DNA of 51,048 nt. It comes from Clostridia bacterium. GTDB lineage: Bacteria; Bacillota; Clostridia; Christensenellales; Borkfalkiaceae. The translations under genes were made by a program, and so were the position numbers. Location of the stretch: positions 1 through 51,048 of the forward strand of contig JAFSLQ010000028.1 of NCBI GenBank assembly GCA_017448355.1, in the 5' to 3' direction. A model generated the notes under the pieces. That model had not been told where the DNA came from. It searched no databases and saw only the letters and a program-made list of their open reading frames with translations. This document shows, one piece after another, positions 1-51,048 of the stretch. Within the stretch, counting starts at the first letter, position 1. Every line of letters starts with the position of its first letter.

Positions 1-818
1 CTTCGGATATTCAGAAAGCAATTAACTTAGGGTATAACAGTGTTGCGTTAGAAGTGTATTTCGGATTCAGCGATGCCGTTAACAGTATATCCGTTATAAA
101 CGTAGCGCTGTTAGATGATAACAGCAACAATAGTGATTATGCGGTAAACACGTGGCACACATTGCATTTACCGTTAAGCGTGTTCAAAGAAGTAGTGTCA
201 ACGAACGGATATACGTTAAGGTTATTCCCCGTAACTGCAGGGAACGAAACGACTACGGGAATATACAGTATAGCGTTAAGTTCTATTGAATACGAAAACT
301 ATGACGAGTCAAGCGATTTGAAAGATATAATGCTCTTAAACACGTCCGAAATATCTGAATTATGTTCAAACGGTGGAGCGCCTAACCAAGGTTATTGGGA
401 AAAAGAGTACGATATAAACGTAGACGGAAAGACCGCTATCGTTAAATTCAGCAATTATACTCAAGATCCGGGTTGGGGGGACACGACCATGACAGCGCTT
501 TGGAAGTATAACGTTTCCGCTTCGGATATTCAGAAAGCGATTAACTTAGGGTATAACAGTGTTGCATTAGAAGTGTATTTCGGATTCAGCGATGCCGTTA
601 ACAGTATATCCGTTATAAACGTAGCGTTGTTAGATGATAACAGCAACAATAGTGATTATGCGGTAAACACGTGGCACACGTTGCATTTACCGTTAAGCGT
701 TTTCAAAGAAGTAGTGTCAACGAACGGATACACGTTAAGGTTATTCCCCGTAACTGCAGGTAACGAAACGACTACCGGAACATACAGTATAGCGTTAAGT
801 TCTATTGAATACGAGTAA
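1..818 (+). repeat. Near-identical tandem DNA repeat, 519 bp period
   Basis: Bases 1-299 match bases 520-818 with only about ten differences, mostly synonymous. The period of 519 bp equals 173 codons, so the duplication keeps the frame. The similarity is far higher than between repeats in the neighbouring genes, so this is a recent in-frame tandem duplication of one protein repeat. More copies may lie upstream of the window. Confidence 0.92.
3..818 (+). CDS. Secreted repeat protein, C-terminal part (5' end outside window)
   Basis: The reading frame is open from the first bases of the window, so only the C-terminal end is present (about 271 residues). It holds the end of one repeat and one complete ~173-residue repeat. 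The repeats are of the type found in the two large secreted proteins downstream: a Cys-Ser-Asn-Gly-Gly start, a central Tyr-Phe-Gly-Phe strand, an Asn-Thr-Trp turn and a Gly-(Ile/Thr)-Tyr-Ser-Ile end. The strand-rich pattern suggests a jelly-roll carbohydrate-binding fold, which is inference. The protein stops right after the last repeat, with no membrane anchor or sortase motif. The Cys seen late in sibling repeats (Ser-Thr-Cys-Gly) is replaced by Thr here, so the remaining Cys would be unpaired within the repeat. Confidence 0.8.
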   Translation, partial: SDIQKAINLGYNSVALEVYFGFSDAVNSISVINVALLDDNSNNSDYAVNTWHTLHLPLSVFKEVVSTNGYTLRLFPVTAGNETTTGIYSIALSSIEYENYDESSDLKDIMLLNTSEISELCSNGGAPNQGYWEKEYDINVDGKTAIVKFSNYTQDPGWGDTTMTALWKYNVSASDIQKAINLGYNSVALEVYFGFSDAVNSISVINVALLDDNSNNSDYAVNTWHTLHLPLSVFKEVVSTNGYTLRLFPVTAGNETTTGTYSIALSSIEYE

Positions 819-908
819 CGGGTTGTTTATGTCGTTTCCTTCTGTTTAGCCGATTATAACGACGCAAATATGGATTAATATAAGTTATCTAAAAATGGAT
901 TTTTATTT

Positions 909-3185
909 ATGGGACAACAAATTTTAAAATGGCAACTATGGTTTGTCGATGATGGTGAAAAAAGTTATTTTCAATGTAAAACTTTAAGAGAACTAAAACG
1001 AAAGAAGTACAAACATTTTAATGTTGAAATTCCTTGTGATTTTGAAAATGAATTACAGAAGAACGGGTATTTAGAAGATTTGTATTATTCCGACAACGTT
1101 TTTAAAGCGCAGAAGTACGAATATTACCATCAATGGTATGTTGCGGAATTCGATAAAACGATCGATATGTCTGAAATTATATTCAACGGCATTGATACGA
1201 TTGCTGATATATATCTCAACGGTAAATATCTTGGGCACACGGAAAATAAATTTTTACAATATCGTTTTCCAATCAACGGATTGCAAAAAAAGAAAAATGA
1301 ATTAGTAGTACATATCTATCCTGTATTAAAGGAAACGGCAGACCAAGATATAGGTATGGGCAATTATTCCTTTGATTATAATTATTCTTCATTATCTGTA
1401 AGAAAGAGTCCGTGTTCTTACGGTTGGGATATTTTTCCGAGAATACTTGGTGGTGGAATATGGAAAAGCGTTGATATTGTTCCGAAAGAAGATGTTTCGA
1501 TTGAAGAGTCGTATTTGTATACCAGAAGAATAATAGACAATGTTGCCGAGCTTGGTTTTTATTATTCGGTTAAGGCTAACATAAATATACAGGATTTTGA
1601 AATCGAGATTGATGGTTATTGTAATAACAGCCATCTTTATTTAAGAAAAAAGATGTGGCACAATAAAGGCAATATTTATTTTGACTTTAACAATCCAGAA
1701 TTATGGTGGCCGATTTATGCAGGAGCGCAAAATCTGTATGATGTAAATATTAAGGTATATCACTGTTCAAAAGTAGTGGCAGAAAAAAGATTTTCTTTCG
1801 GTATTAGAACGATAAAACTTGATAGGACGATATATGCCGAACCTGACGGGAAATTTGAATTTATTGTTAACGGTAAAAAAATATTCATACTTGGGACGAA
1901 TTGGGTTCCATTAGATTGTTTTCATACGAAATCACCGTCAAAAATGGAAAAAGCATTGTCCTTAATTAAAGACCTTGGTTGCAATATGGTAAGAGTTTGG
2001 GGCGGCGGATATTATGAAAGCGAAGAATTCTATAATTATTGCGACAAAAACGGAATTTTAATATGGCAAGATTTTATGATGGCGTGTGCTGTTTACCCGC
2101 AGAACAAAGATTTTCTTAATAAAATTGAAACTGAAGCGGTTTATGTTGTTAAGAATTTAAGGCAGCATCCGGCTATTGCATTATGGTCAGGTGATAACGA
2201 ATGTGATTGTGCGTATAACTGGACATGTGTGCCGCGAAACCCGACTAATGATAGGATAACAAGGGGAATTCTACCGAAAGTTATAGAAATTCACGATTAC
2301 GTTAGGCAGTTTTTATGCAGTTCACCTTGTATGGATGGCGATTCGTATCTGACTTGGAATATGTCGGAATGGCATCAATGGGCGCAAGGAGAATTCTTTA
2401 AGAGTGGTTCTTATAAAAATCTAAACAATGAATTTATTTCTGAAACGGGGTATCTTGCATTGCCTTCGGAAAAATCTTTAAGAGATTTTTTACGAGAACC
2501 TGACAAAATAATGCTTAACGAAAAGGAATACACTCCCGAATATCTTGCTCATTTGTGTTCTATGGCAAGCGGTAATGATGAAAAATATGTTTTTAGGTTG
2601 AAATTTGTTATTCAACATACGAAAGACTTGTTTGGGTATATTCCCGATAATCTTACCGATTTAGTTCAGATGACGCAAATTTCACAAGCTGAAGCCTTAA
2701 AATTTTTTATTGAGAGAATGAGAATAAAGAGGCAAAAGGACGGCGGCATAATTATCTGGAATTTGCTTGATGGATACACTCAGATATCGGACGCGATCGT
2801 TGATTATTATTTTAGAAAAAAATTAGCGTACTATTACATAAAAAGAAGTCAGCAAAGATTGTGTTTAATGTTTGACGAGCCTTGTCCGGATTTGGCATTA
2901 TACGCGGTAAACGATAATTTTTCAGATGAAGAAATAGAATATACGGTTACGAATTTAGAGAAAAACGAAGTGGTTTTGAGTGGGAAAGCGACAGTAAAAA
3001 AAGAATCGTCGGAAAAGATCGCGACGATTGTAGAAAATGATTTAGAAAAGTCGATGTATTTAATAGAGTGGACCACACAGGACGGCAACAAATACAAAAA
3101 TCATTATTTTGCAAAAATGCCCAATATTGATTATGAAACTTACTTGAACGATATTAAAAGCGCAGGGTTTGAGCATTTTGAATAA
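909..3185 (+). CDS. Glycoside hydrolase family 2, beta-mannosidase-like
   Basis: The 758-residue protein has the GH2 layout: an N-terminal sugar-binding-like beta domain, an immunoglobulin-like domain, then a TIM barrel from about residue 310. In the barrel, Val-Arg-Val-Trp-Gly-Gly-Gly followed by Ile-Trp-Gln-Asp-Phe is typical of the beta-mannosidase branch. The acid/base would be Glu431 (Trp-Ser-Gly-Asp-Asn-Glu) and the nucleophile Glu512 (Ile-Ser-Glu-Thr-Gly). Both are present, so the enzyme looks active. There is no signal peptide, so it should act on imported beta-mannosides or related oligosaccharides in the cytoplasm. The ATG at 909 has no strong Shine-Dalgarno sequence; an ATG at 895 is out of frame. 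Another GH2 specificity cannot be excluded. Confidence 0.88.
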   Translation: MGQQILKWQLWFVDDGEKSYFQCKTLRELKRKKYKHFNVEIPCDFENELQKNGYLEDLYYSDNVFKAQKYEYYHQWYVAEFDKTIDMSEIIFNGIDTIADIYLNGKYLGHTENKFLQYRFPINGLQKKKNELVVHIYPVLKETADQDIGMGNYSFDYNYSSLSVRKSPCSYGWDIFPRILGGGIWKSVDIVPKEDVSIEESYLYTRRIIDNVAELGFYYSVKANINIQDFEIEIDGYCNNSHLYLRKKMWHNKGNIYFDFNNPELWWPIYAGAQNLYDVNIKVYHCSKVVAEKRFSFGIRTIKLDRTIYAEPDGKFEFIVNGKKIFILGTNWVPLDCFHTKSPSKMEKALSLIKDLGCNMVRVWGGGYYESEEFYNYCDKNGILIWQDFMMACAVYPQNKDFLNKIETEAVYVVKNLRQHPAIALWSGDNECDCAYNWTCVPRNPTNDRITRGILPKVIEIHDYVRQFLCSSPCMDGDSYLTWNMSEWHQWAQGEFFKSGSYKNLNNEFISETGYLALPSEKSLRDFLREPDKIMLNEKEYTPEYLAHLCSMASGNDEKYVFRLKFVIQHTKDLFGYIPDNLTDLVQMTQISQAEALKFFIERMRIKRQKDGGIIIWNLLDGYTQISDAIVDYYFRKKLAYYYIKRSQQRLCLMFDEPCPDLALYAVNDNFSDEEIEYTVTNLEKNEVVLSGKATVKKESSEKIATIVENDLEKSMYLIEWTTQDGNKYKNHYFAKMPNIDYETYLNDIKSAGFEHFE

Positions 3186-3274
3186 TTATATGGTATTGGA
3201 GGGAAGATGAGATGACTTAGTTGTTTTTGGTGGACAAAAAAGACAATAAATAAAAAAAGAAAAGGAGTAAAATT

Positions 3275-3391
3275 ATGAAATATGAACAACCGGAAATTGT
3301 CATAATTGCTTTCGAAGGCTACTCAGTAATATTGGCGTCAAACGAATTAACTGCTGACGATCTATATTCGTCTGAAAATCCATGGGGCTAA
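3275..3391 (+). CDS. 38-residue peptide upstream of a secreted repeat protein
   Basis: An ATG preceded by a good AAAGGAG site opens a 38-codon frame ending in TAA. The peptide has Lys-Tyr-Glu-Gln-Pro-Glu at the start, a short hydrophobic middle (Ile-Val-Ile-Ile-Ala-Phe, then Val-Ile-Leu-Ala-Ser) and an acidic tail ending Asn-Pro-Trp-Gly. From memory, short peptides with a Lys-Tyr-x-x-Pro-Glu start and a mid-region Val-Ile-x-x-Ser occur near surface-protein genes in Clostridia; no function is known to me. It lies 20 bp upstream of the 1244-residue protein, probably in the same transcript. It could be a secreted or modified peptide or a leader; nothing in the sequence decides this. Confidence 0.6.
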   Translation: MKYEQPEIVIIAFEGYSVILASNELTADDLYSSENPWG

Positions 3392-3411
3392 CCCTAATTA
3401 TGAGGTGAATT

Positions 3412-6400
3412 ATGACAAGGAAAATTAAAGTAAATTTAATAGTAATAACTATTATGATGTTTGTATTATCGGTTCTTTGTTCCGCTATGGTAGTTGCCAA
3501 AGCAGACTTTGACGAATTGGCAAATAAAGTCAATTCTGCTAACGTGTATATGGGACAAGGTGCGAGCGTGCGTGTCGGAACCGATGAGAGTACGATGGGA
3601 TTGCGTTATACGTTGTTAATTAAAAATGACGATTATAACACTCTTGGAAATGACGTTTCTTACGGTATGTTTTTCTTACCGAAAGACTACGTCGATATAC
3701 ACCCGTTAGATACGGATCTGTCGTATTATTATTGGTCGAACGGCGAAAGTGAATACGTAGATAAAGATGACAACGTGCTTGATGCAAGCGGGAAAGTCGG
3801 CAAAGCGTTAGTTGTTAATTTCTGCAATGTCCAATTAGGAGATTCGGAAGATTATACGGCAACGGAAATGAAGTGTTTCTACGGTTCTTTGGTAAATATT
3901 AAAGATGGGTCGGATTGGCACAACTTTAATATTGATAGGGAGTTTATTGCCATAGGATATATTAAATATATAAACAAGTCCGGTAATATCGTTTATAAAT
4001 TTGCTAATAAAATTTATAGCGAAGTTGGCGGTGTGGCAGTAGAAACCGATTTTACGTATTCTAACAATTCAAGAAGCATGGCTTTTGTCGCTCAAAAGGC
4101 TGTAGACGAGATGATGGAACAAATCGACGAATTAAAGGCAGCGGCAGATATTGCGGTAGGAGATGAAAAAACTGCGCTTGAAAATAGAATTTCATCTCTT
4201 GCTACATTGACTAATACGTTAAATGCAGGTTATATCGGAAAAGTAAACGGTTCGTATTACGAAGTGTCGTCTACCGGTGATGTGGCTGCAGAAGCAACAG
4301 AAGTTAAGCGTGCGGTGTTGGATGCTTACGGTAATCCGACCGGAGAATATGCGACTTATCCTACGAAGTCGGTTTCCTATACGGTAGAGTACTATCAGGA
4401 AGACGACGGAGAATTTAATAAAGTTAATACTCAGGTCGTAAATAACGCCAAATTAAACGATGTAGTTTCAATTGCAAATGCAGAAGAAGTATACGATGGG
4501 TATGTTATTGATCCTTCGCAAGACAATTTGTTGTCTGCAAAAATTTATGCGAATAGACCTGTTACGTTGAAAGCATATTATAAACCTGTTGAAAGTATAT
4601 CGCTCGTTTCTTCGGAACTTTATGCGTTCTGCGATTACGGACATGAAGGAACGGACGTATATGGAGAAAACGGTACGACCACGTATAACACAATTGTGGA
4701 TGGAGTTAACGCCGATTTAACTTGCACTATACAAACGCAAATGAACTGTTCAGGTCACGGCGGTTTTGTAAACGTAATGACGAGATTTAATTTGTCATCG
4801 TATAATATTTCTTTATTGCAGGATATGGGCTATCAATGTGTTAGTTTCGATTATTATGTGGGCGCGGAATTTATCGGCGACTCGTCATCTTCGACGACTT
4901 CTGAAATGCCGCTTTCGTTTGCTAACAATGATAGCGATAAAGTGTATTATCCGATAAATCAATGGTTAAATTACGATTTGAATTTGAGTGATCTTTATAC
5001 AATGGTCAGCAATGCGGAAAATGGTATTAATCCATATTACTACATTATCAAATTATGGGAAACTGAACAAGCGAATTATTCTGTTTCAATTGATAATGTA
5101 ACGCTTTCAATGACTAAATCACCTAAGGTTTTGGCATGTTCGCAAGTTGTTGAAACGTGTGATAACGGTAGTGCGCCGAACGTCGGTAGATGGGAAAAAA
5201 CGTTTGGGCAGACGGTAAGTGGTAAAACTACGCAAGTTTCTTTCTCTCATTATACAAGAGATATGGGATATGGCAATACTTATATGACTGCTAATTTTGA
5301 TTATAACGTTTCTGCGGCAGAAGTTCAGGCGATTAAGGATTCAGGCAAACTGTGTGTTTCTATTGAAGCATATTTCGGTGTAACGGGAACGGTTATTCCG
5401 GTTGATGAACTTGATATTTCTCTGTTGGGAGCCAACACGTCGAAGAGTTATGAAACTAACCAATGGTTGACGTTTAATTTGTCGATAGATGATTTCAAAG
5501 CAATGATTGCAAACGACCGATTCACGTTTAAGATTTCCGTTCCGGGTGACGGTAGCGAAAAAACTTGCGGAACATACAGTATTTCCATCGCAAATATTTC
5601 TTATCTGGACGAAATTCCTTTGCCGACTTTTGAATTAAAATCAAATTCAAGAGTTTATGAATATTGTAGCAATGGTCAAGGTCCAAACCAAGGCAACTGG
5701 ACTGTTGAAACTAATCAGACGGTAGGCGGTGAAACTGCGCTTTATAAATTCTCAAACAATACGAGAGATATGGGGTATGGCAATACTACGATGACCGCTT
5801 ATTGGAGTTATACTTACGAACAAAGCAACGTTCAGTCCATGATAGATGCCGGCAATAATTTCGTTAAGTATACAATATACTTTGGCGTTACCGATACTGT
5901 TGCAACTATTTCAACGATTTCCGTTGCGATTGCCGATAACGATGCAACGGCAAAAGATTATAGCACTAACACATGGCTTGATATTTACGTTCCGCTTTCG
6001 GACTTAAAGACAATAGTTGGTAACGGCGGATATACGTTTAAGTTGTTCCCTGAAACTAATGGTAACGAATCTACTTGCGGCACATACAGTATTTCGTTAA
6101 AATCAATGGAATTTGTTGAAGAAAAACCGCTTCCTGAACTTGGTCTTACGGCAGCGTCTTATGTACACGAAACGTGTACTAATGGTGGCGCGCCTAATAC
6201 CGGAAATTGGTCATCTGCAACTAACCAGACCGTTGGTGGCAAAACCGCTCTTTACACGTTCTCGAACACTACGAGAGATCCCGGTTATGGTGATACTAAA
6301 ATGCGTGCATATTTAAGATATACTTGTTCGCAGGTCGATGTTCAGGAATATATTGACGCAGGTAAGAATTATATCAAGTATCACATTTATTTTGGCGTTA

Positions 6401-7146
6401 CCGATACGGTTGCGAGTATTACTACGCTCTCCGTTGCGTTTACTGATAACGATTCTACGGCAAGAGATATTAGTGTTAACGAGTGGATAGACGTTTATAT
6501 TCCGCTTACAAATTTAAAGACGATAGTAGGCAACGGCGGATATACCTTTATGATGATTCCTGTGACGGCTGGTAACGAATCTACTTGCGGTACGTACAGT
6601 TTATCCATTGCTTCCGTTTCGTTGGTTGAAGATATTGTATTGCCCGTGGTTACATTAACGGAAGATTCTTTCGTTAACGAAATGTGTAATAATCCTAGCG
6701 CGCCAGGTAACGGATATTGGTCAAAAGATATATCTTCTCACACCGCGCACGGTAAGACCGTTCAGGCATCTTTCTCTAACACCACACGTTGTATGGGTTA
6801 TGCTTATACCACAATGGTTTGTAACTTAAAATATAATTTAACTGTTGCTCAAATAGACGAACTTATTTATTTAGGTTACAGCAATATAACTTATGAAGTG
6901 TATTTCGGAATCGAAGACACGGTTGCAGAACTTTCTACGCTTTCAGTGGCCACGATGGGTGTAAATGAAAACGCTCAAGACCGCAACATTAACGAATGGT
7001 TAACGGTTTCTTTAAGCCTTACCGATTTGAAGAGAGTTATATCTGAAAATGATTGGACGTTCAGATTATTCCCTGTTATAAACGGTGATGAAAGCACCTG
7101 TGGAACTTATAGTTTGTATATCGCAAACATAGGTTTTACCAAATAA
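3412..7146 (+). CDS. Secreted multidomain repeat protein, putative glycan-binding
   Basis: The 1244-residue protein starts at an ATG with a GAGGTGA site and has a signal peptide (basic start, hydrophobic core at about residues 8-27, cleavage near Ala-Lys-Ala). Residues about 30-240 form an N-terminal domain (Gly-Ala-Ser-Val-Arg ... Met-Gly-Leu-Arg-Tyr-Thr) shared with the 2075-residue neighbour. A helical segment (about 225-280) and a MucBP-like beta segment (about 325-395) follow. Five tandem ~165-residue repeats fill the rest: the first is degenerate, the others well conserved with Cys near each end, which may form a disulfide. No LPXTG motif, membrane helix or S-layer domain is visible at the C-terminus, so the mode of cell attachment is unknown. 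A binding role is inferred from the fold pattern and the glycosidase neighbours. Confidence 0.8.
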   Translation: MTRKIKVNLIVITIMMFVLSVLCSAMVVAKADFDELANKVNSANVYMGQGASVRVGTDESTMGLRYTLLIKNDDYNTLGNDVSYGMFFLPKDYVDIHPLDTDLSYYYWSNGESEYVDKDDNVLDASGKVGKALVVNFCNVQLGDSEDYTATEMKCFYGSLVNIKDGSDWHNFNIDREFIAIGYIKYINKSGNIVYKFANKIYSEVGGVAVETDFTYSNNSRSMAFVAQKAVDEMMEQIDELKAAADIAVGDEKTALENRISSLATLTNTLNAGYIGKVNGSYYEVSSTGDVAAEATEVKRAVLDAYGNPTGEYATYPTKSVSYTVEYYQEDDGEFNKVNTQVVNNAKLNDVVSIANAEEVYDGYVIDPSQDNLLSAKIYANRPVTLKAYYKPVESISLVSSELYAFCDYGHEGTDVYGENGTTTYNTIVDGVNADLTCTIQTQMNCSGHGGFVNVMTRFNLSSYNISLLQDMGYQCVSFDYYVGAEFIGDSSSSTTSEMPLSFANNDSDKVYYPINQWLNYDLNLSDLYTMVSNAENGINPYYYIIKLWETEQANYSVSIDNVTLSMTKSPKVLACSQVVETCDNGSAPNVGRWEKTFGQTVSGKTTQVSFSHYTRDMGYGNTYMTANFDYNVSAAEVQAIKDSGKLCVSIEAYFGVTGTVIPVDELDISLLGANTSKSYETNQWLTFNLSIDDFKAMIANDRFTFKISVPGDGSEKTCGTYSISIANISYLDEIPLPTFELKSNSRVYEYCSNGQGPNQGNWTVETNQTVGGETALYKFSNNTRDMGYGNTTMTAYWSYTYEQSNVQSMIDAGNNFVKYTIYFGVTDTVATISTISVAIADNDATAKDYSTNTWLDIYVPLSDLKTIVGNGGYTFKLFPETNGNESTCGTYSISLKSMEFVEEKPLPELGLTAASYVHETCTNGGAPNTGNWSSATNQTVGGKTALYTFSNTTRDPGYGDTKMRAYLRYTCSQVDVQEYIDAGKNYIKYHIYFGVTDTVASITTLSVAFTDNDSTARDISVNEWIDVYIPLTNLKTIVGNGGYTFMMIPVTAGNESTCGTYSLSIASVSLVEDIVLPVVTLTEDSFVNEMCNNPSAPGNGYWSKDISSHTAHGKTVQASFSNTTRCMGYAYTTMVCNLKYNLTVAQIDELIYLGYSNITYEVYFGIEDTVAELSTLSVATMGVNENAQDRNINEWLTVSLSLTDLKRVISENDWTFRLFPVINGDESTCGTYSLYIANIGFTK
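4600..7145 (+). repeat. Five tandem ~165-residue beta-sandwich-like repeats
   Basis: Repeat borders are roughly 4600-5120, 5130-5615, 5620-6110, 6135-6635 and 6645-7145. Copies 2 to 4 share Cys-x-Asn-Gly, Thr-Arg-Asp-(Met/Pro)-Gly-Tyr-Gly, Tyr-Phe-Gly-Val-Thr-(Asp/Gly)-Thr-Val and Thr-Cys-Gly-Thr-Tyr-Ser; copy 5 keeps the pattern with changes (Arg-Cys-Met-Gly-Tyr, Phe-Gly-Ile). Copies 3 and 4 are closest in DNA. Copy 1 has lost most motif residues and has a longer central insertion. Confidence 0.85.
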
Positions 7147-7191
7147 TTAACTTTTAGTTAATTGAATACAGAAAAAATATTTTCTTTTACT

Positions 7192-7214
7192 CTCGGTGGC
7201 GTTATGCCACCGAG
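7192..7214 (+). terminator. Hairpin between the two large secreted-protein genes
   Basis: A perfect stem, CTCGGTGGC (7192-7200) and GCCACCGAG (7206-7214) around GTTAT, sits 45 bp after the upstream stop. A T-run (CTTTTTC) follows only after about eight bases, so termination would be partial. It may instead be a transcript-stabilising or processing hairpin between the cotranscribed genes. Confidence 0.6.
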
Positions 7215-7280
7215 CAGTAAACTTTTTCAATTTGAAATCAATTACATAACTAATATAAAATTTTTATTATGGGGTGATTT

Positions 7281-10200
7281 ATGACTAAAAAATCTAAATT
7301 ATCTATTATTCTTTTAACCTTATTTCTTTCGTTTTGTTGTTTGTTTGTCGGTAGTTATTTTGCCTATGCGGATAAAGGGGATATAGGTTCAAAAGTTGCG
7401 ATAACGGATGTTTATATGGAAAAGGGCGCAAGTATTCGCTATGGAACAACGGAAAGGGAAATGGGACTCCGCTTTACAATGTTAATCAAATCAAGCGATT
7501 ACGAATCGATTAAAGATGACGTGTCGTTTGGCATGTTCTTATTGCCGAAAGATTATGTCGATATACACCCGCTTGAGACGGATTTGTCATACTATTATTG
7601 GAAAAATGAAAGCGGATACAATGTGGATGAAAACGATAATATACTTAATAGTACTTCCGGCAGGGCTTTGGTTGTTAATTTCACAAATGTTAACTTGAAG
7701 ATAAACGATTTATATTCGGTTAACGAAATGATGTCTTTTTCAGGTGTACTTACGTCTATTAAAGACGGTTCGGATTGGAATAATTTTAATTTAAATAGGG
7801 ATTTTGTCGGTGTCGGCTATATTAAGTATTTGGATAATAGCGACAACGTTACATATAAGTTTGCCAATAAGGTTTATTCTGAAAATAACGGAAAGGCGGA
7901 AATAAAGGATTTTTCTTACGACTATTGTTCAAGGAACGTAGGTTATATTTCTCAACTTGCGATTGAAGATTTAATGTCGAATATTTCAATTCGTAAAAGT
8001 TTATTGCCGGGGAGTTCGGAAGCGGAAACTACTCAGATAAACGAAGAAATTGCCACATTATCAAGCAGGATAAACACTTTAAACCATGGATATCTTGGGA
8101 AAATTAACGGTTTTTATAATGAAGTATCGGAATCGGGCGTTGTAAATGAAGAAATAACTTATGCTTCCCGTGAAGAATTAGACGGAAACGGTAATCCTAC
8201 AGGTAATTTTGCTAAATACCCGTCTTTAAAAACTACATATACAATAAATTATTATTTTGAAAATGAGAACGGACAATTTGTATTGAATCAAGCGAAGAGT
8301 GTCACTATTTCTGATAACGTGGGAAAAACTGTTACGGCCGATATTCCTATGTTTGACGGTTACGTTTTTGACGTTGGAAATATCAATAATCTTATATCGT
8401 CAAAATTATACGTGAATAAAACGGTTTTAAGCGTTTATTACAGAATAGCGGGTTTTGTGGTTACTTTTTATAACTATGATAACAGTGTTTTTAACTCACA
8501 AAAAGTTAAAAGCGGAGAAAACGTTATTATTCCGTCTTCGCCTACTAAACAGAATTACACCTTTGTTTGCTGGGAAAAAGATGGGGTTAGGTTTGATTTT
8601 GGCACTCCGATTTATGCTGATACCGACATTTATCCCGTCTTTTTAGAAAACATATATGTAAAACACACGTCGAATTTTTATTATTGGCATTCAGAAGAAG
8701 ACAAATTCGGTACGATGACTTTCGGTGAGTTTTATTATGGAAAAAATACCTTGGCAAAGGGAACGATTTTAAACAACAAGCCTTATTGTACATTCTCCGC
8801 TAATTGGGAGTTGAATCTTTCAAGAAATGACGTACAGTCTTTATTAAATGCCGGATTCGACAAATTTGCATTTTATGTATATCTTGATGCCAACTATGAA
8901 CCGATTAACGTATCGGTCGTTAATAATTCAAATGTTTTTTCTCTTTCTGCAAATAAATGGGGAAAAATAGTTGTTGATTTGTCGCTTCTTCTTTCTTTTG
9001 AAGGTAATCTTATTAGAATTAGTGATTATTCACGGGCAGGAAATACTTTTTCTTTAGCCATTGCCGACGCTTCTGTTTATAAATACACCGTACCTACCGA
9101 AATGGAATTAAAAGACTCGTCTGCGCTTGTTGAATATTGCGCTACTAATGGCGCTCCAAGTAACGGAAACGGTGTTTTAACGGAAAATACCGTTATTGAC
9201 GGCGTTGTAGCAAAATCTACCTATTCTAAATCTACGGTAAATACAGAGTATGGAACGACCACGTCTTCGGCTAATTTCAGATATTCGATAAATTCGGAAG
9301 ATATTAGTAATTTGATTGCCGCAGGATATAATTATGTGGCAATGGAAGCATATTTCGGTGCTGTGCCAAACAAACAAGGGGTGACAGTGGATTCGTTGGA
9401 TATTGCCACGTTGAACGATACAGATACACGACAGGCTTACAGCGCAAACAAATGGTTGACTTTCTATTTTGAATTGGACGAATTTGAAGCGGTTTTAGAT
9501 AGCGGTTTTACCTTCAGAATTTGGTTGCCTGTTGCAGGTAACGGCAATTATAACGGAACTTATTCAGTTTCAATAGGTAAAATTTCGTTTGTTAACGAAA
9601 GAACTTTAAGCGAGTTTGCTATATTGGACAACTCGTCTCTTTACGAATATTGTTCTAACGGACCTGATTCCGGATATGCGCCAAAATATTTTGACAGCGA
9701 AATCGAAGGTAAAAACGCATTGGTATATTTTTCTAAATCTACTGTCAATACGGAATGGGGCGCAACTACCATGACGGCAAATCTTCGTTATTCATATAAC
9801 TCAAGCGACATTGACGTTTTGATTGGTAAGGGGTATAATTATATTTCATTATATGCATATTTCGGAGTGTCGCTAAACAAAGACAACGTTAGTGTAGACG
9901 AAATCGATGTTGCAACATTGAACAACGATGGCAATAGGGATTCTGTTTCTGTAAATCGTTGGATAAGTTATACGTTTGCTTTGTCTTCATTTAAGAATAT
10001 TGTAAGTAGCGGATATACTTTTAAGATTTGGCTGCCTGTTGCGGGGAATGGCGATTATAATGGAACATATTCGCTTGCAGTTGCGGACGTAGAATTTTTG
10101 ACAAATCAAAAACAAACAGAAATTGAATTTGCAGATGATTCTTTCGTTCATGAATCTTGCGCTGTATGGAATGCACCTAATCAAGGGTATTTACCGGTTC

Positions 10201-13200
10201 AATCAAACATCACAATTGATAATGTTGTGTCAACATATACGTATTCTCATGCTACAAGAGATATGGGCTATGGAGATACGACTATTTCCGCATATCTTAA
10301 ATTTAATTTTACTACGCAAGAATTGCAGAATAAGATAAACAGCGGTAAAAAATATTTACAATTTGACGCATATTTCGGTATTGCAGGTACAAGGCAAAAA
10401 ATTGATGCTATTTCCGTTTCAACCCTTAACAACGGGAATAACATAATGAATTGTAAAGTAAATACGTGGCAAACATTCTCTTTCTTAATAAGCGATATAA
10501 TCAATGTTATTAACGATTCCGGATATATTTTTAGATTGTATCCTATAACCGACGGTGGAGAGAGTACCTGCGGAACTTACTCAATATCTGTTGCGAATTT
10601 GTCTTTACAGGATAGCAGAGCAATGGAAAGTATCTGTTTTTACGATAATGTATCGTTGTACGAATATTGTTCTATCGGTCCTGACAATGGTAATGCTAAT
10701 AAGACGTATTTCGGTAATATCGGCGGAAGAGATACAAGTGTTATTTTTGAAAAAAGCACGAGAAACACTGAATATTCTACTACTACGCTTACTCTTAATA
10801 TGACGTTCGATTTTACTTCAGGAGATATCGACGATTTTATTGATCAAGGATATTCTCATCTGTCAGTGCCGTTCTATTTTTCCGCTTATGGAACTGTTTT
10901 GCCGGTAAATGATGTTCAGATTTCGGTTTTAAATAACGACGGTACTGTAAATACTTATTTATCCAATAGCTGGCAAAATTTGTATTTGGATTTAAATACA
11001 TTAAAAAATAATATGCCGAGCGGCTATATTTTAAAAGTTTGGCTACCGATTAAGGGTGACGGTAAATATAACGGGTCTTATACTTTGGCTTTAGGTCAAA
11101 TTTCTCTGTCCAAACAGTTTACCGTGTCGTTCATTGGCACATCTATTCCGTCAAAGACTGTATTCTACGGTAATTCTTTAGAATTTACAAACGACGAGAT
11201 GGAACAAAATAATATTAAATATTTTACGTTAAATGATAAGTATTTTGACATTTATCAACCTATATATAATACTTTGACGTTAAGCGCGGTGCTGGACGAA
11301 ACAATAAAACTTAATAAAAACACGACTAAATTATTCTATCAGAATGATTATGAAGTAATTTCTTCTAATAGTTGGAATGTCGAATTTGAAAACAGAAAAG
11401 CAGCAGTCGTTGCATCTTTTAACGATTGCGAAAATGCTTCAATATCGTCTGATATTATGTTTAATGTAACAAATCAGCAGATATCAGAATGGGTAAGTTT
11501 AGGCTATACACATATTGAAACGTATATTTATTGTTCGCAAAATGCAAATTACTCTGTTTTCGGCTATAAGAATAATGTTCAGTCGAAATTGTCTAATCAG
11601 TGGAACAAGGTCATAATAGATTTGACAACTTTTAGGAACTATTATAATTCAAATCCGATGTTTATAATGAACGGAGTAAACGGAAACGTTACGATTGCGT
11701 TGGCTGAGTTTGTTTTGGTTAAATCGCCGTTTGAATATATTTCAAATACTTTAGTCGATCAAAATCGCATTTCAAATTATAAAATTTTAATTGCGGGAAA
11801 TTCTTTTAATGATGAAATTTCTTATGCGGCAGAAGAATTGGCGAATTTGCTTTATGAGTCTATAGGTGTTAAGTTACAAGTCGTTACTTGTTTATCTACT
11901 GATCCGTCTGTGAAGTATATTTCACTTGGCAATACTTCTTTATTTGATGATTCCGGATTAGTGATATATAATAACGAAATCGGTAATCAAGGATATTATA
12001 TCAAGACAGATTCTTTTAACAATATTTATATTTATTCGACTTCTTTGGTTGGGGTGTTGAATGGCGTTTATGGTTTATTGGAAAAAGAATTCGGTTACGA
12101 CTATTATTTTACAGATATTCATGAAATCAATATCTATGATTTTTATGAAATCGATGATCTTGATTACACTATAAAACCCGATATTGAATATAGGGTAATA
12201 GGCGATGGTTGGAATTATGATACTACTTCCAATGATAGTAAATATAAGCTTCAAATGATTAATTACGAGGACATTTTTGTATATAGTCCTGGTGAAGGCG
12301 GTTGCTGGCATAACTCTTTCGGGTATTTAGAACCTGCCGTTGATTACAGTTCGCATCCGAAATGGTTTAATGTCGTTAAAGGTAAAATAACACAAATATG
12401 TTATACGGCACACGGCGACAATACTGAATTTGACAATATGGTTGATCACGTCGTGGCGGATATGGTATCCTGTTTACAAAGAGAAACTAATAAAAATATT
12501 ATTGCGTTTAATAATATGGATAATGATTCCCATTGTAATTGTGCCGGTTGTTCGAGTATGTATAATAAGTACGGTACAAGAAGCGCAGCAATGATAAAAT
12601 TCTTAAACGCCGTTTCGGCTTGTTTGGAAAAAGAACTTGTCAAAATAGGTGATGAACGTGCGTATACGTTTAAAATAGAATTTATGGCATATTGGGGATG
12701 TGAATATGCTCCGGTTACCACATCATATGATGCATATGGCAATCCGTCTTTCACTTATGACGTTTCTATGAAATTAAACGAACATATTATTCCTTTGTAC
12801 GCATCCGTTCAAAATTGGTTCTATACGAAGAGCATTCAAGACTCTGTTAATGCAAGTGAAAAAGAGGCACTATTGGAGTGGGCTGAACTCTCTTCTAATG
12901 GCGTTTTCCTTTGGGGATATGATACTCATTATGCGGATTATGGATTTATGTTCCCGTTTGATTCATATTATTGCTATTCTGATCTCTATAAATTTGCAAA
13001 AGAAGTCGGAATTAGATTTATAATGCTTGAAAATCAACGCCTTAACGAAGATGCGGCAACGGGATTCAGTATAATAAAGGGGTATTTGCAATCCAAACTC
13101 GGTTGGGATGTTAATTTAAACGTGGCTGAACTTATAAATAAATATTTTAACGCGATGTATGGTTCTGAAAGTGGTGCTATGAAAGCAATATTCGATTCTG

Positions 13201-13508
13201 TTGATGAGTTTGTGTATAATAACGACGTTCTTTGCGGTCACAATACGGACTTGAATATTAGCTATTTTGAAAGTTCATATTGGGATTATTCAAAGGTGTT
13301 AAGTTGGTATAACGGTATGAAACAATGCGAACAGAATTTAATAGGGTCAGGAGATTTGGTATCTGCAAAAAATGTAAGATTGGAAATAATATTCCCTGTA
13401 TTTACACTTGTTAGAGCATTTAATCAAACGCAATATCAGGCAGAATTAAATAACTTGCTTAATGAGTTTAATATTACAGCTTACAGTCAATTAAATTTTG
13501 TTGAATAG
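7281..13508 (+). CDS. Giant secreted repeat protein with DUF4838-type C-terminal region
   Basis: The 2075-residue protein starts at an ATG with a GGGGTGA site. It has a signal peptide (hydrophobic core about residues 8-26, ending Ala-Tyr-Ala) and the same N-terminal domain as its upstream neighbour (about 30-240). An InlB-type beta repeat (about 391-450, Val-Thr-Phe-Tyr ... Ala-Asp-Thr-Asp-Ile-Tyr-Pro) and six ~165-residue repeats follow. From about residue 1490 it resembles the DUF4838 family: an alpha-glucuronidase-like N-terminal fold, then His-Cys-Asn-Cys-Ala-Gly-Cys near residue 1750 and a large helical/barrel part. DUF4838 proteins are often linked to glycan breakdown, but activity is not established. 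Fusing a candidate catalytic region to a binding-repeat array suggests a secreted glycanase-like enzyme. No membrane anchor is visible. Confidence 0.78.
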   Translation: MTKKSKLSIILLTLFLSFCCLFVGSYFAYADKGDIGSKVAITDVYMEKGASIRYGTTEREMGLRFTMLIKSSDYESIKDDVSFGMFLLPKDYVDIHPLETDLSYYYWKNESGYNVDENDNILNSTSGRALVVNFTNVNLKINDLYSVNEMMSFSGVLTSIKDGSDWNNFNLNRDFVGVGYIKYLDNSDNVTYKFANKVYSENNGKAEIKDFSYDYCSRNVGYISQLAIEDLMSNISIRKSLLPGSSEAETTQINEEIATLSSRINTLNHGYLGKINGFYNEVSESGVVNEEITYASREELDGNGNPTGNFAKYPSLKTTYTINYYFENENGQFVLNQAKSVTISDNVGKTVTADIPMFDGYVFDVGNINNLISSKLYVNKTVLSVYYRIAGFVVTFYNYDNSVFNSQKVKSGENVIIPSSPTKQNYTFVCWEKDGVRFDFGTPIYADTDIYPVFLENIYVKHTSNFYYWHSEEDKFGTMTFGEFYYGKNTLAKGTILNNKPYCTFSANWELNLSRNDVQSLLNAGFDKFAFYVYLDANYEPINVSVVNNSNVFSLSANKWGKIVVDLSLLLSFEGNLIRISDYSRAGNTFSLAIADASVYKYTVPTEMELKDSSALVEYCATNGAPSNGNGVLTENTVIDGVVAKSTYSKSTVNTEYGTTTSSANFRYSINSEDISNLIAAGYNYVAMEAYFGAVPNKQGVTVDSLDIATLNDTDTRQAYSANKWLTFYFELDEFEAVLDSGFTFRIWLPVAGNGNYNGTYSVSIGKISFVNERTLSEFAILDNSSLYEYCSNGPDSGYAPKYFDSEIEGKNALVYFSKSTVNTEWGATTMTANLRYSYNSSDIDVLIGKGYNYISLYAYFGVSLNKDNVSVDEIDVATLNNDGNRDSVSVNRWISYTFALSSFKNIVSSGYTFKIWLPVAGNGDYNGTYSLAVADVEFLTNQKQTEIEFADDSFVHESCAVWNAPNQGYLPVQSNITIDNVVSTYTYSHATRDMGYGDTTISAYLKFNFTTQELQNKINSGKKYLQFDAYFGIAGTRQKIDAISVSTLNNGNNIMNCKVNTWQTFSFLISDIINVINDSGYIFRLYPITDGGESTCGTYSISVANLSLQDSRAMESICFYDNVSLYEYCSIGPDNGNANKTYFGNIGGRDTSVIFEKSTRNTEYSTTTLTLNMTFDFTSGDIDDFIDQGYSHLSVPFYFSAYGTVLPVNDVQISVLNNDGTVNTYLSNSWQNLYLDLNTLKNNMPSGYILKVWLPIKGDGKYNGSYTLALGQISLSKQFTVSFIGTSIPSKTVFYGNSLEFTNDEMEQNNIKYFTLNDKYFDIYQPIYNTLTLSAVLDETIKLNKNTTKLFYQNDYEVISSNSWNVEFENRKAAVVASFNDCENASISSDIMFNVTNQQISEWVSLGYTHIETYIYCSQNANYSVFGYKNNVQSKLSNQWNKVIIDLTTFRNYYNSNPMFIMNGVNGNVTIALAEFVLVKSPFEYISNTLVDQNRISNYKILIAGNSFNDEISYAAEELANLLYESIGVKLQVVTCLSTDPSVKYISLGNTSLFDDSGLVIYNNEIGNQGYYIKTDSFNNIYIYSTSLVGVLNGVYGLLEKEFGYDYYFTDIHEINIYDFYEIDDLDYTIKPDIEYRVIGDGWNYDTTSNDSKYKLQMINYEDIFVYSPGEGGCWHNSFGYLEPAVDYSSHPKWFNVVKGKITQICYTAHGDNTEFDNMVDHVVADMVSCLQRETNKNIIAFNNMDNDSHCNCAGCSSMYNKYGTRSAAMIKFLNAVSACLEKELVKIGDERAYTFKIEFMAYWGCEYAPVTTSYDAYGNPSFTYDVSMKLNEHIIPLYASVQNWFYTKSIQDSVNASEKEALLEWAELSSNGVFLWGYDTHYADYGFMFPFDSYYCYSDLYKFAKEVGIRFIMLENQRLNEDAATGFSIIKGYLQSKLGWDVNLNVAELINKYFNAMYGSESGAMKAIFDSVDEFVYNNDVLCGHNTDLNISYFESSYWDYSKVLSWYNGMKQCEQNLIGSGDLVSAKNVRLEIIFPVFTLVRAFNQTQYQAELNNLLNEFNITAYSQLNFVE
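8645..11735 (+). repeat. Six tandem repeats of two alternating subtypes
   Basis: Approximate borders are 8645-9090 (degenerate), 9100-9600, 9610-10100, 10120-10610, 10635-11115 and 11305-11735 (degenerate). Repeat 4 belongs to the subtype with Thr-Arg-Asp-Met-Gly-Tyr-Gly and Ser-Thr-Cys-Gly-Thr-Tyr-Ser. Repeats 2, 3 and 5 belong to a subtype with Asn-Thr-Glu-(Tyr/Trp) and Asn-Gly-(Thr/Ser)-Tyr and lack the second Cys. A second InlB-like segment (about 11115-11305) separates repeats 5 and 6. Confidence 0.8.
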
Positions 13509-13515
13509 GTATTGT

Positions 13516-14751
13516 ATGAGTTTTTGCGCAACTGAAAAAAACAAAGTAAAAGAATTATATGAGTTGGCCGTTAACAGGTTAAACAATGACCACGAGAAAT
13601 GTTTTTACGGCAGAAATGACACATTGCTTTTGATTTCGGCTCAATATCCGGGAGTGTGGTTAGAGCATGTTTATGATAGCATCATATATGCAAAATTATT
13701 TCCGGAGAAATTAAATATTGCAAAAAACACTTTGAATTTGTTTATTTCGTTGCAAGAAAAAGGGCAATTGCCTTGTTATGTGTGGGACAAAGCAAGAGTA
13801 TCCGTTCCAGAAGAATCGATAGGATATTCTGAGATTCAGGAATGCGTGTCTTTTGCCGAACTATGCTTAGAATATTATTATTTAAGCTATGATTTGATGT
13901 TTTTAAGGAAATGTTACTCTTCAGCCGCAAAATGGATTTTGTGGCTGGAGAGTAATAGAATGACATTAAAAAAAGGGCTAATCGAAATGTTTGTCGGTTA
14001 TGATACAGGGCATGATAACAGCGGCAGGTTGTCAGGAATGTCAGAACCCGGATATTATCGTGTTGACAATGTGTTACAAAATGCAAGCATATGTCCGCCG
14101 AACGATTCGGTTGCACCCATAATAGCGGTTGACATGAACTGTAATTATTACGCGTCACTTATTTCCATTGCGAAAATGGCTAAGATATTGAATCGCTTAA
14201 ACGAAGAAGAAATTTATTTAAAAAAAGCAAAAGACGTTAAACATCGTTTGTTCGCAGAATGTTATGATTCAAATGATAAATTTTTTTATGACGTTGACAA
14301 GAACGGTAATCAAAGAAAGTATCTTTCTTCTCAAATACTTCATTTGTTTATGGAGAAAGTCCTTGACAAGACTGAAGATAAAAATTTTATAGACGCTATA
14401 TATGAAAAGCATATCAGAAATCCGAAAGAATTTTGGACGGAGTATCCGTTCCCGTCAATGGCGATAAATGATCCGTCAATCAAAAACAGAACGCCGGTGA
14501 ATTGTTGGGGATATTATTCGCAAGCATTAATTGCATTGCGTTGTACATTATGGATGGACTATTACGAAAAAAATCGTGATTTTGATGTCGTATGTGAAAA
14601 ATGGATAAAAGCTACCGTAAATAATTCTGATAGAATTCATTTTGGGCAAGAAATAGATCCTATAAGCGGTGAAACAACTATGTGGTCGGATTTCTATTCG
14701 AGTTGTATGCTTTTCTTTATTTATGCTTCAAGAAGATTGAAATTGGTTTGA
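13516..14751 (+). CDS. (alpha/alpha)6-barrel glycosidase, MGH1/GH63/trehalase-like
   Basis: The protein of about 411 residues resembles the MGH1-type glucosidase/trehalase-like clan: Tyr-Pro-Gly-Val-Trp near the N-terminus, Asp-Thr-Gly-His-Asp-Asn-Ser-Gly-Arg in the middle, Ala-Val-Asp-Met-Asn-Cys-Asn-Tyr-Tyr after it and Pro-Val-Asn-Cys-Trp-Gly-Tyr in the last third. These match the positions of Gly-x-Asp-Asn-Ser-Pro-Arg, Val-Asp-Leu-Asn and the Trp-x-Asn-x-Asn-Trp strand of that group. It has no signal peptide, so it should be cytoplasmic. The start is uncertain: a TTG at 13498 lies inside the upstream gene, and the ATG at 13516 is preferred because it follows the upstream stop by 7 bp. Translation is probably coupled. 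Substrate specificity cannot be read from the sequence. Confidence 0.7.
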   Translation: MSFCATEKNKVKELYELAVNRLNNDHEKCFYGRNDTLLLISAQYPGVWLEHVYDSIIYAKLFPEKLNIAKNTLNLFISLQEKGQLPCYVWDKARVSVPEESIGYSEIQECVSFAELCLEYYYLSYDLMFLRKCYSSAAKWILWLESNRMTLKKGLIEMFVGYDTGHDNSGRLSGMSEPGYYRVDNVLQNASICPPNDSVAPIIAVDMNCNYYASLISIAKMAKILNRLNEEEIYLKKAKDVKHRLFAECYDSNDKFFYDVDKNGNQRKYLSSQILHLFMEKVLDKTEDKNFIDAIYEKHIRNPKEFWTEYPFPSMAINDPSIKNRTPVNCWGYYSQALIALRCTLWMDYYEKNRDFDVVCEKWIKATVNNSDRIHFGQEIDPISGETTMWSDFYSSCMLFFIYASRRLKLV

Positions 14752-14755
14752 TTAT

Positions 14756-15409
14756 ATGAAAAAAATTGCTTTTTTAGGTGATAGTATTACCGCTGGAGCG
14801 GGTGCAGAAAACGAGTCTGATAGGTTTACGGATATTCTTTGTCGTAAATTAGATTGTATATGTTTAAATTATGGCGTAAGCGGTACGAGAATTGCAAAAC
14901 AGACGATTCCTAGCGATGAACCTATTTATGATCAGGATTTTATCGAAAGGGCTAAAACCATAGAAAATGATGTTGACCTTGTTTTTGTGTTCGGTGGGAC
15001 TAATGATTACGGACACGGAGATGCGAATTTCGGTGATTTAAATAGCACATCGCCATACACCTTTTACGGTGCTGTAAAAACTCTTATAAACTATCTTACC
15101 GAACGATATGGGAAAGATAAAGTAGTGTTTATTTTACCTTTATTGCGATATGACGAAAACAACGTGCATGGGGAGTTCGGCACACAGAAAAAAGAAAGGC
15201 CGCCGCTAAAAGAATATAGGAAAGCAATAATTAATGTTTGCAAAATGTTTAATGTTAAGTATTATTCACTAAACGACGTTTTTACGTTGCCAAAAGTAAA
15301 TACCGGTGATGCACTAACGGTTGACGGGCTTCATCCCAATAAAAAAGGTCATATGCTTATCGCAGAGTTTTTATGTAATAAAATAATAGAGGATAAACTT
15401 TTTCGTTAG
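14756..15409 (+). CDS. SGNH/GDSL-family hydrolase, probable glycan esterase
   Basis: The 217-residue protein carries the four SGNH blocks: Gly-Asp-Ser-Ile-Thr with Ser10 as nucleophile, Gly40 in Tyr-Gly-Val-Ser-Gly, Gly-Gly-Thr-Asn-Asp at 80-84, and Asp-Gly-Leu-His-Pro-Asn near the C-terminus supplying the Asp/His pair. The length is standard for a single-domain enzyme. There is no signal peptide. It starts 4 bp after the stop of the upstream glycosidase without a clear Shine-Dalgarno site, so it is probably read by coupling. In this setting it most likely removes acetyl or other acyl groups from imported oligosaccharides; a lysophospholipase-type role is an alternative. Confidence 0.85.
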   Translation: MKKIAFLGDSITAGAGAENESDRFTDILCRKLDCICLNYGVSGTRIAKQTIPSDEPIYDQDFIERAKTIENDVDLVFVFGGTNDYGHGDANFGDLNSTSPYTFYGAVKTLINYLTERYGKDKVVFILPLLRYDENNVHGEFGTQKKERPPLKEYRKAIINVCKMFNVKYYSLNDVFTLPKVNTGDALTVDGLHPNKKGHMLIAEFLCNKIIEDKLFR

Positions 15410-15484
15410 AATCAATTATTTTTTTATAATAATGAAACGAAGAATATGCTATCTAAAAAATAATTTTAGTAAAACGGTATAACA

Positions 15485-17683
15485 ATGAATAAGTTTTTTT
15501 CAAAAAATTTTATTTGTGCAACTGATAAATATTCTACAAGAGAAGAATTTAAAAACGCCCCTTATTTCAGGCGCGTTTTTAAAATTGATGAATTCAATAA
15601 TGCTGAAATATTTATTTGTGGATTGGGATTATATCAACTTTATATTAATGGTGTAAATATAACGAAAGGTTTTTTAGCGCCATATATCAATAATCCGGAC
15701 GATATTTTATATTATGACAAATACGAAGTAGCAAAATATTTGAAGGAAGGTGAAAATTGTATTGCGGTTTTGTTGGGCAACGGATTTTTAAATAGCGTGG
15801 GCGGTACTGTGTGGAAATTTGACGAGGCAAATTTTAGGAGCAGTCCGAAATTTGCGCTATCGTTTATTGTTGATGATTGTGTTTTGTTCAATGCTGATAG
15901 TAAGTTTAAAACAAGTCCTTCACCTATTATTTTTGATGATTTAAGAATAGGTGAGCACTATGATGCAAATCTTGAACAAGAAAATTGGAATCAAATCGGT
16001 TTCGACGATACGCTTTGGAGTAAAGTTAAAAAGGCAAAAGCACCGAAGGGAAAAACTATCCTTTGCAACGTTGAACCGATTACTTTACAACAAGAAATAC
16101 GTCCAATATCTATTACCCCTATCGAAGGTGGATTTCTTTATGATTTCGGAGTAAATACGTCTGGGGTGTGTCGTTTAACAATAAATGGTGATAGGGGACA
16201 AAAAATAGTACTGCAGCATGGCGAAGTGTTGCTTGAAAATAAGTCGTTGTATTTGAAAAACCTTGTTTGCGATGTTGACGAATCTACAAATTGGCAAAGA
16301 GACGTTTTTTATCCAAAAGGAAATTGCGTTGAGATTTATCAACCTACTTTTACTTATCACGGATTCAGATATGTTTTTATTCAAGGTGTTTATCCCGAAC
16401 AGGCGACAGAAGATTTGTTGACTTTTTTAGTATATAATTCCGATTTGGGCGATAGATCGGTTTTACTTTGCGATAATGAAGTAGTAAATTCGCTTCAAAA
16501 AATAACACTGAATAGTGATTTAAGTAATTTTTATTATTTTCCAACTGATTGCCCGCAAAGAGAAAAAAACGGTTGGATGGCAGATGTTGCTATTTCAGCC
16601 GAACAAATGCTCTATAATTTTGATTGCGTTAAAAGTTTAAGAGAATGGTTAAGAAATGTCAGATATGCCCAGCAAACAGATGGAGCATTGCCAGGTATCG
16701 TGCCAACGAGCGGTTGGGGATTTGAATGGGGAAATGGTCCCGCATGGGATATCGCGCTTGTCGAAGTTGTGCTTCTTTTATATAAATTTTCTGATAATAT
16801 TGAGATATTAAATGAAAATAAAAATGCCATTAAAAAATATATTGAATATTTGTGTGCGAAAATTGATAAAAAGGGGCTTGTTTGTTTTGGGCTTCCTGAC
16901 TGGTGTGAATGTGGATTAAAATACGAGGGCGAAACATTTACTCCTTTAGAAATTACAGACACTTTGGTTTCCATTGATATCTGTAATAAAGCATATACTA
17001 TTTTATCTATATTAAAGGATAACTATGCGGAAAAAGTTTTACAGTTAAGAAATAACTTTATTTCTTCTTTTAGAAAAATTCATTTGCAAGATGACATGTT
17101 TGTTGATTGTAAAACTCAAACTGCACAAGCAAAAGCGATAGAAGTAGGCATTTTTCAGACTCAGGAAAAGAAAGCGGCTATAGATAATTTAGTAAAATTA
17201 ATTCATGAGAATAACGACCATTTTAAGGTCGGCGTTATTGGGGCAAGAGTTCTTTTCAGGGTGTTATGCGAGAACGGATATCAAGATTTAGCGTTAAAAA
17301 TGATAACTCAAGATTCTTTTCCAAGTTATAAATATTGGTTAGATAAAGGCTATACTGCACTTGGAGAAAAATTTTATGAGACTTATCCAAACAGTATATT
17401 AAGAAAAGACGGATGGAAAGTGTTGTCATTTAATCACCATTTTTGGGGGGATATTTCTTATATTTTCTATAAATATATAGCGGGTATTGAAGTTAATCCT
17501 ACTTTGAAAAGTAAACATACCATTAATATATCGCCCTTACTGTTTAACGATATTAACTATGTTAAATGTCAGTTTACCAGAGATGGTAATAAATTAATAT
17601 TTGAAGTCCGCAAAGATAGTGGCAAGAATATAGTTAATATTTTAACGAATGAAGGTTTTGATGTTAAAATAGGTAATAGATAA
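15485..17683 (+). CDS. GH78 alpha-L-rhamnosidase
   Basis: The 732-residue protein begins with a beta domain typical of GH78 (Phe-Arg-Arg-Val-Phe, then Gly-Leu-Gly-Leu-Tyr-Gln-Leu-Tyr-Ile-Asn-Gly). From about residue 350 the (alpha/alpha)6 barrel shows the diagnostic Asp-Cys-Pro-Gln-Arg-Glu-Lys-Asn-Gly-Trp-Met-Ala-Asp, which holds catalytic-site acids. A typical C-terminal beta domain ends it. Absence of a signal peptide implies hydrolysis of imported rhamnosides. A 75 bp gap with AT-rich sequence precedes it, so it may have its own promoter. Its TAA stop shares its last A with the ATG of the next gene, showing tight coupling. Bifunctional GH78 variants exist, but the signature makes the family secure. 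Confidence 0.9.
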   Translation: MNKFFSKNFICATDKYSTREEFKNAPYFRRVFKIDEFNNAEIFICGLGLYQLYINGVNITKGFLAPYINNPDDILYYDKYEVAKYLKEGENCIAVLLGNGFLNSVGGTVWKFDEANFRSSPKFALSFIVDDCVLFNADSKFKTSPSPIIFDDLRIGEHYDANLEQENWNQIGFDDTLWSKVKKAKAPKGKTILCNVEPITLQQEIRPISITPIEGGFLYDFGVNTSGVCRLTINGDRGQKIVLQHGEVLLENKSLYLKNLVCDVDESTNWQRDVFYPKGNCVEIYQPTFTYHGFRYVFIQGVYPEQATEDLLTFLVYNSDLGDRSVLLCDNEVVNSLQKITLNSDLSNFYYFPTDCPQREKNGWMADVAISAEQMLYNFDCVKSLREWLRNVRYAQQTDGALPGIVPTSGWGFEWGNGPAWDIALVEVVLLLYKFSDNIEILNENKNAIKKYIEYLCAKIDKKGLVCFGLPDWCECGLKYEGETFTPLEITDTLVSIDICNKAYTILSILKDNYAEKVLQLRNNFISSFRKIHLQDDMFVDCKTQTAQAKAIEVGIFQTQEKKAAIDNLVKLIHENNDHFKVGVIGARVLFRVLCENGYQDLALKMITQDSFPSYKYWLDKGYTALGEKFYETYPNSILRKDGWKVLSFNHHFWGDISYIFYKYIAGIEVNPTLKSKHTINISPLLFNDINYVKCQFTRDGNKLIFEVRKDSGKNIVNILTNEGFDVKIGNR

Positions 17684-20121
17684 TGAAAAATAGAGATAAT
17701 GTTGAAGTGAAGAGACAAGACGGTTTTATTTTTGAAGATAAGGCGAGTTATAAGATAACGAATGTAGAAAAACCTGTGTTATATGAATACAATTTATATA
17801 ATTCGGAAATTTTGGTTAAATTAAATAAGTTCGGTATCAACAGCGTTCAATATCAGCCGCCTGGCGATGTAATGCTGTTGAACAGTAATAACGTAAATAA
17901 TTTTTCGAAATGGAATGTTTATGTAAAACAAAACGACGGTGTTTTTATAAATAATTTTTCATTTCCAAGAACAATAGTTCCACAAAAAAGTGAAATAATA
18001 TATAAACCAGATATTGCAACTTATAAATATACTTATGAAGACTATGAGATTATTACCGAAATTTTTATTTCTAACAAGAATGCTTCAGTAATAATGAAAA
18101 CAACAATAAAAAATCTATTGACTGTCAAATCGGATTTTGAAGTCATTGTCGGCGTAGAGCCTTATTTAAATCCTGCTTCATTAGCGCTTTGGGATAAGCC
18201 GGAATGGTACGTTCAAACCGGATTAAGACAATCAAATGGAATTATAGATTTTTATTCAAAATTATTTAATCCGCAAGGGGACGTGTCTAAACGTAGACTA
18301 ATGACTTTTTCGTTAGAAAGCGCAAATGTCACTAACTGCTGTGTCGATATGACGGAATATATTGGATTAGGCGATTTTTTTCACCCATATAGAGTTAAAA
18401 AAGATTTTTCAATAAAGACTTCAGAGATAAAAGAAACTTTTGAACAAAATATTTTTCAACAAGGGTGTCCGTCGGTATACGCGTTAAAGTTGGATTTTAA
18501 ATTAAACCCCAATGAAAGCAAAACACTTTCGCAAGTTTTATCTATACAAGATAAAAGTTTTACCGGAGAAATGGATTTTGATTCATTAAATAGGTCGCAT
18601 GGTTTATTAAATGAATCAAAACAGAATGAAACAATATGCTTAAATAAAAGAGTTTATAGTTCATTATTTAATTTAAGGGAAATAAAAACTGATAATAAAA
18701 CATTTGATTATTATGTTAACGGTTTTTTACCATTGCAATTATTCTGGGTGTGTGGATTAGACAGAGGGTGGCCTACCGGTATGCAAGGCACTCGCGATTC
18801 GGCAGTTGATTTTGAGGGGATGACCTATTTTTATCCCGATAAATCCAGAAAGCAACTACTTCATTTATATTCTTGTATGCGTTCGGATGGGTGGAGTTTA
18901 AGGCAAATTTCCACTCTTGGGAAAAATGGAATTCATGATGAACGTTTTTATTGTGATTCAACTGCTTTTATTCAGGAGTTTTTGTATGAATATGTTTGTG
19001 CCACTAGTGATTTTGATATATTAGATGAAAAAATATCGTGGCTTGATAATGATACTTGCACATCGTTGTTAGATCATTATTTAAAGGGTTTTGATTTTTA
19101 TTTGGATGAAAAAAACATTGGCGAGCATGGTTTGTGTAAATTATATGCTGGAGACTGGTTGGATCCTATAAATCAGGCAGGTTTAAAAGGTAAGGGAGAA
19201 AGCGTAATGGTAAGTTGTATGTTGTATTATAACTTAAATAACGCTATGAAACTTTTGACATATTTGGATTCGGAGAGATATTCTGAAATAATTAAAAATT
19301 ATCATGAAAAATCCATTAAGATTAAAACATCTATAAACAAATCGGCATATAACATAAAAGGCTTTTACAATGGTATGTATACGGACGGAGGATTCTGGAT
19401 ATTTAGTGATTGTGACCCTGATAAAAAAGAAAGATTTTATTCTGCCGCCAATTATTATGCGATAATGTGTGGGATTGCTGATAACAATCAAATTGATAGT
19501 GTGTTAAATAAATCAGAAGAGTTAAAATGCAGTTGTGGTTATCGTTTGTTTGCACCTTCGTTTACAGAACATATTGATTATGTTGGCAGAGTCGCAAGTG
19601 GAGATATGGCGGATGGGCTTTGGGAAAACGGCGCAGTCTATAATCATGGCGGCAACTGTTTTAGAGCGCGAGCATTAGCGAAAGCACGCCGTGCAGATAA
19701 ATTATTAGAGACGATCTTATATATTTTACCCTTTGATCAGAATAAACACCCCATTGAAATTTCAAAAGGTTCGCCTTACGGTATTGTCAATTGTTATCAA
19801 ACTTTGAAACATGCGTTTGGTAAGGCGGGAAGTCCGTTTTTAAGTGGTTCTGTTGCAATGTCTGTCAGGATTATTTATTGTGATTTATTTGGGATAAATT
19901 TTGATCCGGAAAACTTGATTCTTTCACCTTGTTTGACGAAAGAGTTTTCAAACAGTACTGTAAAGTTTAAGTTTAGGAACAAAAACATTACTGTTAAATA
20001 TATATATGGTGAAGGTGATTCACTTGTTAATAATAATTTATTGCAAAAAACTGATGATGTGTTTTTGATAAAAAAGGATATCTTAAATGAAGATAATGAT
20101 ATCTTAATTTATTATAAATAG
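17683..20121 (+). CDS. GH94-like glycoside phosphorylase
   Basis: The 812-residue protein has an N-terminal beta-sandwich (about 1-300) and an (alpha/alpha)6 barrel resembling cellobiose/chitobiose phosphorylases. Visible landmarks are Gln-Gly-Thr-Arg-Asp-Ser near 369, Gly-Asp-Trp-Leu-Asp near 489 (catalytic Asp position of the Gly-Asp-Trp-Asn-Asp motif), Gly-Glu-Ser-Val shortly after, and Glu-Asn-Gly-Ala-Val-Tyr-Asn-His-Gly-Gly late in the barrel. The Asn in the catalytic motif is Leu here, so specificity may differ from characterised members. A phosphorylase would release a sugar 1-phosphate and save ATP. Its ATG overlaps the rhamnosidase stop by one base, and there is no signal peptide. 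A GH36-type or inactive member is the alternative. Confidence 0.75.
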   Translation: MKNRDNVEVKRQDGFIFEDKASYKITNVEKPVLYEYNLYNSEILVKLNKFGINSVQYQPPGDVMLLNSNNVNNFSKWNVYVKQNDGVFINNFSFPRTIVPQKSEIIYKPDIATYKYTYEDYEIITEIFISNKNASVIMKTTIKNLLTVKSDFEVIVGVEPYLNPASLALWDKPEWYVQTGLRQSNGIIDFYSKLFNPQGDVSKRRLMTFSLESANVTNCCVDMTEYIGLGDFFHPYRVKKDFSIKTSEIKETFEQNIFQQGCPSVYALKLDFKLNPNESKTLSQVLSIQDKSFTGEMDFDSLNRSHGLLNESKQNETICLNKRVYSSLFNLREIKTDNKTFDYYVNGFLPLQLFWVCGLDRGWPTGMQGTRDSAVDFEGMTYFYPDKSRKQLLHLYSCMRSDGWSLRQISTLGKNGIHDERFYCDSTAFIQEFLYEYVCATSDFDILDEKISWLDNDTCTSLLDHYLKGFDFYLDEKNIGEHGLCKLYAGDWLDPINQAGLKGKGESVMVSCMLYYNLNNAMKLLTYLDSERYSEIIKNYHEKSIKIKTSINKSAYNIKGFYNGMYTDGGFWIFSDCDPDKKERFYSAANYYAIMCGIADNNQIDSVLNKSEELKCSCGYRLFAPSFTEHIDYVGRVASGDMADGLWENGAVYNHGGNCFRARALAKARRADKLLETILYILPFDQNKHPIEISKGSPYGIVNCYQTLKHAFGKAGSPFLSGSVAMSVRIIYCDLFGINFDPENLILSPCLTKEFSNSTVKFKFRNKNITVKYIYGEGDSLVNNNLLQKTDDVFLIKKDILNEDNDILIYYK

Positions 20122-20131
20122 GAGTATAGAA

Positions 20132-21151
20132 ATGAAAGTAGTAACATTTGGTGAAATTATGATGCGGCTAAATCCCGAAGGATATTTAAGATTCGTTCAA
20201 GCGGATAAGTATGTATCGACATTTGCTGGCGCGGAAGCAAACGTAGCGGTATCACTTGCAAACTACGGAACGGACGTAGCGTTTGTAAGTAAACTTCCTG
20301 AACACGAAATAGGACAAGCCGCGGTAAACAGTTTAAGAAAATTTGGAGTAGATACGAGTTTAATAACAAGAGGCGGAGATAGAGTAGGAATATATTACTG
20401 CGAGAAGGGCGCAAGTCAAAGACCGAGTAAGGTAATTTATGATAGGGCATATTCCGCTATATCACAAGCAAAGCAATCCGATTTTAACTGGAACAAGATA
20501 TTTAAGGGTGCAACTTGGTTTCACTTTACGGGTATAACGCCCGCGCTTTCCGATAGTATGGCAGCAATAACTCTTAAAGCGGCAAAGATAGCGAAAGAAA
20601 AGGGTATAACGGTATCTTGCGACCTTAATTTCAGAAAGAAACTTTGGGGCAAAGAAAAAGCAAACGCCGTAATGACTGAAATATGCAAATACGTAGATTA
20701 TTGTATAGCGAACGAAGAAGACGCAAAAGACGTATTCGGAATAGAAGCGGATAACTCCGACATAAACACGGGAAAACTCGACAGGAACGGATATATATCG
20801 GTAGCGAAGAAACTGACGGATAAGTTCAATTTCAAAGGCGTTGCTATTACCCTAAGGGAAAGTATATCCGCAAACGATAACAACTGGTCTGCGATGCTTT
20901 ACACAAATGGACAAGCGTATTTCAGTAAAAAATACTCTATGCACATTGTAGACAGGGTAGGCGGTGGCGACAGTTTCGGCGGTGGATTGATTTACTCGCT
21001 GTTAAACGGATATGAGCCACAAAAGGCGATAGAGTTTGCGGTAGCGGCAAGTTGCTTAAAGCACAGTATAGAAGGCGATTACAACATGGTGTCCGTAAAG
21101 GAAATTGAAACACTAATGAGCGGCAACGCGTCCGGCAGAGTTCAAAGATAA
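20132..21151 (+). CDS. kdgK: PfkB-family sugar kinase, 2-keto-3-deoxygluconate kinase-like
   Basis: The 339-residue protein opens with Phe-Gly-Glu-Ile-Met-Met-Arg-Leu-Asn-Pro and has the N-terminal PfkB Gly-Ala-Glu-Ala-Asn-Val-Ala patch. It ends with Asp-Arg-Val-Gly-Gly-Gly-Asp-Ser-Phe near residue 274, a variant of the C-terminal PfkB signature common in clostridial KDG kinases; the Asp is the catalytic base. The expected reaction is ATP-dependent phosphorylation of 2-keto-3-deoxygluconate from uronate or pectin breakdown, giving KDPG. An AGGAG site lies at the right distance. The nearest KDPG aldolase or uronate isomerase is not in the window, so the pathway assignment rests on similarity. 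Codon style shifts at this gene compared with the upstream locus. Confidence 0.8.
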   Translation: MKVVTFGEIMMRLNPEGYLRFVQADKYVSTFAGAEANVAVSLANYGTDVAFVSKLPEHEIGQAAVNSLRKFGVDTSLITRGGDRVGIYYCEKGASQRPSKVIYDRAYSAISQAKQSDFNWNKIFKGATWFHFTGITPALSDSMAAITLKAAKIAKEKGITVSCDLNFRKKLWGKEKANAVMTEICKYVDYCIANEEDAKDVFGIEADNSDINTGKLDRNGYISVAKKLTDKFNFKGVAITLRESISANDNNWSAMLYTNGQAYFSKKYSMHIVDRVGGGDSFGGGLIYSLLNGYEPQKAIEFAVAASCLKHSIEGDYNMVSVKEIETLMSGNASGRVQR

Positions 21152-21171
21152 CTAATTTTATCACAATAATT

Positions 21172-21323
21172 ACCAAAGATAAAGCCCTATAAAGGGTATT
21201 GCAATACAAAAGTAAAAAACAACAAAGGATTTTACAATTTAACGAATGCAATACTCTTTATAGATAAAATGACCTAATAATATTATAACTAATCCCGACT
21301 GTAAGGAGTAATAACTCTTTACG
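21172..21323 (+). repeat. Structured repeat element, copy 1 (before fructokinase)
   Basis: This 150 bp stretch resembles 23351-23490. It contains a 17-base arm at 21187-21203 that pairs with 21247-21263 (one G-U pair). A second hairpin runs from about 21300 (GTAAGGAGT, loop, ACTCTTTAC). The outer CCCGAC/GTCGGG stem and T-run that make copy 2 a terminator are missing on the 3' side, so transcription can continue into the next gene. No ORF fits here. Confidence 0.7.
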
Positions 21324-21356
21324 AAATGAAATACCGATATAAGGGAAAAACCGAAA

Positions 21357-22238
21357 ATGATACTAAGTATAGGCGAAATACTCGCGGATATGGTGGGCGA
21401 GAGCAATAAAGACGGTTTAACGTTTAAAGCGTTCGTGGGGGGTGCGCCCTTTAACGTCGCGGTAAACGCAAAGCAAGCGGGCGCGAAAGTCGGGTTTATA
21501 AGCCGTATAGGAAAAGACGTTATAGGCAGGTTTTGTTTTGTGCAAGCGGAAAAGTTCGGGCTGGACTATCTGGATTTACAGCAGGACGAAAAAAGAAACA
21601 CCACGATAGCGTTTGTGACCTTAACCGACGGGGAAAGAGATTTTGCGTTCAATCGCCACGACACCGCAGATTATAATATAAACTTTAACGAGATAGATTT
21701 CAATAAATATAAAGACCTAAATATAATACATTTAGGTTCTTTAATGTTGTCGGAAAAGGCGGGTAAAACTTTTGCCGAAAATGTTGCTAAAAAAGCAAAA
21801 GAATTAAAAGTAAAACTATCTTTTGACCTCAATTTCAGGACAGATATATTCGGAGATTTCGAGAAAGCGAAAGCGGCGTATAAACCGTATGTGGAGTGCG
21901 CGGATATACTTAAATTTTCAGACGATGAATTAAAACTTTATACGGGTATAAAAGATATTGACAAAGCAATAAAAAGCGTAGCGAGAGAAAATCAACTTTT
22001 GACTATAACTCTCGGCAGTCGCGGCAGTATGTATTACTATAATGGAATAAGCGGGATAGTGCCAACCGAACAGGTAAAACCTATTGATACCACGGGCGCG
22101 GGGGACGCATTTTTCGGGACTTTCCTTGCAAACATAGAAAACAAGGACTACACGGAAGATAATATTATAAACGCAATGGAAAAAGCAAACAACGCGGGCG
22201 CAAGGGCAACGCAGTTTTTAGGAGCGATTAAATTATGA
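21357..22238 (+). CDS. scrK: Fructokinase-like PfkB sugar kinase
   Basis: The 293-residue protein has the ScrK/fructokinase pattern: Ser-Ile-Gly-Glu-Ile-Leu-Ala-Asp at the start, Gly-Gly-Ala-Pro-Phe-Asn-Val-Ala as the substrate-side PfkB patch, and Asp-Thr-Thr-Gly-Ala-Gly-Asp-Ala-Phe-Phe-Gly near residue 243 with the catalytic Asp. It would phosphorylate fructose to fructose 6-phosphate. It overlaps the mannose-6-phosphate isomerase gene by four bases (ATGA), so fructose and mannose phosphates would meet at the same glycolytic entry. The start lies 34 bp after the structured repeat and no strong Shine-Dalgarno is visible, so the element may affect its translation. Confidence 0.85.
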   Translation: MILSIGEILADMVGESNKDGLTFKAFVGGAPFNVAVNAKQAGAKVGFISRIGKDVIGRFCFVQAEKFGLDYLDLQQDEKRNTTIAFVTLTDGERDFAFNRHDTADYNINFNEIDFNKYKDLNIIHLGSLMLSEKAGKTFAENVAKKAKELKVKLSFDLNFRTDIFGDFEKAKAAYKPYVECADILKFSDDELKLYTGIKDIDKAIKSVARENQLLTITLGSRGSMYYYNGISGIVPTEQVKPIDTTGAGDAFFGTFLANIENKDYTEDNIINAMEKANNAGARATQFLGAIKL

Positions 22239-23305
22239 AAGATATAAAACAAATAGTAAAAGAGCCTATATTTTTTGAAAGGAACAGAGTTTACCGCATA
22301 TATAAAGGCGGAAAGCCTTATAAAGAAATATTTAACGACGGCTATGACGACGGAACGGACAATATGTTTCCCGAAGAGTGGGTGGCAAGTAAAGTAAAAG
22401 CCATAAACCCCAAATACTTCGGAAAACGCGACGGCGTTTCTGTAATTAAAGGAACGGACATGTTTTTCGACGACCTTTTAAGCGAACACAAAGCCGAACT
22501 GTTAGGTGACAGAAAATACGACTGTCTTGTAAAGTTTTTGGATAGCGCGGTAAGACTTCCGTTTCAAGTCCACCCGACGAAAGACTTTTCGAGAAAGTAT
22601 TTTAACAGCGAATACGGAAAGACGGAAGCGTGGCTTGTTGTAGCGACAAGACCTAATGCAAAACTGTACTTCGGGTTTAAGGACAAAATAACCAAAGAAC
22701 AACTATCCGAACTTGAAGAGCGTAGCGAAGTAGAAAAGGATATAATGGGCAATCTTTTGCAAGGGGTGGAAGTAAAGACAGGGGACGTGTGGCTTATAAA
22801 GGCGGGATTGATACACGCAATCGGCGCAGGGTGTACGATAATAGAAGTGCAGGAGCCTACTGACTTTACCATACAGCCGGAGAGATGGTGTAACGACTAT
22901 CATATATCTTACGAAGAAGAATACATAGGACTTGATAAATCCACGGCTTTAGACGCGATAAACTACGATATATACGGAAAGGCGGCGCAAGAGTATGCAA
23001 AGGTAAGCCCCAAAGTAGAGATAGACACGGAAAACTATAAAAAGGAAAACCTTATAACGTATAAAGATACGCCTTGTTTTGCGGAGAACAGACATACTCT
23101 TAAAAAGGGCGGTAAGTTTACAATGAATTACGCGCCCGCGGTGTATATCTGTTTAAGCGGAAAAGCGAAGATAGTAGGCGAGAATTACGAAATGGAAATA
23201 AAGCGCGGGGATTATTTTTATTTGCCTTATATAGCGGAAGGAAAGTTTACGATTTCAACTGACAGTAAAGCGGAAATAATAGAGTGTCTTCCGAGTAAGC
23301 AGTAA
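22235..23305 (+). CDS. manA: Mannose-6-phosphate isomerase, class I
   Basis: The 356-residue protein matches type I phosphomannose isomerases. Zinc ligands are in place: Gln-Val-His-Pro near 111, Glu in Lys-Thr-Glu-Ala-Trp near 128, and His in Leu-Ile-His-Ala-Ile-Gly near 192. The C-terminal part is a second cupin with Tyr-Ala-Pro-Ala-Val-Tyr-Ile-Cys. It interconverts mannose 6-phosphate and fructose 6-phosphate, which suits mannose released by the GH2 mannosidase-like enzyme upstream. Its ATG overlaps the fructokinase stop, giving a two-gene operon that ends in the terminator at 23458-23503. Confidence 0.88.
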   Translation: MKDIKQIVKEPIFFERNRVYRIYKGGKPYKEIFNDGYDDGTDNMFPEEWVASKVKAINPKYFGKRDGVSVIKGTDMFFDDLLSEHKAELLGDRKYDCLVKFLDSAVRLPFQVHPTKDFSRKYFNSEYGKTEAWLVVATRPNAKLYFGFKDKITKEQLSELEERSEVEKDIMGNLLQGVEVKTGDVWLIKAGLIHAIGAGCTIIEVQEPTDFTIQPERWCNDYHISYEEEYIGLDKSTALDAINYDIYGKAAQEYAKVSPKVEIDTENYKKENLITYKDTPCFAENRHTLKKGGKFTMNYAPAVYICLSGKAKIVGENYEMEIKRGDYFYLPYIAEGKFTISTDSKAEIIECLPSKQ

Positions 23306-23350
23306 AACAAATGTTTAATCAAAATATCATTTATTCATCACATATATAAT

Positions 23351-23490
23351 ACCAAGGATAAAACCCTGTAAAGGGTATTGCACACAAAAGAGATAAAAAA
23401 CTTAACCAAAGCAATACTCTTTATAGACAAAACGACATAATATACATAGTAACAACTAATCCCGACTGTAAGGAGTATAGGCTCTTTACG
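23351..23490 (+). repeat. Structured repeat element, copy 2 (after manA)
   Basis: It resembles the copy at 21172-21323. The arms at 23366-23382 and 23411-23426 pair; one A-U pair of copy 1 is a G-U pair here, so the stem is kept despite the base change. The element ends inside a complete terminator hairpin. The two copies flank the fructokinase-manA pair. The rest of the gap (23306-23594) holds only this element, the terminator and the operator described separately. Confidence 0.7.
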
Positions 23491-23503
23491 GTCGGGATTT
23501 TTT
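23458..23503 (+). terminator. Rho-independent terminator after manA
   Basis: Arms 23458-23475 and 23482-23499 form a long stem with a few G-U pairs and a six-base loop, followed by a T-run to 23503. It closes the fructokinase-manA operon and separates it from the conjugative element. Confidence 0.88.
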
Positions 23504-23539
23504 ATATATTTTTATAAAAATTCCCGAAAAACTTTTTTT

Positions 23540-23562
23540 GATTGGACAGGCATTGTCCAATC
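23540..23562. promoter_or_regulatory. Perfect inverted repeat, likely repressor operator
   Basis: GATTGGACA (23540-23548) and TGTCCAATC (23554-23562) form a perfect palindrome with a 5 bp spacer, 33 bp upstream of the HTH gene start. A TAAAAT sequence at 23571-23576 could be the -10 box, placing the palindrome over the -35 region. Autoregulation by the adjacent HTH protein is the simplest reading, but it is inference. Confidence 0.6.
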
Positions 23563-23594
23563 AGAATTGATAAAATGAAATAAAACACGGGAAA

Positions 23595-23933
23595 ATGAGA
23601 AGCAGATTTATTCAGAATGAGATTTTAGTTTTACTTTCGGATAAAAAAGAGCATACAGCAAAAGAAATAGCAAACGTGTTAGAGATAAGTACAAAAACAG
23701 TATATAGGCATATTAACGATTTGTCTGCAACTTTTCAGATAGTTACGGGACGTACATACCCATGTAGGGGAATTAAGTTAATAAATCAAACAGACGAAAA
23801 TAGTATCTTTAGCCAATGGGAAATAGACTATTTGTTGTCCATCGTTCCTACGGACATCCACGAGTCAAAAGTAAAAAAGCTTTTAGATAAATTATATAAT
23901 TTAAAACAATCTAATTGTTCAAATAATACATAA
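23595..23933 (+). CDS. Small HTH transcriptional regulator (HTH_11/DeoR-like)
   Basis: The 112-residue protein begins with a winged-helix type HTH (about residues 5-60): Thr-Ala-Lys-Glu-Ile-Ala-Asn-Val-Leu, then Ile-Ser-Thr-Lys-Thr-Val-Tyr-Arg-His-Ile as recognition helix, and a wing around residues 50-60. The remaining ~45 residues are helical and too short for a ligand domain, so it may dimerise only. It is the first gene of the element and sits behind a perfect palindrome, consistent with a repressor controlling the element. Confidence 0.7.
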   Translation: MRSRFIQNEILVLLSDKKEHTAKEIANVLEISTKTVYRHINDLSATFQIVTGRTYPCRGIKLINQTDENSIFSQWEIDYLLSIVPTDIHESKVKKLLDKLYNLKQSNCSNNT

Positions 23934-23948
23934 AACGGAGGTGAGAAA

Positions 23949-24095
23949 ATGAAATACGCAATGTGCCCGCAATGTGGAAGAAAACTTTGCAAGGGCGAAA
24001 TAGGCACGGAAATTGAAATTGAATGTCCTAAATGTCACAAAGTGTTTTTCGTGTATATAGATGCGGAAGAGATACATATAAAAATAAACCATTAA
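23949..24095 (+). CDS. 48-residue zinc-ribbon protein, Com-like
   Basis: An ATG with a GGAGGTGAG site opens a 48-codon frame with two CxxC knuckles (Cys-Pro-Gln-Cys at 6-9 and Cys-Pro-Lys-Cys at 26-29) separated by Lys-Gly-Glu ... Ile-Glu-Ile-Glu. This is the pattern of Mu Com-type zinc-ribbon proteins, small nucleic-acid-binding regulators found in mobile elements. It follows the HTH gene by 15 bp and is probably cotranscribed. The two cysteine pairs are the main evidence. Confidence 0.68.
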   Translation: MKYAMCPQCGRKLCKGEIGTEIEIECPKCHKVFFVYIDAEEIHIKINH

Positions 24096-24187
24096 GAGGT
24101 AAAACTTAATAATTATTGGGCAAAAGGTTCTGTTGAATACTTTTGCTAACGCCTTGTAGAGATTAGACTTAATGAGAATGTTAAGAG

Positions 24188-24248
24188 AAGTCTGACAGGC
24201 AGATAAAATCCTTTATATAGGACGAGTCTGTCTTGTCGGACTTTTTTT
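24188..24248 (+). terminator. First of two tandem terminator-like hairpins
   Basis: Arms 24188-24202 and 24228-24243 pair with some G-U pairs, enclosing about 25 bases that include a small TCC...GGA helix, and run into seven T residues. It lies in the 258 bp gene-free stretch after the zinc-ribbon gene; the first 90 bp of that stretch show no feature I can name. Confidence 0.65.
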
Positions 24249-24253
24249 ATTTC

Positions 24254-24294
24254 GCTCGGCTGTAAGGATTTTATCCCTTGCAGTCGGGCTTTTT
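24254..24294 (+). terminator. Second tandem terminator-like hairpin
   Basis: Arms 24254-24267 and 24276-24289 with an eight-base loop are followed by five T residues. The core (CTGTAAGG ... CCTTGCAG) resembles the hairpin at 23458. Two stacked terminators isolate the regulator genes from the large operon that follows. Confidence 0.68.
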
Positions 24295-24310
24295 CATTTT
24301 AAAACAATCG

Positions 24311-24343
24311 TCCGACTGCGATTCAAAAAATCAAAATGTCGGA
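24311..24343 (+). promoter_or_regulatory. Hairpin overlapping the ribosome binding site of the sigma-like gene
   Basis: TCCGAC (24311-24316) pairs with GTCGGA (24338-24343), with an inner GATT/AATC helix. The 3' arm covers the first three bases of the GGAGG site (24341-24345) of the gene starting at 24354, so the structure could lower translation initiation. The stem is short and the effect is uncertain. Confidence 0.4.
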
Positions 24344-24353
24344 GGACTGAAAA

Positions 24354-24830
24354 ATGAAATGGAATGATGCAAAGGAAAGAAAAGAATTTATCAAAAATCA
24401 AAATAAACTTCACAAAGAGTATCTTGCAGCGGGGATGACCGAAGAGCAATTCAAAGACCTTTACGAATACGATTTGGGAGTATATCGGAATAAGCGAAAA
24501 GAAGCGATACATACGCAAAAATTTGACTTTGATTCCGCCGAGTTCGACGATAAAGAAACGGATAACCCGTTATTTCAGAAATTTCTCGAAAAAATTTCGG
24601 CCTTGCCAAAATATTCGGATACTTCACGATTCGGTTGGATAGAAGAAATATCCGATGAACGATTATATAAAACATTAAAATCTTTAGACAAACAAGATTT
24701 AGAATTGATTACAAGAATTGCAGTGGACGATATGAGTCAATCAGAAATTGGAATGTCTGAACATGTTACACAGCAGGCTATTTCAAAAAAAATAGAAAGA
24801 ATTAAAAAAATTTTTAAAAAAAGGTTGTAA
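24354..24830 (+). CDS. Sigma-factor-like HTH protein of mobile elements
   Basis: The 158-residue protein has a charged helical N-terminal half. Its C-terminal ~55 residues resemble sigma-70 region 4: Leu-Asp-Lys-Gln-Asp-Leu-Glu-Leu-Ile followed by Met-Ser-Gln-Ser-Glu-Ile-Gly-Met-Ser and Gln-Gln-Ala-Ile-Ser-Lys-Lys-Ile as the HTH. Similar short sigma-like proteins are regular members of Clostridia conjugative elements, where they are thought to control transfer or excision genes. The start is supported by GGAGG at 24341. It lacks a region 2, so it is not a complete sigma factor. Confidence 0.65.
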   Translation: MKWNDAKERKEFIKNQNKLHKEYLAAGMTEEQFKDLYEYDLGVYRNKRKEAIHTQKFDFDSAEFDDKETDNPLFQKFLEKISALPKYSDTSRFGWIEEISDERLYKTLKSLDKQDLELITRIAVDDMSQSEIGMSEHVTQQAISKKIERIKKIFKKRL

Positions 24831-24896
24831 AAATGCCTTTCTATCTGCCTACCTATTGAAGGGGTGTTTTTTCTACCTGCATAACGGAGAACAAAA

Positions 24897-25151
24897 ATGA
24901 GACTAATAATTTGGAAGTTTAACGACTTTGCAAAAAACAGAGGATATAAAAGCGGCGTAAGCCTTATAGAAGATATGGGTTGCAGTAAAGGGACTTACGG
25001 ATATATGAAATACGGCGGCAACGTAAGCAGCGATTTAGTAGCCGAGTTATATAACCGTTTAGGAGACGTAGTATTTTCCTTTATAGATTTCGGTGACAGA
25101 AAACGCAACAAAAAAGAAGGTAAGGACGAGTTAAATGAACAAAACGGATAG
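24897..25151 (+). CDS. Small HTH-like protein
   Basis: The 84-residue protein holds a Cys-Ser-Lys-Gly-Thr-Tyr-Gly-Tyr-Met-Lys-Tyr-Gly-Gly segment followed by Ser-Ser-Asp-Leu-Val-Ala-Glu-Leu-Tyr-Asn-Arg-Leu-Gly-Asp, similar in layout to short Cro/CI-type HTH domains (recognition helix, then a helix ending in Leu-Gly). The tail is charged. It overlaps the next gene by 17 bp, so both are translated from one transcript. I do not recognise the family firmly. Confidence 0.5.
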   Translation: MRLIIWKFNDFAKNRGYKSGVSLIEDMGCSKGTYGYMKYGGNVSSDLVAELYNRLGDVVFSFIDFGDRKRNKKEGKDELNEQNG

Positions 25152-25743
25152 TTTATCTAATAAAAATGCGGCGATACAGGAAATGATGTCGAGCGGATAC
25201 GGATTGATGAACTTCTACCGTTTCGTAGCGCAAAATCCACATTTGTCGCTCCGTGAAGCCTGCCAGATAGTCGTAGAACGCAGTAATGCGGCCGTGTGCT
25301 TTTCCTATGAAGAGTGGAACGCTATAGGCAGGCGGATAAACAAGGGCAGTAAAGGTATTCCGTATATAGATACCGACGGTCAGAAAAGATTTGTTTACGA
25401 CAGCAACGATACTCACGGTAACGGCAGATATAAACGTTTAATCTATCCTATGAAAAGACTGTTAAAAGGTTTATACGTTCTGAACGGAACGGAAACATCG
25501 GAAAAATTAGGCGGGGACTATAAAAAAATACAGTCGGGCGTATCTTATTACCTTACCGAAAACGGTTATTACACCGACGACGAAGAACATAACAAACTGC
25601 TTACGGAAGGCGTTTCTTACTTTCTGTATTCTAAAACGGGATTTCCTAAAAGCAATGGGATAAATCTTTCGGGATTACCTTATGACCTTAAAGGCAACGC
25701 AGATTTCTTTATGAACGGAAAGGAAGTAGCGGAAAATATTTAG
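25135..25743 (+). pseudogene. N-terminal segment of the giant methylase-helicase, split off by a frameshift
   Basis: The 202-residue frame contains Met-Asn-Phe-Tyr-Arg-Phe-Val-Ala-Gln-Asn-Pro and Phe-Ser-Tyr-Glu-Glu-Trp-Asn-Ala with Lys-Gly-Ser-Lys-Gly-Ile, an ssDNA-binding-like module that in related elements (from memory) forms the start of one protein with the downstream giant frame. The frame stops at 25741-25743. The downstream frame continues without a stop from 25692, and the junction reads sensibly if one A is added to the four-A run at 25733-25736. The giant frame otherwise has only a TTG start at 25776 without a ribosome site. A one-base deletion, real or a sequencing error, is the likely cause. 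Confidence 0.65.
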
Positions 25744-25775
25744 GTCAAGAGATAGAACGGGCATACGTTGACGAC

Positions 25776-28700
25776 TTGAACAAAGTCGTAGTTATAGAGG
25801 ATACCGAAGAAGAAAACGTTTCGGACGAACCCGTTATGCCGTCTCGTACAGAGATAGCGGAAGAAGAGATAAAACCGAAAGAAAATCCGAAAGTAAGAGA
25901 TCACCCGCTTAATCCCATATATGAACAATATATGGAAATGCAGGAGAAATATCCGAACGCGGTAGTGCTTTACCGTTTAGGGGATTTCTATGAGATTTTC
26001 GGTGATAAAGCGAAAACGATAGGCGAAGAACTTGATCTTACCATAACGGGCAGAGATTTCGGACTTTCTGAACGTGTGCCGATGGTTGGATTTCCTTATC
26101 ACGTTACGGACGCATATATCAGTAAAATCGTTGAAAAACACAGCGTACTTCTTTTAGAACCTGATGCAGAGCCGAAATATATTCTTTCGCACGACGAGGC
26201 AATGGCGTTTAATTCCGAACAGGAAAAATCAAAACGTCCTGCGCTTGAACCTATTGAAGACGAGGAACTGAACAAGGAACTCGACGAACTTTTATCCGAA
26301 AGAGAACAGGAAAGCGAAGAAGATGATGACGAGATAACCGAAGAAGATTGGGCGGAAGCGGAAGAATACTTGAATAACGGCGAAACCGGAACGGAATCCG
26401 AACAGGAAGAAACGGTACAGCCACAAAAAGAAAAAAGTATTCGAGAACGCAAGAAAAAACAGAAACCGCAATTGTCGTTTTTTGACCTTATAGACGGAAA
26501 CGCCGAAGGGCAAAAAGAAGAAACCTACGAAGACAGAAAAGAAAAGTTTATTAAACAAATTCTGACGGGCGGAAGCGGTGTTTCTCAGGGTAAATTTCGC
26601 ATAGTCGAAAACTATAATAGCGATCCGTCGGCGGCAGAGTTTGCTAATTTTCTGAAAAATGAGTACGGAACAGGCGGTTCTTATGGTGGCGGCATTGATA
26701 AAGAACACGGCAGTAAAGGGCTTAGTGGGAAATACACGGATAATGAAAATCCAGAAAATAACATTGATTTCTTCTTGAATTGGAACGAAGTAGCAACGAG
26801 AATAGCGGATTTAATCGACGCGGGCGAATATTTTAACGCAGAAGAAAAAGAGGAGTATAAACAATTTCTTGCGGAGCGTACAGGAACGGTTCAGGAAAGA
26901 AACAAGGCTATAATCGACCACATAATAAGAGAAGCACGGGATAGAGATACGAGGGGATATTATCGGGTTTGGTGGAGTTCGCTTTATGCAGGTTACAAAT
27001 ATTTATCCGACCACGCAGATGAAATAAACGAAGAAATAGTTAAGCTTGACGGCATATCCGATTCCTATTTTGCTGACGACGATTTTTTCGTTTACGGTCA
27101 GGCGTTAGATAAACAAAACAACTTTTACGAGAGTGATTTAGAGACTTTAGAACATAAACACGAACTGTTAGAATCGGCAAAAAGCGGTTATCACGGTATT
27201 CGCGCACAGACTTATGCCGAGTATATGTTTCTTGAAGGGACGACATCAACTAAAAACGGTAATTATGTATTCTATTTCAAAGATTTTGGAGAAGAAGAAA
27301 GTTTTGTCAGAGAACACGCGGAGGCGATAGGAAAAGAACTTTGTCTTTCCAAAGGCGTAAAAAATCTCTCTATCGACGACGATTGTATCGACGTAAATTT
27401 TGATAAAGATTTTTGTCCGCATTTAAGAGAAGAATACAAAGGGACGGGCATAAAACCCACATCGCAGTCGGAATTCAATCGTTTCAAAGGACTTTCTGAG
27501 AGAAACAAATCGTTTTTTGAAGGCTATTCAAAACGACCTGTTTTTCATCCGACGGATTCGTTATGGGGCGACGTGCAGAGTTGTACCGAGATAGCAAGCG
27601 GTATTTATTCCGTTTCAACTGCAAGTCACGGCGGCATAATGATCGCCGAAGAAATAGCAAAATATCTTTTAACTTCGGAAGCATTGAAAGTCGGGCAGGT
27701 CTATGACGGATATTACTGTTATGAAGAAGACTGCGATAAAAACGTTGCGCTCCGAGAGTTATACGACAAAGGCATTTTAACACAGGACAACAAGTATTTT
27801 ACGGAGTCTTACGTTAAAGTTGGCGATTCTGAAAGCGAATATAAACCTTTTAAGGAATTATCCGACGAAGGAAAAGAGCAGTTTTTCAAAGAGTGGAGTA
27901 AGACCGTTGATGAATCGCTTGCGTATTGGAATCAGGAATATTGGCAGGCGCACGAAAACATTGTGCCCGTTAAGACCGTTCCGCAGATAGAAAAGCCCAT
28001 TGCGGAAAATACTGACCTTAACGAAATAGGCTTTGACCAAAGCGAACTCGGCGGGTTAAAAGCGAGATTTCAGGCTAACCTTGAAGCGATAAGATTACTG
28101 AATAAACTTTACGCCGAAGATAGATTGCCTACTAAAACAGAACAACTCGTTTTGGCAAAATACGTCGGGTGGGGCGGTTTAGCCAAAGCCTTTGACGAAC
28201 ACGACGCGAATTGGCAAAAAGAATATAACGAACTGAAAAATGCGTTAAACAGCGAAGATTACGACAAGGCAAAAGCAAGCGTTCTTAACGCTCACTATAC
28301 GTCGAAGGATGTAATACAAGGAATATACGGCGCACTTGCCCGTATGGGAGTAAAAGGGAATAACCGTATTTTAGAACCTGCGATGGGAACGGGAAACTTT
28401 TTCGGGTATATGCCGAAAGAGATAGCGGACGGCGCAAGGCTATACGGCGTGGAACTCGATACCATAACGGGGAAACTCGCCCAAAAGTTATATCCTAACG
28501 CAAATATTCAGATAAAAGGCTTTGAACAAACGTCTTTTTCTGATAACCGTTTCGATATAGTAGTCGGCAACGTACCGTTCGGTGCATACACCGTCTATGA
28601 CAGCGACTATGCAAAACAGAACTTTTATATCCACGACTACTTCCTTGCGAAGTCCATTGACAAGTTAAAACCTAACGGGTTAATGGCGGTCATAACTTCG

Positions 28701-31700
28701 TCCGGCACAATGGATAAGTTAAATCCGTCGGTCAGGAAATACCTTGCGGAAAGAGCGGAACTGCTCGGTGCTATAAGATTACCGAACACGGCATTTAAAC
28801 AAAACGCGGGAACGGAAGTCGTAGCGGACATACTGTTTTTTCGTAAAAGGGAACAGCAGGAATACATAACGCCCGAAAATACCGAGTGGCTTGGGGTTGG
28901 AAAAACCGAACAGGGCTATGAGATAAATAATTATTTCATAAATCACCCTGAAATGGTACTTGGCACACTCGCCATAGAAACGGGTATGTACGGCGCAACA
29001 GACGTAACGGTAAAGCCTGACGGCAGAACTATAAGCGAAGCGCTCGGTCAGGCGATAGAGCAACTGCCGCAGGATATATACGTCAATCCCGAATACGCGG
29101 AAGAACAGAAAGAAGAAATATCCGTTGACTATAACGTAAAACCGCTTTGCTATAAAGTCGAGAACGGCAGACTCTATATGCGCGTCGGCGACGAGATGGT
29201 AGAGCAGGATATACCGAAAAGTCCGAAAGACGCTTTCGAGCGCATAACCGAGATGATAAATCTCCGTAACGAATTACGGTATGTTTTAGATATTCAGACG
29301 GAAGGTTGTTCGGACGAAAAGCTCCAAAGCGAACAGCGAATATTAAACGCTAACTACGATAGGTTTGTAAAGCGTTTCGGAAGACTTAACAGTAAAACAA
29401 ACGCTAACCTTTTCCGTGAAGACGCGGACAGCGCACTTTTATTTGCCTGTGAAGACGTTTCGGAAGATAAGACCACTATTTCAAAAGCGGATATATTTTC
29501 CAAAAGGACTATCCGTCCTTATGTGCAGATAACAAGCACGGACGATTGTTTCGAGGCGTTGCAGATAAGCAGGAACGAAAGGGGCAACGTAGATATTTCG
29601 TATATCGAAGAACTCACGGGAAAAGACTACGACACGGTTTTATCCGAACTCGGAAACGCGGTATTCCGTAATCCCGTTTCGGTAAATCCCGATGATATGT
29701 ATTCGGGGTTTGAAACTTCGGAAGAATACCTTTCGGGGAACGTAGTTAAAAAACTTGAAACGGCAAGGGAATATGCGAAAGAAAATCCCGCGCTTTACGA
29801 AAAAAACGTTGCGGCGTTAGAGAGCGTACAGCCCGAACCTATACCCGCGTCGGATATAGGGGTGAGAATAGGCGCGAGTTGGGTAGATAAAAGGTATTAC
29901 ACGCAGTTTTTACGGGAGTTATTGAACCTTCCTTCGTATTATTCAGACGCGATAGAACTGTATTATAACCGTTTCGACTCGTCTTGGCGAGTAGATAAGA
30001 AAAGTTATACAAATTGGTGTTCGCAGGAACTTGTCAACGAGGTGTACGGGACATCGAGGGCAAACGCTTACAGGCTGTTTGAAGATTGTCTTAATTTAAG
30101 GGACGTAAAAATCTACGACAGAGTGGAAAACGACGACGGCTCGTATAAGCGTGTTCTTAATCAAGCGGAAACAATAGCGGCAAGGGAAAAGCAGAACAAG
30201 ATAAAAGAAGCCTTTGCAGATTGGATATTCAATGATCCTGACAGAAGGAGCGAGTTAGAAGAGGCGTATAACTCAACCTTTAATCAGACGGTATTGCCTG
30301 TGTATGACGGTTCGTATTTGCGTTTTCCGGGTATGAATCCCGCAATAGAATTAAAACCGCATCAGAAGAACGCGGTTCACAGAATGGTCAGCACGGGAGA
30401 TAATACCTTACTTCATCACGTTGTCGGTAGCGGAAAGACTTTTACGATGTTTGCAACGGGTATGAAACTACGGCAATACGGACTCGCTAAAAAGATAATG
30501 TGCGCCGTGCCTAACCACCTTGTAGAACAATGGGCAAGTCAGGGCAGATTGCTTTATCCGAACGCAAAAATACTCGTCGCTACAAAGGAAGATTTAGCGA
30601 AAGACAAGAGAAAGCGTTTCGTTTCCAAAGTGGCGATGGGTGATTGGGACTTTATTATAATTGCCCAAAGTTCGTTTGCGAAGATACCTATTTCACCCGA
30701 ACGACAGATAAGAAAGATACAGGAAGAAATACAGCGTATAGAAGAAACCATCGAGAACACTTGGATGGAAAAGGGTATGCCGCGCGGAGCGGTCAAAAAC
30801 CTTGAAAAAATAAAGAAAAACCGCGAAGCGCAGTTAAAGAAACTCTTGGACGACGACAAGAAAGACAACGTGCTTATCTTCGAGAATTTGGGCGTTGATT
30901 ATCTGTTCATAGACGAGGCGCACTACTATAAAAACAAGTTCTTGTTCACGAAGATGAACAACGTCGCGGGTATTTCCACGACGGCAAGCCAAAGGGCGAG
31001 CGACCTTGAATTAAAGTGCGAATACATAAACGAATTGCACGGCGGAGATAAAGGCGTGGTTTTCGCAACGGGAACGCCGATTTCCAACTCGATGACGGAA
31101 ATGTACACAATGCAATCGTACCTACAAAAGGAAAAATTGCAAGACGTGGGAATAACCTTTTTCGATAACTGGGCGGCAAACTTCGGCGAAACGATAACAA
31201 GTTTAGAGATGGCTCCGTCAGGGCAAGGGTATAAGGCGAAAACAAGGTTTTCCAAGTTTACGAATCTGCCGGAACTCTTGACAATGTACCGTTCTTTTGC
31301 GGACGTTCAAACGCAAGATATGGTTAAACTCGATGTTCCGGACGTGGACAGAAAGGTTATTAACTTAAAACCGAGCGATACCGTGTTAAGTTTAGCGGAC
31401 GAGATAGCAGAACGTGCGGAAAGGATAAGTCAACGTAGCGTACCGCCCGAAATAGACAATATGCTTAAAATCACTTCGGACGGAAAGAAACTTGCGTTAG
31501 ATCCGCGCTGTTTCGATACCGCGTCGGCAGACGAAAACGGCAGTAAGTTAAACGAGTGCGCGAGCCGTATATTCGAGATATGGGAAAACACGACAGACTT
31601 TAAGGGAACGCAGATAGTTTTCTGTGATTTGTCCACACCGAAAAAAGCGTTTGAAGATTACGTTTACGGCAAAGATTTCGACGTGTATAACGACTTGAAG

Positions 31701-34700
31701 TATAAACTCGTGGAAAAGGGTATTCCGAAAGAAGAGATAGCGTTTATTCACGATCCGAAAACCGACGAGCAAAAGCAAGACCTTTTCAATAAGGTGAACG
31801 CCGGTAAAGTAAGAGTTTTAATAGGCTCGACGGAAAAGTGCGGCGCGGGAACGAACGTTCAGGAACGGCTTGTTGCACTACATCACCTTGATACACCATA
31901 CCGCCCAAGCGATATGCAACAGCGTGAAGGTCGTATTATACGGCAAGGAAATAAGAATAAGCAAGTACAAATCTATACCTACGTTACCGAGCGGACTTTC
32001 GACAGTTATTCTTATCAGATACTCGAAAACAAGCAAAAGTTCATCTCGCAGATAGACAGGGGCGATTTAACTGTTCGTGAAGCGGAAGATATAGACGAGA
32101 GGACGCTTACTTATGCGGAAATAAAGGCTATAACCGCCGCCAATCCGAAGATAAAACGGAAGATGGAAGTAGATACGGAAATAGCGAGACTGCGCGTTCT
32201 TGAAGGGCAGTACAAAAAGAATTTATATGCCTTGCAAGATAAAGTTCGCAAGACATATCCCGAAGATATACAAAGGCAAACGCTTTATTTGGAAAGGTTA
32301 AGAGCGGACATAGCAACCGTTAAGGCAAGATTTAATCCAGACGTATTTTCCGTAAACGTGCAAGGAAAAACCTACACGGATAAAAAGGAAGGATCGCAAG
32401 CGTTAATGGACGCGCTTATGCACAACAGGTCGGACACGATAGTTGCTGAATACGGTGGGTTAAAGATAAGCCTTGATCCTATAACAATGATAGCGTCTGA
32501 ACGGACGGTAACATTAACGGGCGTAGGCAAGTATTCGATGACGATAGGCGAAAGCGCAAGCGGTCTTATAACAAGGCTTGATAATTTCCTTACGGATTTT
32601 CCCGAAAGAGAGAAACGCGCGGAAGGTAAATTGGAACAACTGAAAAGCGATTTAAAGGTAGTCGAAGAACAGGTAACTAAACCGTTCGAGCATAAGGATA
32701 AACTTGCGGAACTTGTAAAAGAACAGGCGGAATTAAACGCCGAACTTGACCTTAACCGTAGAGAAGAAGTGGTAATTGACGACGAAAAGGAGGAAAACAT
32801 CGTTGAAAGTGCCGAAGGGGATAACTATATGGGCATACCTGAACAAACCGTAAGTAAGACAAGATTTAAGCCGAGAAAACGCGCAAGCGGACAGATTTCA
32901 AAGACTTATAACAAGGTTAAAAGTGAAGAGCCGGACGCTTACGTTTTCATCAAGAACGGTAGTAATTACGAGATATACGGGGAACAGGCGGAAGAACTGT
33001 CCGAAAGATATAAATTGCCTATTATTAAGGATACCGTTTCGGGAAAAGAAACGAGCGTTCTTTCGGTAGAGTCAAAAGCCCTTGACAGGATAATTATGGA
33101 CGTTGTCTCAAACAACAACAAAGTAAAGATAGTGGAGGAAATGATGGAAGAAAAAGAAGAAAGTTTTATAGACGAGAACGAGACGGAAGAAACGCAAGCG
33201 GATATTTTACCCGATTACAGTATAAACCAAGAAGAAATGTTTAAGTACGGGTATAAACAGGACGATATGTTGCCGCTACGAAAGAAGACGGCGAAATTGC
33301 TTTATGAAATAGGCTTGCCCGTAAAAATCTTAAACACGATCAATACGGACGAAGCAGTACCTTCTGTTGCGGATATTATACACAGAAAAGAGTTAAACGG
33401 CATAAGGAAAGCCGATTGGCAGGAGTTTATAAACTCTGACAAAGGTTTTGATTATCTTTATGCAAGATACTTTTTCAGCGTGTCGGCACTTAAAACTCTG
33501 AATGAAGATATGTCTTATATGGACGGGATGTATGTTGACGGCTTATCTAACGCAATCTCGGAAGAAAAATCTGCGTTAGAAGAGTATTTGCCTGACGATA
33601 AAATAACCGTAAACGAGCAGATGAAACCGTTTGTCATTCCGTTACTTGATTACTTTGTCGCGCGTTTTGACGATTTTCCGTTAAATCACTATGGTTGGGA
33701 TAAAGAAGGTGTGTATTCGGCGATTTCAAGCAATATATCGGGCGAATCTTTGAGCGCGATGGTAAAAGAGCAGAACGAAGAACGTAAGTTAGGAAACTTT
33801 ATCGACAGAAAAATCGACAAGTTGGCTTGGATAATTAACAGGACTTACAGCAGCGGCGATATAGACGATATTGTTAAAGACTTAAAACCGTATTTTGAAA
33901 ATTCGGAATACGACGGCGGATTTAAGGGCGAAGAATTTGACAGATATTACGATGAGTTTGCCGAAGAAAAAATTGTTCCGTATCTTGAAAGCCAAGCGGA
34001 AGATAAAGAAATGGCAGCAGAACCGCAATGGAAATACGATTATCTTCTTGAAGGCGTGAATTTTGACGAACCGCAGAAAGTAAAAACGTACTTTGCGTAT
34101 CTTAAAGAGTGGTTCAGCGAACACAGTTTTATCGACAATCAATTTCCGGTTATTTGGGACGAGTTCTTTAACAACGAGATGGAAGACGACGCGCTTGCGG
34201 AGTATTTCACCGAACTTGCGGAGACCAACCAGATAGACAATTACGATCAAGCACGAGAGTTTATAGAGAAATGCAACGCAATAGGCGTAGCGGAAGAGTT
34301 ATTGCTTGCTTGTGATATTCGGGATGTGGAAATAACTTTGGAAGACGGGCAGATTGTAGCGCGAAACGAAGGCTTGGAGTGGAAAGGTAAAGATTTTTAC
34401 GAGTTCCTTTTACACGACGTTGTGGAAATAGATAGATACGGTAAACTTCTTGACGGCTACGGCGTGGATCAAGGCATTGTTGACGACCTGATTAAGTATG
34501 AAAAAATGTTTGAAAATCCGCCGAAAGAGATAGACTACGCCAAAGAGGTAATGGAAAGCGTAGAAAAAGAGTTCGACGATTTCAGAGACAATCTCACGAA
34601 AGAGCCGCCTTTAAATGTGTTTCATAAAAACTACGAAATACACGTTAAAACGGAACTGCACGACACAATAAACGGCGGGATGGAGTTTGATGAAGATGTA

Positions 34701-37385
34701 TATAAAACGCTTTATCAAGACAGGGGGCATATTCTCCAAACGCTTTATGACGGTTTTTTATCCGCAACGGCGGTGGATAAGGAAAGATTCAGCGTTGAAA
34801 CTTACGGCGATACTTCGGAGTTTATAGAAGAATACTGTAAACGACAGAATGAAAACGAGTCAAGTGAAATCGAGCAAGCCGAGCCGCAGACTATTCGGGA
34901 TAAATTAAAACAAAATGTTCAGAAAGAATATAACGAATTTATCCACGAAGAAATGGAAAGAACGAAAGAGCAACTAATTCATACGGACAATTACAAGATA
35001 CGGTTTTTTAACGAATTAGTGGACTTTCTCGGTGAAAACATAGAAACCTGCGGTATTACGGACAGAGACGTTGAAGCGCTTTTAACCGAAGAAAATCACG
35101 TTTTGGATAGCCTTTACGATTACTACTTGGATAGCGAGTATAACAGTATCAACAACTATGAAGACACGAAAGAGTTTATAGAAAACTATAACGACCGCTA
35201 TCACGAAGATATGGTAGAAGACCGTTATGAATACGAGTGGACAAAGCCTGACGCGACAGTTGCGTATTTCGGTGAAGACGAGCGCGGAATCAGATATTAC
35301 CATTTTAAGTATGACGGATTAAGCCTGTATAAACTTTCAGATTTATCCGATAAAAGGGCAAATATGGTTATAGCGGCTAACTACCTTGCAATGCCAAAAG
35401 AAGACTTAAATGCGTTTAACATAACTTTCTTAAAGGTCGGCAGAGATATAACCGAAGAAGAGCTTGCGGATAAAGAACACGTTATAGAGAGTATGCAAAA
35501 TGCCGTAGAAAGGGTAAAACAGGCGAAGAAACAAGACTTAAAGGACAATATTGCCTGTAAAAACGCAATAGAAAAGGCTATTTCCGAAAACTTTGACGGA
35601 ATGCACTTGAAAAAAGGCTTTGAAAACGAAGTAATAGCCAAACACGGACTTTCACGAGTTAAATACGTCTTGTCAAACACTTTGCAACAAAAGGACGGCG
35701 ACGGCAGATTTTCTTCGGAAAATCGAGAGTGGGGATTTAAGACGGATATAGAAGAGCCGATTGAGCAAAGGTATTTATTTACAGTTGACTCGCACCCTGC
35801 GGTATTGAACGGGTTTATTGACCTGTTCCGCAAAAAAGAGAAGAGGTTTGAAGAAAGTATGCAGATTTATTTTACGAAACAAGCGGAAATGAACGCCGAC
35901 GGATCTACAAGTTATCAGGCGTATATCCTGAATGAAGATACGGGGATAATGTTCCCTGCGTTTACGGAAGACTTTGAGAGCAAGGAAGCGTTAGACGAAG
36001 CGTTTAATAATTTTGCTTACAGGAACGGTTTTGACTATTACGAGAAAAGTCCCGAAGAACTGTTTGAAATGAGCAACGAAATATTAAATAAAAAGGAGGG
36101 GCAGGAAATGCCACAAAATGAAACGAAGATCGATAAGTCGTTAAGTGGTGAGTTTTTAGAAAAAACGAAAGGTGGTTATATGGTCGTTAATATTACAAAA
36201 GACGATGACGACCGTAACATCGCAATAGTTTACCGACAAAAAACCGACGATTACGTCGTGGCGATTCATTATGATGCTAATGACGGGACTTGGGCGCAAG
36301 GTCTTTACGTTTCAACGTTTGAGCAAGCAGAAGAAATGCGAGCGAAACAGTACGGCGACAAGCCGAAAATTTATGAAAACAAGGAGTGGAAAAAAGAAAT
36401 GGCAGAAAACGAAAACACAGAGAACAAAAAGAAATGGATAAACGTGCTAACGTCGAGAGACGCATTTATAAAGAAATACGATAAATCATCGTTTATGCGT
36501 ATGCCGCTATCTGGCGATTATTCGGGTTATACATATTTCTTGTATAACGACAGGATAAAAAATGCCACGCAAATAGCGGATTTAGAGAGCGATTCGAGAG
36601 AACTTGCGTATTCTTTAAGGATAGGTGAAGACGAAACTATCCGTATAGAGAATAGGGAAACGGAAGATATGGTCGAACTCTCGGCGGAAGAATTTAACGA
36701 GGCAGTCGGCGGAACTACAAGTAAAGATTACGTCAGATATAACGATAAAGGCGAAAAACGATGGACGACTATGAGCGTTCCAAGCGTTGCAATGCGAGGC
36801 ACTTACGATAAATCGGCAGTTTTCATTATGCCGAACAATGCGGAATTTAAGGGGAGTTTTTATGTTCCCAACTCGTTTGTATCGGAAGACACGGACAGCG
36901 ACGAAGAAAGGTTAAGGATAGCCGTTCCCGACGATTTTACCTTTACGGTAAAGAACAAAGAAACGGAAGAAAGCGAAAAGTTGTCGGCGTATCAGTTGTT
37001 CAGGGCGATTAACGGCACGAAGGTATCGGATTATGAGCGTGAAAGAACAGAAAAACAGAGCGTAGAGTCACCAGAAAAAAAGGACGTTAAGCCACAAGAA
37101 AAAAAGAACGATAACGGTTGGAAATACGTTTCAGTTCCTAACGCCGCTTTTATTACTGAATATGAAAAGAGCGATATGTTCCGTATGCCGAAAGGTCAGT
37201 TTGAAAAGTATTGCTACTTTTTACCGCACGAACTATTAAGGTTTAACGAAGAAAAGGGTACGGTTGCCATAAGCCTGCCGGAAACATTTACGGTAACACT
37301 TAATAACAGGGGTGCAAAAAAGGAAGAAGAAAGAAAAATCGAGATGACTGCGGAAGATTTTGTGGCACAGGTTAAAGGCAAATAA
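25776..37385 (+). CDS. Giant polyvalent protein: MutS-I-like, N6-methylase, SNF2-type helicase, DUF3848/3849-like modules
   Basis: The 3869-residue frame encodes many modules. Residues about 42-130 resemble MutS domain I, including Gly-Asp-Phe-Tyr-Glu. An acidic linker and an unassigned region follow. About 755-1035 is an N6-adenine methylase (Glu-Pro-Ala-Met-Gly-Thr-Gly-Asn near 867, Asn-Val-Pro-Phe near 932). About 1525-2110 is an SNF2-type helicase with Gly-Ser-Gly-Lys-Thr near 1552, Asp-Glu-Ala-His near 1713 and Gln-Arg-Glu-Gly-Arg-Ile-Ile-Arg-Gln near 2052. Later come a second MutS-I-like half module (about 2385-2425), two DUF3848-like repeats, a DUF3849-like region, and three ~105-residue repeats from 3554 on. 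It probably protects, unwinds or processes incoming element DNA. The TTG start is doubtful; the true N-terminus is probably at 25135. Confidence 0.8.
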   Translation: MNKVVVIEDTEEENVSDEPVMPSRTEIAEEEIKPKENPKVRDHPLNPIYEQYMEMQEKYPNAVVLYRLGDFYEIFGDKAKTIGEELDLTITGRDFGLSERVPMVGFPYHVTDAYISKIVEKHSVLLLEPDAEPKYILSHDEAMAFNSEQEKSKRPALEPIEDEELNKELDELLSEREQESEEDDDEITEEDWAEAEEYLNNGETGTESEQEETVQPQKEKSIRERKKKQKPQLSFFDLIDGNAEGQKEETYEDRKEKFIKQILTGGSGVSQGKFRIVENYNSDPSAAEFANFLKNEYGTGGSYGGGIDKEHGSKGLSGKYTDNENPENNIDFFLNWNEVATRIADLIDAGEYFNAEEKEEYKQFLAERTGTVQERNKAIIDHIIREARDRDTRGYYRVWWSSLYAGYKYLSDHADEINEEIVKLDGISDSYFADDDFFVYGQALDKQNNFYESDLETLEHKHELLESAKSGYHGIRAQTYAEYMFLEGTTSTKNGNYVFYFKDFGEEESFVREHAEAIGKELCLSKGVKNLSIDDDCIDVNFDKDFCPHLREEYKGTGIKPTSQSEFNRFKGLSERNKSFFEGYSKRPVFHPTDSLWGDVQSCTEIASGIYSVSTASHGGIMIAEEIAKYLLTSEALKVGQVYDGYYCYEEDCDKNVALRELYDKGILTQDNKYFTESYVKVGDSESEYKPFKELSDEGKEQFFKEWSKTVDESLAYWNQEYWQAHENIVPVKTVPQIEKPIAENTDLNEIGFDQSELGGLKARFQANLEAIRLLNKLYAEDRLPTKTEQLVLAKYVGWGGLAKAFDEHDANWQKEYNELKNALNSEDYDKAKASVLNAHYTSKDVIQGIYGALARMGVKGNNRILEPAMGTGNFFGYMPKEIADGARLYGVELDTITGKLAQKLYPNANIQIKGFEQTSFSDNRFDIVVGNVPFGAYTVYDSDYAKQNFYIHDYFLAKSIDKLKPNGLMAVITSSGTMDKLNPSVRKYLAERAELLGAIRLPNTAFKQNAGTEVVADILFFRKREQQEYITPENTEWLGVGKTEQGYEINNYFINHPEMVLGTLAIETGMYGATDVTVKPDGRTISEALGQAIEQLPQDIYVNPEYAEEQKEEISVDYNVKPLCYKVENGRLYMRVGDEMVEQDIPKSPKDAFERITEMINLRNELRYVLDIQTEGCSDEKLQSEQRILNANYDRFVKRFGRLNSKTNANLFREDADSALLFACEDVSEDKTTISKADIFSKRTIRPYVQITSTDDCFEALQISRNERGNVDISYIEELTGKDYDTVLSELGNAVFRNPVSVNPDDMYSGFETSEEYLSGNVVKKLETAREYAKENPALYEKNVAALESVQPEPIPASDIGVRIGASWVDKRYYTQFLRELLNLPSYYSDAIELYYNRFDSSWRVDKKSYTNWCSQELVNEVYGTSRANAYRLFEDCLNLRDVKIYDRVENDDGSYKRVLNQAETIAAREKQNKIKEAFADWIFNDPDRRSELEEAYNSTFNQTVLPVYDGSYLRFPGMNPAIELKPHQKNAVHRMVSTGDNTLLHHVVGSGKTFTMFATGMKLRQYGLAKKIMCAVPNHLVEQWASQGRLLYPNAKILVATKEDLAKDKRKRFVSKVAMGDWDFIIIAQSSFAKIPISPERQIRKIQEEIQRIEETIENTWMEKGMPRGAVKNLEKIKKNREAQLKKLLDDDKKDNVLIFENLGVDYLFIDEAHYYKNKFLFTKMNNVAGISTTASQRASDLELKCEYINELHGGDKGVVFATGTPISNSMTEMYTMQSYLQKEKLQDVGITFFDNWAANFGETITSLEMAPSGQGYKAKTRFSKFTNLPELLTMYRSFADVQTQDMVKLDVPDVDRKVINLKPSDTVLSLADEIAERAERISQRSVPPEIDNMLKITSDGKKLALDPRCFDTASADENGSKLNECASRIFEIWENTTDFKGTQIVFCDLSTPKKAFEDYVYGKDFDVYNDLKYKLVEKGIPKEEIAFIHDPKTDEQKQDLFNKVNAGKVRVLIGSTEKCGAGTNVQERLVALHHLDTPYRPSDMQQREGRIIRQGNKNKQVQIYTYVTERTFDSYSYQILENKQKFISQIDRGDLTVREAEDIDERTLTYAEIKAITAANPKIKRKMEVDTEIARLRVLEGQYKKNLYALQDKVRKTYPEDIQRQTLYLERLRADIATVKARFNPDVFSVNVQGKTYTDKKEGSQALMDALMHNRSDTIVAEYGGLKISLDPITMIASERTVTLTGVGKYSMTIGESASGLITRLDNFLTDFPEREKRAEGKLEQLKSDLKVVEEQVTKPFEHKDKLAELVKEQAELNAELDLNRREEVVIDDEKEENIVESAEGDNYMGIPEQTVSKTRFKPRKRASGQISKTYNKVKSEEPDAYVFIKNGSNYEIYGEQAEELSERYKLPIIKDTVSGKETSVLSVESKALDRIIMDVVSNNNKVKIVEEMMEEKEESFIDENETEETQADILPDYSINQEEMFKYGYKQDDMLPLRKKTAKLLYEIGLPVKILNTINTDEAVPSVADIIHRKELNGIRKADWQEFINSDKGFDYLYARYFFSVSALKTLNEDMSYMDGMYVDGLSNAISEEKSALEEYLPDDKITVNEQMKPFVIPLLDYFVARFDDFPLNHYGWDKEGVYSAISSNISGESLSAMVKEQNEERKLGNFIDRKIDKLAWIINRTYSSGDIDDIVKDLKPYFENSEYDGGFKGEEFDRYYDEFAEEKIVPYLESQAEDKEMAAEPQWKYDYLLEGVNFDEPQKVKTYFAYLKEWFSEHSFIDNQFPVIWDEFFNNEMEDDALAEYFTELAETNQIDNYDQAREFIEKCNAIGVAEELLLACDIRDVEITLEDGQIVARNEGLEWKGKDFYEFLLHDVVEIDRYGKLLDGYGVDQGIVDDLIKYEKMFENPPKEIDYAKEVMESVEKEFDDFRDNLTKEPPLNVFHKNYEIHVKTELHDTINGGMEFDEDVYKTLYQDRGHILQTLYDGFLSATAVDKERFSVETYGDTSEFIEEYCKRQNENESSEIEQAEPQTIRDKLKQNVQKEYNEFIHEEMERTKEQLIHTDNYKIRFFNELVDFLGENIETCGITDRDVEALLTEENHVLDSLYDYYLDSEYNSINNYEDTKEFIENYNDRYHEDMVEDRYEYEWTKPDATVAYFGEDERGIRYYHFKYDGLSLYKLSDLSDKRANMVIAANYLAMPKEDLNAFNITFLKVGRDITEEELADKEHVIESMQNAVERVKQAKKQDLKDNIACKNAIEKAISENFDGMHLKKGFENEVIAKHGLSRVKYVLSNTLQQKDGDGRFSSENREWGFKTDIEEPIEQRYLFTVDSHPAVLNGFIDLFRKKEKRFEESMQIYFTKQAEMNADGSTSYQAYILNEDTGIMFPAFTEDFESKEALDEAFNNFAYRNGFDYYEKSPEELFEMSNEILNKKEGQEMPQNETKIDKSLSGEFLEKTKGGYMVVNITKDDDDRNIAIVYRQKTDDYVVAIHYDANDGTWAQGLYVSTFEQAEEMRAKQYGDKPKIYENKEWKKEMAENENTENKKKWINVLTSRDAFIKKYDKSSFMRMPLSGDYSGYTYFLYNDRIKNATQIADLESDSRELAYSLRIGEDETIRIENRETEDMVELSAEEFNEAVGGTTSKDYVRYNDKGEKRWTTMSVPSVAMRGTYDKSAVFIMPNNAEFKGSFYVPNSFVSEDTDSDEERLRIAVPDDFTFTVKNKETEESEKLSAYQLFRAINGTKVSDYERERTEKQSVESPEKKDVKPQEKKNDNGWKYVSVPNAAFITEYEKSDMFRMPKGQFEKYCYFLPHELLRFNEEKGTVAISLPETFTVTLNNRGAKKEEERKIEMTAEDFVAQVKGK
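36430..37385 (+). repeat. Three tandem ~105-residue protein repeats at the end of the giant gene
   Basis: Repeats start near 36435, 36760 and 37120. Each begins with a Trp-centred strand (Lys-Trp-Ile-Asn-Val, Arg-Trp-Thr-Thr-Met, Gly-Trp-Lys-Tyr-Val), continues with Tyr-(Asp/Glu)-Lys-Ser ... Met-Pro, a Tyr-Phe/Phe-Tyr strand, and a Phe-Thr-Val/Ile-Arg-Ile strand with Asn-(Arg/Lys), ending in an acidic helix (Ser/Thr-Ala-Glu-x-Phe). They are diverged copies of one domain with no function known to me. Confidence 0.75.
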
Positions 37386-37427
37386 ACGGAAGATTACGAG
37401 CAATACCAAAAGCCCAGCGAAACGAAA

Positions 37428-38366
37428 GTGGACAAGTTTTCCGCAAACGAAGAAAAACTCCGTGAGAACGTTCCGGAAGAAATGAAACAAAGACCTAATT
37501 GGGTAATTGTCAGGACAAAAGAAAACACAGACACGGGCAGGCTTGAAAAGTATCTTATAGACGTTCATACGGGCAAATTTGCTGAGAGCGACAATCCTGA
37601 AACGTGGACGGACTTTGAGACGGCTTGTAAATATGCAAAAGAAAACGGCGGGGTTTCGCTTGCTTATGCTTTGGACGGTAAAGACGGTATCTGTTGTATC
37701 GACCTTGACCATTGTATTGACGATCAGGGAAATCCGTCAGAAATAATAGCGGACTTAATAGACAAGACAAGAGGCAGTTTTGCCGAAAAGTCTGTAAGCG
37801 GTAAGGGTGTCCATATATTCGGTAAGACGAAAGGTATGGACGTAAGAGCTTTTTCAAAGGACGGCAAAAGTGAGTTCTATCAAAAATCGCACTTTATCAC
37901 TATGACGGGCGACGTTATGCTGAAAGCCGAGTTAAAAGATTTCGACTCTTTGCCCGTAAAAGATTACCTTTACGATAAGCACGAAAGGCGTGTGGAACTG
38001 AAAGGTAAAGGACAGGGCGTAGAAGGTCTTTCCCGTATGTCGGATAGGGACGTTGTGGATAAAGCAATATCGAGTAAAGGCGGTGATACTTTCAAAGCCT
38101 TATACAACGGACAAGATTTGCAGAATAACCACTCTAACTCGGATATGTCTTTAATGAACAGACTTGCGTTCTGGTGCAACGGCGATAAGGAACAAATGTT
38201 AAGAATATTTGCGACGAGCGGACTTTTCCGTGAAAGCAAGTCGCCAGATTACTACGAAGGCACGGCAATAAAGGCGATAAGGGACACTACAAACCGATTT
38301 CAACCCAAAGAACAAACGCCCGTAAACAAGTCTTTCAGCAACAACTCGGATAAAGGCGGTAAGTAA
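37428..38366 (+). CDS. Primase-polymerase (NrS-1/phage PrimPol type)
   Basis: The 312-residue protein opens with a PrimPol-like domain: Val-Pro-Glu-Glu-Met-Lys-Gln-Arg-Pro-Asn-Trp-Val, Cys-Ile-Asp-Leu-Asp-His-Cys near 91 (acidic metal-binding site), Ser-Gly-Lys-Gly-Val-His-Ile-Phe-Gly and His-Phe-Ile-Thr-Met-Thr-Gly. Residues about 195-290 match the helix-bundle domain seen behind such primases (Met-Ser-Asp-Arg-Asp-Val-Val, ending in a Leu-Arg-Ile-Phe helix). It would prime the complementary strand after transfer or replicate the element. There is no helicase part; the giant protein may supply that. The GTG start lacks a ribosome site, and the frame is open without a stop back to the giant gene's TAA at 37383, so a fusion broken by a stop is possible. 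Confidence 0.75.
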   Translation: MDKFSANEEKLRENVPEEMKQRPNWVIVRTKENTDTGRLEKYLIDVHTGKFAESDNPETWTDFETACKYAKENGGVSLAYALDGKDGICCIDLDHCIDDQGNPSEIIADLIDKTRGSFAEKSVSGKGVHIFGKTKGMDVRAFSKDGKSEFYQKSHFITMTGDVMLKAELKDFDSLPVKDYLYDKHERRVELKGKGQGVEGLSRMSDRDVVDKAISSKGGDTFKALYNGQDLQNNHSNSDMSLMNRLAFWCNGDKEQMLRIFATSGLFRESKSPDYYEGTAIKAIRDTTNRFQPKEQTPVNKSFSNNSDKGGK

Positions 38367-38371
38367 AAGTG

Positions 38372-38887
38372 ATGGCAGGACACGTTGTAAAGACAAAAGG
38401 TTTTGAGCGTAAATCCTGTTCTACCGATATTGTTTACACGCCGAAAGAAATTGCAAAAGCCATTATAGACAGTTTACCCATAAAAGACGGCGAAACCGTG
38501 CTTGATCCTTTTTACGGTAAAGGAGCGTTCTATGAACAATTCCCCGAAACCGTAAAAAAGGAGTGGTGCGAAATTGAAAAGGGTAAAGATTTTTTCGATT
38601 ATAACAAAAAGGTCGATTGGATAATTTCTAACCCGCCGTATTCGACGTTTAACGAAGTTGTAAAACATAGTTACGAGATAGCGGATAACGTAGTTTATCT
38701 TATGCCGCTGTGTAAAGCGTGTTCTTCGCTGAAACGGATAAAGATGATAAAAGAATACGGCGGTGTAAAAGAAATATATTACATCGGCGCAGGGCGGTGC
38801 GGTTTTCCGTTCGGATTTCCGTGCGCGGCGATTTGGGTAAAAAGGAACTATAAAGGCGAAACGAAAATAACGGAGTTAAGGGTATGA
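38372..38887 (+). CDS. DNA N6-adenine methyltransferase, small
   Basis: The protein of about 171 residues has Thr-Pro-Lys-Glu-Ile-Ala-Lys-Ala-Ile near the start, Val-Leu-Asp-Pro-Phe-Tyr-Gly-Lys-Gly-Ala-Phe as the SAM-binding motif I and Ile-Ile-Ser-Asn-Pro-Pro-Tyr-Ser as motif IV, which identifies adenine-N6 chemistry. It is short and has no clear target-recognition domain, as in phage-like orphan methylases. A GTG three bases upstream (38369) is an alternative start. It overlaps the next methylase gene by four bases. Confidence 0.8.
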   Translation: MAGHVVKTKGFERKSCSTDIVYTPKEIAKAIIDSLPIKDGETVLDPFYGKGAFYEQFPETVKKEWCEIEKGKDFFDYNKKVDWIISNPPYSTFNEVVKHSYEIADNVVYLMPLCKACSSLKRIKMIKEYGGVKEIYYIGAGRCGFPFGFPCAAIWVKRNYKGETKITELRV

Positions 38888-39846
38888 CGGAAGAAAACAA
38901 AATTATATGCGCGGACGCTATCATGGGGCTAAAATCCCTTGATAGCGGAAGCGTGGATATGTGTGTTACAAGTCCGCCGTATTACGGACTTCGGGATTAC
39001 GGCGTTGACGGGCAGATAGGGATAGAGCAAAGTCCCGAAGAATACATAGCGAGACTTACAGACGTTTTTAACGAAGTTAAAAGAGTGCTAAAAGACGACG
39101 GGACGTTATGGTTAAACATTTCCGACAGTTATGCAGGTAGCGGAAAAGGTCCTATGAGCATACAAGTGGCAGGAAACGGAAAGAACAGCAAACTTTATAG
39201 AAAGGATAGCAAGATATATACCGTTCCAAAAACTTGGGCAAACATAAAGCCCAAAGATATGATAGGTATTCCGTGGATGCTTGCGTTTTCGTTAAGAGAA
39301 AGCGGTTGGTATTTAAGGTCGGATATAATCTGGCATAAGGCTAACTGTTTACCCGAAAGCGTAAAAGACAGACCGACGAAATGTTATGAGCATATATTCC
39401 TTTTGTCTAAACAGCCGAAATACTATTTCGATTACAAGGCGATACGAGAGCCGTTAAAACAAGTTTCGATAGAACGGTACAAACGCGGAAGATCGGATCA
39501 CACGAAATATACAGGGCAAAAGTTTCAGCAAAGGGGAATTGACTCGCAGCGGAAAGACTTTTCGGACTTTGACCAACAATTCAGGAGAAAGAGAGACGTT
39601 TGGCTCGTTAGCACGAATAACTATAAAGTCAATGAACATTTTGCTATGTTCCCCGAAAAACTTATAGAGCCGTGTGTATTAGCCGGTTGTAGAGTAGGCG
39701 GAATCGTTTTAGATCCGTTCTTCGGTAGCGGAACTACGGGTGCGGTCGCAAAGAGACTCGGCAGAACCTATATAGGGATAGACTTAAATCCGAGATTTTG
39801 CGAGTTAGCTCAGGAAAGGATAGATAAGGTAAAGGTGGAGTTATGA
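38884..39846 (+). CDS. DNA methyltransferase, beta-class (TSPPY motif)
   Basis: The 320-residue protein has motif IV first (Thr-Ser-Pro-Pro-Tyr-Tyr-Gly-Leu-Arg-Asp-Tyr near residue 29). The SAM motif comes late (Asp-Pro-Phe-Phe-Gly-Ser-Gly-Thr-Thr-Gly near 277), the order of beta-class enzymes. The central segment with Trp-His-Lys-Ala and the Lys/Arg-rich part (about 190-240) would be target recognition. The TSPPY form occurs in N4-cytosine and some N6-adenine methylases. No endonuclease partner is adjacent, so it probably acts as an orphan protective methylase. Confidence 0.85.
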   Translation: MTEENKIICADAIMGLKSLDSGSVDMCVTSPPYYGLRDYGVDGQIGIEQSPEEYIARLTDVFNEVKRVLKDDGTLWLNISDSYAGSGKGPMSIQVAGNGKNSKLYRKDSKIYTVPKTWANIKPKDMIGIPWMLAFSLRESGWYLRSDIIWHKANCLPESVKDRPTKCYEHIFLLSKQPKYYFDYKAIREPLKQVSIERYKRGRSDHTKYTGQKFQQRGIDSQRKDFSDFDQQFRRKRDVWLVSTNNYKVNEHFAMFPEKLIEPCVLAGCRVGGIVLDPFFGSGTTGAVAKRLGRTYIGIDLNPRFCELAQERIDKVKVEL

Positions 39847-40667
39847 CAGATTACATAAAACAAGGCGATTGTCTTGAACTTATGAAAGAGATACCGAGTG
39901 GCAGCGTGGACATGATACTTTGCGATTTGCCGTATGGTGTTACGAATAATAAGTGGGACAAGCAAGTAGATTTGAAGGCACTTTGGTTGGAGTATAAGCG
40001 GGTTATTAAAGATAACGGCGCAATAGTGCTATTTGCGAAAGAACCGTTTACAAGCAAACTCATAGTGAACAACATAAGGAGTTTTAAGCATAAGTGGATT
40101 TGGGACAAATCGGCATCAGGTAGTTTTAATCTTGCAAAAGTAATGCCGTTACAGATTACCGAAGACATTGTAGTCTTTTCAGGTGGCGGTGAAAAAGTAA
40201 ATTATTATCCGCAAATGAGAAAAGGCAAACTACGGAAAAAGGGTGGAAACAACACAGAGAACAAGGCTTGGAACGTAAGAATGAAAGCCGATTATGAGAA
40301 TTATAACGACTTGTATTATCCGACAAACGTTTTACATTTTAAGGGTATTCATAAAAACAGGTTGCACCCTTGTCAAAAACCGACAGAACTCTTGGAATAT
40401 CTGATTAAAAACTATACCAACGAGGGCGAAACAGTTTTAGATAACTGTATGGGTTGCGGTAGCACGATTGTTGCTTGTATAAATACAAATAGGCATTATA
40501 TAGGTTTTGAACTTGAAAAAGAATACTTTGATATAGCAAAAGAACGGATAGATAAGGTAAAGGCAGAGTTATGACAGACTACATAAAGCAAGGCGATTGT
40601 CTTGAACTTATGAAAGAAATACCGAGCGGCAGCGTGGATATGATACTTTGCGATTTACCTTACGGGG
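39818..40667 (+). repeat. Direct repeat of about 122 bp marking tandem methylase duplication
   Basis: Bases 39818-39939 are closely repeated at 40546-40667, 728 bp later. The repeated stretch covers the last codons of the preceding gene (Arg-Ile-Asp-Lys-Val-Lys), the ATGA overlap and the first ~33 codons of copies A and B. The repeat crosses a gene junction, so it records a tandem duplication or recombination event in which the middle sections then diverged or were replaced. Confidence 0.85.
39843..40574 (+). CDS. DNA methyltransferase, DLPY type, copy A
   Basis: The 243-residue protein starts Met-Thr-Asp-Tyr-Ile-Lys-Gln-Gly-Asp-Cys, has Cys-Asp-Leu-Pro-Tyr-Gly as motif IV (a D-x-P-Y form) and Leu-Asn/Asp-x-Cys-Met-Gly-Cys-Gly-Ser-Thr near the end as SAM motif. 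It resembles phage and prophage beta-class adenine methylases that modify without a restriction partner. It overlaps both neighbours by four bases. It shares its first ~33 residues almost unchanged with the following gene, while the middle, likely target-recognition, part differs. Confidence 0.83.
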   Translation: MTDYIKQGDCLELMKEIPSGSVDMILCDLPYGVTNNKWDKQVDLKALWLEYKRVIKDNGAIVLFAKEPFTSKLIVNNIRSFKHKWIWDKSASGSFNLAKVMPLQITEDIVVFSGGGEKVNYYPQMRKGKLRKKGGNNTENKAWNVRMKADYENYNDLYYPTNVLHFKGIHKNRLHPCQKPTELLEYLIKNYTNEGETVLDNCMGCGSTIVACINTNRHYIGFELEKEYFDIAKERIDKVKAEL

Positions 40668-41338
40668 CAACTCACAACAGTTGGGATAAGCGTATAGATT
40701 TAACGAAACTATGGTTGGAATATAAACGAATCATAAAAGACAACGGTGCTATATGTTTATTCGGACAAGGCAGGTTTTTCGCTGACTTAATAGACAGCAA
40801 CCGCGCTTGGTACAGGTACGATTACGTTTGGGATAAAGTTCTTACTACGGGTTTTCTAAATGCTAACAGGATACCGTTGCATAGACACGAGCAGATAGGA
40901 GTGTTTTACAAAAAACTGCCCAAATATAATCCGCAGTTTTTTACAGGTAAACCGCTTCACGGAAGGGGAACGGGCTATCTGAAAAAAGAAACGGTAAACC
41001 ATAATTACGGGAAATTTCATAATCTGACGGACAAGCGAAAAGGAACGACGGAAAAATATCCTACGACGATAGTGTCTTTTCCGAAAACGCATCCAAGCAA
41101 GAGTAATCACCCGACGGAAAAACCTATAAGTTTGTTAGAGTTCTTAATAAAGACCTACACAAACAAGGGCGACGTTGTGTTGGATAACGCTATGGGGTGC
41201 GGCAATACGATTATTGCCTGTATTAATACCGAACGGCATTATATCGGCTTTGAAATTGAAAGTAAATACTATGAGTTGGCAAAAGAAAGGACTGAAAAGG
41301 CAAAAAAGGCGGCTGATACAAGATGCACCAGCCGCTGA
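40571..41338 (+). CDS. DNA methyltransferase, DLPY type, copy B
   Basis: The 255-residue protein is a paralogue of the preceding methylase. It has the same N-terminus and motif IV (Asp-Leu-Pro-Tyr-Gly), then a different middle (Gly-Gln-Gly-Arg-Phe-Phe, Tyr-Val-Trp-Asp-Lys, His-Arg-His-Glu-Gln, Phe-Tyr-Lys-Lys-Leu-Pro) and the C-terminal Asn-Ala-Met-Gly-Cys-Gly-Asn-Thr SAM motif. The divergent middle implies a different target sequence from copy A. It is the last gene of the four-methylase run; a terminator-like hairpin follows about 180 bp later. Confidence 0.83.
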   Translation: MTDYIKQGDCLELMKEIPSGSVDMILCDLPYGATHNSWDKRIDLTKLWLEYKRIIKDNGAICLFGQGRFFADLIDSNRAWYRYDYVWDKVLTTGFLNANRIPLHRHEQIGVFYKKLPKYNPQFFTGKPLHGRGTGYLKKETVNHNYGKFHNLTDKRKGTTEKYPTTIVSFPKTHPSKSNHPTEKPISLLEFLIKTYTNKGDVVLDNAMGCGNTIIACINTERHYIGFEIESKYYELAKERTEKAKKAADTRCTSR

Positions 41339-41566
41339 AAATATTAGTCTTTTAAGCAACCTATTGGTATGACAAAAACACCGTCGTCACGTTTATATCC
41401 GTATTGTGTTCCTGTGATTATTAGTTTATTTTTATTAATTTGTGGCAATTAGTTTTACACATTTGTTGAAATGTAATTTTTACAGAAAACACAATATGAA
41501 AGAGTTTCAAAACAATGAGCGAGTTTTTTGGGAAAACACCTAAAAAATGAGGCTCTTTTAATTTTT
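41339..41566 (+). terminator. Gene-free stretch ending in a terminator-like hairpin
   Basis: The AT-rich gap after the methylase run shows no credible gene. At its end GAGC (41517-41520) pairs with GCTC (41552-41555), and a T6/A6 plus GGG/CCT helix forms inside after an asymmetric internal loop. A T-rich tail runs to 41566. It probably separates the methylase block from the ArdC block. Confidence 0.55.
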
Positions 41567-41598
41567 AACATTATTTATAAGAATATGGAGGAAAAGAA

Positions 41599-41757
41599 AT
41601 GGAACAAAAACCAAGAGAAAAACCTGAAATAGTTGTTCCGACAGGCTATAAGTTAGAAGACATTATAGATACTGACGATAACGGTTACGGGTTTAAGCAA
41701 GAAGCAATTTACACAGGGGAGGTGAACGTGAGAGTTGAACGAGACGGAAAAGAGTAA
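41599..41757 (+). CDS. 52-residue protein of unknown function
   Basis: An ATG with a GGAGGAAAAG site opens a 52-codon frame rich in charged residues (Lys-Pro-Arg-Glu-Lys-Pro-Glu near the start, Asp-Thr-Asp-Asp-Asn-Gly-Tyr-Gly in the middle, Val-Arg-Val-Glu-Arg at the end). It has no Cys or membrane segment. Its end overlaps the ArdC gene by 23 bp, so the two are probably translated together. I recognise no family; the ribosome site and tight overlap are the evidence that it is real. Confidence 0.5.
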   Translation: MEQKPREKPEIVVPTGYKLEDIIDTDDNGYGFKQEAIYTGEVNVRVERDGKE

Positions 41758-43402
41758 GGCGTATGAGAAATTAACGCCGGAAAGAAAAGCGCTTCTTGAT
41801 AGAGTTTTGGAAAACCTTAACAAAGGCGACGGATTATGGCAGCAAGGATGGATAAATACGGGCGTTCCTACGTCCGGTATTACGGGCAAAAAGTATCACG
41901 GAATAAACAGTTTTTATTTAACGCTTATTTCTATCATGAGAGGCTACGGGGATAACCGTTGGGTATCTTACAAGCAAATGGAAGAAAAAGGTTGGAAGTT
42001 TAAGCTTGATGAAGAAGGCAACAGTCTCGGCAAGGGCGCAGGGGTTTCTATCGAATTCTTTGAACTTCGGGATAAGGAAACGAAAAAGCCTTTTGACCGC
42101 AAAACGCTTGACGGTATGACGGCAGACGAAAAAGAAGAATATATGGATAAGAACGTATATCCTGTAAGGAAATATTACCGTGTATTCAATGCGGATATTA
42201 TAGACGGCATACCCGAAAAGGCAAAACGCGAGATAGATCCGAACGGAATTAATGAAAGAGCGGAAAACGTTTTGACTTATTGGAGCGAAAACGAAGCGCA
42301 AATTATTTACGGTGGCAATCAGGCATTTTACAGGGTAGCGACCGACGAGATACATCTGCCGAACAGAGAAGACTTTTTGGATATGAACGAGTTTTACTCA
42401 ACGGCTTTGCACGAAATAGGACACAGTACGGGACACGAAACGAGGCTTAACCGTAAACTTGAAAACAAGTTCGGAACGGAAGATTATGCGATTGAAGAAT
42501 TAAAAGCCGAGATAGCGTCGTTGTTTTTAGAGCAAGACCTTGAAATACAGGTAAGCGAAAAGCATATCGAGAACAACAGCAGATACATAAAGTCTTGGCA
42601 CGACAGAATTGCCGAAGATCCGAACTTACTGTTTACCGCTATATCCGATGCAGACAAGATTTCGAGATACGTTATAGAAAAGGAAAGGCAGTCTGCAAAA
42701 GACAATAACACCGAATACTACGCTATCGTACAGCAAGAAACGGACGACGGCGAAACGGGTTACAGGATATACGGCGTAATGCCTTACGGACAAGTCAGTT
42801 CTATCATAGGCTATACGTTCAAGAGTATGGAGGCGTTAAACAGGGAGTTTGACGATTACAAGTCCGCGCCCGCATATAAGGACAAGGTATTTGAAGAAGT
42901 CACCTACGACGAACTTGAAAAGATAAGTATTCAGGCTTTTGAGCGAGAAGAAAAGAAAGCTGAAAAAGAAGGACGGGAGATATACGCACCGCCATCAATT
43001 ATTGCGGCGAGAGCAGTGGTCGTCAGTTCGCCTGTGGATATGAGTGAACGTGGAATTGAAAGCCTTACTCGAATGACCGACAGGGACGTTGTTGAAAGAG
43101 CAAGTAAGACAAAGAACGGCGAAAAGTTCACACAGTTATATAACGGATTATCCGTATTAGGTAGCGAAGAAAAGGACGAGCGTTCTTTAATGACAAGGCT
43201 TGCGATGTTCTGCGGCGACGATCAGGAGCAATTGCTTCGTGTATTTCGTTCTTCCGGACAGTTTCGAGACGATAAGCCGAATGCTTTTTACGAAAAAATG
43301 GCGAAAGAGTCGATACAGTTCGTTGAAAAGGTCAAACGGGGCGACGAGAAAACGCCTTTGAATATGGGAAAGGGACGTTTCGGAATGAACGCTAAAACGT
43401 AA
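41735..43402 (+). CDS. ardC: ArdC-type antirestriction protein with a C-terminal primase-type helix bundle
   Basis: Residues about 1-130 match the ArdC ssDNA-binding domain (Leu-Trp-Gln-Gln-Gly-Trp, Tyr-His-Gly-Ile-Asn-Ser-Phe-Tyr-Leu, Gly-Ala-Gly-Val-Ser). About 190-310 is the zincin-like domain with His-Glu-Ile-Gly-His-Ser-Thr-Gly-His near 225. A middle segment (about 325-395) resembles a polyvalent-protein domain. About 435-540 repeats the helix bundle of the primase gene (Met-Thr-Asp-Arg-Asp-Val-Val-Glu ... Leu-Leu-Arg-Val-Phe). ArdC binds single-stranded DNA entering the recipient and shields it from restriction. The TTG start at 41735 follows GGGAGG at 41717-41722. The added helix bundle is not part of classic ArdC and may link protection to priming. 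Confidence 0.82.
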   Translation: MNETEKSKAYEKLTPERKALLDRVLENLNKGDGLWQQGWINTGVPTSGITGKKYHGINSFYLTLISIMRGYGDNRWVSYKQMEEKGWKFKLDEEGNSLGKGAGVSIEFFELRDKETKKPFDRKTLDGMTADEKEEYMDKNVYPVRKYYRVFNADIIDGIPEKAKREIDPNGINERAENVLTYWSENEAQIIYGGNQAFYRVATDEIHLPNREDFLDMNEFYSTALHEIGHSTGHETRLNRKLENKFGTEDYAIEELKAEIASLFLEQDLEIQVSEKHIENNSRYIKSWHDRIAEDPNLLFTAISDADKISRYVIEKERQSAKDNNTEYYAIVQQETDDGETGYRIYGVMPYGQVSSIIGYTFKSMEALNREFDDYKSAPAYKDKVFEEVTYDELEKISIQAFEREEKKAEKEGREIYAPPSIIAARAVVVSSPVDMSERGIESLTRMTDRDVVERASKTKNGEKFTQLYNGLSVLGSEEKDERSLMTRLAMFCGDDQEQLLRVFRSSGQFRDDKPNAFYEKMAKESIQFVEKVKRGDEKTPLNMGKGRFGMNAKT

Positions 43403-43876
43403 ATGAGACGAAATAGGGCTTTAATAATTCTGACCATATTCAACATTATTCTTTTTGTTTTGAGTACGATTGCGTATTTCGGGACAAAAGAAAACTTGGA
43501 AATATTTAATTCGACGGGAAACGTTTTCGAGTATGAAGAGAAAGAAAAGGGGAATGTGTATTTAACCCTTAATCAAAGGGAAAGGGTAGCGTTAGTATTT
43601 GACGAAACAAGTGTTAAAGTGTCAAGCGCATATCGCTATGACGATAGACCGAAGATGGTAGAGATAATTCGTTTTATACGTTACTATTGCGAAGTGAACG
43701 GCTTTGAGATAAGTCGCAGAAACAGCGACCTTTGGGGAGAGATGAGATTACATACAACGCTTTACAAAATGGGATACAGAGAAGCGCATACGATTAATGC
43801 GGAAATAGATTATGAAAAAGATGAAAGGTGGTATGTAAACGTTCTCGGAAATTTTTTAGGTTGGATCGGTATTTGA
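43403..43876 (+). CDS. Single-pass membrane protein of unknown function
   Basis: The 157-residue protein starts directly after the ArdC stop (TAA then ATG). It has a basic start and one hydrophobic segment (about residues 6-26), then a soluble part with Glu-Tyr-Glu-Glu-Lys-Glu-Lys, Arg-Tyr-Tyr-Cys-Glu-Val-Asn and a C-terminal Trp-Ile-Gly-Ile. An uncleaved signal anchor with the soluble part outside is likely. I do not recognise the family. Confidence 0.65.
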   Translation: MRRNRALIILTIFNIILFVLSTIAYFGTKENLEIFNSTGNVFEYEEKEKGNVYLTLNQRERVALVFDETSVKVSSAYRYDDRPKMVEIIRFIRYYCEVNGFEISRRNSDLWGEMRLHTTLYKMGYREAHTINAEIDYEKDERWYVNVLGNFLGWIGI

Positions 43877-43908
43877 AAAATAAAAAGGGGTGAGTTTATG
43901 AAATAAAG

Positions 43909-44460
43909 ATGAAGGAAGATATTTTTAAGACAAACAAAAGATACGACGTTATATACGCAGACCCGCCGTGGAGATTTTTAACTTATTCGGAAAAAGGGAA
44001 AGGTAGAAGTGCGGAAAGACATTATCCGACAATGGCAAGGGAAGAGATAAAGGCTTTGCCCGTAAAAAGGATAAGCGCAAAAGACAGCGTTTTGTTTTTG
44101 TGGGTAACAGCGCCTTGTTTAATAGAAGGCTTGGAACTTATAAAGGCGTGGGGATTTACATATAAGACGGTGGCGTTCACTTGGGTAAAGCAAAATAAGC
44201 GGAACGATAAGCCGTTTATGGGGTTAGGATATTACACCCGCGCAAATGCGGAATATTGTCTTATCGCAACGAAAGGAAAAGTCCTGACAAGGAAGTCACG
44301 TTCGGTTTCTTCGGTAATTATATCGCACATAGAACGGCACAGTAAAAAGCCTGACGAAGTGCGAAAAAGGATCGTTGAACTATACGGCGACAGACCCCGA
44401 ATAGAACTTTTTGCAAGAGATATAGCAGACGGTTGGGACTGCTTCGGTAACGAAGTATAA
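43909..44460 (+). CDS. MT-A70-family adenine methyltransferase
   Basis: The 183-residue protein shows Tyr-Ala-Asp-Pro-Pro-Trp at about residue 20, the MT-A70 catalytic motif, then Tyr-Pro-Thr-Met, Phe-Leu-Trp-Val-Thr-Ala-Pro, Thr-Trp-Val-Lys and Gly-Tyr-Tyr-Thr-Arg-Ala-Asn-Ala-Glu. A C-terminal Arg-His-Ser-Lys-Lys-Pro-Asp and Glu-Leu-Phe-Ala-Arg complete the family pattern. Bacterial members on mobile elements methylate DNA adenine. The AAAGGGG site at 43884-43890 is spaced for a two-codon frame, ATG AAA TAA (43898-43906), and lies 18 bp from the real ATG. Ribosomes may terminate there and restart at 43909. Confidence 0.87.
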   Translation: MKEDIFKTNKRYDVIYADPPWRFLTYSEKGKGRSAERHYPTMAREEIKALPVKRISAKDSVLFLWVTAPCLIEGLELIKAWGFTYKTVAFTWVKQNKRNDKPFMGLGYYTRANAEYCLIATKGKVLTRKSRSVSSVIISHIERHSKKPDEVRKRIVELYGDRPRIELFARDIADGWDCFGNEV

Positions 44461-44506
44461 AGCAAAAAACAATCAATTAAAAAACATTAAGGAGACAAGG
44501 AAAAAG

Positions 44507-44860
44507 ATGAAAGAAAGGAATTTTAAATTAACGCAAACGATATACGACGTTGTAAAACTTATGGACGATAAGGCGGCAGGAAAGTTTATCAAGAGTGTGT
44601 GCGACTACGCGTTTCACGGTGAAATTTACGACGGCAACGACATCACTTTAAAGAGCAATTTTATGCTCGTCAAACGTATCATAGACGGTCAGATGATGGA
44701 CAGAGCATACGGCAAACTCGGCGCTCAGAAGTCGAAAGAACTTCGCCAGAAAAGGCAGGCGGTTGAAGCTATGCAGAAGGCTGTTATAGGTTCGAGTATC
44801 GTTTCCGGCATCGGCAAAATAATGACAAACCTTGAAAAGAAAGACGAAAAGAAGGCGTAA
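44507..44860 (+). CDS. DUF6291-like protein
   Basis: The 117-residue protein has a strong AAGGAGACAAGG site. Its N-terminal half (Tyr-Asp-Val-Val-Lys-Leu-Met, Lys-Phe-Ile-Lys-Ser-Val-Cys-Asp-Tyr-Ala-Phe-His-Gly) resembles DUF6291, a small helical domain often found at the front of phage or plasmid replication proteins. The C-terminal half is basic and helical with a short hydrophobic stretch. No catalytic residues can be named. It lies just to the left of the likely oriT. Confidence 0.55.
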   Translation: MKERNFKLTQTIYDVVKLMDDKAAGKFIKSVCDYAFHGEIYDGNDITLKSNFMLVKRIIDGQMMDRAYGKLGAQKSKELRQKRQAVEAMQKAVIGSSIVSGIGKIMTNLEKKDEKKA

Positions 44861-44874
44861 TTTTTTTGGTGGAA

Positions 44875-44954
44875 TTCAAGTCTTGCGGTAAGCAGGATAA
44901 AGAAAAAACACCAAAATGTTTTTTCGGGCTTTAAGCAAGGTGGGAAACCCACTT
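44875..44954. other. Candidate oriT with minus-strand nick site
   Basis: On the minus strand, TATCCTGC occurs at 44899-44892, matching the IncP-type nick consensus YATCCTG/Y; the predicted cut lies between 44893 and 44892. An inverted repeat GAAAAAACA (44902-44910) / TGTTTTTTC (44917-44925) ends nine bases on the 5' side of that cut, the usual MOBP arrangement. A third structure, GTGGG-AAA-CCCAC (44940-44952), lies beyond it. The site is a non-coding gap directly before a putative accessory gene and the MobP relaxase gene. Function is inferred from position and motif. Confidence 0.7.
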
Positions 44955-44974
44955 CTTTTCTTGGGAGATAAACG

Positions 44975-45442
44975 ATGAACAGAGAAGCGATTTTAAGCGG
45001 TAATTCAAGGCAATATATAAGCGTAAAAGACGTTGAATTGTTAGGGTATATAGAACGGCTATTACCACACTATACGACTTTTAACAAACTCTTAAACGAC
45101 GCATTAAGGCTTGGGCTACCGAAACTTTTAGAAGAAAAAGAAAACGTCGAAATCACGCTTCCGAGTGTCGTTGAAGAACGGGGAACGCCTATCAAGACAA
45201 AGCGCAGGAACAGTCTCGAAACGGGCTATAACGAAATAAAAAGTTTACTGTCAGAAGTGGTAGTGAACTCGACATTAAATAAAGCAATGCTTTCGGGACT
45301 GTTTAACGCAAAGGAAAAAGAAATATCAAATCCAACGATTGCGGGCAGATTTAAACAAGGGCTATTAAATAATATTCCGGATTGTCTGTTCGACGCCGAG
45401 ATGGATATGTTGAAAGAAATTAGTAAGGACGAAACAGAATGA
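44975..45442 (+). CDS. Probable relaxosome accessory protein (MobC-like position)
   Basis: The 155-residue protein starts at an ATG with GGGAG. It has an N-terminal segment (Arg-Gln-Tyr-Ile-Ser-Val-Lys-Asp-Val-Glu-Leu-Leu, then Thr-Thr-Phe-Asn-Lys-Leu-Leu-Asn-Asp-Ala-Leu-Arg) that could form a ribbon-helix-helix, followed by helices. It overlaps the relaxase gene by four bases and lies next to the candidate oriT, the standard place of an oriT-binding accessory protein. The assignment rests mainly on position; sequence similarity to known MobC proteins is weak by eye. Confidence 0.5.
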   Translation: MNREAILSGNSRQYISVKDVELLGYIERLLPHYTTFNKLLNDALRLGLPKLLEEKENVEITLPSVVEERGTPIKTKRRNSLETGYNEIKSLLSEVVVNSTLNKAMLSGLFNAKEKEISNPTIAGRFKQGLLNNIPDCLFDAEMDMLKEISKDETE

Positions 45443-46695
45443 GCGAACACAGGGCAGTTATAAATATTCAATATACACCGTATTTACCGACAGGGCATAT
45501 GCCGAAGTACAAACGGGAACAGCACAGAAAAGAGCGGGCATTTTACGATATGTCGGGTGAAGAGAACATACTCAAATACATAAACACGGAAGGGAAAAGA
45601 GCGGGTAAAAATTCAATGCTCGAATACCTTAAAAAGAACACAGGCGTGTTTAACGGAAACGGTATGATACCCGAAGAAGAAGTGAACGCGATGAAAGCAC
45701 GGGTGCAGAATAACAAATCAATAATTTGGCACGGCTTTATTTCCTTTAATAAGGAAGATTCGGAAAAAATAGACACGCCGGATAAATGTATAAGTCTTGT
45801 GAAAAAAGTGTTCCCTACTTTTTTTAAAGAGGCGGGATTAAAAGCGGATAATATGGATTTAATGTGTGCGTTGCATCTTGACCGTCCGAACCACTTACAT
45901 ATTCATTTCGTGTTCTGGGAAAAAGAACCGAAGTATAAGGATAACGACGGTGTTTTACGTTTCAGAAAAAACGGAAGAATAAAGCAAACGGCTATAGACA
46001 ATATGTTCATTAGGCTCGGATTATTTATTCAGGAAGAAAAAGATGATATTTACGAAAAGAGAATCAAAGCGATAAAAACCTTGCGCACTATGACTGATAT
46101 TCATAAGTTTATGAACAGCAAGGAAAAGATAAAGGAAGAAATATTATCGCTTGCAAAAGACTTGCCGGCTACGGGACGAATATCCTATGGCAGCAAAGAA
46201 GCAGAGCCGTATAGAGAACGGGTAGATAAAATTGTTCGTCTTATGCTCGGTAGAGATAGAACGGCAAGGAAAGCAGACGAAAATTTCTACTACGCGCTTG
46301 ATAAAAAACGCGAGCTGGTAAAAAGTATCTGCAAAGGTCAGAATGTGGACGAAAGCAAGGTGAAAATAATCGAGCAAATAGAAGCGGACTATAAACGTCG
46401 GCAAGGCAATCTCGTTCTTAATCTTTGTAAATTCATTAAGCCTGAATACTTCGAGCGGAAGAAGAACAAAAGGTATAAAGCCAACGATGATAAGTTAAAA
46501 AAACGTATCAATATGTCCAAACGAAGCGTAGAACGGCGACTTGACAGATTCTTTTTAACGTTCGGTAAAGACAGTCGTATTTTAGAGCGAGATTTTTACG
46601 ACCGCTTACAAGAGATAGAAGAAGAAATCGAACGTAAGCGCAAGGAAGAAAACGAAAAGGCGGAGCGCGACAATTACTACAAAGGGGGTAAATAA
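45439..46695 (+). CDS. mobP: MOBP-family relaxase (MobP)
   Basis: The 418-residue protein carries the histidine triad of relaxase motif III in His-Leu-Asp-Arg-Pro-Asn-His-Leu-His-Ile-His (about residues 145-155), followed by Phe-Val-Phe-Trp-Glu. Upstream there is an N-terminal Tyr-Thr-Pro-Tyr segment and a Gly-Phe-Ile-Ser strand before the motif. A nucleophilic Tyr is expected in the N-terminal part but cannot be chosen by eye. The long C-terminal half is basic and coiled. It would cleave the transferred strand at oriT and stay covalently bound to the 5' end. It overlaps the accessory gene and is followed after 5 bp by the coupling protein. Confidence 0.85.
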   Translation: MSEHRAVINIQYTPYLPTGHMPKYKREQHRKERAFYDMSGEENILKYINTEGKRAGKNSMLEYLKKNTGVFNGNGMIPEEEVNAMKARVQNNKSIIWHGFISFNKEDSEKIDTPDKCISLVKKVFPTFFKEAGLKADNMDLMCALHLDRPNHLHIHFVFWEKEPKYKDNDGVLRFRKNGRIKQTAIDNMFIRLGLFIQEEKDDIYEKRIKAIKTLRTMTDIHKFMNSKEKIKEEILSLAKDLPATGRISYGSKEAEPYRERVDKIVRLMLGRDRTARKADENFYYALDKKRELVKSICKGQNVDESKVKIIEQIEADYKRRQGNLVLNLCKFIKPEYFERKKNKRYKANDDKLKKRINMSKRSVERRLDRFFLTFGKDSRILERDFYDRLQEIEEEIERKRKEENEKAERDNYYKGGK

Positions 46696-46700
46696 GAAAA

Positions 46701-48911
46701 TTGAATAGAAAAGAAATAACGAGCCACGGGAAAAGAAAATCCTTAAAACTAGCAGTTATACTTTGGGCTATCGTCTTTGCGTTCGTTGCGGTACTTTTAA
46801 TGTATCTTTTTGCTATGGGCGGAGCGGATAGTTTATGGGAGATAATCTCGCAAAGAAATTATTGGCTGTCTAACGGTGTAGTTGACGGGTTGATAATAAT
46901 CGGGTTTTTACTCGTATATAAAGTTGATGCACAGAATATTGCGTTAAAACAAAACGACCTAGAAGATACCGAGTGGCTTACGGTAAAGAGACTCAAAAAG
47001 ATGAAAGAGTTTAAGGTTACCGATTGGGACGGAGTTCCTGAAATAAACGACGGAATAGTTATAGGCGCGGAGAAGAAAGGAAAGAAAGACGTGGAGATAA
47101 TAACCACAAGTCAATTACACGCTTTAATCGTAGGCACTACGGGCAGCGGTAAAACGACGGGATTCGTTGACCAGAACATTTCCGTTCTTGCAAGGAGTAA
47201 AGGAAAACCGAGTCTGGTAATATCCGATCCGAAAAAGGAACTTTACGAAAAGCACGCTAAACTTCTCAAAAAGGAAGGTTACAAAATATCCGTTCTTGAT
47301 TTAAGAGAACCGTATTCGTCGGAGCATTGGAATCCTATGAACGTGCTATTGCGAAGAATAAGGCTTGTCAAAGACCTTGAATACAATTTGGAACATAAAG
47401 CCAACAAGTATTACGGTGCGGGCGAAGTATTTATGTCGCATATTGACGCGAGAACAAGGATGCAGGAACTTAAAGACGAAATCTTTGAGAACGCTATGGA
47501 CTTGGTATATACGCTTTGTCCCGTTCAGAACAAAGACCAACCGAATTGGGAAGAAGGCGCGAGAAACCTTATTTTAGGACTTGTGCTTGCCTTCTGCGAA
47601 GACTGTATCAAAGGTAAGATGGAAGAAAAACAGTTGTTGCTATTTAACGTGTATCACAACATAACGAAATACTGTTCGGAAGATACGACGGCGTTAAAAG
47701 AATATCTCTTGAAAGGCAGAGACGAGTTCTCGAAAGTAAGGGGACTTGTGAATACCGTGCTTATAACGAGTGATAAAACTTTGACGAGTTATTTGTCCGA
47801 AGTAAACAGTTATATGCAACAGTTGTCCGATGACGGTATTTTATCGCTTACGAGCGAAAACGATATGGACATAGTAAATATGGACGAAAGCCCGAACGCA
47901 GTATTTATAATTGTGCCGGACGAAAGATTTACGAGACACCGTTTCGTAACGCTCTTTATTACGCAGATGTATAAGGAACTCGTCGAAAAGGCTAACCTTA
48001 ATCTTCGCAGAGAACAGATGCAGACGGCAATCTTAAAGAGAAACACTTACTTCGTGTTAGACGAGTTCGGTAATCTTCCAAAGTTCGAGAATATGGAAGG
48101 TATGGTTACTGTTGCAAGGTCAAGGGGAATACGGTTTTTATTCGTATTACAGTCTTTTTCGCAACTTACGGCAAAGTACGGCAGAGAAATAGGCGATATA
48201 GTAAAGACCAACTGTAATGTGAAAATCTTTATAGGTTCGGACGACGCAGATACGAGAAAAGAGTTCTCGGAACTTTGCGGGCAAAAGAAGATTAAAAACT
48301 TTTCCGTCAACACTAATGCTGAAACTTCGCCGTCAAGTAATACGGGCGCAAGCAATCAACCGTTAATATCAGTAGGGATGTTAGAACGGTTAAACGGTAA
48401 CGAAAAAGGCGACGCAATAGTTTCGGTTCGAGGATACGAGCCGATATGGACGGTATTTACTCCGTCATACCAACTTAAAGAGTTTTATTTCAAAGAAGGT
48501 AAGGCGGCGATCGGGAGACGCGAAGCGGTGTTTTTCGATAAAAGCAATTACGTTTTCGACATACACGGCGAAGACGAAAATATAAAAGTTCTCGATGCAA
48601 TAGAAAAGAGAGAAACGGAAGAGGACGAGCAGGATAAAGTAAAACAGGTAAAATTAATGACTCTTGACCAAGAATGGCAGAGTATAGTAAACGAAATAGA
48701 CCTGAGAATTAAAAGACTCGTTACAGTGCTGAATGGAAAGGATTTTTCATCTGTTAAGGATATGAATATCGGGTCCAAGGCAACGTTTCTCTACAATATT
48801 ATGGAGAGCTACGATAAACCCCGTGCTCAACAAATTTTGATAGTTGCGGACTTTATATCCGTTCAATTACCAAAACTCAAAGATTTGCAAGAGCAGGCGG
48901 GGAAATTATAA
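46701..48911 (+). CDS. virD4: VirD4/TraG-type coupling protein
   Basis: The 736-residue protein has two N-terminal membrane helices (about 16-38 and 60-74). It has Walker A Gly-Thr-Thr-Gly-Ser-Gly-Lys-Thr-Thr near 143-151 and Walker B Phe-Val-Leu-Asp-Glu-Phe-Gly-Asn-Leu-Pro near 451, with the following Ala-Arg-Ser-Arg-Gly-Ile-Arg-Phe and Leu-Gln-Ser-Phe-Ser-Gln typical of TraG/VirD4. It is an inner-membrane hexameric ATPase that brings the relaxase-DNA complex to the secretion channel. The TTG start is supported by AAAGGGGG 12 bp upstream. The C-terminal ~110 residues are charged helices that may bind the relaxosome. Confidence 0.92.
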   Translation: MNRKEITSHGKRKSLKLAVILWAIVFAFVAVLLMYLFAMGGADSLWEIISQRNYWLSNGVVDGLIIIGFLLVYKVDAQNIALKQNDLEDTEWLTVKRLKKMKEFKVTDWDGVPEINDGIVIGAEKKGKKDVEIITTSQLHALIVGTTGSGKTTGFVDQNISVLARSKGKPSLVISDPKKELYEKHAKLLKKEGYKISVLDLREPYSSEHWNPMNVLLRRIRLVKDLEYNLEHKANKYYGAGEVFMSHIDARTRMQELKDEIFENAMDLVYTLCPVQNKDQPNWEEGARNLILGLVLAFCEDCIKGKMEEKQLLLFNVYHNITKYCSEDTTALKEYLLKGRDEFSKVRGLVNTVLITSDKTLTSYLSEVNSYMQQLSDDGILSLTSENDMDIVNMDESPNAVFIIVPDERFTRHRFVTLFITQMYKELVEKANLNLRREQMQTAILKRNTYFVLDEFGNLPKFENMEGMVTVARSRGIRFLFVLQSFSQLTAKYGREIGDIVKTNCNVKIFIGSDDADTRKEFSELCGQKKIKNFSVNTNAETSPSSNTGASNQPLISVGMLERLNGNEKGDAIVSVRGYEPIWTVFTPSYQLKEFYFKEGKAAIGRREAVFFDKSNYVFDIHGEDENIKVLDAIEKRETEEDEQDKVKQVKLMTLDQEWQSIVNEIDLRIKRLVTVLNGKDFSSVKDMNIGSKATFLYNIMESYDKPRAQQILIVADFISVQLPKLKDLQEQAGKL

Positions 48912-48925
48912 AAAGGGAGGACAAA

Positions 48926-50326
48926 ATGACAAAAATTAAAAACAAGATATTCGTTGCGTTAAGCGCGTTTCTCGTTTTGTCGGTTGCGCTTATTTTTTGC
49001 CTGAATATAGGCAATGTAAAGGCTTTTGCCGACGAAAACGAAGTGTGCGAACACGAATACGAAGAAAGCATAGTGGAAGCGACTTGTTCCGAAATGGGCT
49101 ATACGCTTTATACCTGTAAATTATGCGGAGATAATTACAAAGATAATTTTACCGATTTCAAAGAGCATAATTTTACGGATATTGTTATAGCGCCGACGTG
49201 TACGGAACGCGGTTATACCACTCATTTATGTGTGGAGTGCGGCTATTATTACGAAGACAACGTAATACTGCCGTTCGGACACACTTACACCGTAGAAGAA
49301 CACGAAGTCACTTGTACGGAAGACGGTTATACGCTACACACCTGCGAAACCTGCGGGGCAAGTTATGTGGATAACGTAGTCGAATCGACGGGACACGATT
49401 TCAAAGAAAAGAAAGTAGAAGCAACCTGTACGGCTTACGGGTTTACCGTTCATACTTGCGAAAAATGCGGCGACAAATATACAGACAGCTATGTATATCC
49501 TACGGGACACCATTTTGAAGATACGGTAATAGAGCCTACGGAAGATTGCGTAGGTTATACGTTCCATAAATGTACCGATTGTTCGTACACATATCTTTCG
49601 GACTTTGTAAGGAGCGGTGAAACGCCGTATTTCCCCGAAGAACCGACAGAACCAACAGGTGAAGGACAAGGCGAAACGCCTGTAATTCCAGAAGAGCCTA
49701 CGGGCGGAGAACAAGGCGAAACACCCGTAATTCCTGACGAACCGACGGGCGATGAACAGGGCGATCACACGCACTTATATATATTGTTTTCGGAGAACTA
49801 TGAAGACGAAAAATACATATATATCAGATATTTTTGCGTAGTGTGCGATGAAGAAAAGAACGACCTTGTTCAGATAGCGTTTACTTCGGAAGATGGAAAC
49901 AGGTATAACCTTACGGCGGACGAAAACGGTAAAGTGGATTATTCGGAAATTCCTTACGGCGTTTACGAAGTAGAGATGTTCGGCGAGAACGGGCAGACTC
50001 TTACTTGGTATCAACTGACGCTCGCGGAAGAGGCGACGAATACGGACGAGCCTACCGAGCCGCAGGAACAGGAAACGCCGACAGAACCCGAAACACCGAG
50101 CGAACAGGACGGAGATCCGTTTGAAGATTTAGGTGGCGGGTTTGTTGACGAAATAGGCGACACGGAAGAAAAGACCGAAACCGCCGAACAGAATAAAGGC
50201 AATTCGGGACTTATGACGGGTATCATAATCGTGCTTATGTTGCTCGGCGCAGGAGCGGTAGTAACACTCATTTTAATGAAAAAGAAAAAGAATAAAGAAA
50301 AAAAAGAACAGGAGAATAAGGAATAA
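48926..50326 (+). CDS. Cysteine-rich repeat surface protein in the transfer operon
   Basis: The 466-residue protein has a signal peptide (hydrophobic core about 8-30, Ala-Phe-Ala). Five ~40-residue repeats (about 40-230) follow, each with Cys-(Thr/Ser)-x-x-Gly-(Tyr/Phe)-Thr, a Cys-x-x-Cys knuckle and a His at the border. Next come three Pro/Glu/Gly-rich spacers, a beta domain with its own Cys-x-x-Cys, an acidic Pro-rich stalk, one membrane helix (about 430-452) and a Lys-rich tail, giving an outside C-terminal-anchored topology. It lies between the coupling protein and pilin genes with its own GGAGG site, so it may mediate mating contact; that role is inference. The cysteine pairs could bind zinc or form disulfides. 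Confidence 0.72.
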   Translation: MTKIKNKIFVALSAFLVLSVALIFCLNIGNVKAFADENEVCEHEYEESIVEATCSEMGYTLYTCKLCGDNYKDNFTDFKEHNFTDIVIAPTCTERGYTTHLCVECGYYYEDNVILPFGHTYTVEEHEVTCTEDGYTLHTCETCGASYVDNVVESTGHDFKEKKVEATCTAYGFTVHTCEKCGDKYTDSYVYPTGHHFEDTVIEPTEDCVGYTFHKCTDCSYTYLSDFVRSGETPYFPEEPTEPTGEGQGETPVIPEEPTGGEQGETPVIPDEPTGDEQGDHTHLYILFSENYEDEKYIYIRYFCVVCDEEKNDLVQIAFTSEDGNRYNLTADENGKVDYSEIPYGVYEVEMFGENGQTLTWYQLTLAEEATNTDEPTEPQEQETPTEPETPSEQDGDPFEDLGGGFVDEIGDTEEKTETAEQNKGNSGLMTGIIIVLMLLGAGAVVTLILMKKKKNKEKKEQENKE

Positions 50327-50658
50327 TGAACAGTAATTTATTAACGGAAACTACCTTGAACGGTAGTTTGGAAGGCATCGTAACGAATCTGAAAACTCTA
50401 ATGGATAGTTTTTGGATTTACATTGTTATAGCATTGGCGGCAGTTGTCGTGGTATGGGGCGCATACGTCGGTATAAAAATCGCTATCGCGCATAAGAACG
50501 AAGACAAGATTAACGCTCGTGATATGGTTAAAAATCTTATTATCGGTATAATCATAATCTTCGTTGTTGCAATGGGCGCACCTTTACTTATCAACGGTTT
50601 GTCCGCTTGGGTAGGCACTTCTTCCGCAAGCGTTGGTCTTGTCGGAACGGTAATTTAA
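50326..50658 (+). CDS. Two-helix pilin-like conjugation protein, copy 1
   Basis: The 110-residue protein has two strong membrane helices (about residues 28-51 and 70-88) joined by a short basic loop (His-Lys-Asn-Glu-Asp-Lys), the layout of VirB2/TrbC-type pilins and related small T4SS membrane proteins. It starts on the last base of the surface-protein stop. The C-terminal tail (Thr-Ser-Ser-Ala-Ser-Val-Gly) is longer than in the second copy. The transfer-operon position supports a pilin or channel subunit. Confidence 0.65.
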   Translation: MNSNLLTETTLNGSLEGIVTNLKTLMDSFWIYIVIALAAVVVVWGAYVGIKIAIAHKNEDKINARDMVKNLIIGIIIIFVVAMGAPLLINGLSAWVGTSSASVGLVGTVI

Positions 50659-50677
50659 TAGAAAGGAGGAAAAGAGC

Positions 50678-50980
50678 ATGAATAACAATTTGTTGACGGA
50701 AACCACTTTAAACGGTAGTTTGGGAAGCATTGTAGCGAATCTTAAAACTCTTATGGACAGTTTTTGGATTTATATCGTCATCGCACTTGCGGCAGTCGTT
50801 GTCGTATGGGGCGCATACGTCGGTATAAAAATCGCTATCGCACACAAGAATGAAGACAAGATCAATGCCCGTGATATGGTTAAAAACCTTATTATCGGTA
50901 TCATCATAATCTTCGTAATCGCTATGGGCGCACCGCTTCTCATCAACGGTTTGTCGGCTTGGGTCGGCGCAGGCGCATAA
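50678..50980 (+). CDS. Two-helix pilin-like conjugation protein, copy 2
   Basis: The 100-residue protein is nearly identical to the preceding one through the second helix and differs mainly in the shorter tail (Gly-Ala-Gly-Ala). It has its own strong GAAAGGAGG site. DNA identity is high but third positions differ at many codons, so the duplication is not extremely recent. Two subunit forms in one element could build mixed pili or channels. Confidence 0.65.
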   Translation: MNNNLLTETTLNGSLGSIVANLKTLMDSFWIYIVIALAAVVVVWGAYVGIKIAIAHKNEDKINARDMVKNLIIGIIIIFVIAMGAPLLINGLSAWVGAGA

Positions 50981-51003
50981 TACATAATGCGCTAACTTAA
51001 ACG

Positions 51004-51042
51004 TAAGGCGGTGGGAAGTCCTGCCGCCTTATTGTTTAATTT
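51004..51042 (+). terminator. Hairpin after the pilin-like genes
   Basis: TAAGGCGG (51004-51011) pairs with CCGCCTTA (51024-51031) around a 12-base loop, followed by a T-rich tail (TTGTTTAATTTT). The imperfect T-run suggests attenuation that raises pilin transcript level over downstream genes, which lie outside the window. Confidence 0.6.
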
Positions 51043-51048
51043 TATGGA

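Follow-up and report, generated by a model that had tools for sequence, protein, structure and literature searches.

A candidate origin of transfer with two conserved hairpins and an IncP-like nick core beside a relaxase operon of gut Clostridia

The window analyzed here, a stretch of 51,048 nucleotides of a Clostridia genome, contains an intergenic gap (44861-44974) that is very probably the origin of transfer (oriT) of an integrative conjugative element, and for which we infer relaxase binding, nicking, the transferred strand and mobilization from the sequence. The site has a defined architecture that is conserved in related elements, the arms of its hairpin covary, orphan copies exist apart from any relaxase, and one natural breakpoint falls at the core. 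Our confidence in this reading derives from the hairpin and from the orphan sites. The gap separates a DUF6291 gene from an operon encoding an accessory protein, a relaxase and a coupling protein, and comprises, together with its surroundings, the following features (a slash marks the cut):

41735-43402, plus: ArdC-like (anti-restriction family) protein, putative leading region
43909-44460, plus: MT-A70 family methylase, putative leading region
44507-44860, plus: DUF6291 protein, nearest gene 3' of the predicted nick (leading side)
44890-44962, minus: putative oriT extent, the only part matching an orphan site of this genome in blastn (73 bp, 81%)
44892-44899, minus: nick core TATCCTGC, predicted cut 44893/44892 (TATCCTG/C), placed by analogy to IncP and by one natural chimera
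44900-44901, minus: 2-nt spacer from hairpin to core, TT in the window and CT in 59 of 65 distinct sites
44902-44925, minus: oriT hairpin, a perfect 9-bp inverted repeat with a 6-nt loop, its arms covarying among relatives
44938-44954, minus: palindrome A of the GGGTTTCCC type (AAGTGGG-TTT-CCCACCT), second conserved hairpin
44975-45442, plus: accessory protein of 155 aa, first gene of the relaxosome operon, without Pfam match
45439-46695, plus: relaxase of 418 aa, MobP3-like, below the curated cut-off
46701-48911, plus: VirD4/TraG-type coupling protein
50326-50658, plus: type IV secretion pilin-like protein (match below cut-off), followed by a similar open reading frame at 50678-50980

Architecture and conservation of the site

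A first-pass annotation had proposed an oriT at 44875-44954, based on an IncP-like octamer on the minus strand, a perfect 9-bp inverted repeat on its 5' side and the position just before the relaxase operon. All three are present. The core TATCCTGC reads from 44899 to 44892, the arms of the repeat lie at 44902-44910 and 44917-44925, nine bases separate the end of the repeat from the predicted cut, in agreement with the IncP/MOBP spacing of 8-9 nt, and the gap directly precedes the operon. The proposed interval ends at an edge of the second hairpin, a feature that the annotation did not name, as it did not cover the orphan copies; the similarity to an orphan site delimits 44890-44962. By itself, the octamer is weak evidence for an oriT, YATCCTGY occurring 15 times in the window against 3.44 times expected (shuffle mean). 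The combination of hairpin and core is not a chance occurrence: R1, a covariance model covering both, scores 33.2 bits at 44925-44886 of the minus strand, one of the 27 sites used to build the model, and 11.1 bits at the next-best site of the window. As single-stranded DNA the minus strand folds into both hairpins (-11.5 kcal/mol, z -2.5, equaled by 3 of 200 shuffles). An Rfam search of 44400-45500 gave no match.

The relaxase matches the MobP3 model (NF041499) with an E-value of 7.8e-23, yet its 81.5 bits stay below the curated cut-off of 150 bits, and the MOBP label of the first-pass annotation is tentative; in 14 genomes the same model found no match above its cut-off. Against the Pfam Relaxase family (PF03432, cut-off 24.6) the score is 23.4 bits as a protein and 26.2 bits in a genome search. 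The three histidines and the tyrosine that characterize HUH enzymes are present: H146, D148, H152, H154 and H156 are invariant in 23 rows, as is Y47 in LKYINTEGKR, a motif resembling VKYITDEQGK of TraI. Y12 and Y63 are invariant too, and any of the three tyrosines may be catalytic. The best PDB match of the relaxase profile is 9qq7 ('Relaxase', E 2.3e-4), over residues 64-207. Relatives of the 155-aa accessory protein are found upstream of many related relaxases, and its family profile had no match in PDB. At three loci (L053, L056 and L058 of genomes G415, G428 and G420) the relaxase is part of longer open frames (about 1,180 codons) and may be fused to an additional domain.

At E<=1e-3, 16 of 101 related genomes encode a relative of the relaxase; at E<=1e-10, so do 49 of 396 from the order, a set that overlaps with the former. 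Relatives also occur at 22 loci in genome_contigs; the viral contigs, PLSDB plasmids and phages searched contained none. At 36% relaxase identity or more, 58 loci remain, which correspond to 42 distinct places after 16 were merged as copies; relaxases below 36% showed no clear site of the hairpin-core kind and are excluded from the counts. As a site we accepted a minus-strand hairpin with a stem score of at least 6, located no more than 700 bp upstream and ending 1-3 nt before T[AT]NCCTGC. Such a hairpin with its core, in the correct orientation, occurs at 39 of 42 places. Two of the exceptions (L035, L066) have a core with a weaker stem (score 5), and the third (L025) lies beside a relaxase fragment. 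Control DNA of 422,341 bases contained 57 bare cores, none with such a hairpin.

Removal of sites that are 80% alike reduced 55 relaxase-linked sites to 30 distinct ones. A lack of octamer conservation in close relatives of the relaxase would count against the first-pass annotation, and it is in part observed: (C/T)ATCCTG(C/T) occurs in the window and 19 of the 30 sites, and 11 deviate at positions 2-3, whereas CCTGC shortly after the hairpin is constant in 30 of 30. The core types are TATCCTGC (19 sites), TAGCCTGC (6), TAACCTGC (3) and TTACCTGC (2). Sites with TAGCCTGC form one fully supported clade on the relaxase tree. With the outgroup excluded, the four types require 6 changes on this tree versus 10.4 after shuffling (0 of 1,000 shuffles), but without the TAGCCTGC rows 5 changes compare with 4.9, i.e., the other variants are scattered and core types do not cluster. 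Thus one change of the nick sequence goes with a relaxase clade, and no more than that.

The hairpin varies in sequence and retains its pairing. When 3' arms are swapped between loci, the mean stem score drops from 8.03 to 3.52, with 0 of 10,000 permutations as high as the original pairing. In an alignment of 27 sites, from which three of the 30 with a spacer other than 2 nt are omitted, 91.4% of the cells pair and two-sided changes occur at all nine pairs, amounting to 83 cells versus 18-31 after sliding the partners against each other. Because pairing was the criterion for choosing the 5' arms, the slide test is biased towards pairing; the swap test is fairer and answers this bias. These substitution patterns indicate selection for the paired structure itself. 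In related elements, the conserved position, strand, spacing and pairing of the arms strongly support the candidate oriT.

Copies of the site without a relaxase

In the 101 related genomes R1 found 42 sites at E<=0.01. Among the 26 with E<=1e-3, 8 lie beside a relaxase of the family (one of them a fragment) and 18, belonging to 13 groups at 75% identity, lie apart from one. In 298 other genomes of the phylum sample only 3 sites reached E<=0.01, a contrast that is not strictly like for like, as 60 candidates per genome were scored in the former set and 20 in the latter. The three are located in or beside ordinary genes and have no palindrome A, scoring 6-10 versus 12-16 in orphans. Except for a fragment at L120, outside the 18, the relaxase family profile detected no relaxase in 20 stretches around orphans, and neither did PF03432, PF03389, PF02486 or NF041499 on the orphan contigs. 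Within the families searched, the 18 sites at E<=1e-3 thus represent putative oriTs without a relaxase, as in iOriT islands. At least 1.5 kb of sequence is available on the expected relaxase side in 16 of the 18.

Among 30 neighboring proteins tested, recombinases were found no more than 2.5 kb from 7 of the 18 orphans, namely tyrosine integrases near L105, L109, L110, L114 and L119 and serine recombinases near L111 and L122. Two further recombinases adjoin weaker sites, L106 and the tandem sites of L118. Several loci have particular arrangements. Tandem oriT-like sites, TTACCTGC followed by TAACCTGC, occur beside serine recombinases at L118 (6735-6821) and L122 (7990-8045, the first one recognized by eye), L133 (7706-8258, genome G075) holds two sites in inverted orientation separated by about 500 bp, and the orphan oriTs of L112 and L119 adjoin genes of about 350 codons (6909-7985 and 6967-7998, respectively) that weakly match sigma-70 region 4.

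The genome of the window itself (G000; 1.94 Mb, 60 contigs) has orphans on two other contigs, one on C42 (L105) and an inverted pair on C57 (L106, 7969-8118), where two oriT-like sites with cores TATCCTGC and TTACCTGC stand in opposite orientation about 110 bp apart. Among the 64 other distinct sites, L106 is the closest to the site of the window (32 of 34 positions), followed by L097 from another species (31 of 34); the scan behind this 65-site comparison misses some orphans with a deviating palindrome A, including L109, L123 and L124. When the 8.8 kb of L106 are compared with the window by blastn (E<=1e-3), the only match is 44890-44962. The integrase-side DNA of L106 is shared with L097 (75% over 1,161 bp) and L105 (73% over 1,473 bp). 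Of all observations, the match between L106 and the window most strongly hints at a helper and its hitchers; it also delimits the putative oriT independently. Such look-alike sites on smaller elements of the same and related bacteria suggest hitch-hiking.

The orphans look like relaxase-less mobilizable islands, most likely using this relaxase family in trans. It is unlikely, though worth keeping in mind, that they are instead relics of decayed conjugative elements. Several do lie near contig ends or on short contigs, less than 0.7 kb is present on the side expected to hold the relaxase in L108 and L115, and recombinases accompany only the 7 mentioned, with part of the neighbors tested. Yet the hairpin and core of orphans score equal to those of relaxase-linked sites, some loci combine two sites of different core type, and L106 resembles the conjugative element of the window only inside the oriT.

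The orphans also bear on palindrome A. All relaxase-linked sites but L048 (29 of 30) have a GGGTTTCCC-like palindrome at a distance of 58-88 nt from the predicted nick. Read on the plus strand it is terminator-like, and it precedes the first operon gene in both gene arrangements. It could have been a terminator of the operon, but the orphan sites keep it: palindrome A, which is not part of the covariance model, is present in 18 of 18 strong orphan sites (16 have it 9-13 nt ahead of the hairpin) and accordingly appears to belong to the transfer site. It is weak in L105 and L123, and 1.4% of random stretches score at least as high as the weakest form. We consider it quite unlikely that palindrome A alone is a regulatory hairpin and that only the nearer hairpin and the core make up the oriT. 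Its place before the operon, its terminator-like form and its degeneration in L105 and L123 would fit such a role, but not its retention, mostly at much the same distance from the hairpin, in sites that have no operon.

Predicted cut position and transfer polarity, and proposed mechanism

Relaxases recombine oriTs at the nick, and one clean chimera was found (L078/L108). Its 5' side equals L076/L107 in 75 of 75 positions and its 3' side equals L006 in 73 of 75, the switch of parent falling between core position 3 and the second base past the core, within CCTGCT. This breakpoint agrees with the predicted nick between G and C and is suggestive of the cut position, one event not amounting to proof. 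Two other candidates were rejected, L110/L116 differing by an indel (judged by eye) and L086/L093 having DNA in common on either side of the core. L003, a less convincing candidate, was given no weight.

On the putative leading side of the nick, 10 of the 22 genome_contigs loci were tested. The nearest 3' gene encodes a DNA methylase at 6 of them and DUF6291 at the other 4, and in all 10 the strand predicted to be transferred would be the template of this gene. In 14 genomes searched, DUF6291 was found at 13 loci, 10 of which lie 197-309 bp from such an oriT site; a literature search yielded no paper naming this domain. It is a frequent direct neighbor of the oriT, as in the window (44507-44860) and at L105 (10499-11245). 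According to the available part of the source, anti-defence genes are known from the leading regions of plasmids (PMC11541004). Further to the left, the window holds a single open frame of 3,869 codons (25776-37385) in the putative leading region, and a run of glycoside hydrolase genes (GH2, rhamnosidase, GH94) with a PfkB kinase (909-21151), left of the transfer module, which may be cargo or chromosome.

We propose the following course of events. The relaxase, aided by the accessory protein, would bind the hairpin at 44902-44925, probably together with palindrome A, cut the minus strand at TATCCTG/C and remain on the 5' end at 44892. The relaxase-bound strand would then be handed to the VirD4 protein. 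Transfer of the minus strand would start with the side of DUF6291, the methylase and ArdC and end with the relaxosome operon; as these leading genes lie on the plus strand, the transferred strand would be their template. Islands with the same bipartite site, in part beside integrases, most likely draw on the same relaxase family in trans.

Two alternatives concern the gap as a whole. That it is a rolling-circle replication origin of the element, with a relaxase mainly acting as replication initiator, is very unlikely. The HUH-type active site would suit that function, as would the adjoining DUF6291, which resembles phage replication proteins, but genes for a coupling protein, a pilin-like protein and a leading region lie nearby, and the two roles are not mutually exclusive. 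Very unlikely, too, is a control of transcription or translation of the relaxase operon by the hairpins (terminator, attenuator, operator) with the octamer as a bystander: it would account for the terminator-like form of palindrome A and its place before the first gene in both arrangements, but not for a core that stays constant beside a hairpin of changing sequence, for 18 orphans that keep both hairpins and the core without the operon, or for palindrome A lacking a T run on the complementary strand in the orphans L114, L118 and L121 (by eye).

Taking the oriT reading further, a shared transfer site may link many elements in this order of gut Clostridia. Relaxase-less islands would outnumber the possible helper elements (18 versus 8 strong sites in 101 genomes), some would carry two core types for two helper families, relaxase-driven recombination from oriT to oriT at the nick would shuffle leading regions, and the GGGTTTCCC hairpin would be a new conserved oriT module. 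This combined picture is tentative, and we stop a little short of expecting all of it to hold.

Relation to known transfer systems

The site appears to work like an IncP/MOBP oriT, nicking and transfer being predicted and the relaxase staying below the MobP3 cut-off. According to the available text of PMC3772185, TATCCTGC follows an inverted repeat in IncP (RP4-type) origins as well, with 8 nt from repeat to cut versus 9 here. On the IncP plasmid CP002151.1, traJ-traI-traG are arranged relative to the oriT as are the accessory, relaxase and coupling protein genes described here, with identical order, orientation and side. In contrast, BLAST detects no similarity between the relaxase and TraI (E 0.32), hhalign pairs the two over the three-histidine region only (probability 6.5), the accessory proteins do not align, R1 does not detect the IncP oriT, and core positions 2-3 vary and palindrome A is present only in our sites. 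Given this shared arrangement on the one hand and the unmatched relaxases and R1 result on the other, the site appears to function in the IncP manner, while membership of the IncP family is not established. The VirD2 oriT of Helicobacter pylori tfs4 likewise carries TATCCTGC beside an inverted repeat upstream of the relaxase gene; in the part of PMC3772185 at hand, nicking is reported as shown, the relaxase is called distinct from established families and, going by that description alone, a second hairpin is not mentioned.

Tn1549 and pLS20 (MOBL) are conjugative elements of Gram-positive bacteria (Firmicutes) too, and in pLS20 the nick again lies at an inverted repeat. Their nick sequences, RYGCTTG/C and GCCGG/CTTTT (PMC7755788), differ from the core of the window, and in pLS20 the nick is at the start of the repeat according to the available portion of PMC5313138.

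Integrated elements carrying only an oriT are rarely searched for, and a 2017 review states, in the part available, that comprehensive searches had never been done (PMC5704250). The present result provides a searchable and testable oriT, with a specific predicted cut, for conjugative elements of little-studied gut Clostridia, a likely helper-hitcher pair within one genome, and a family-specific model, R1, that yields candidates at low background. Literature matches listed for oriT-only islands in Clostridia or for Christensenellales oriTs included none, which is weak evidence that none exist. OriT-only islands, like elements that bear more than one oriT, are already known kinds, as far as the accessible parts of PMC5704250 and PMC11389934 go. 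The relaxase-less mobilizable islands (MGI, iOriT) described there combine an integrase and a conjugative-type oriT, a combination seen at part of the loci here; they are Gammaproteobacterial, apart from two tiny Firmicutes elements that Tn916 mobilizes although their oriT probably has no relation to its own, whereas here the site closely resembles that of the putative helper. Copies of a helper oriT on elements without conjugation genes are also known as the oriT mimics of staphylococcal plasmids (PMC8136818, available part), and more than one oriT per element from plasmids with several oriTs (PMC11389934, likewise). Those mimics and multi-oriT systems are plasmids, while the sites reported here lie on genome contigs of Clostridia, in part together with integrases.
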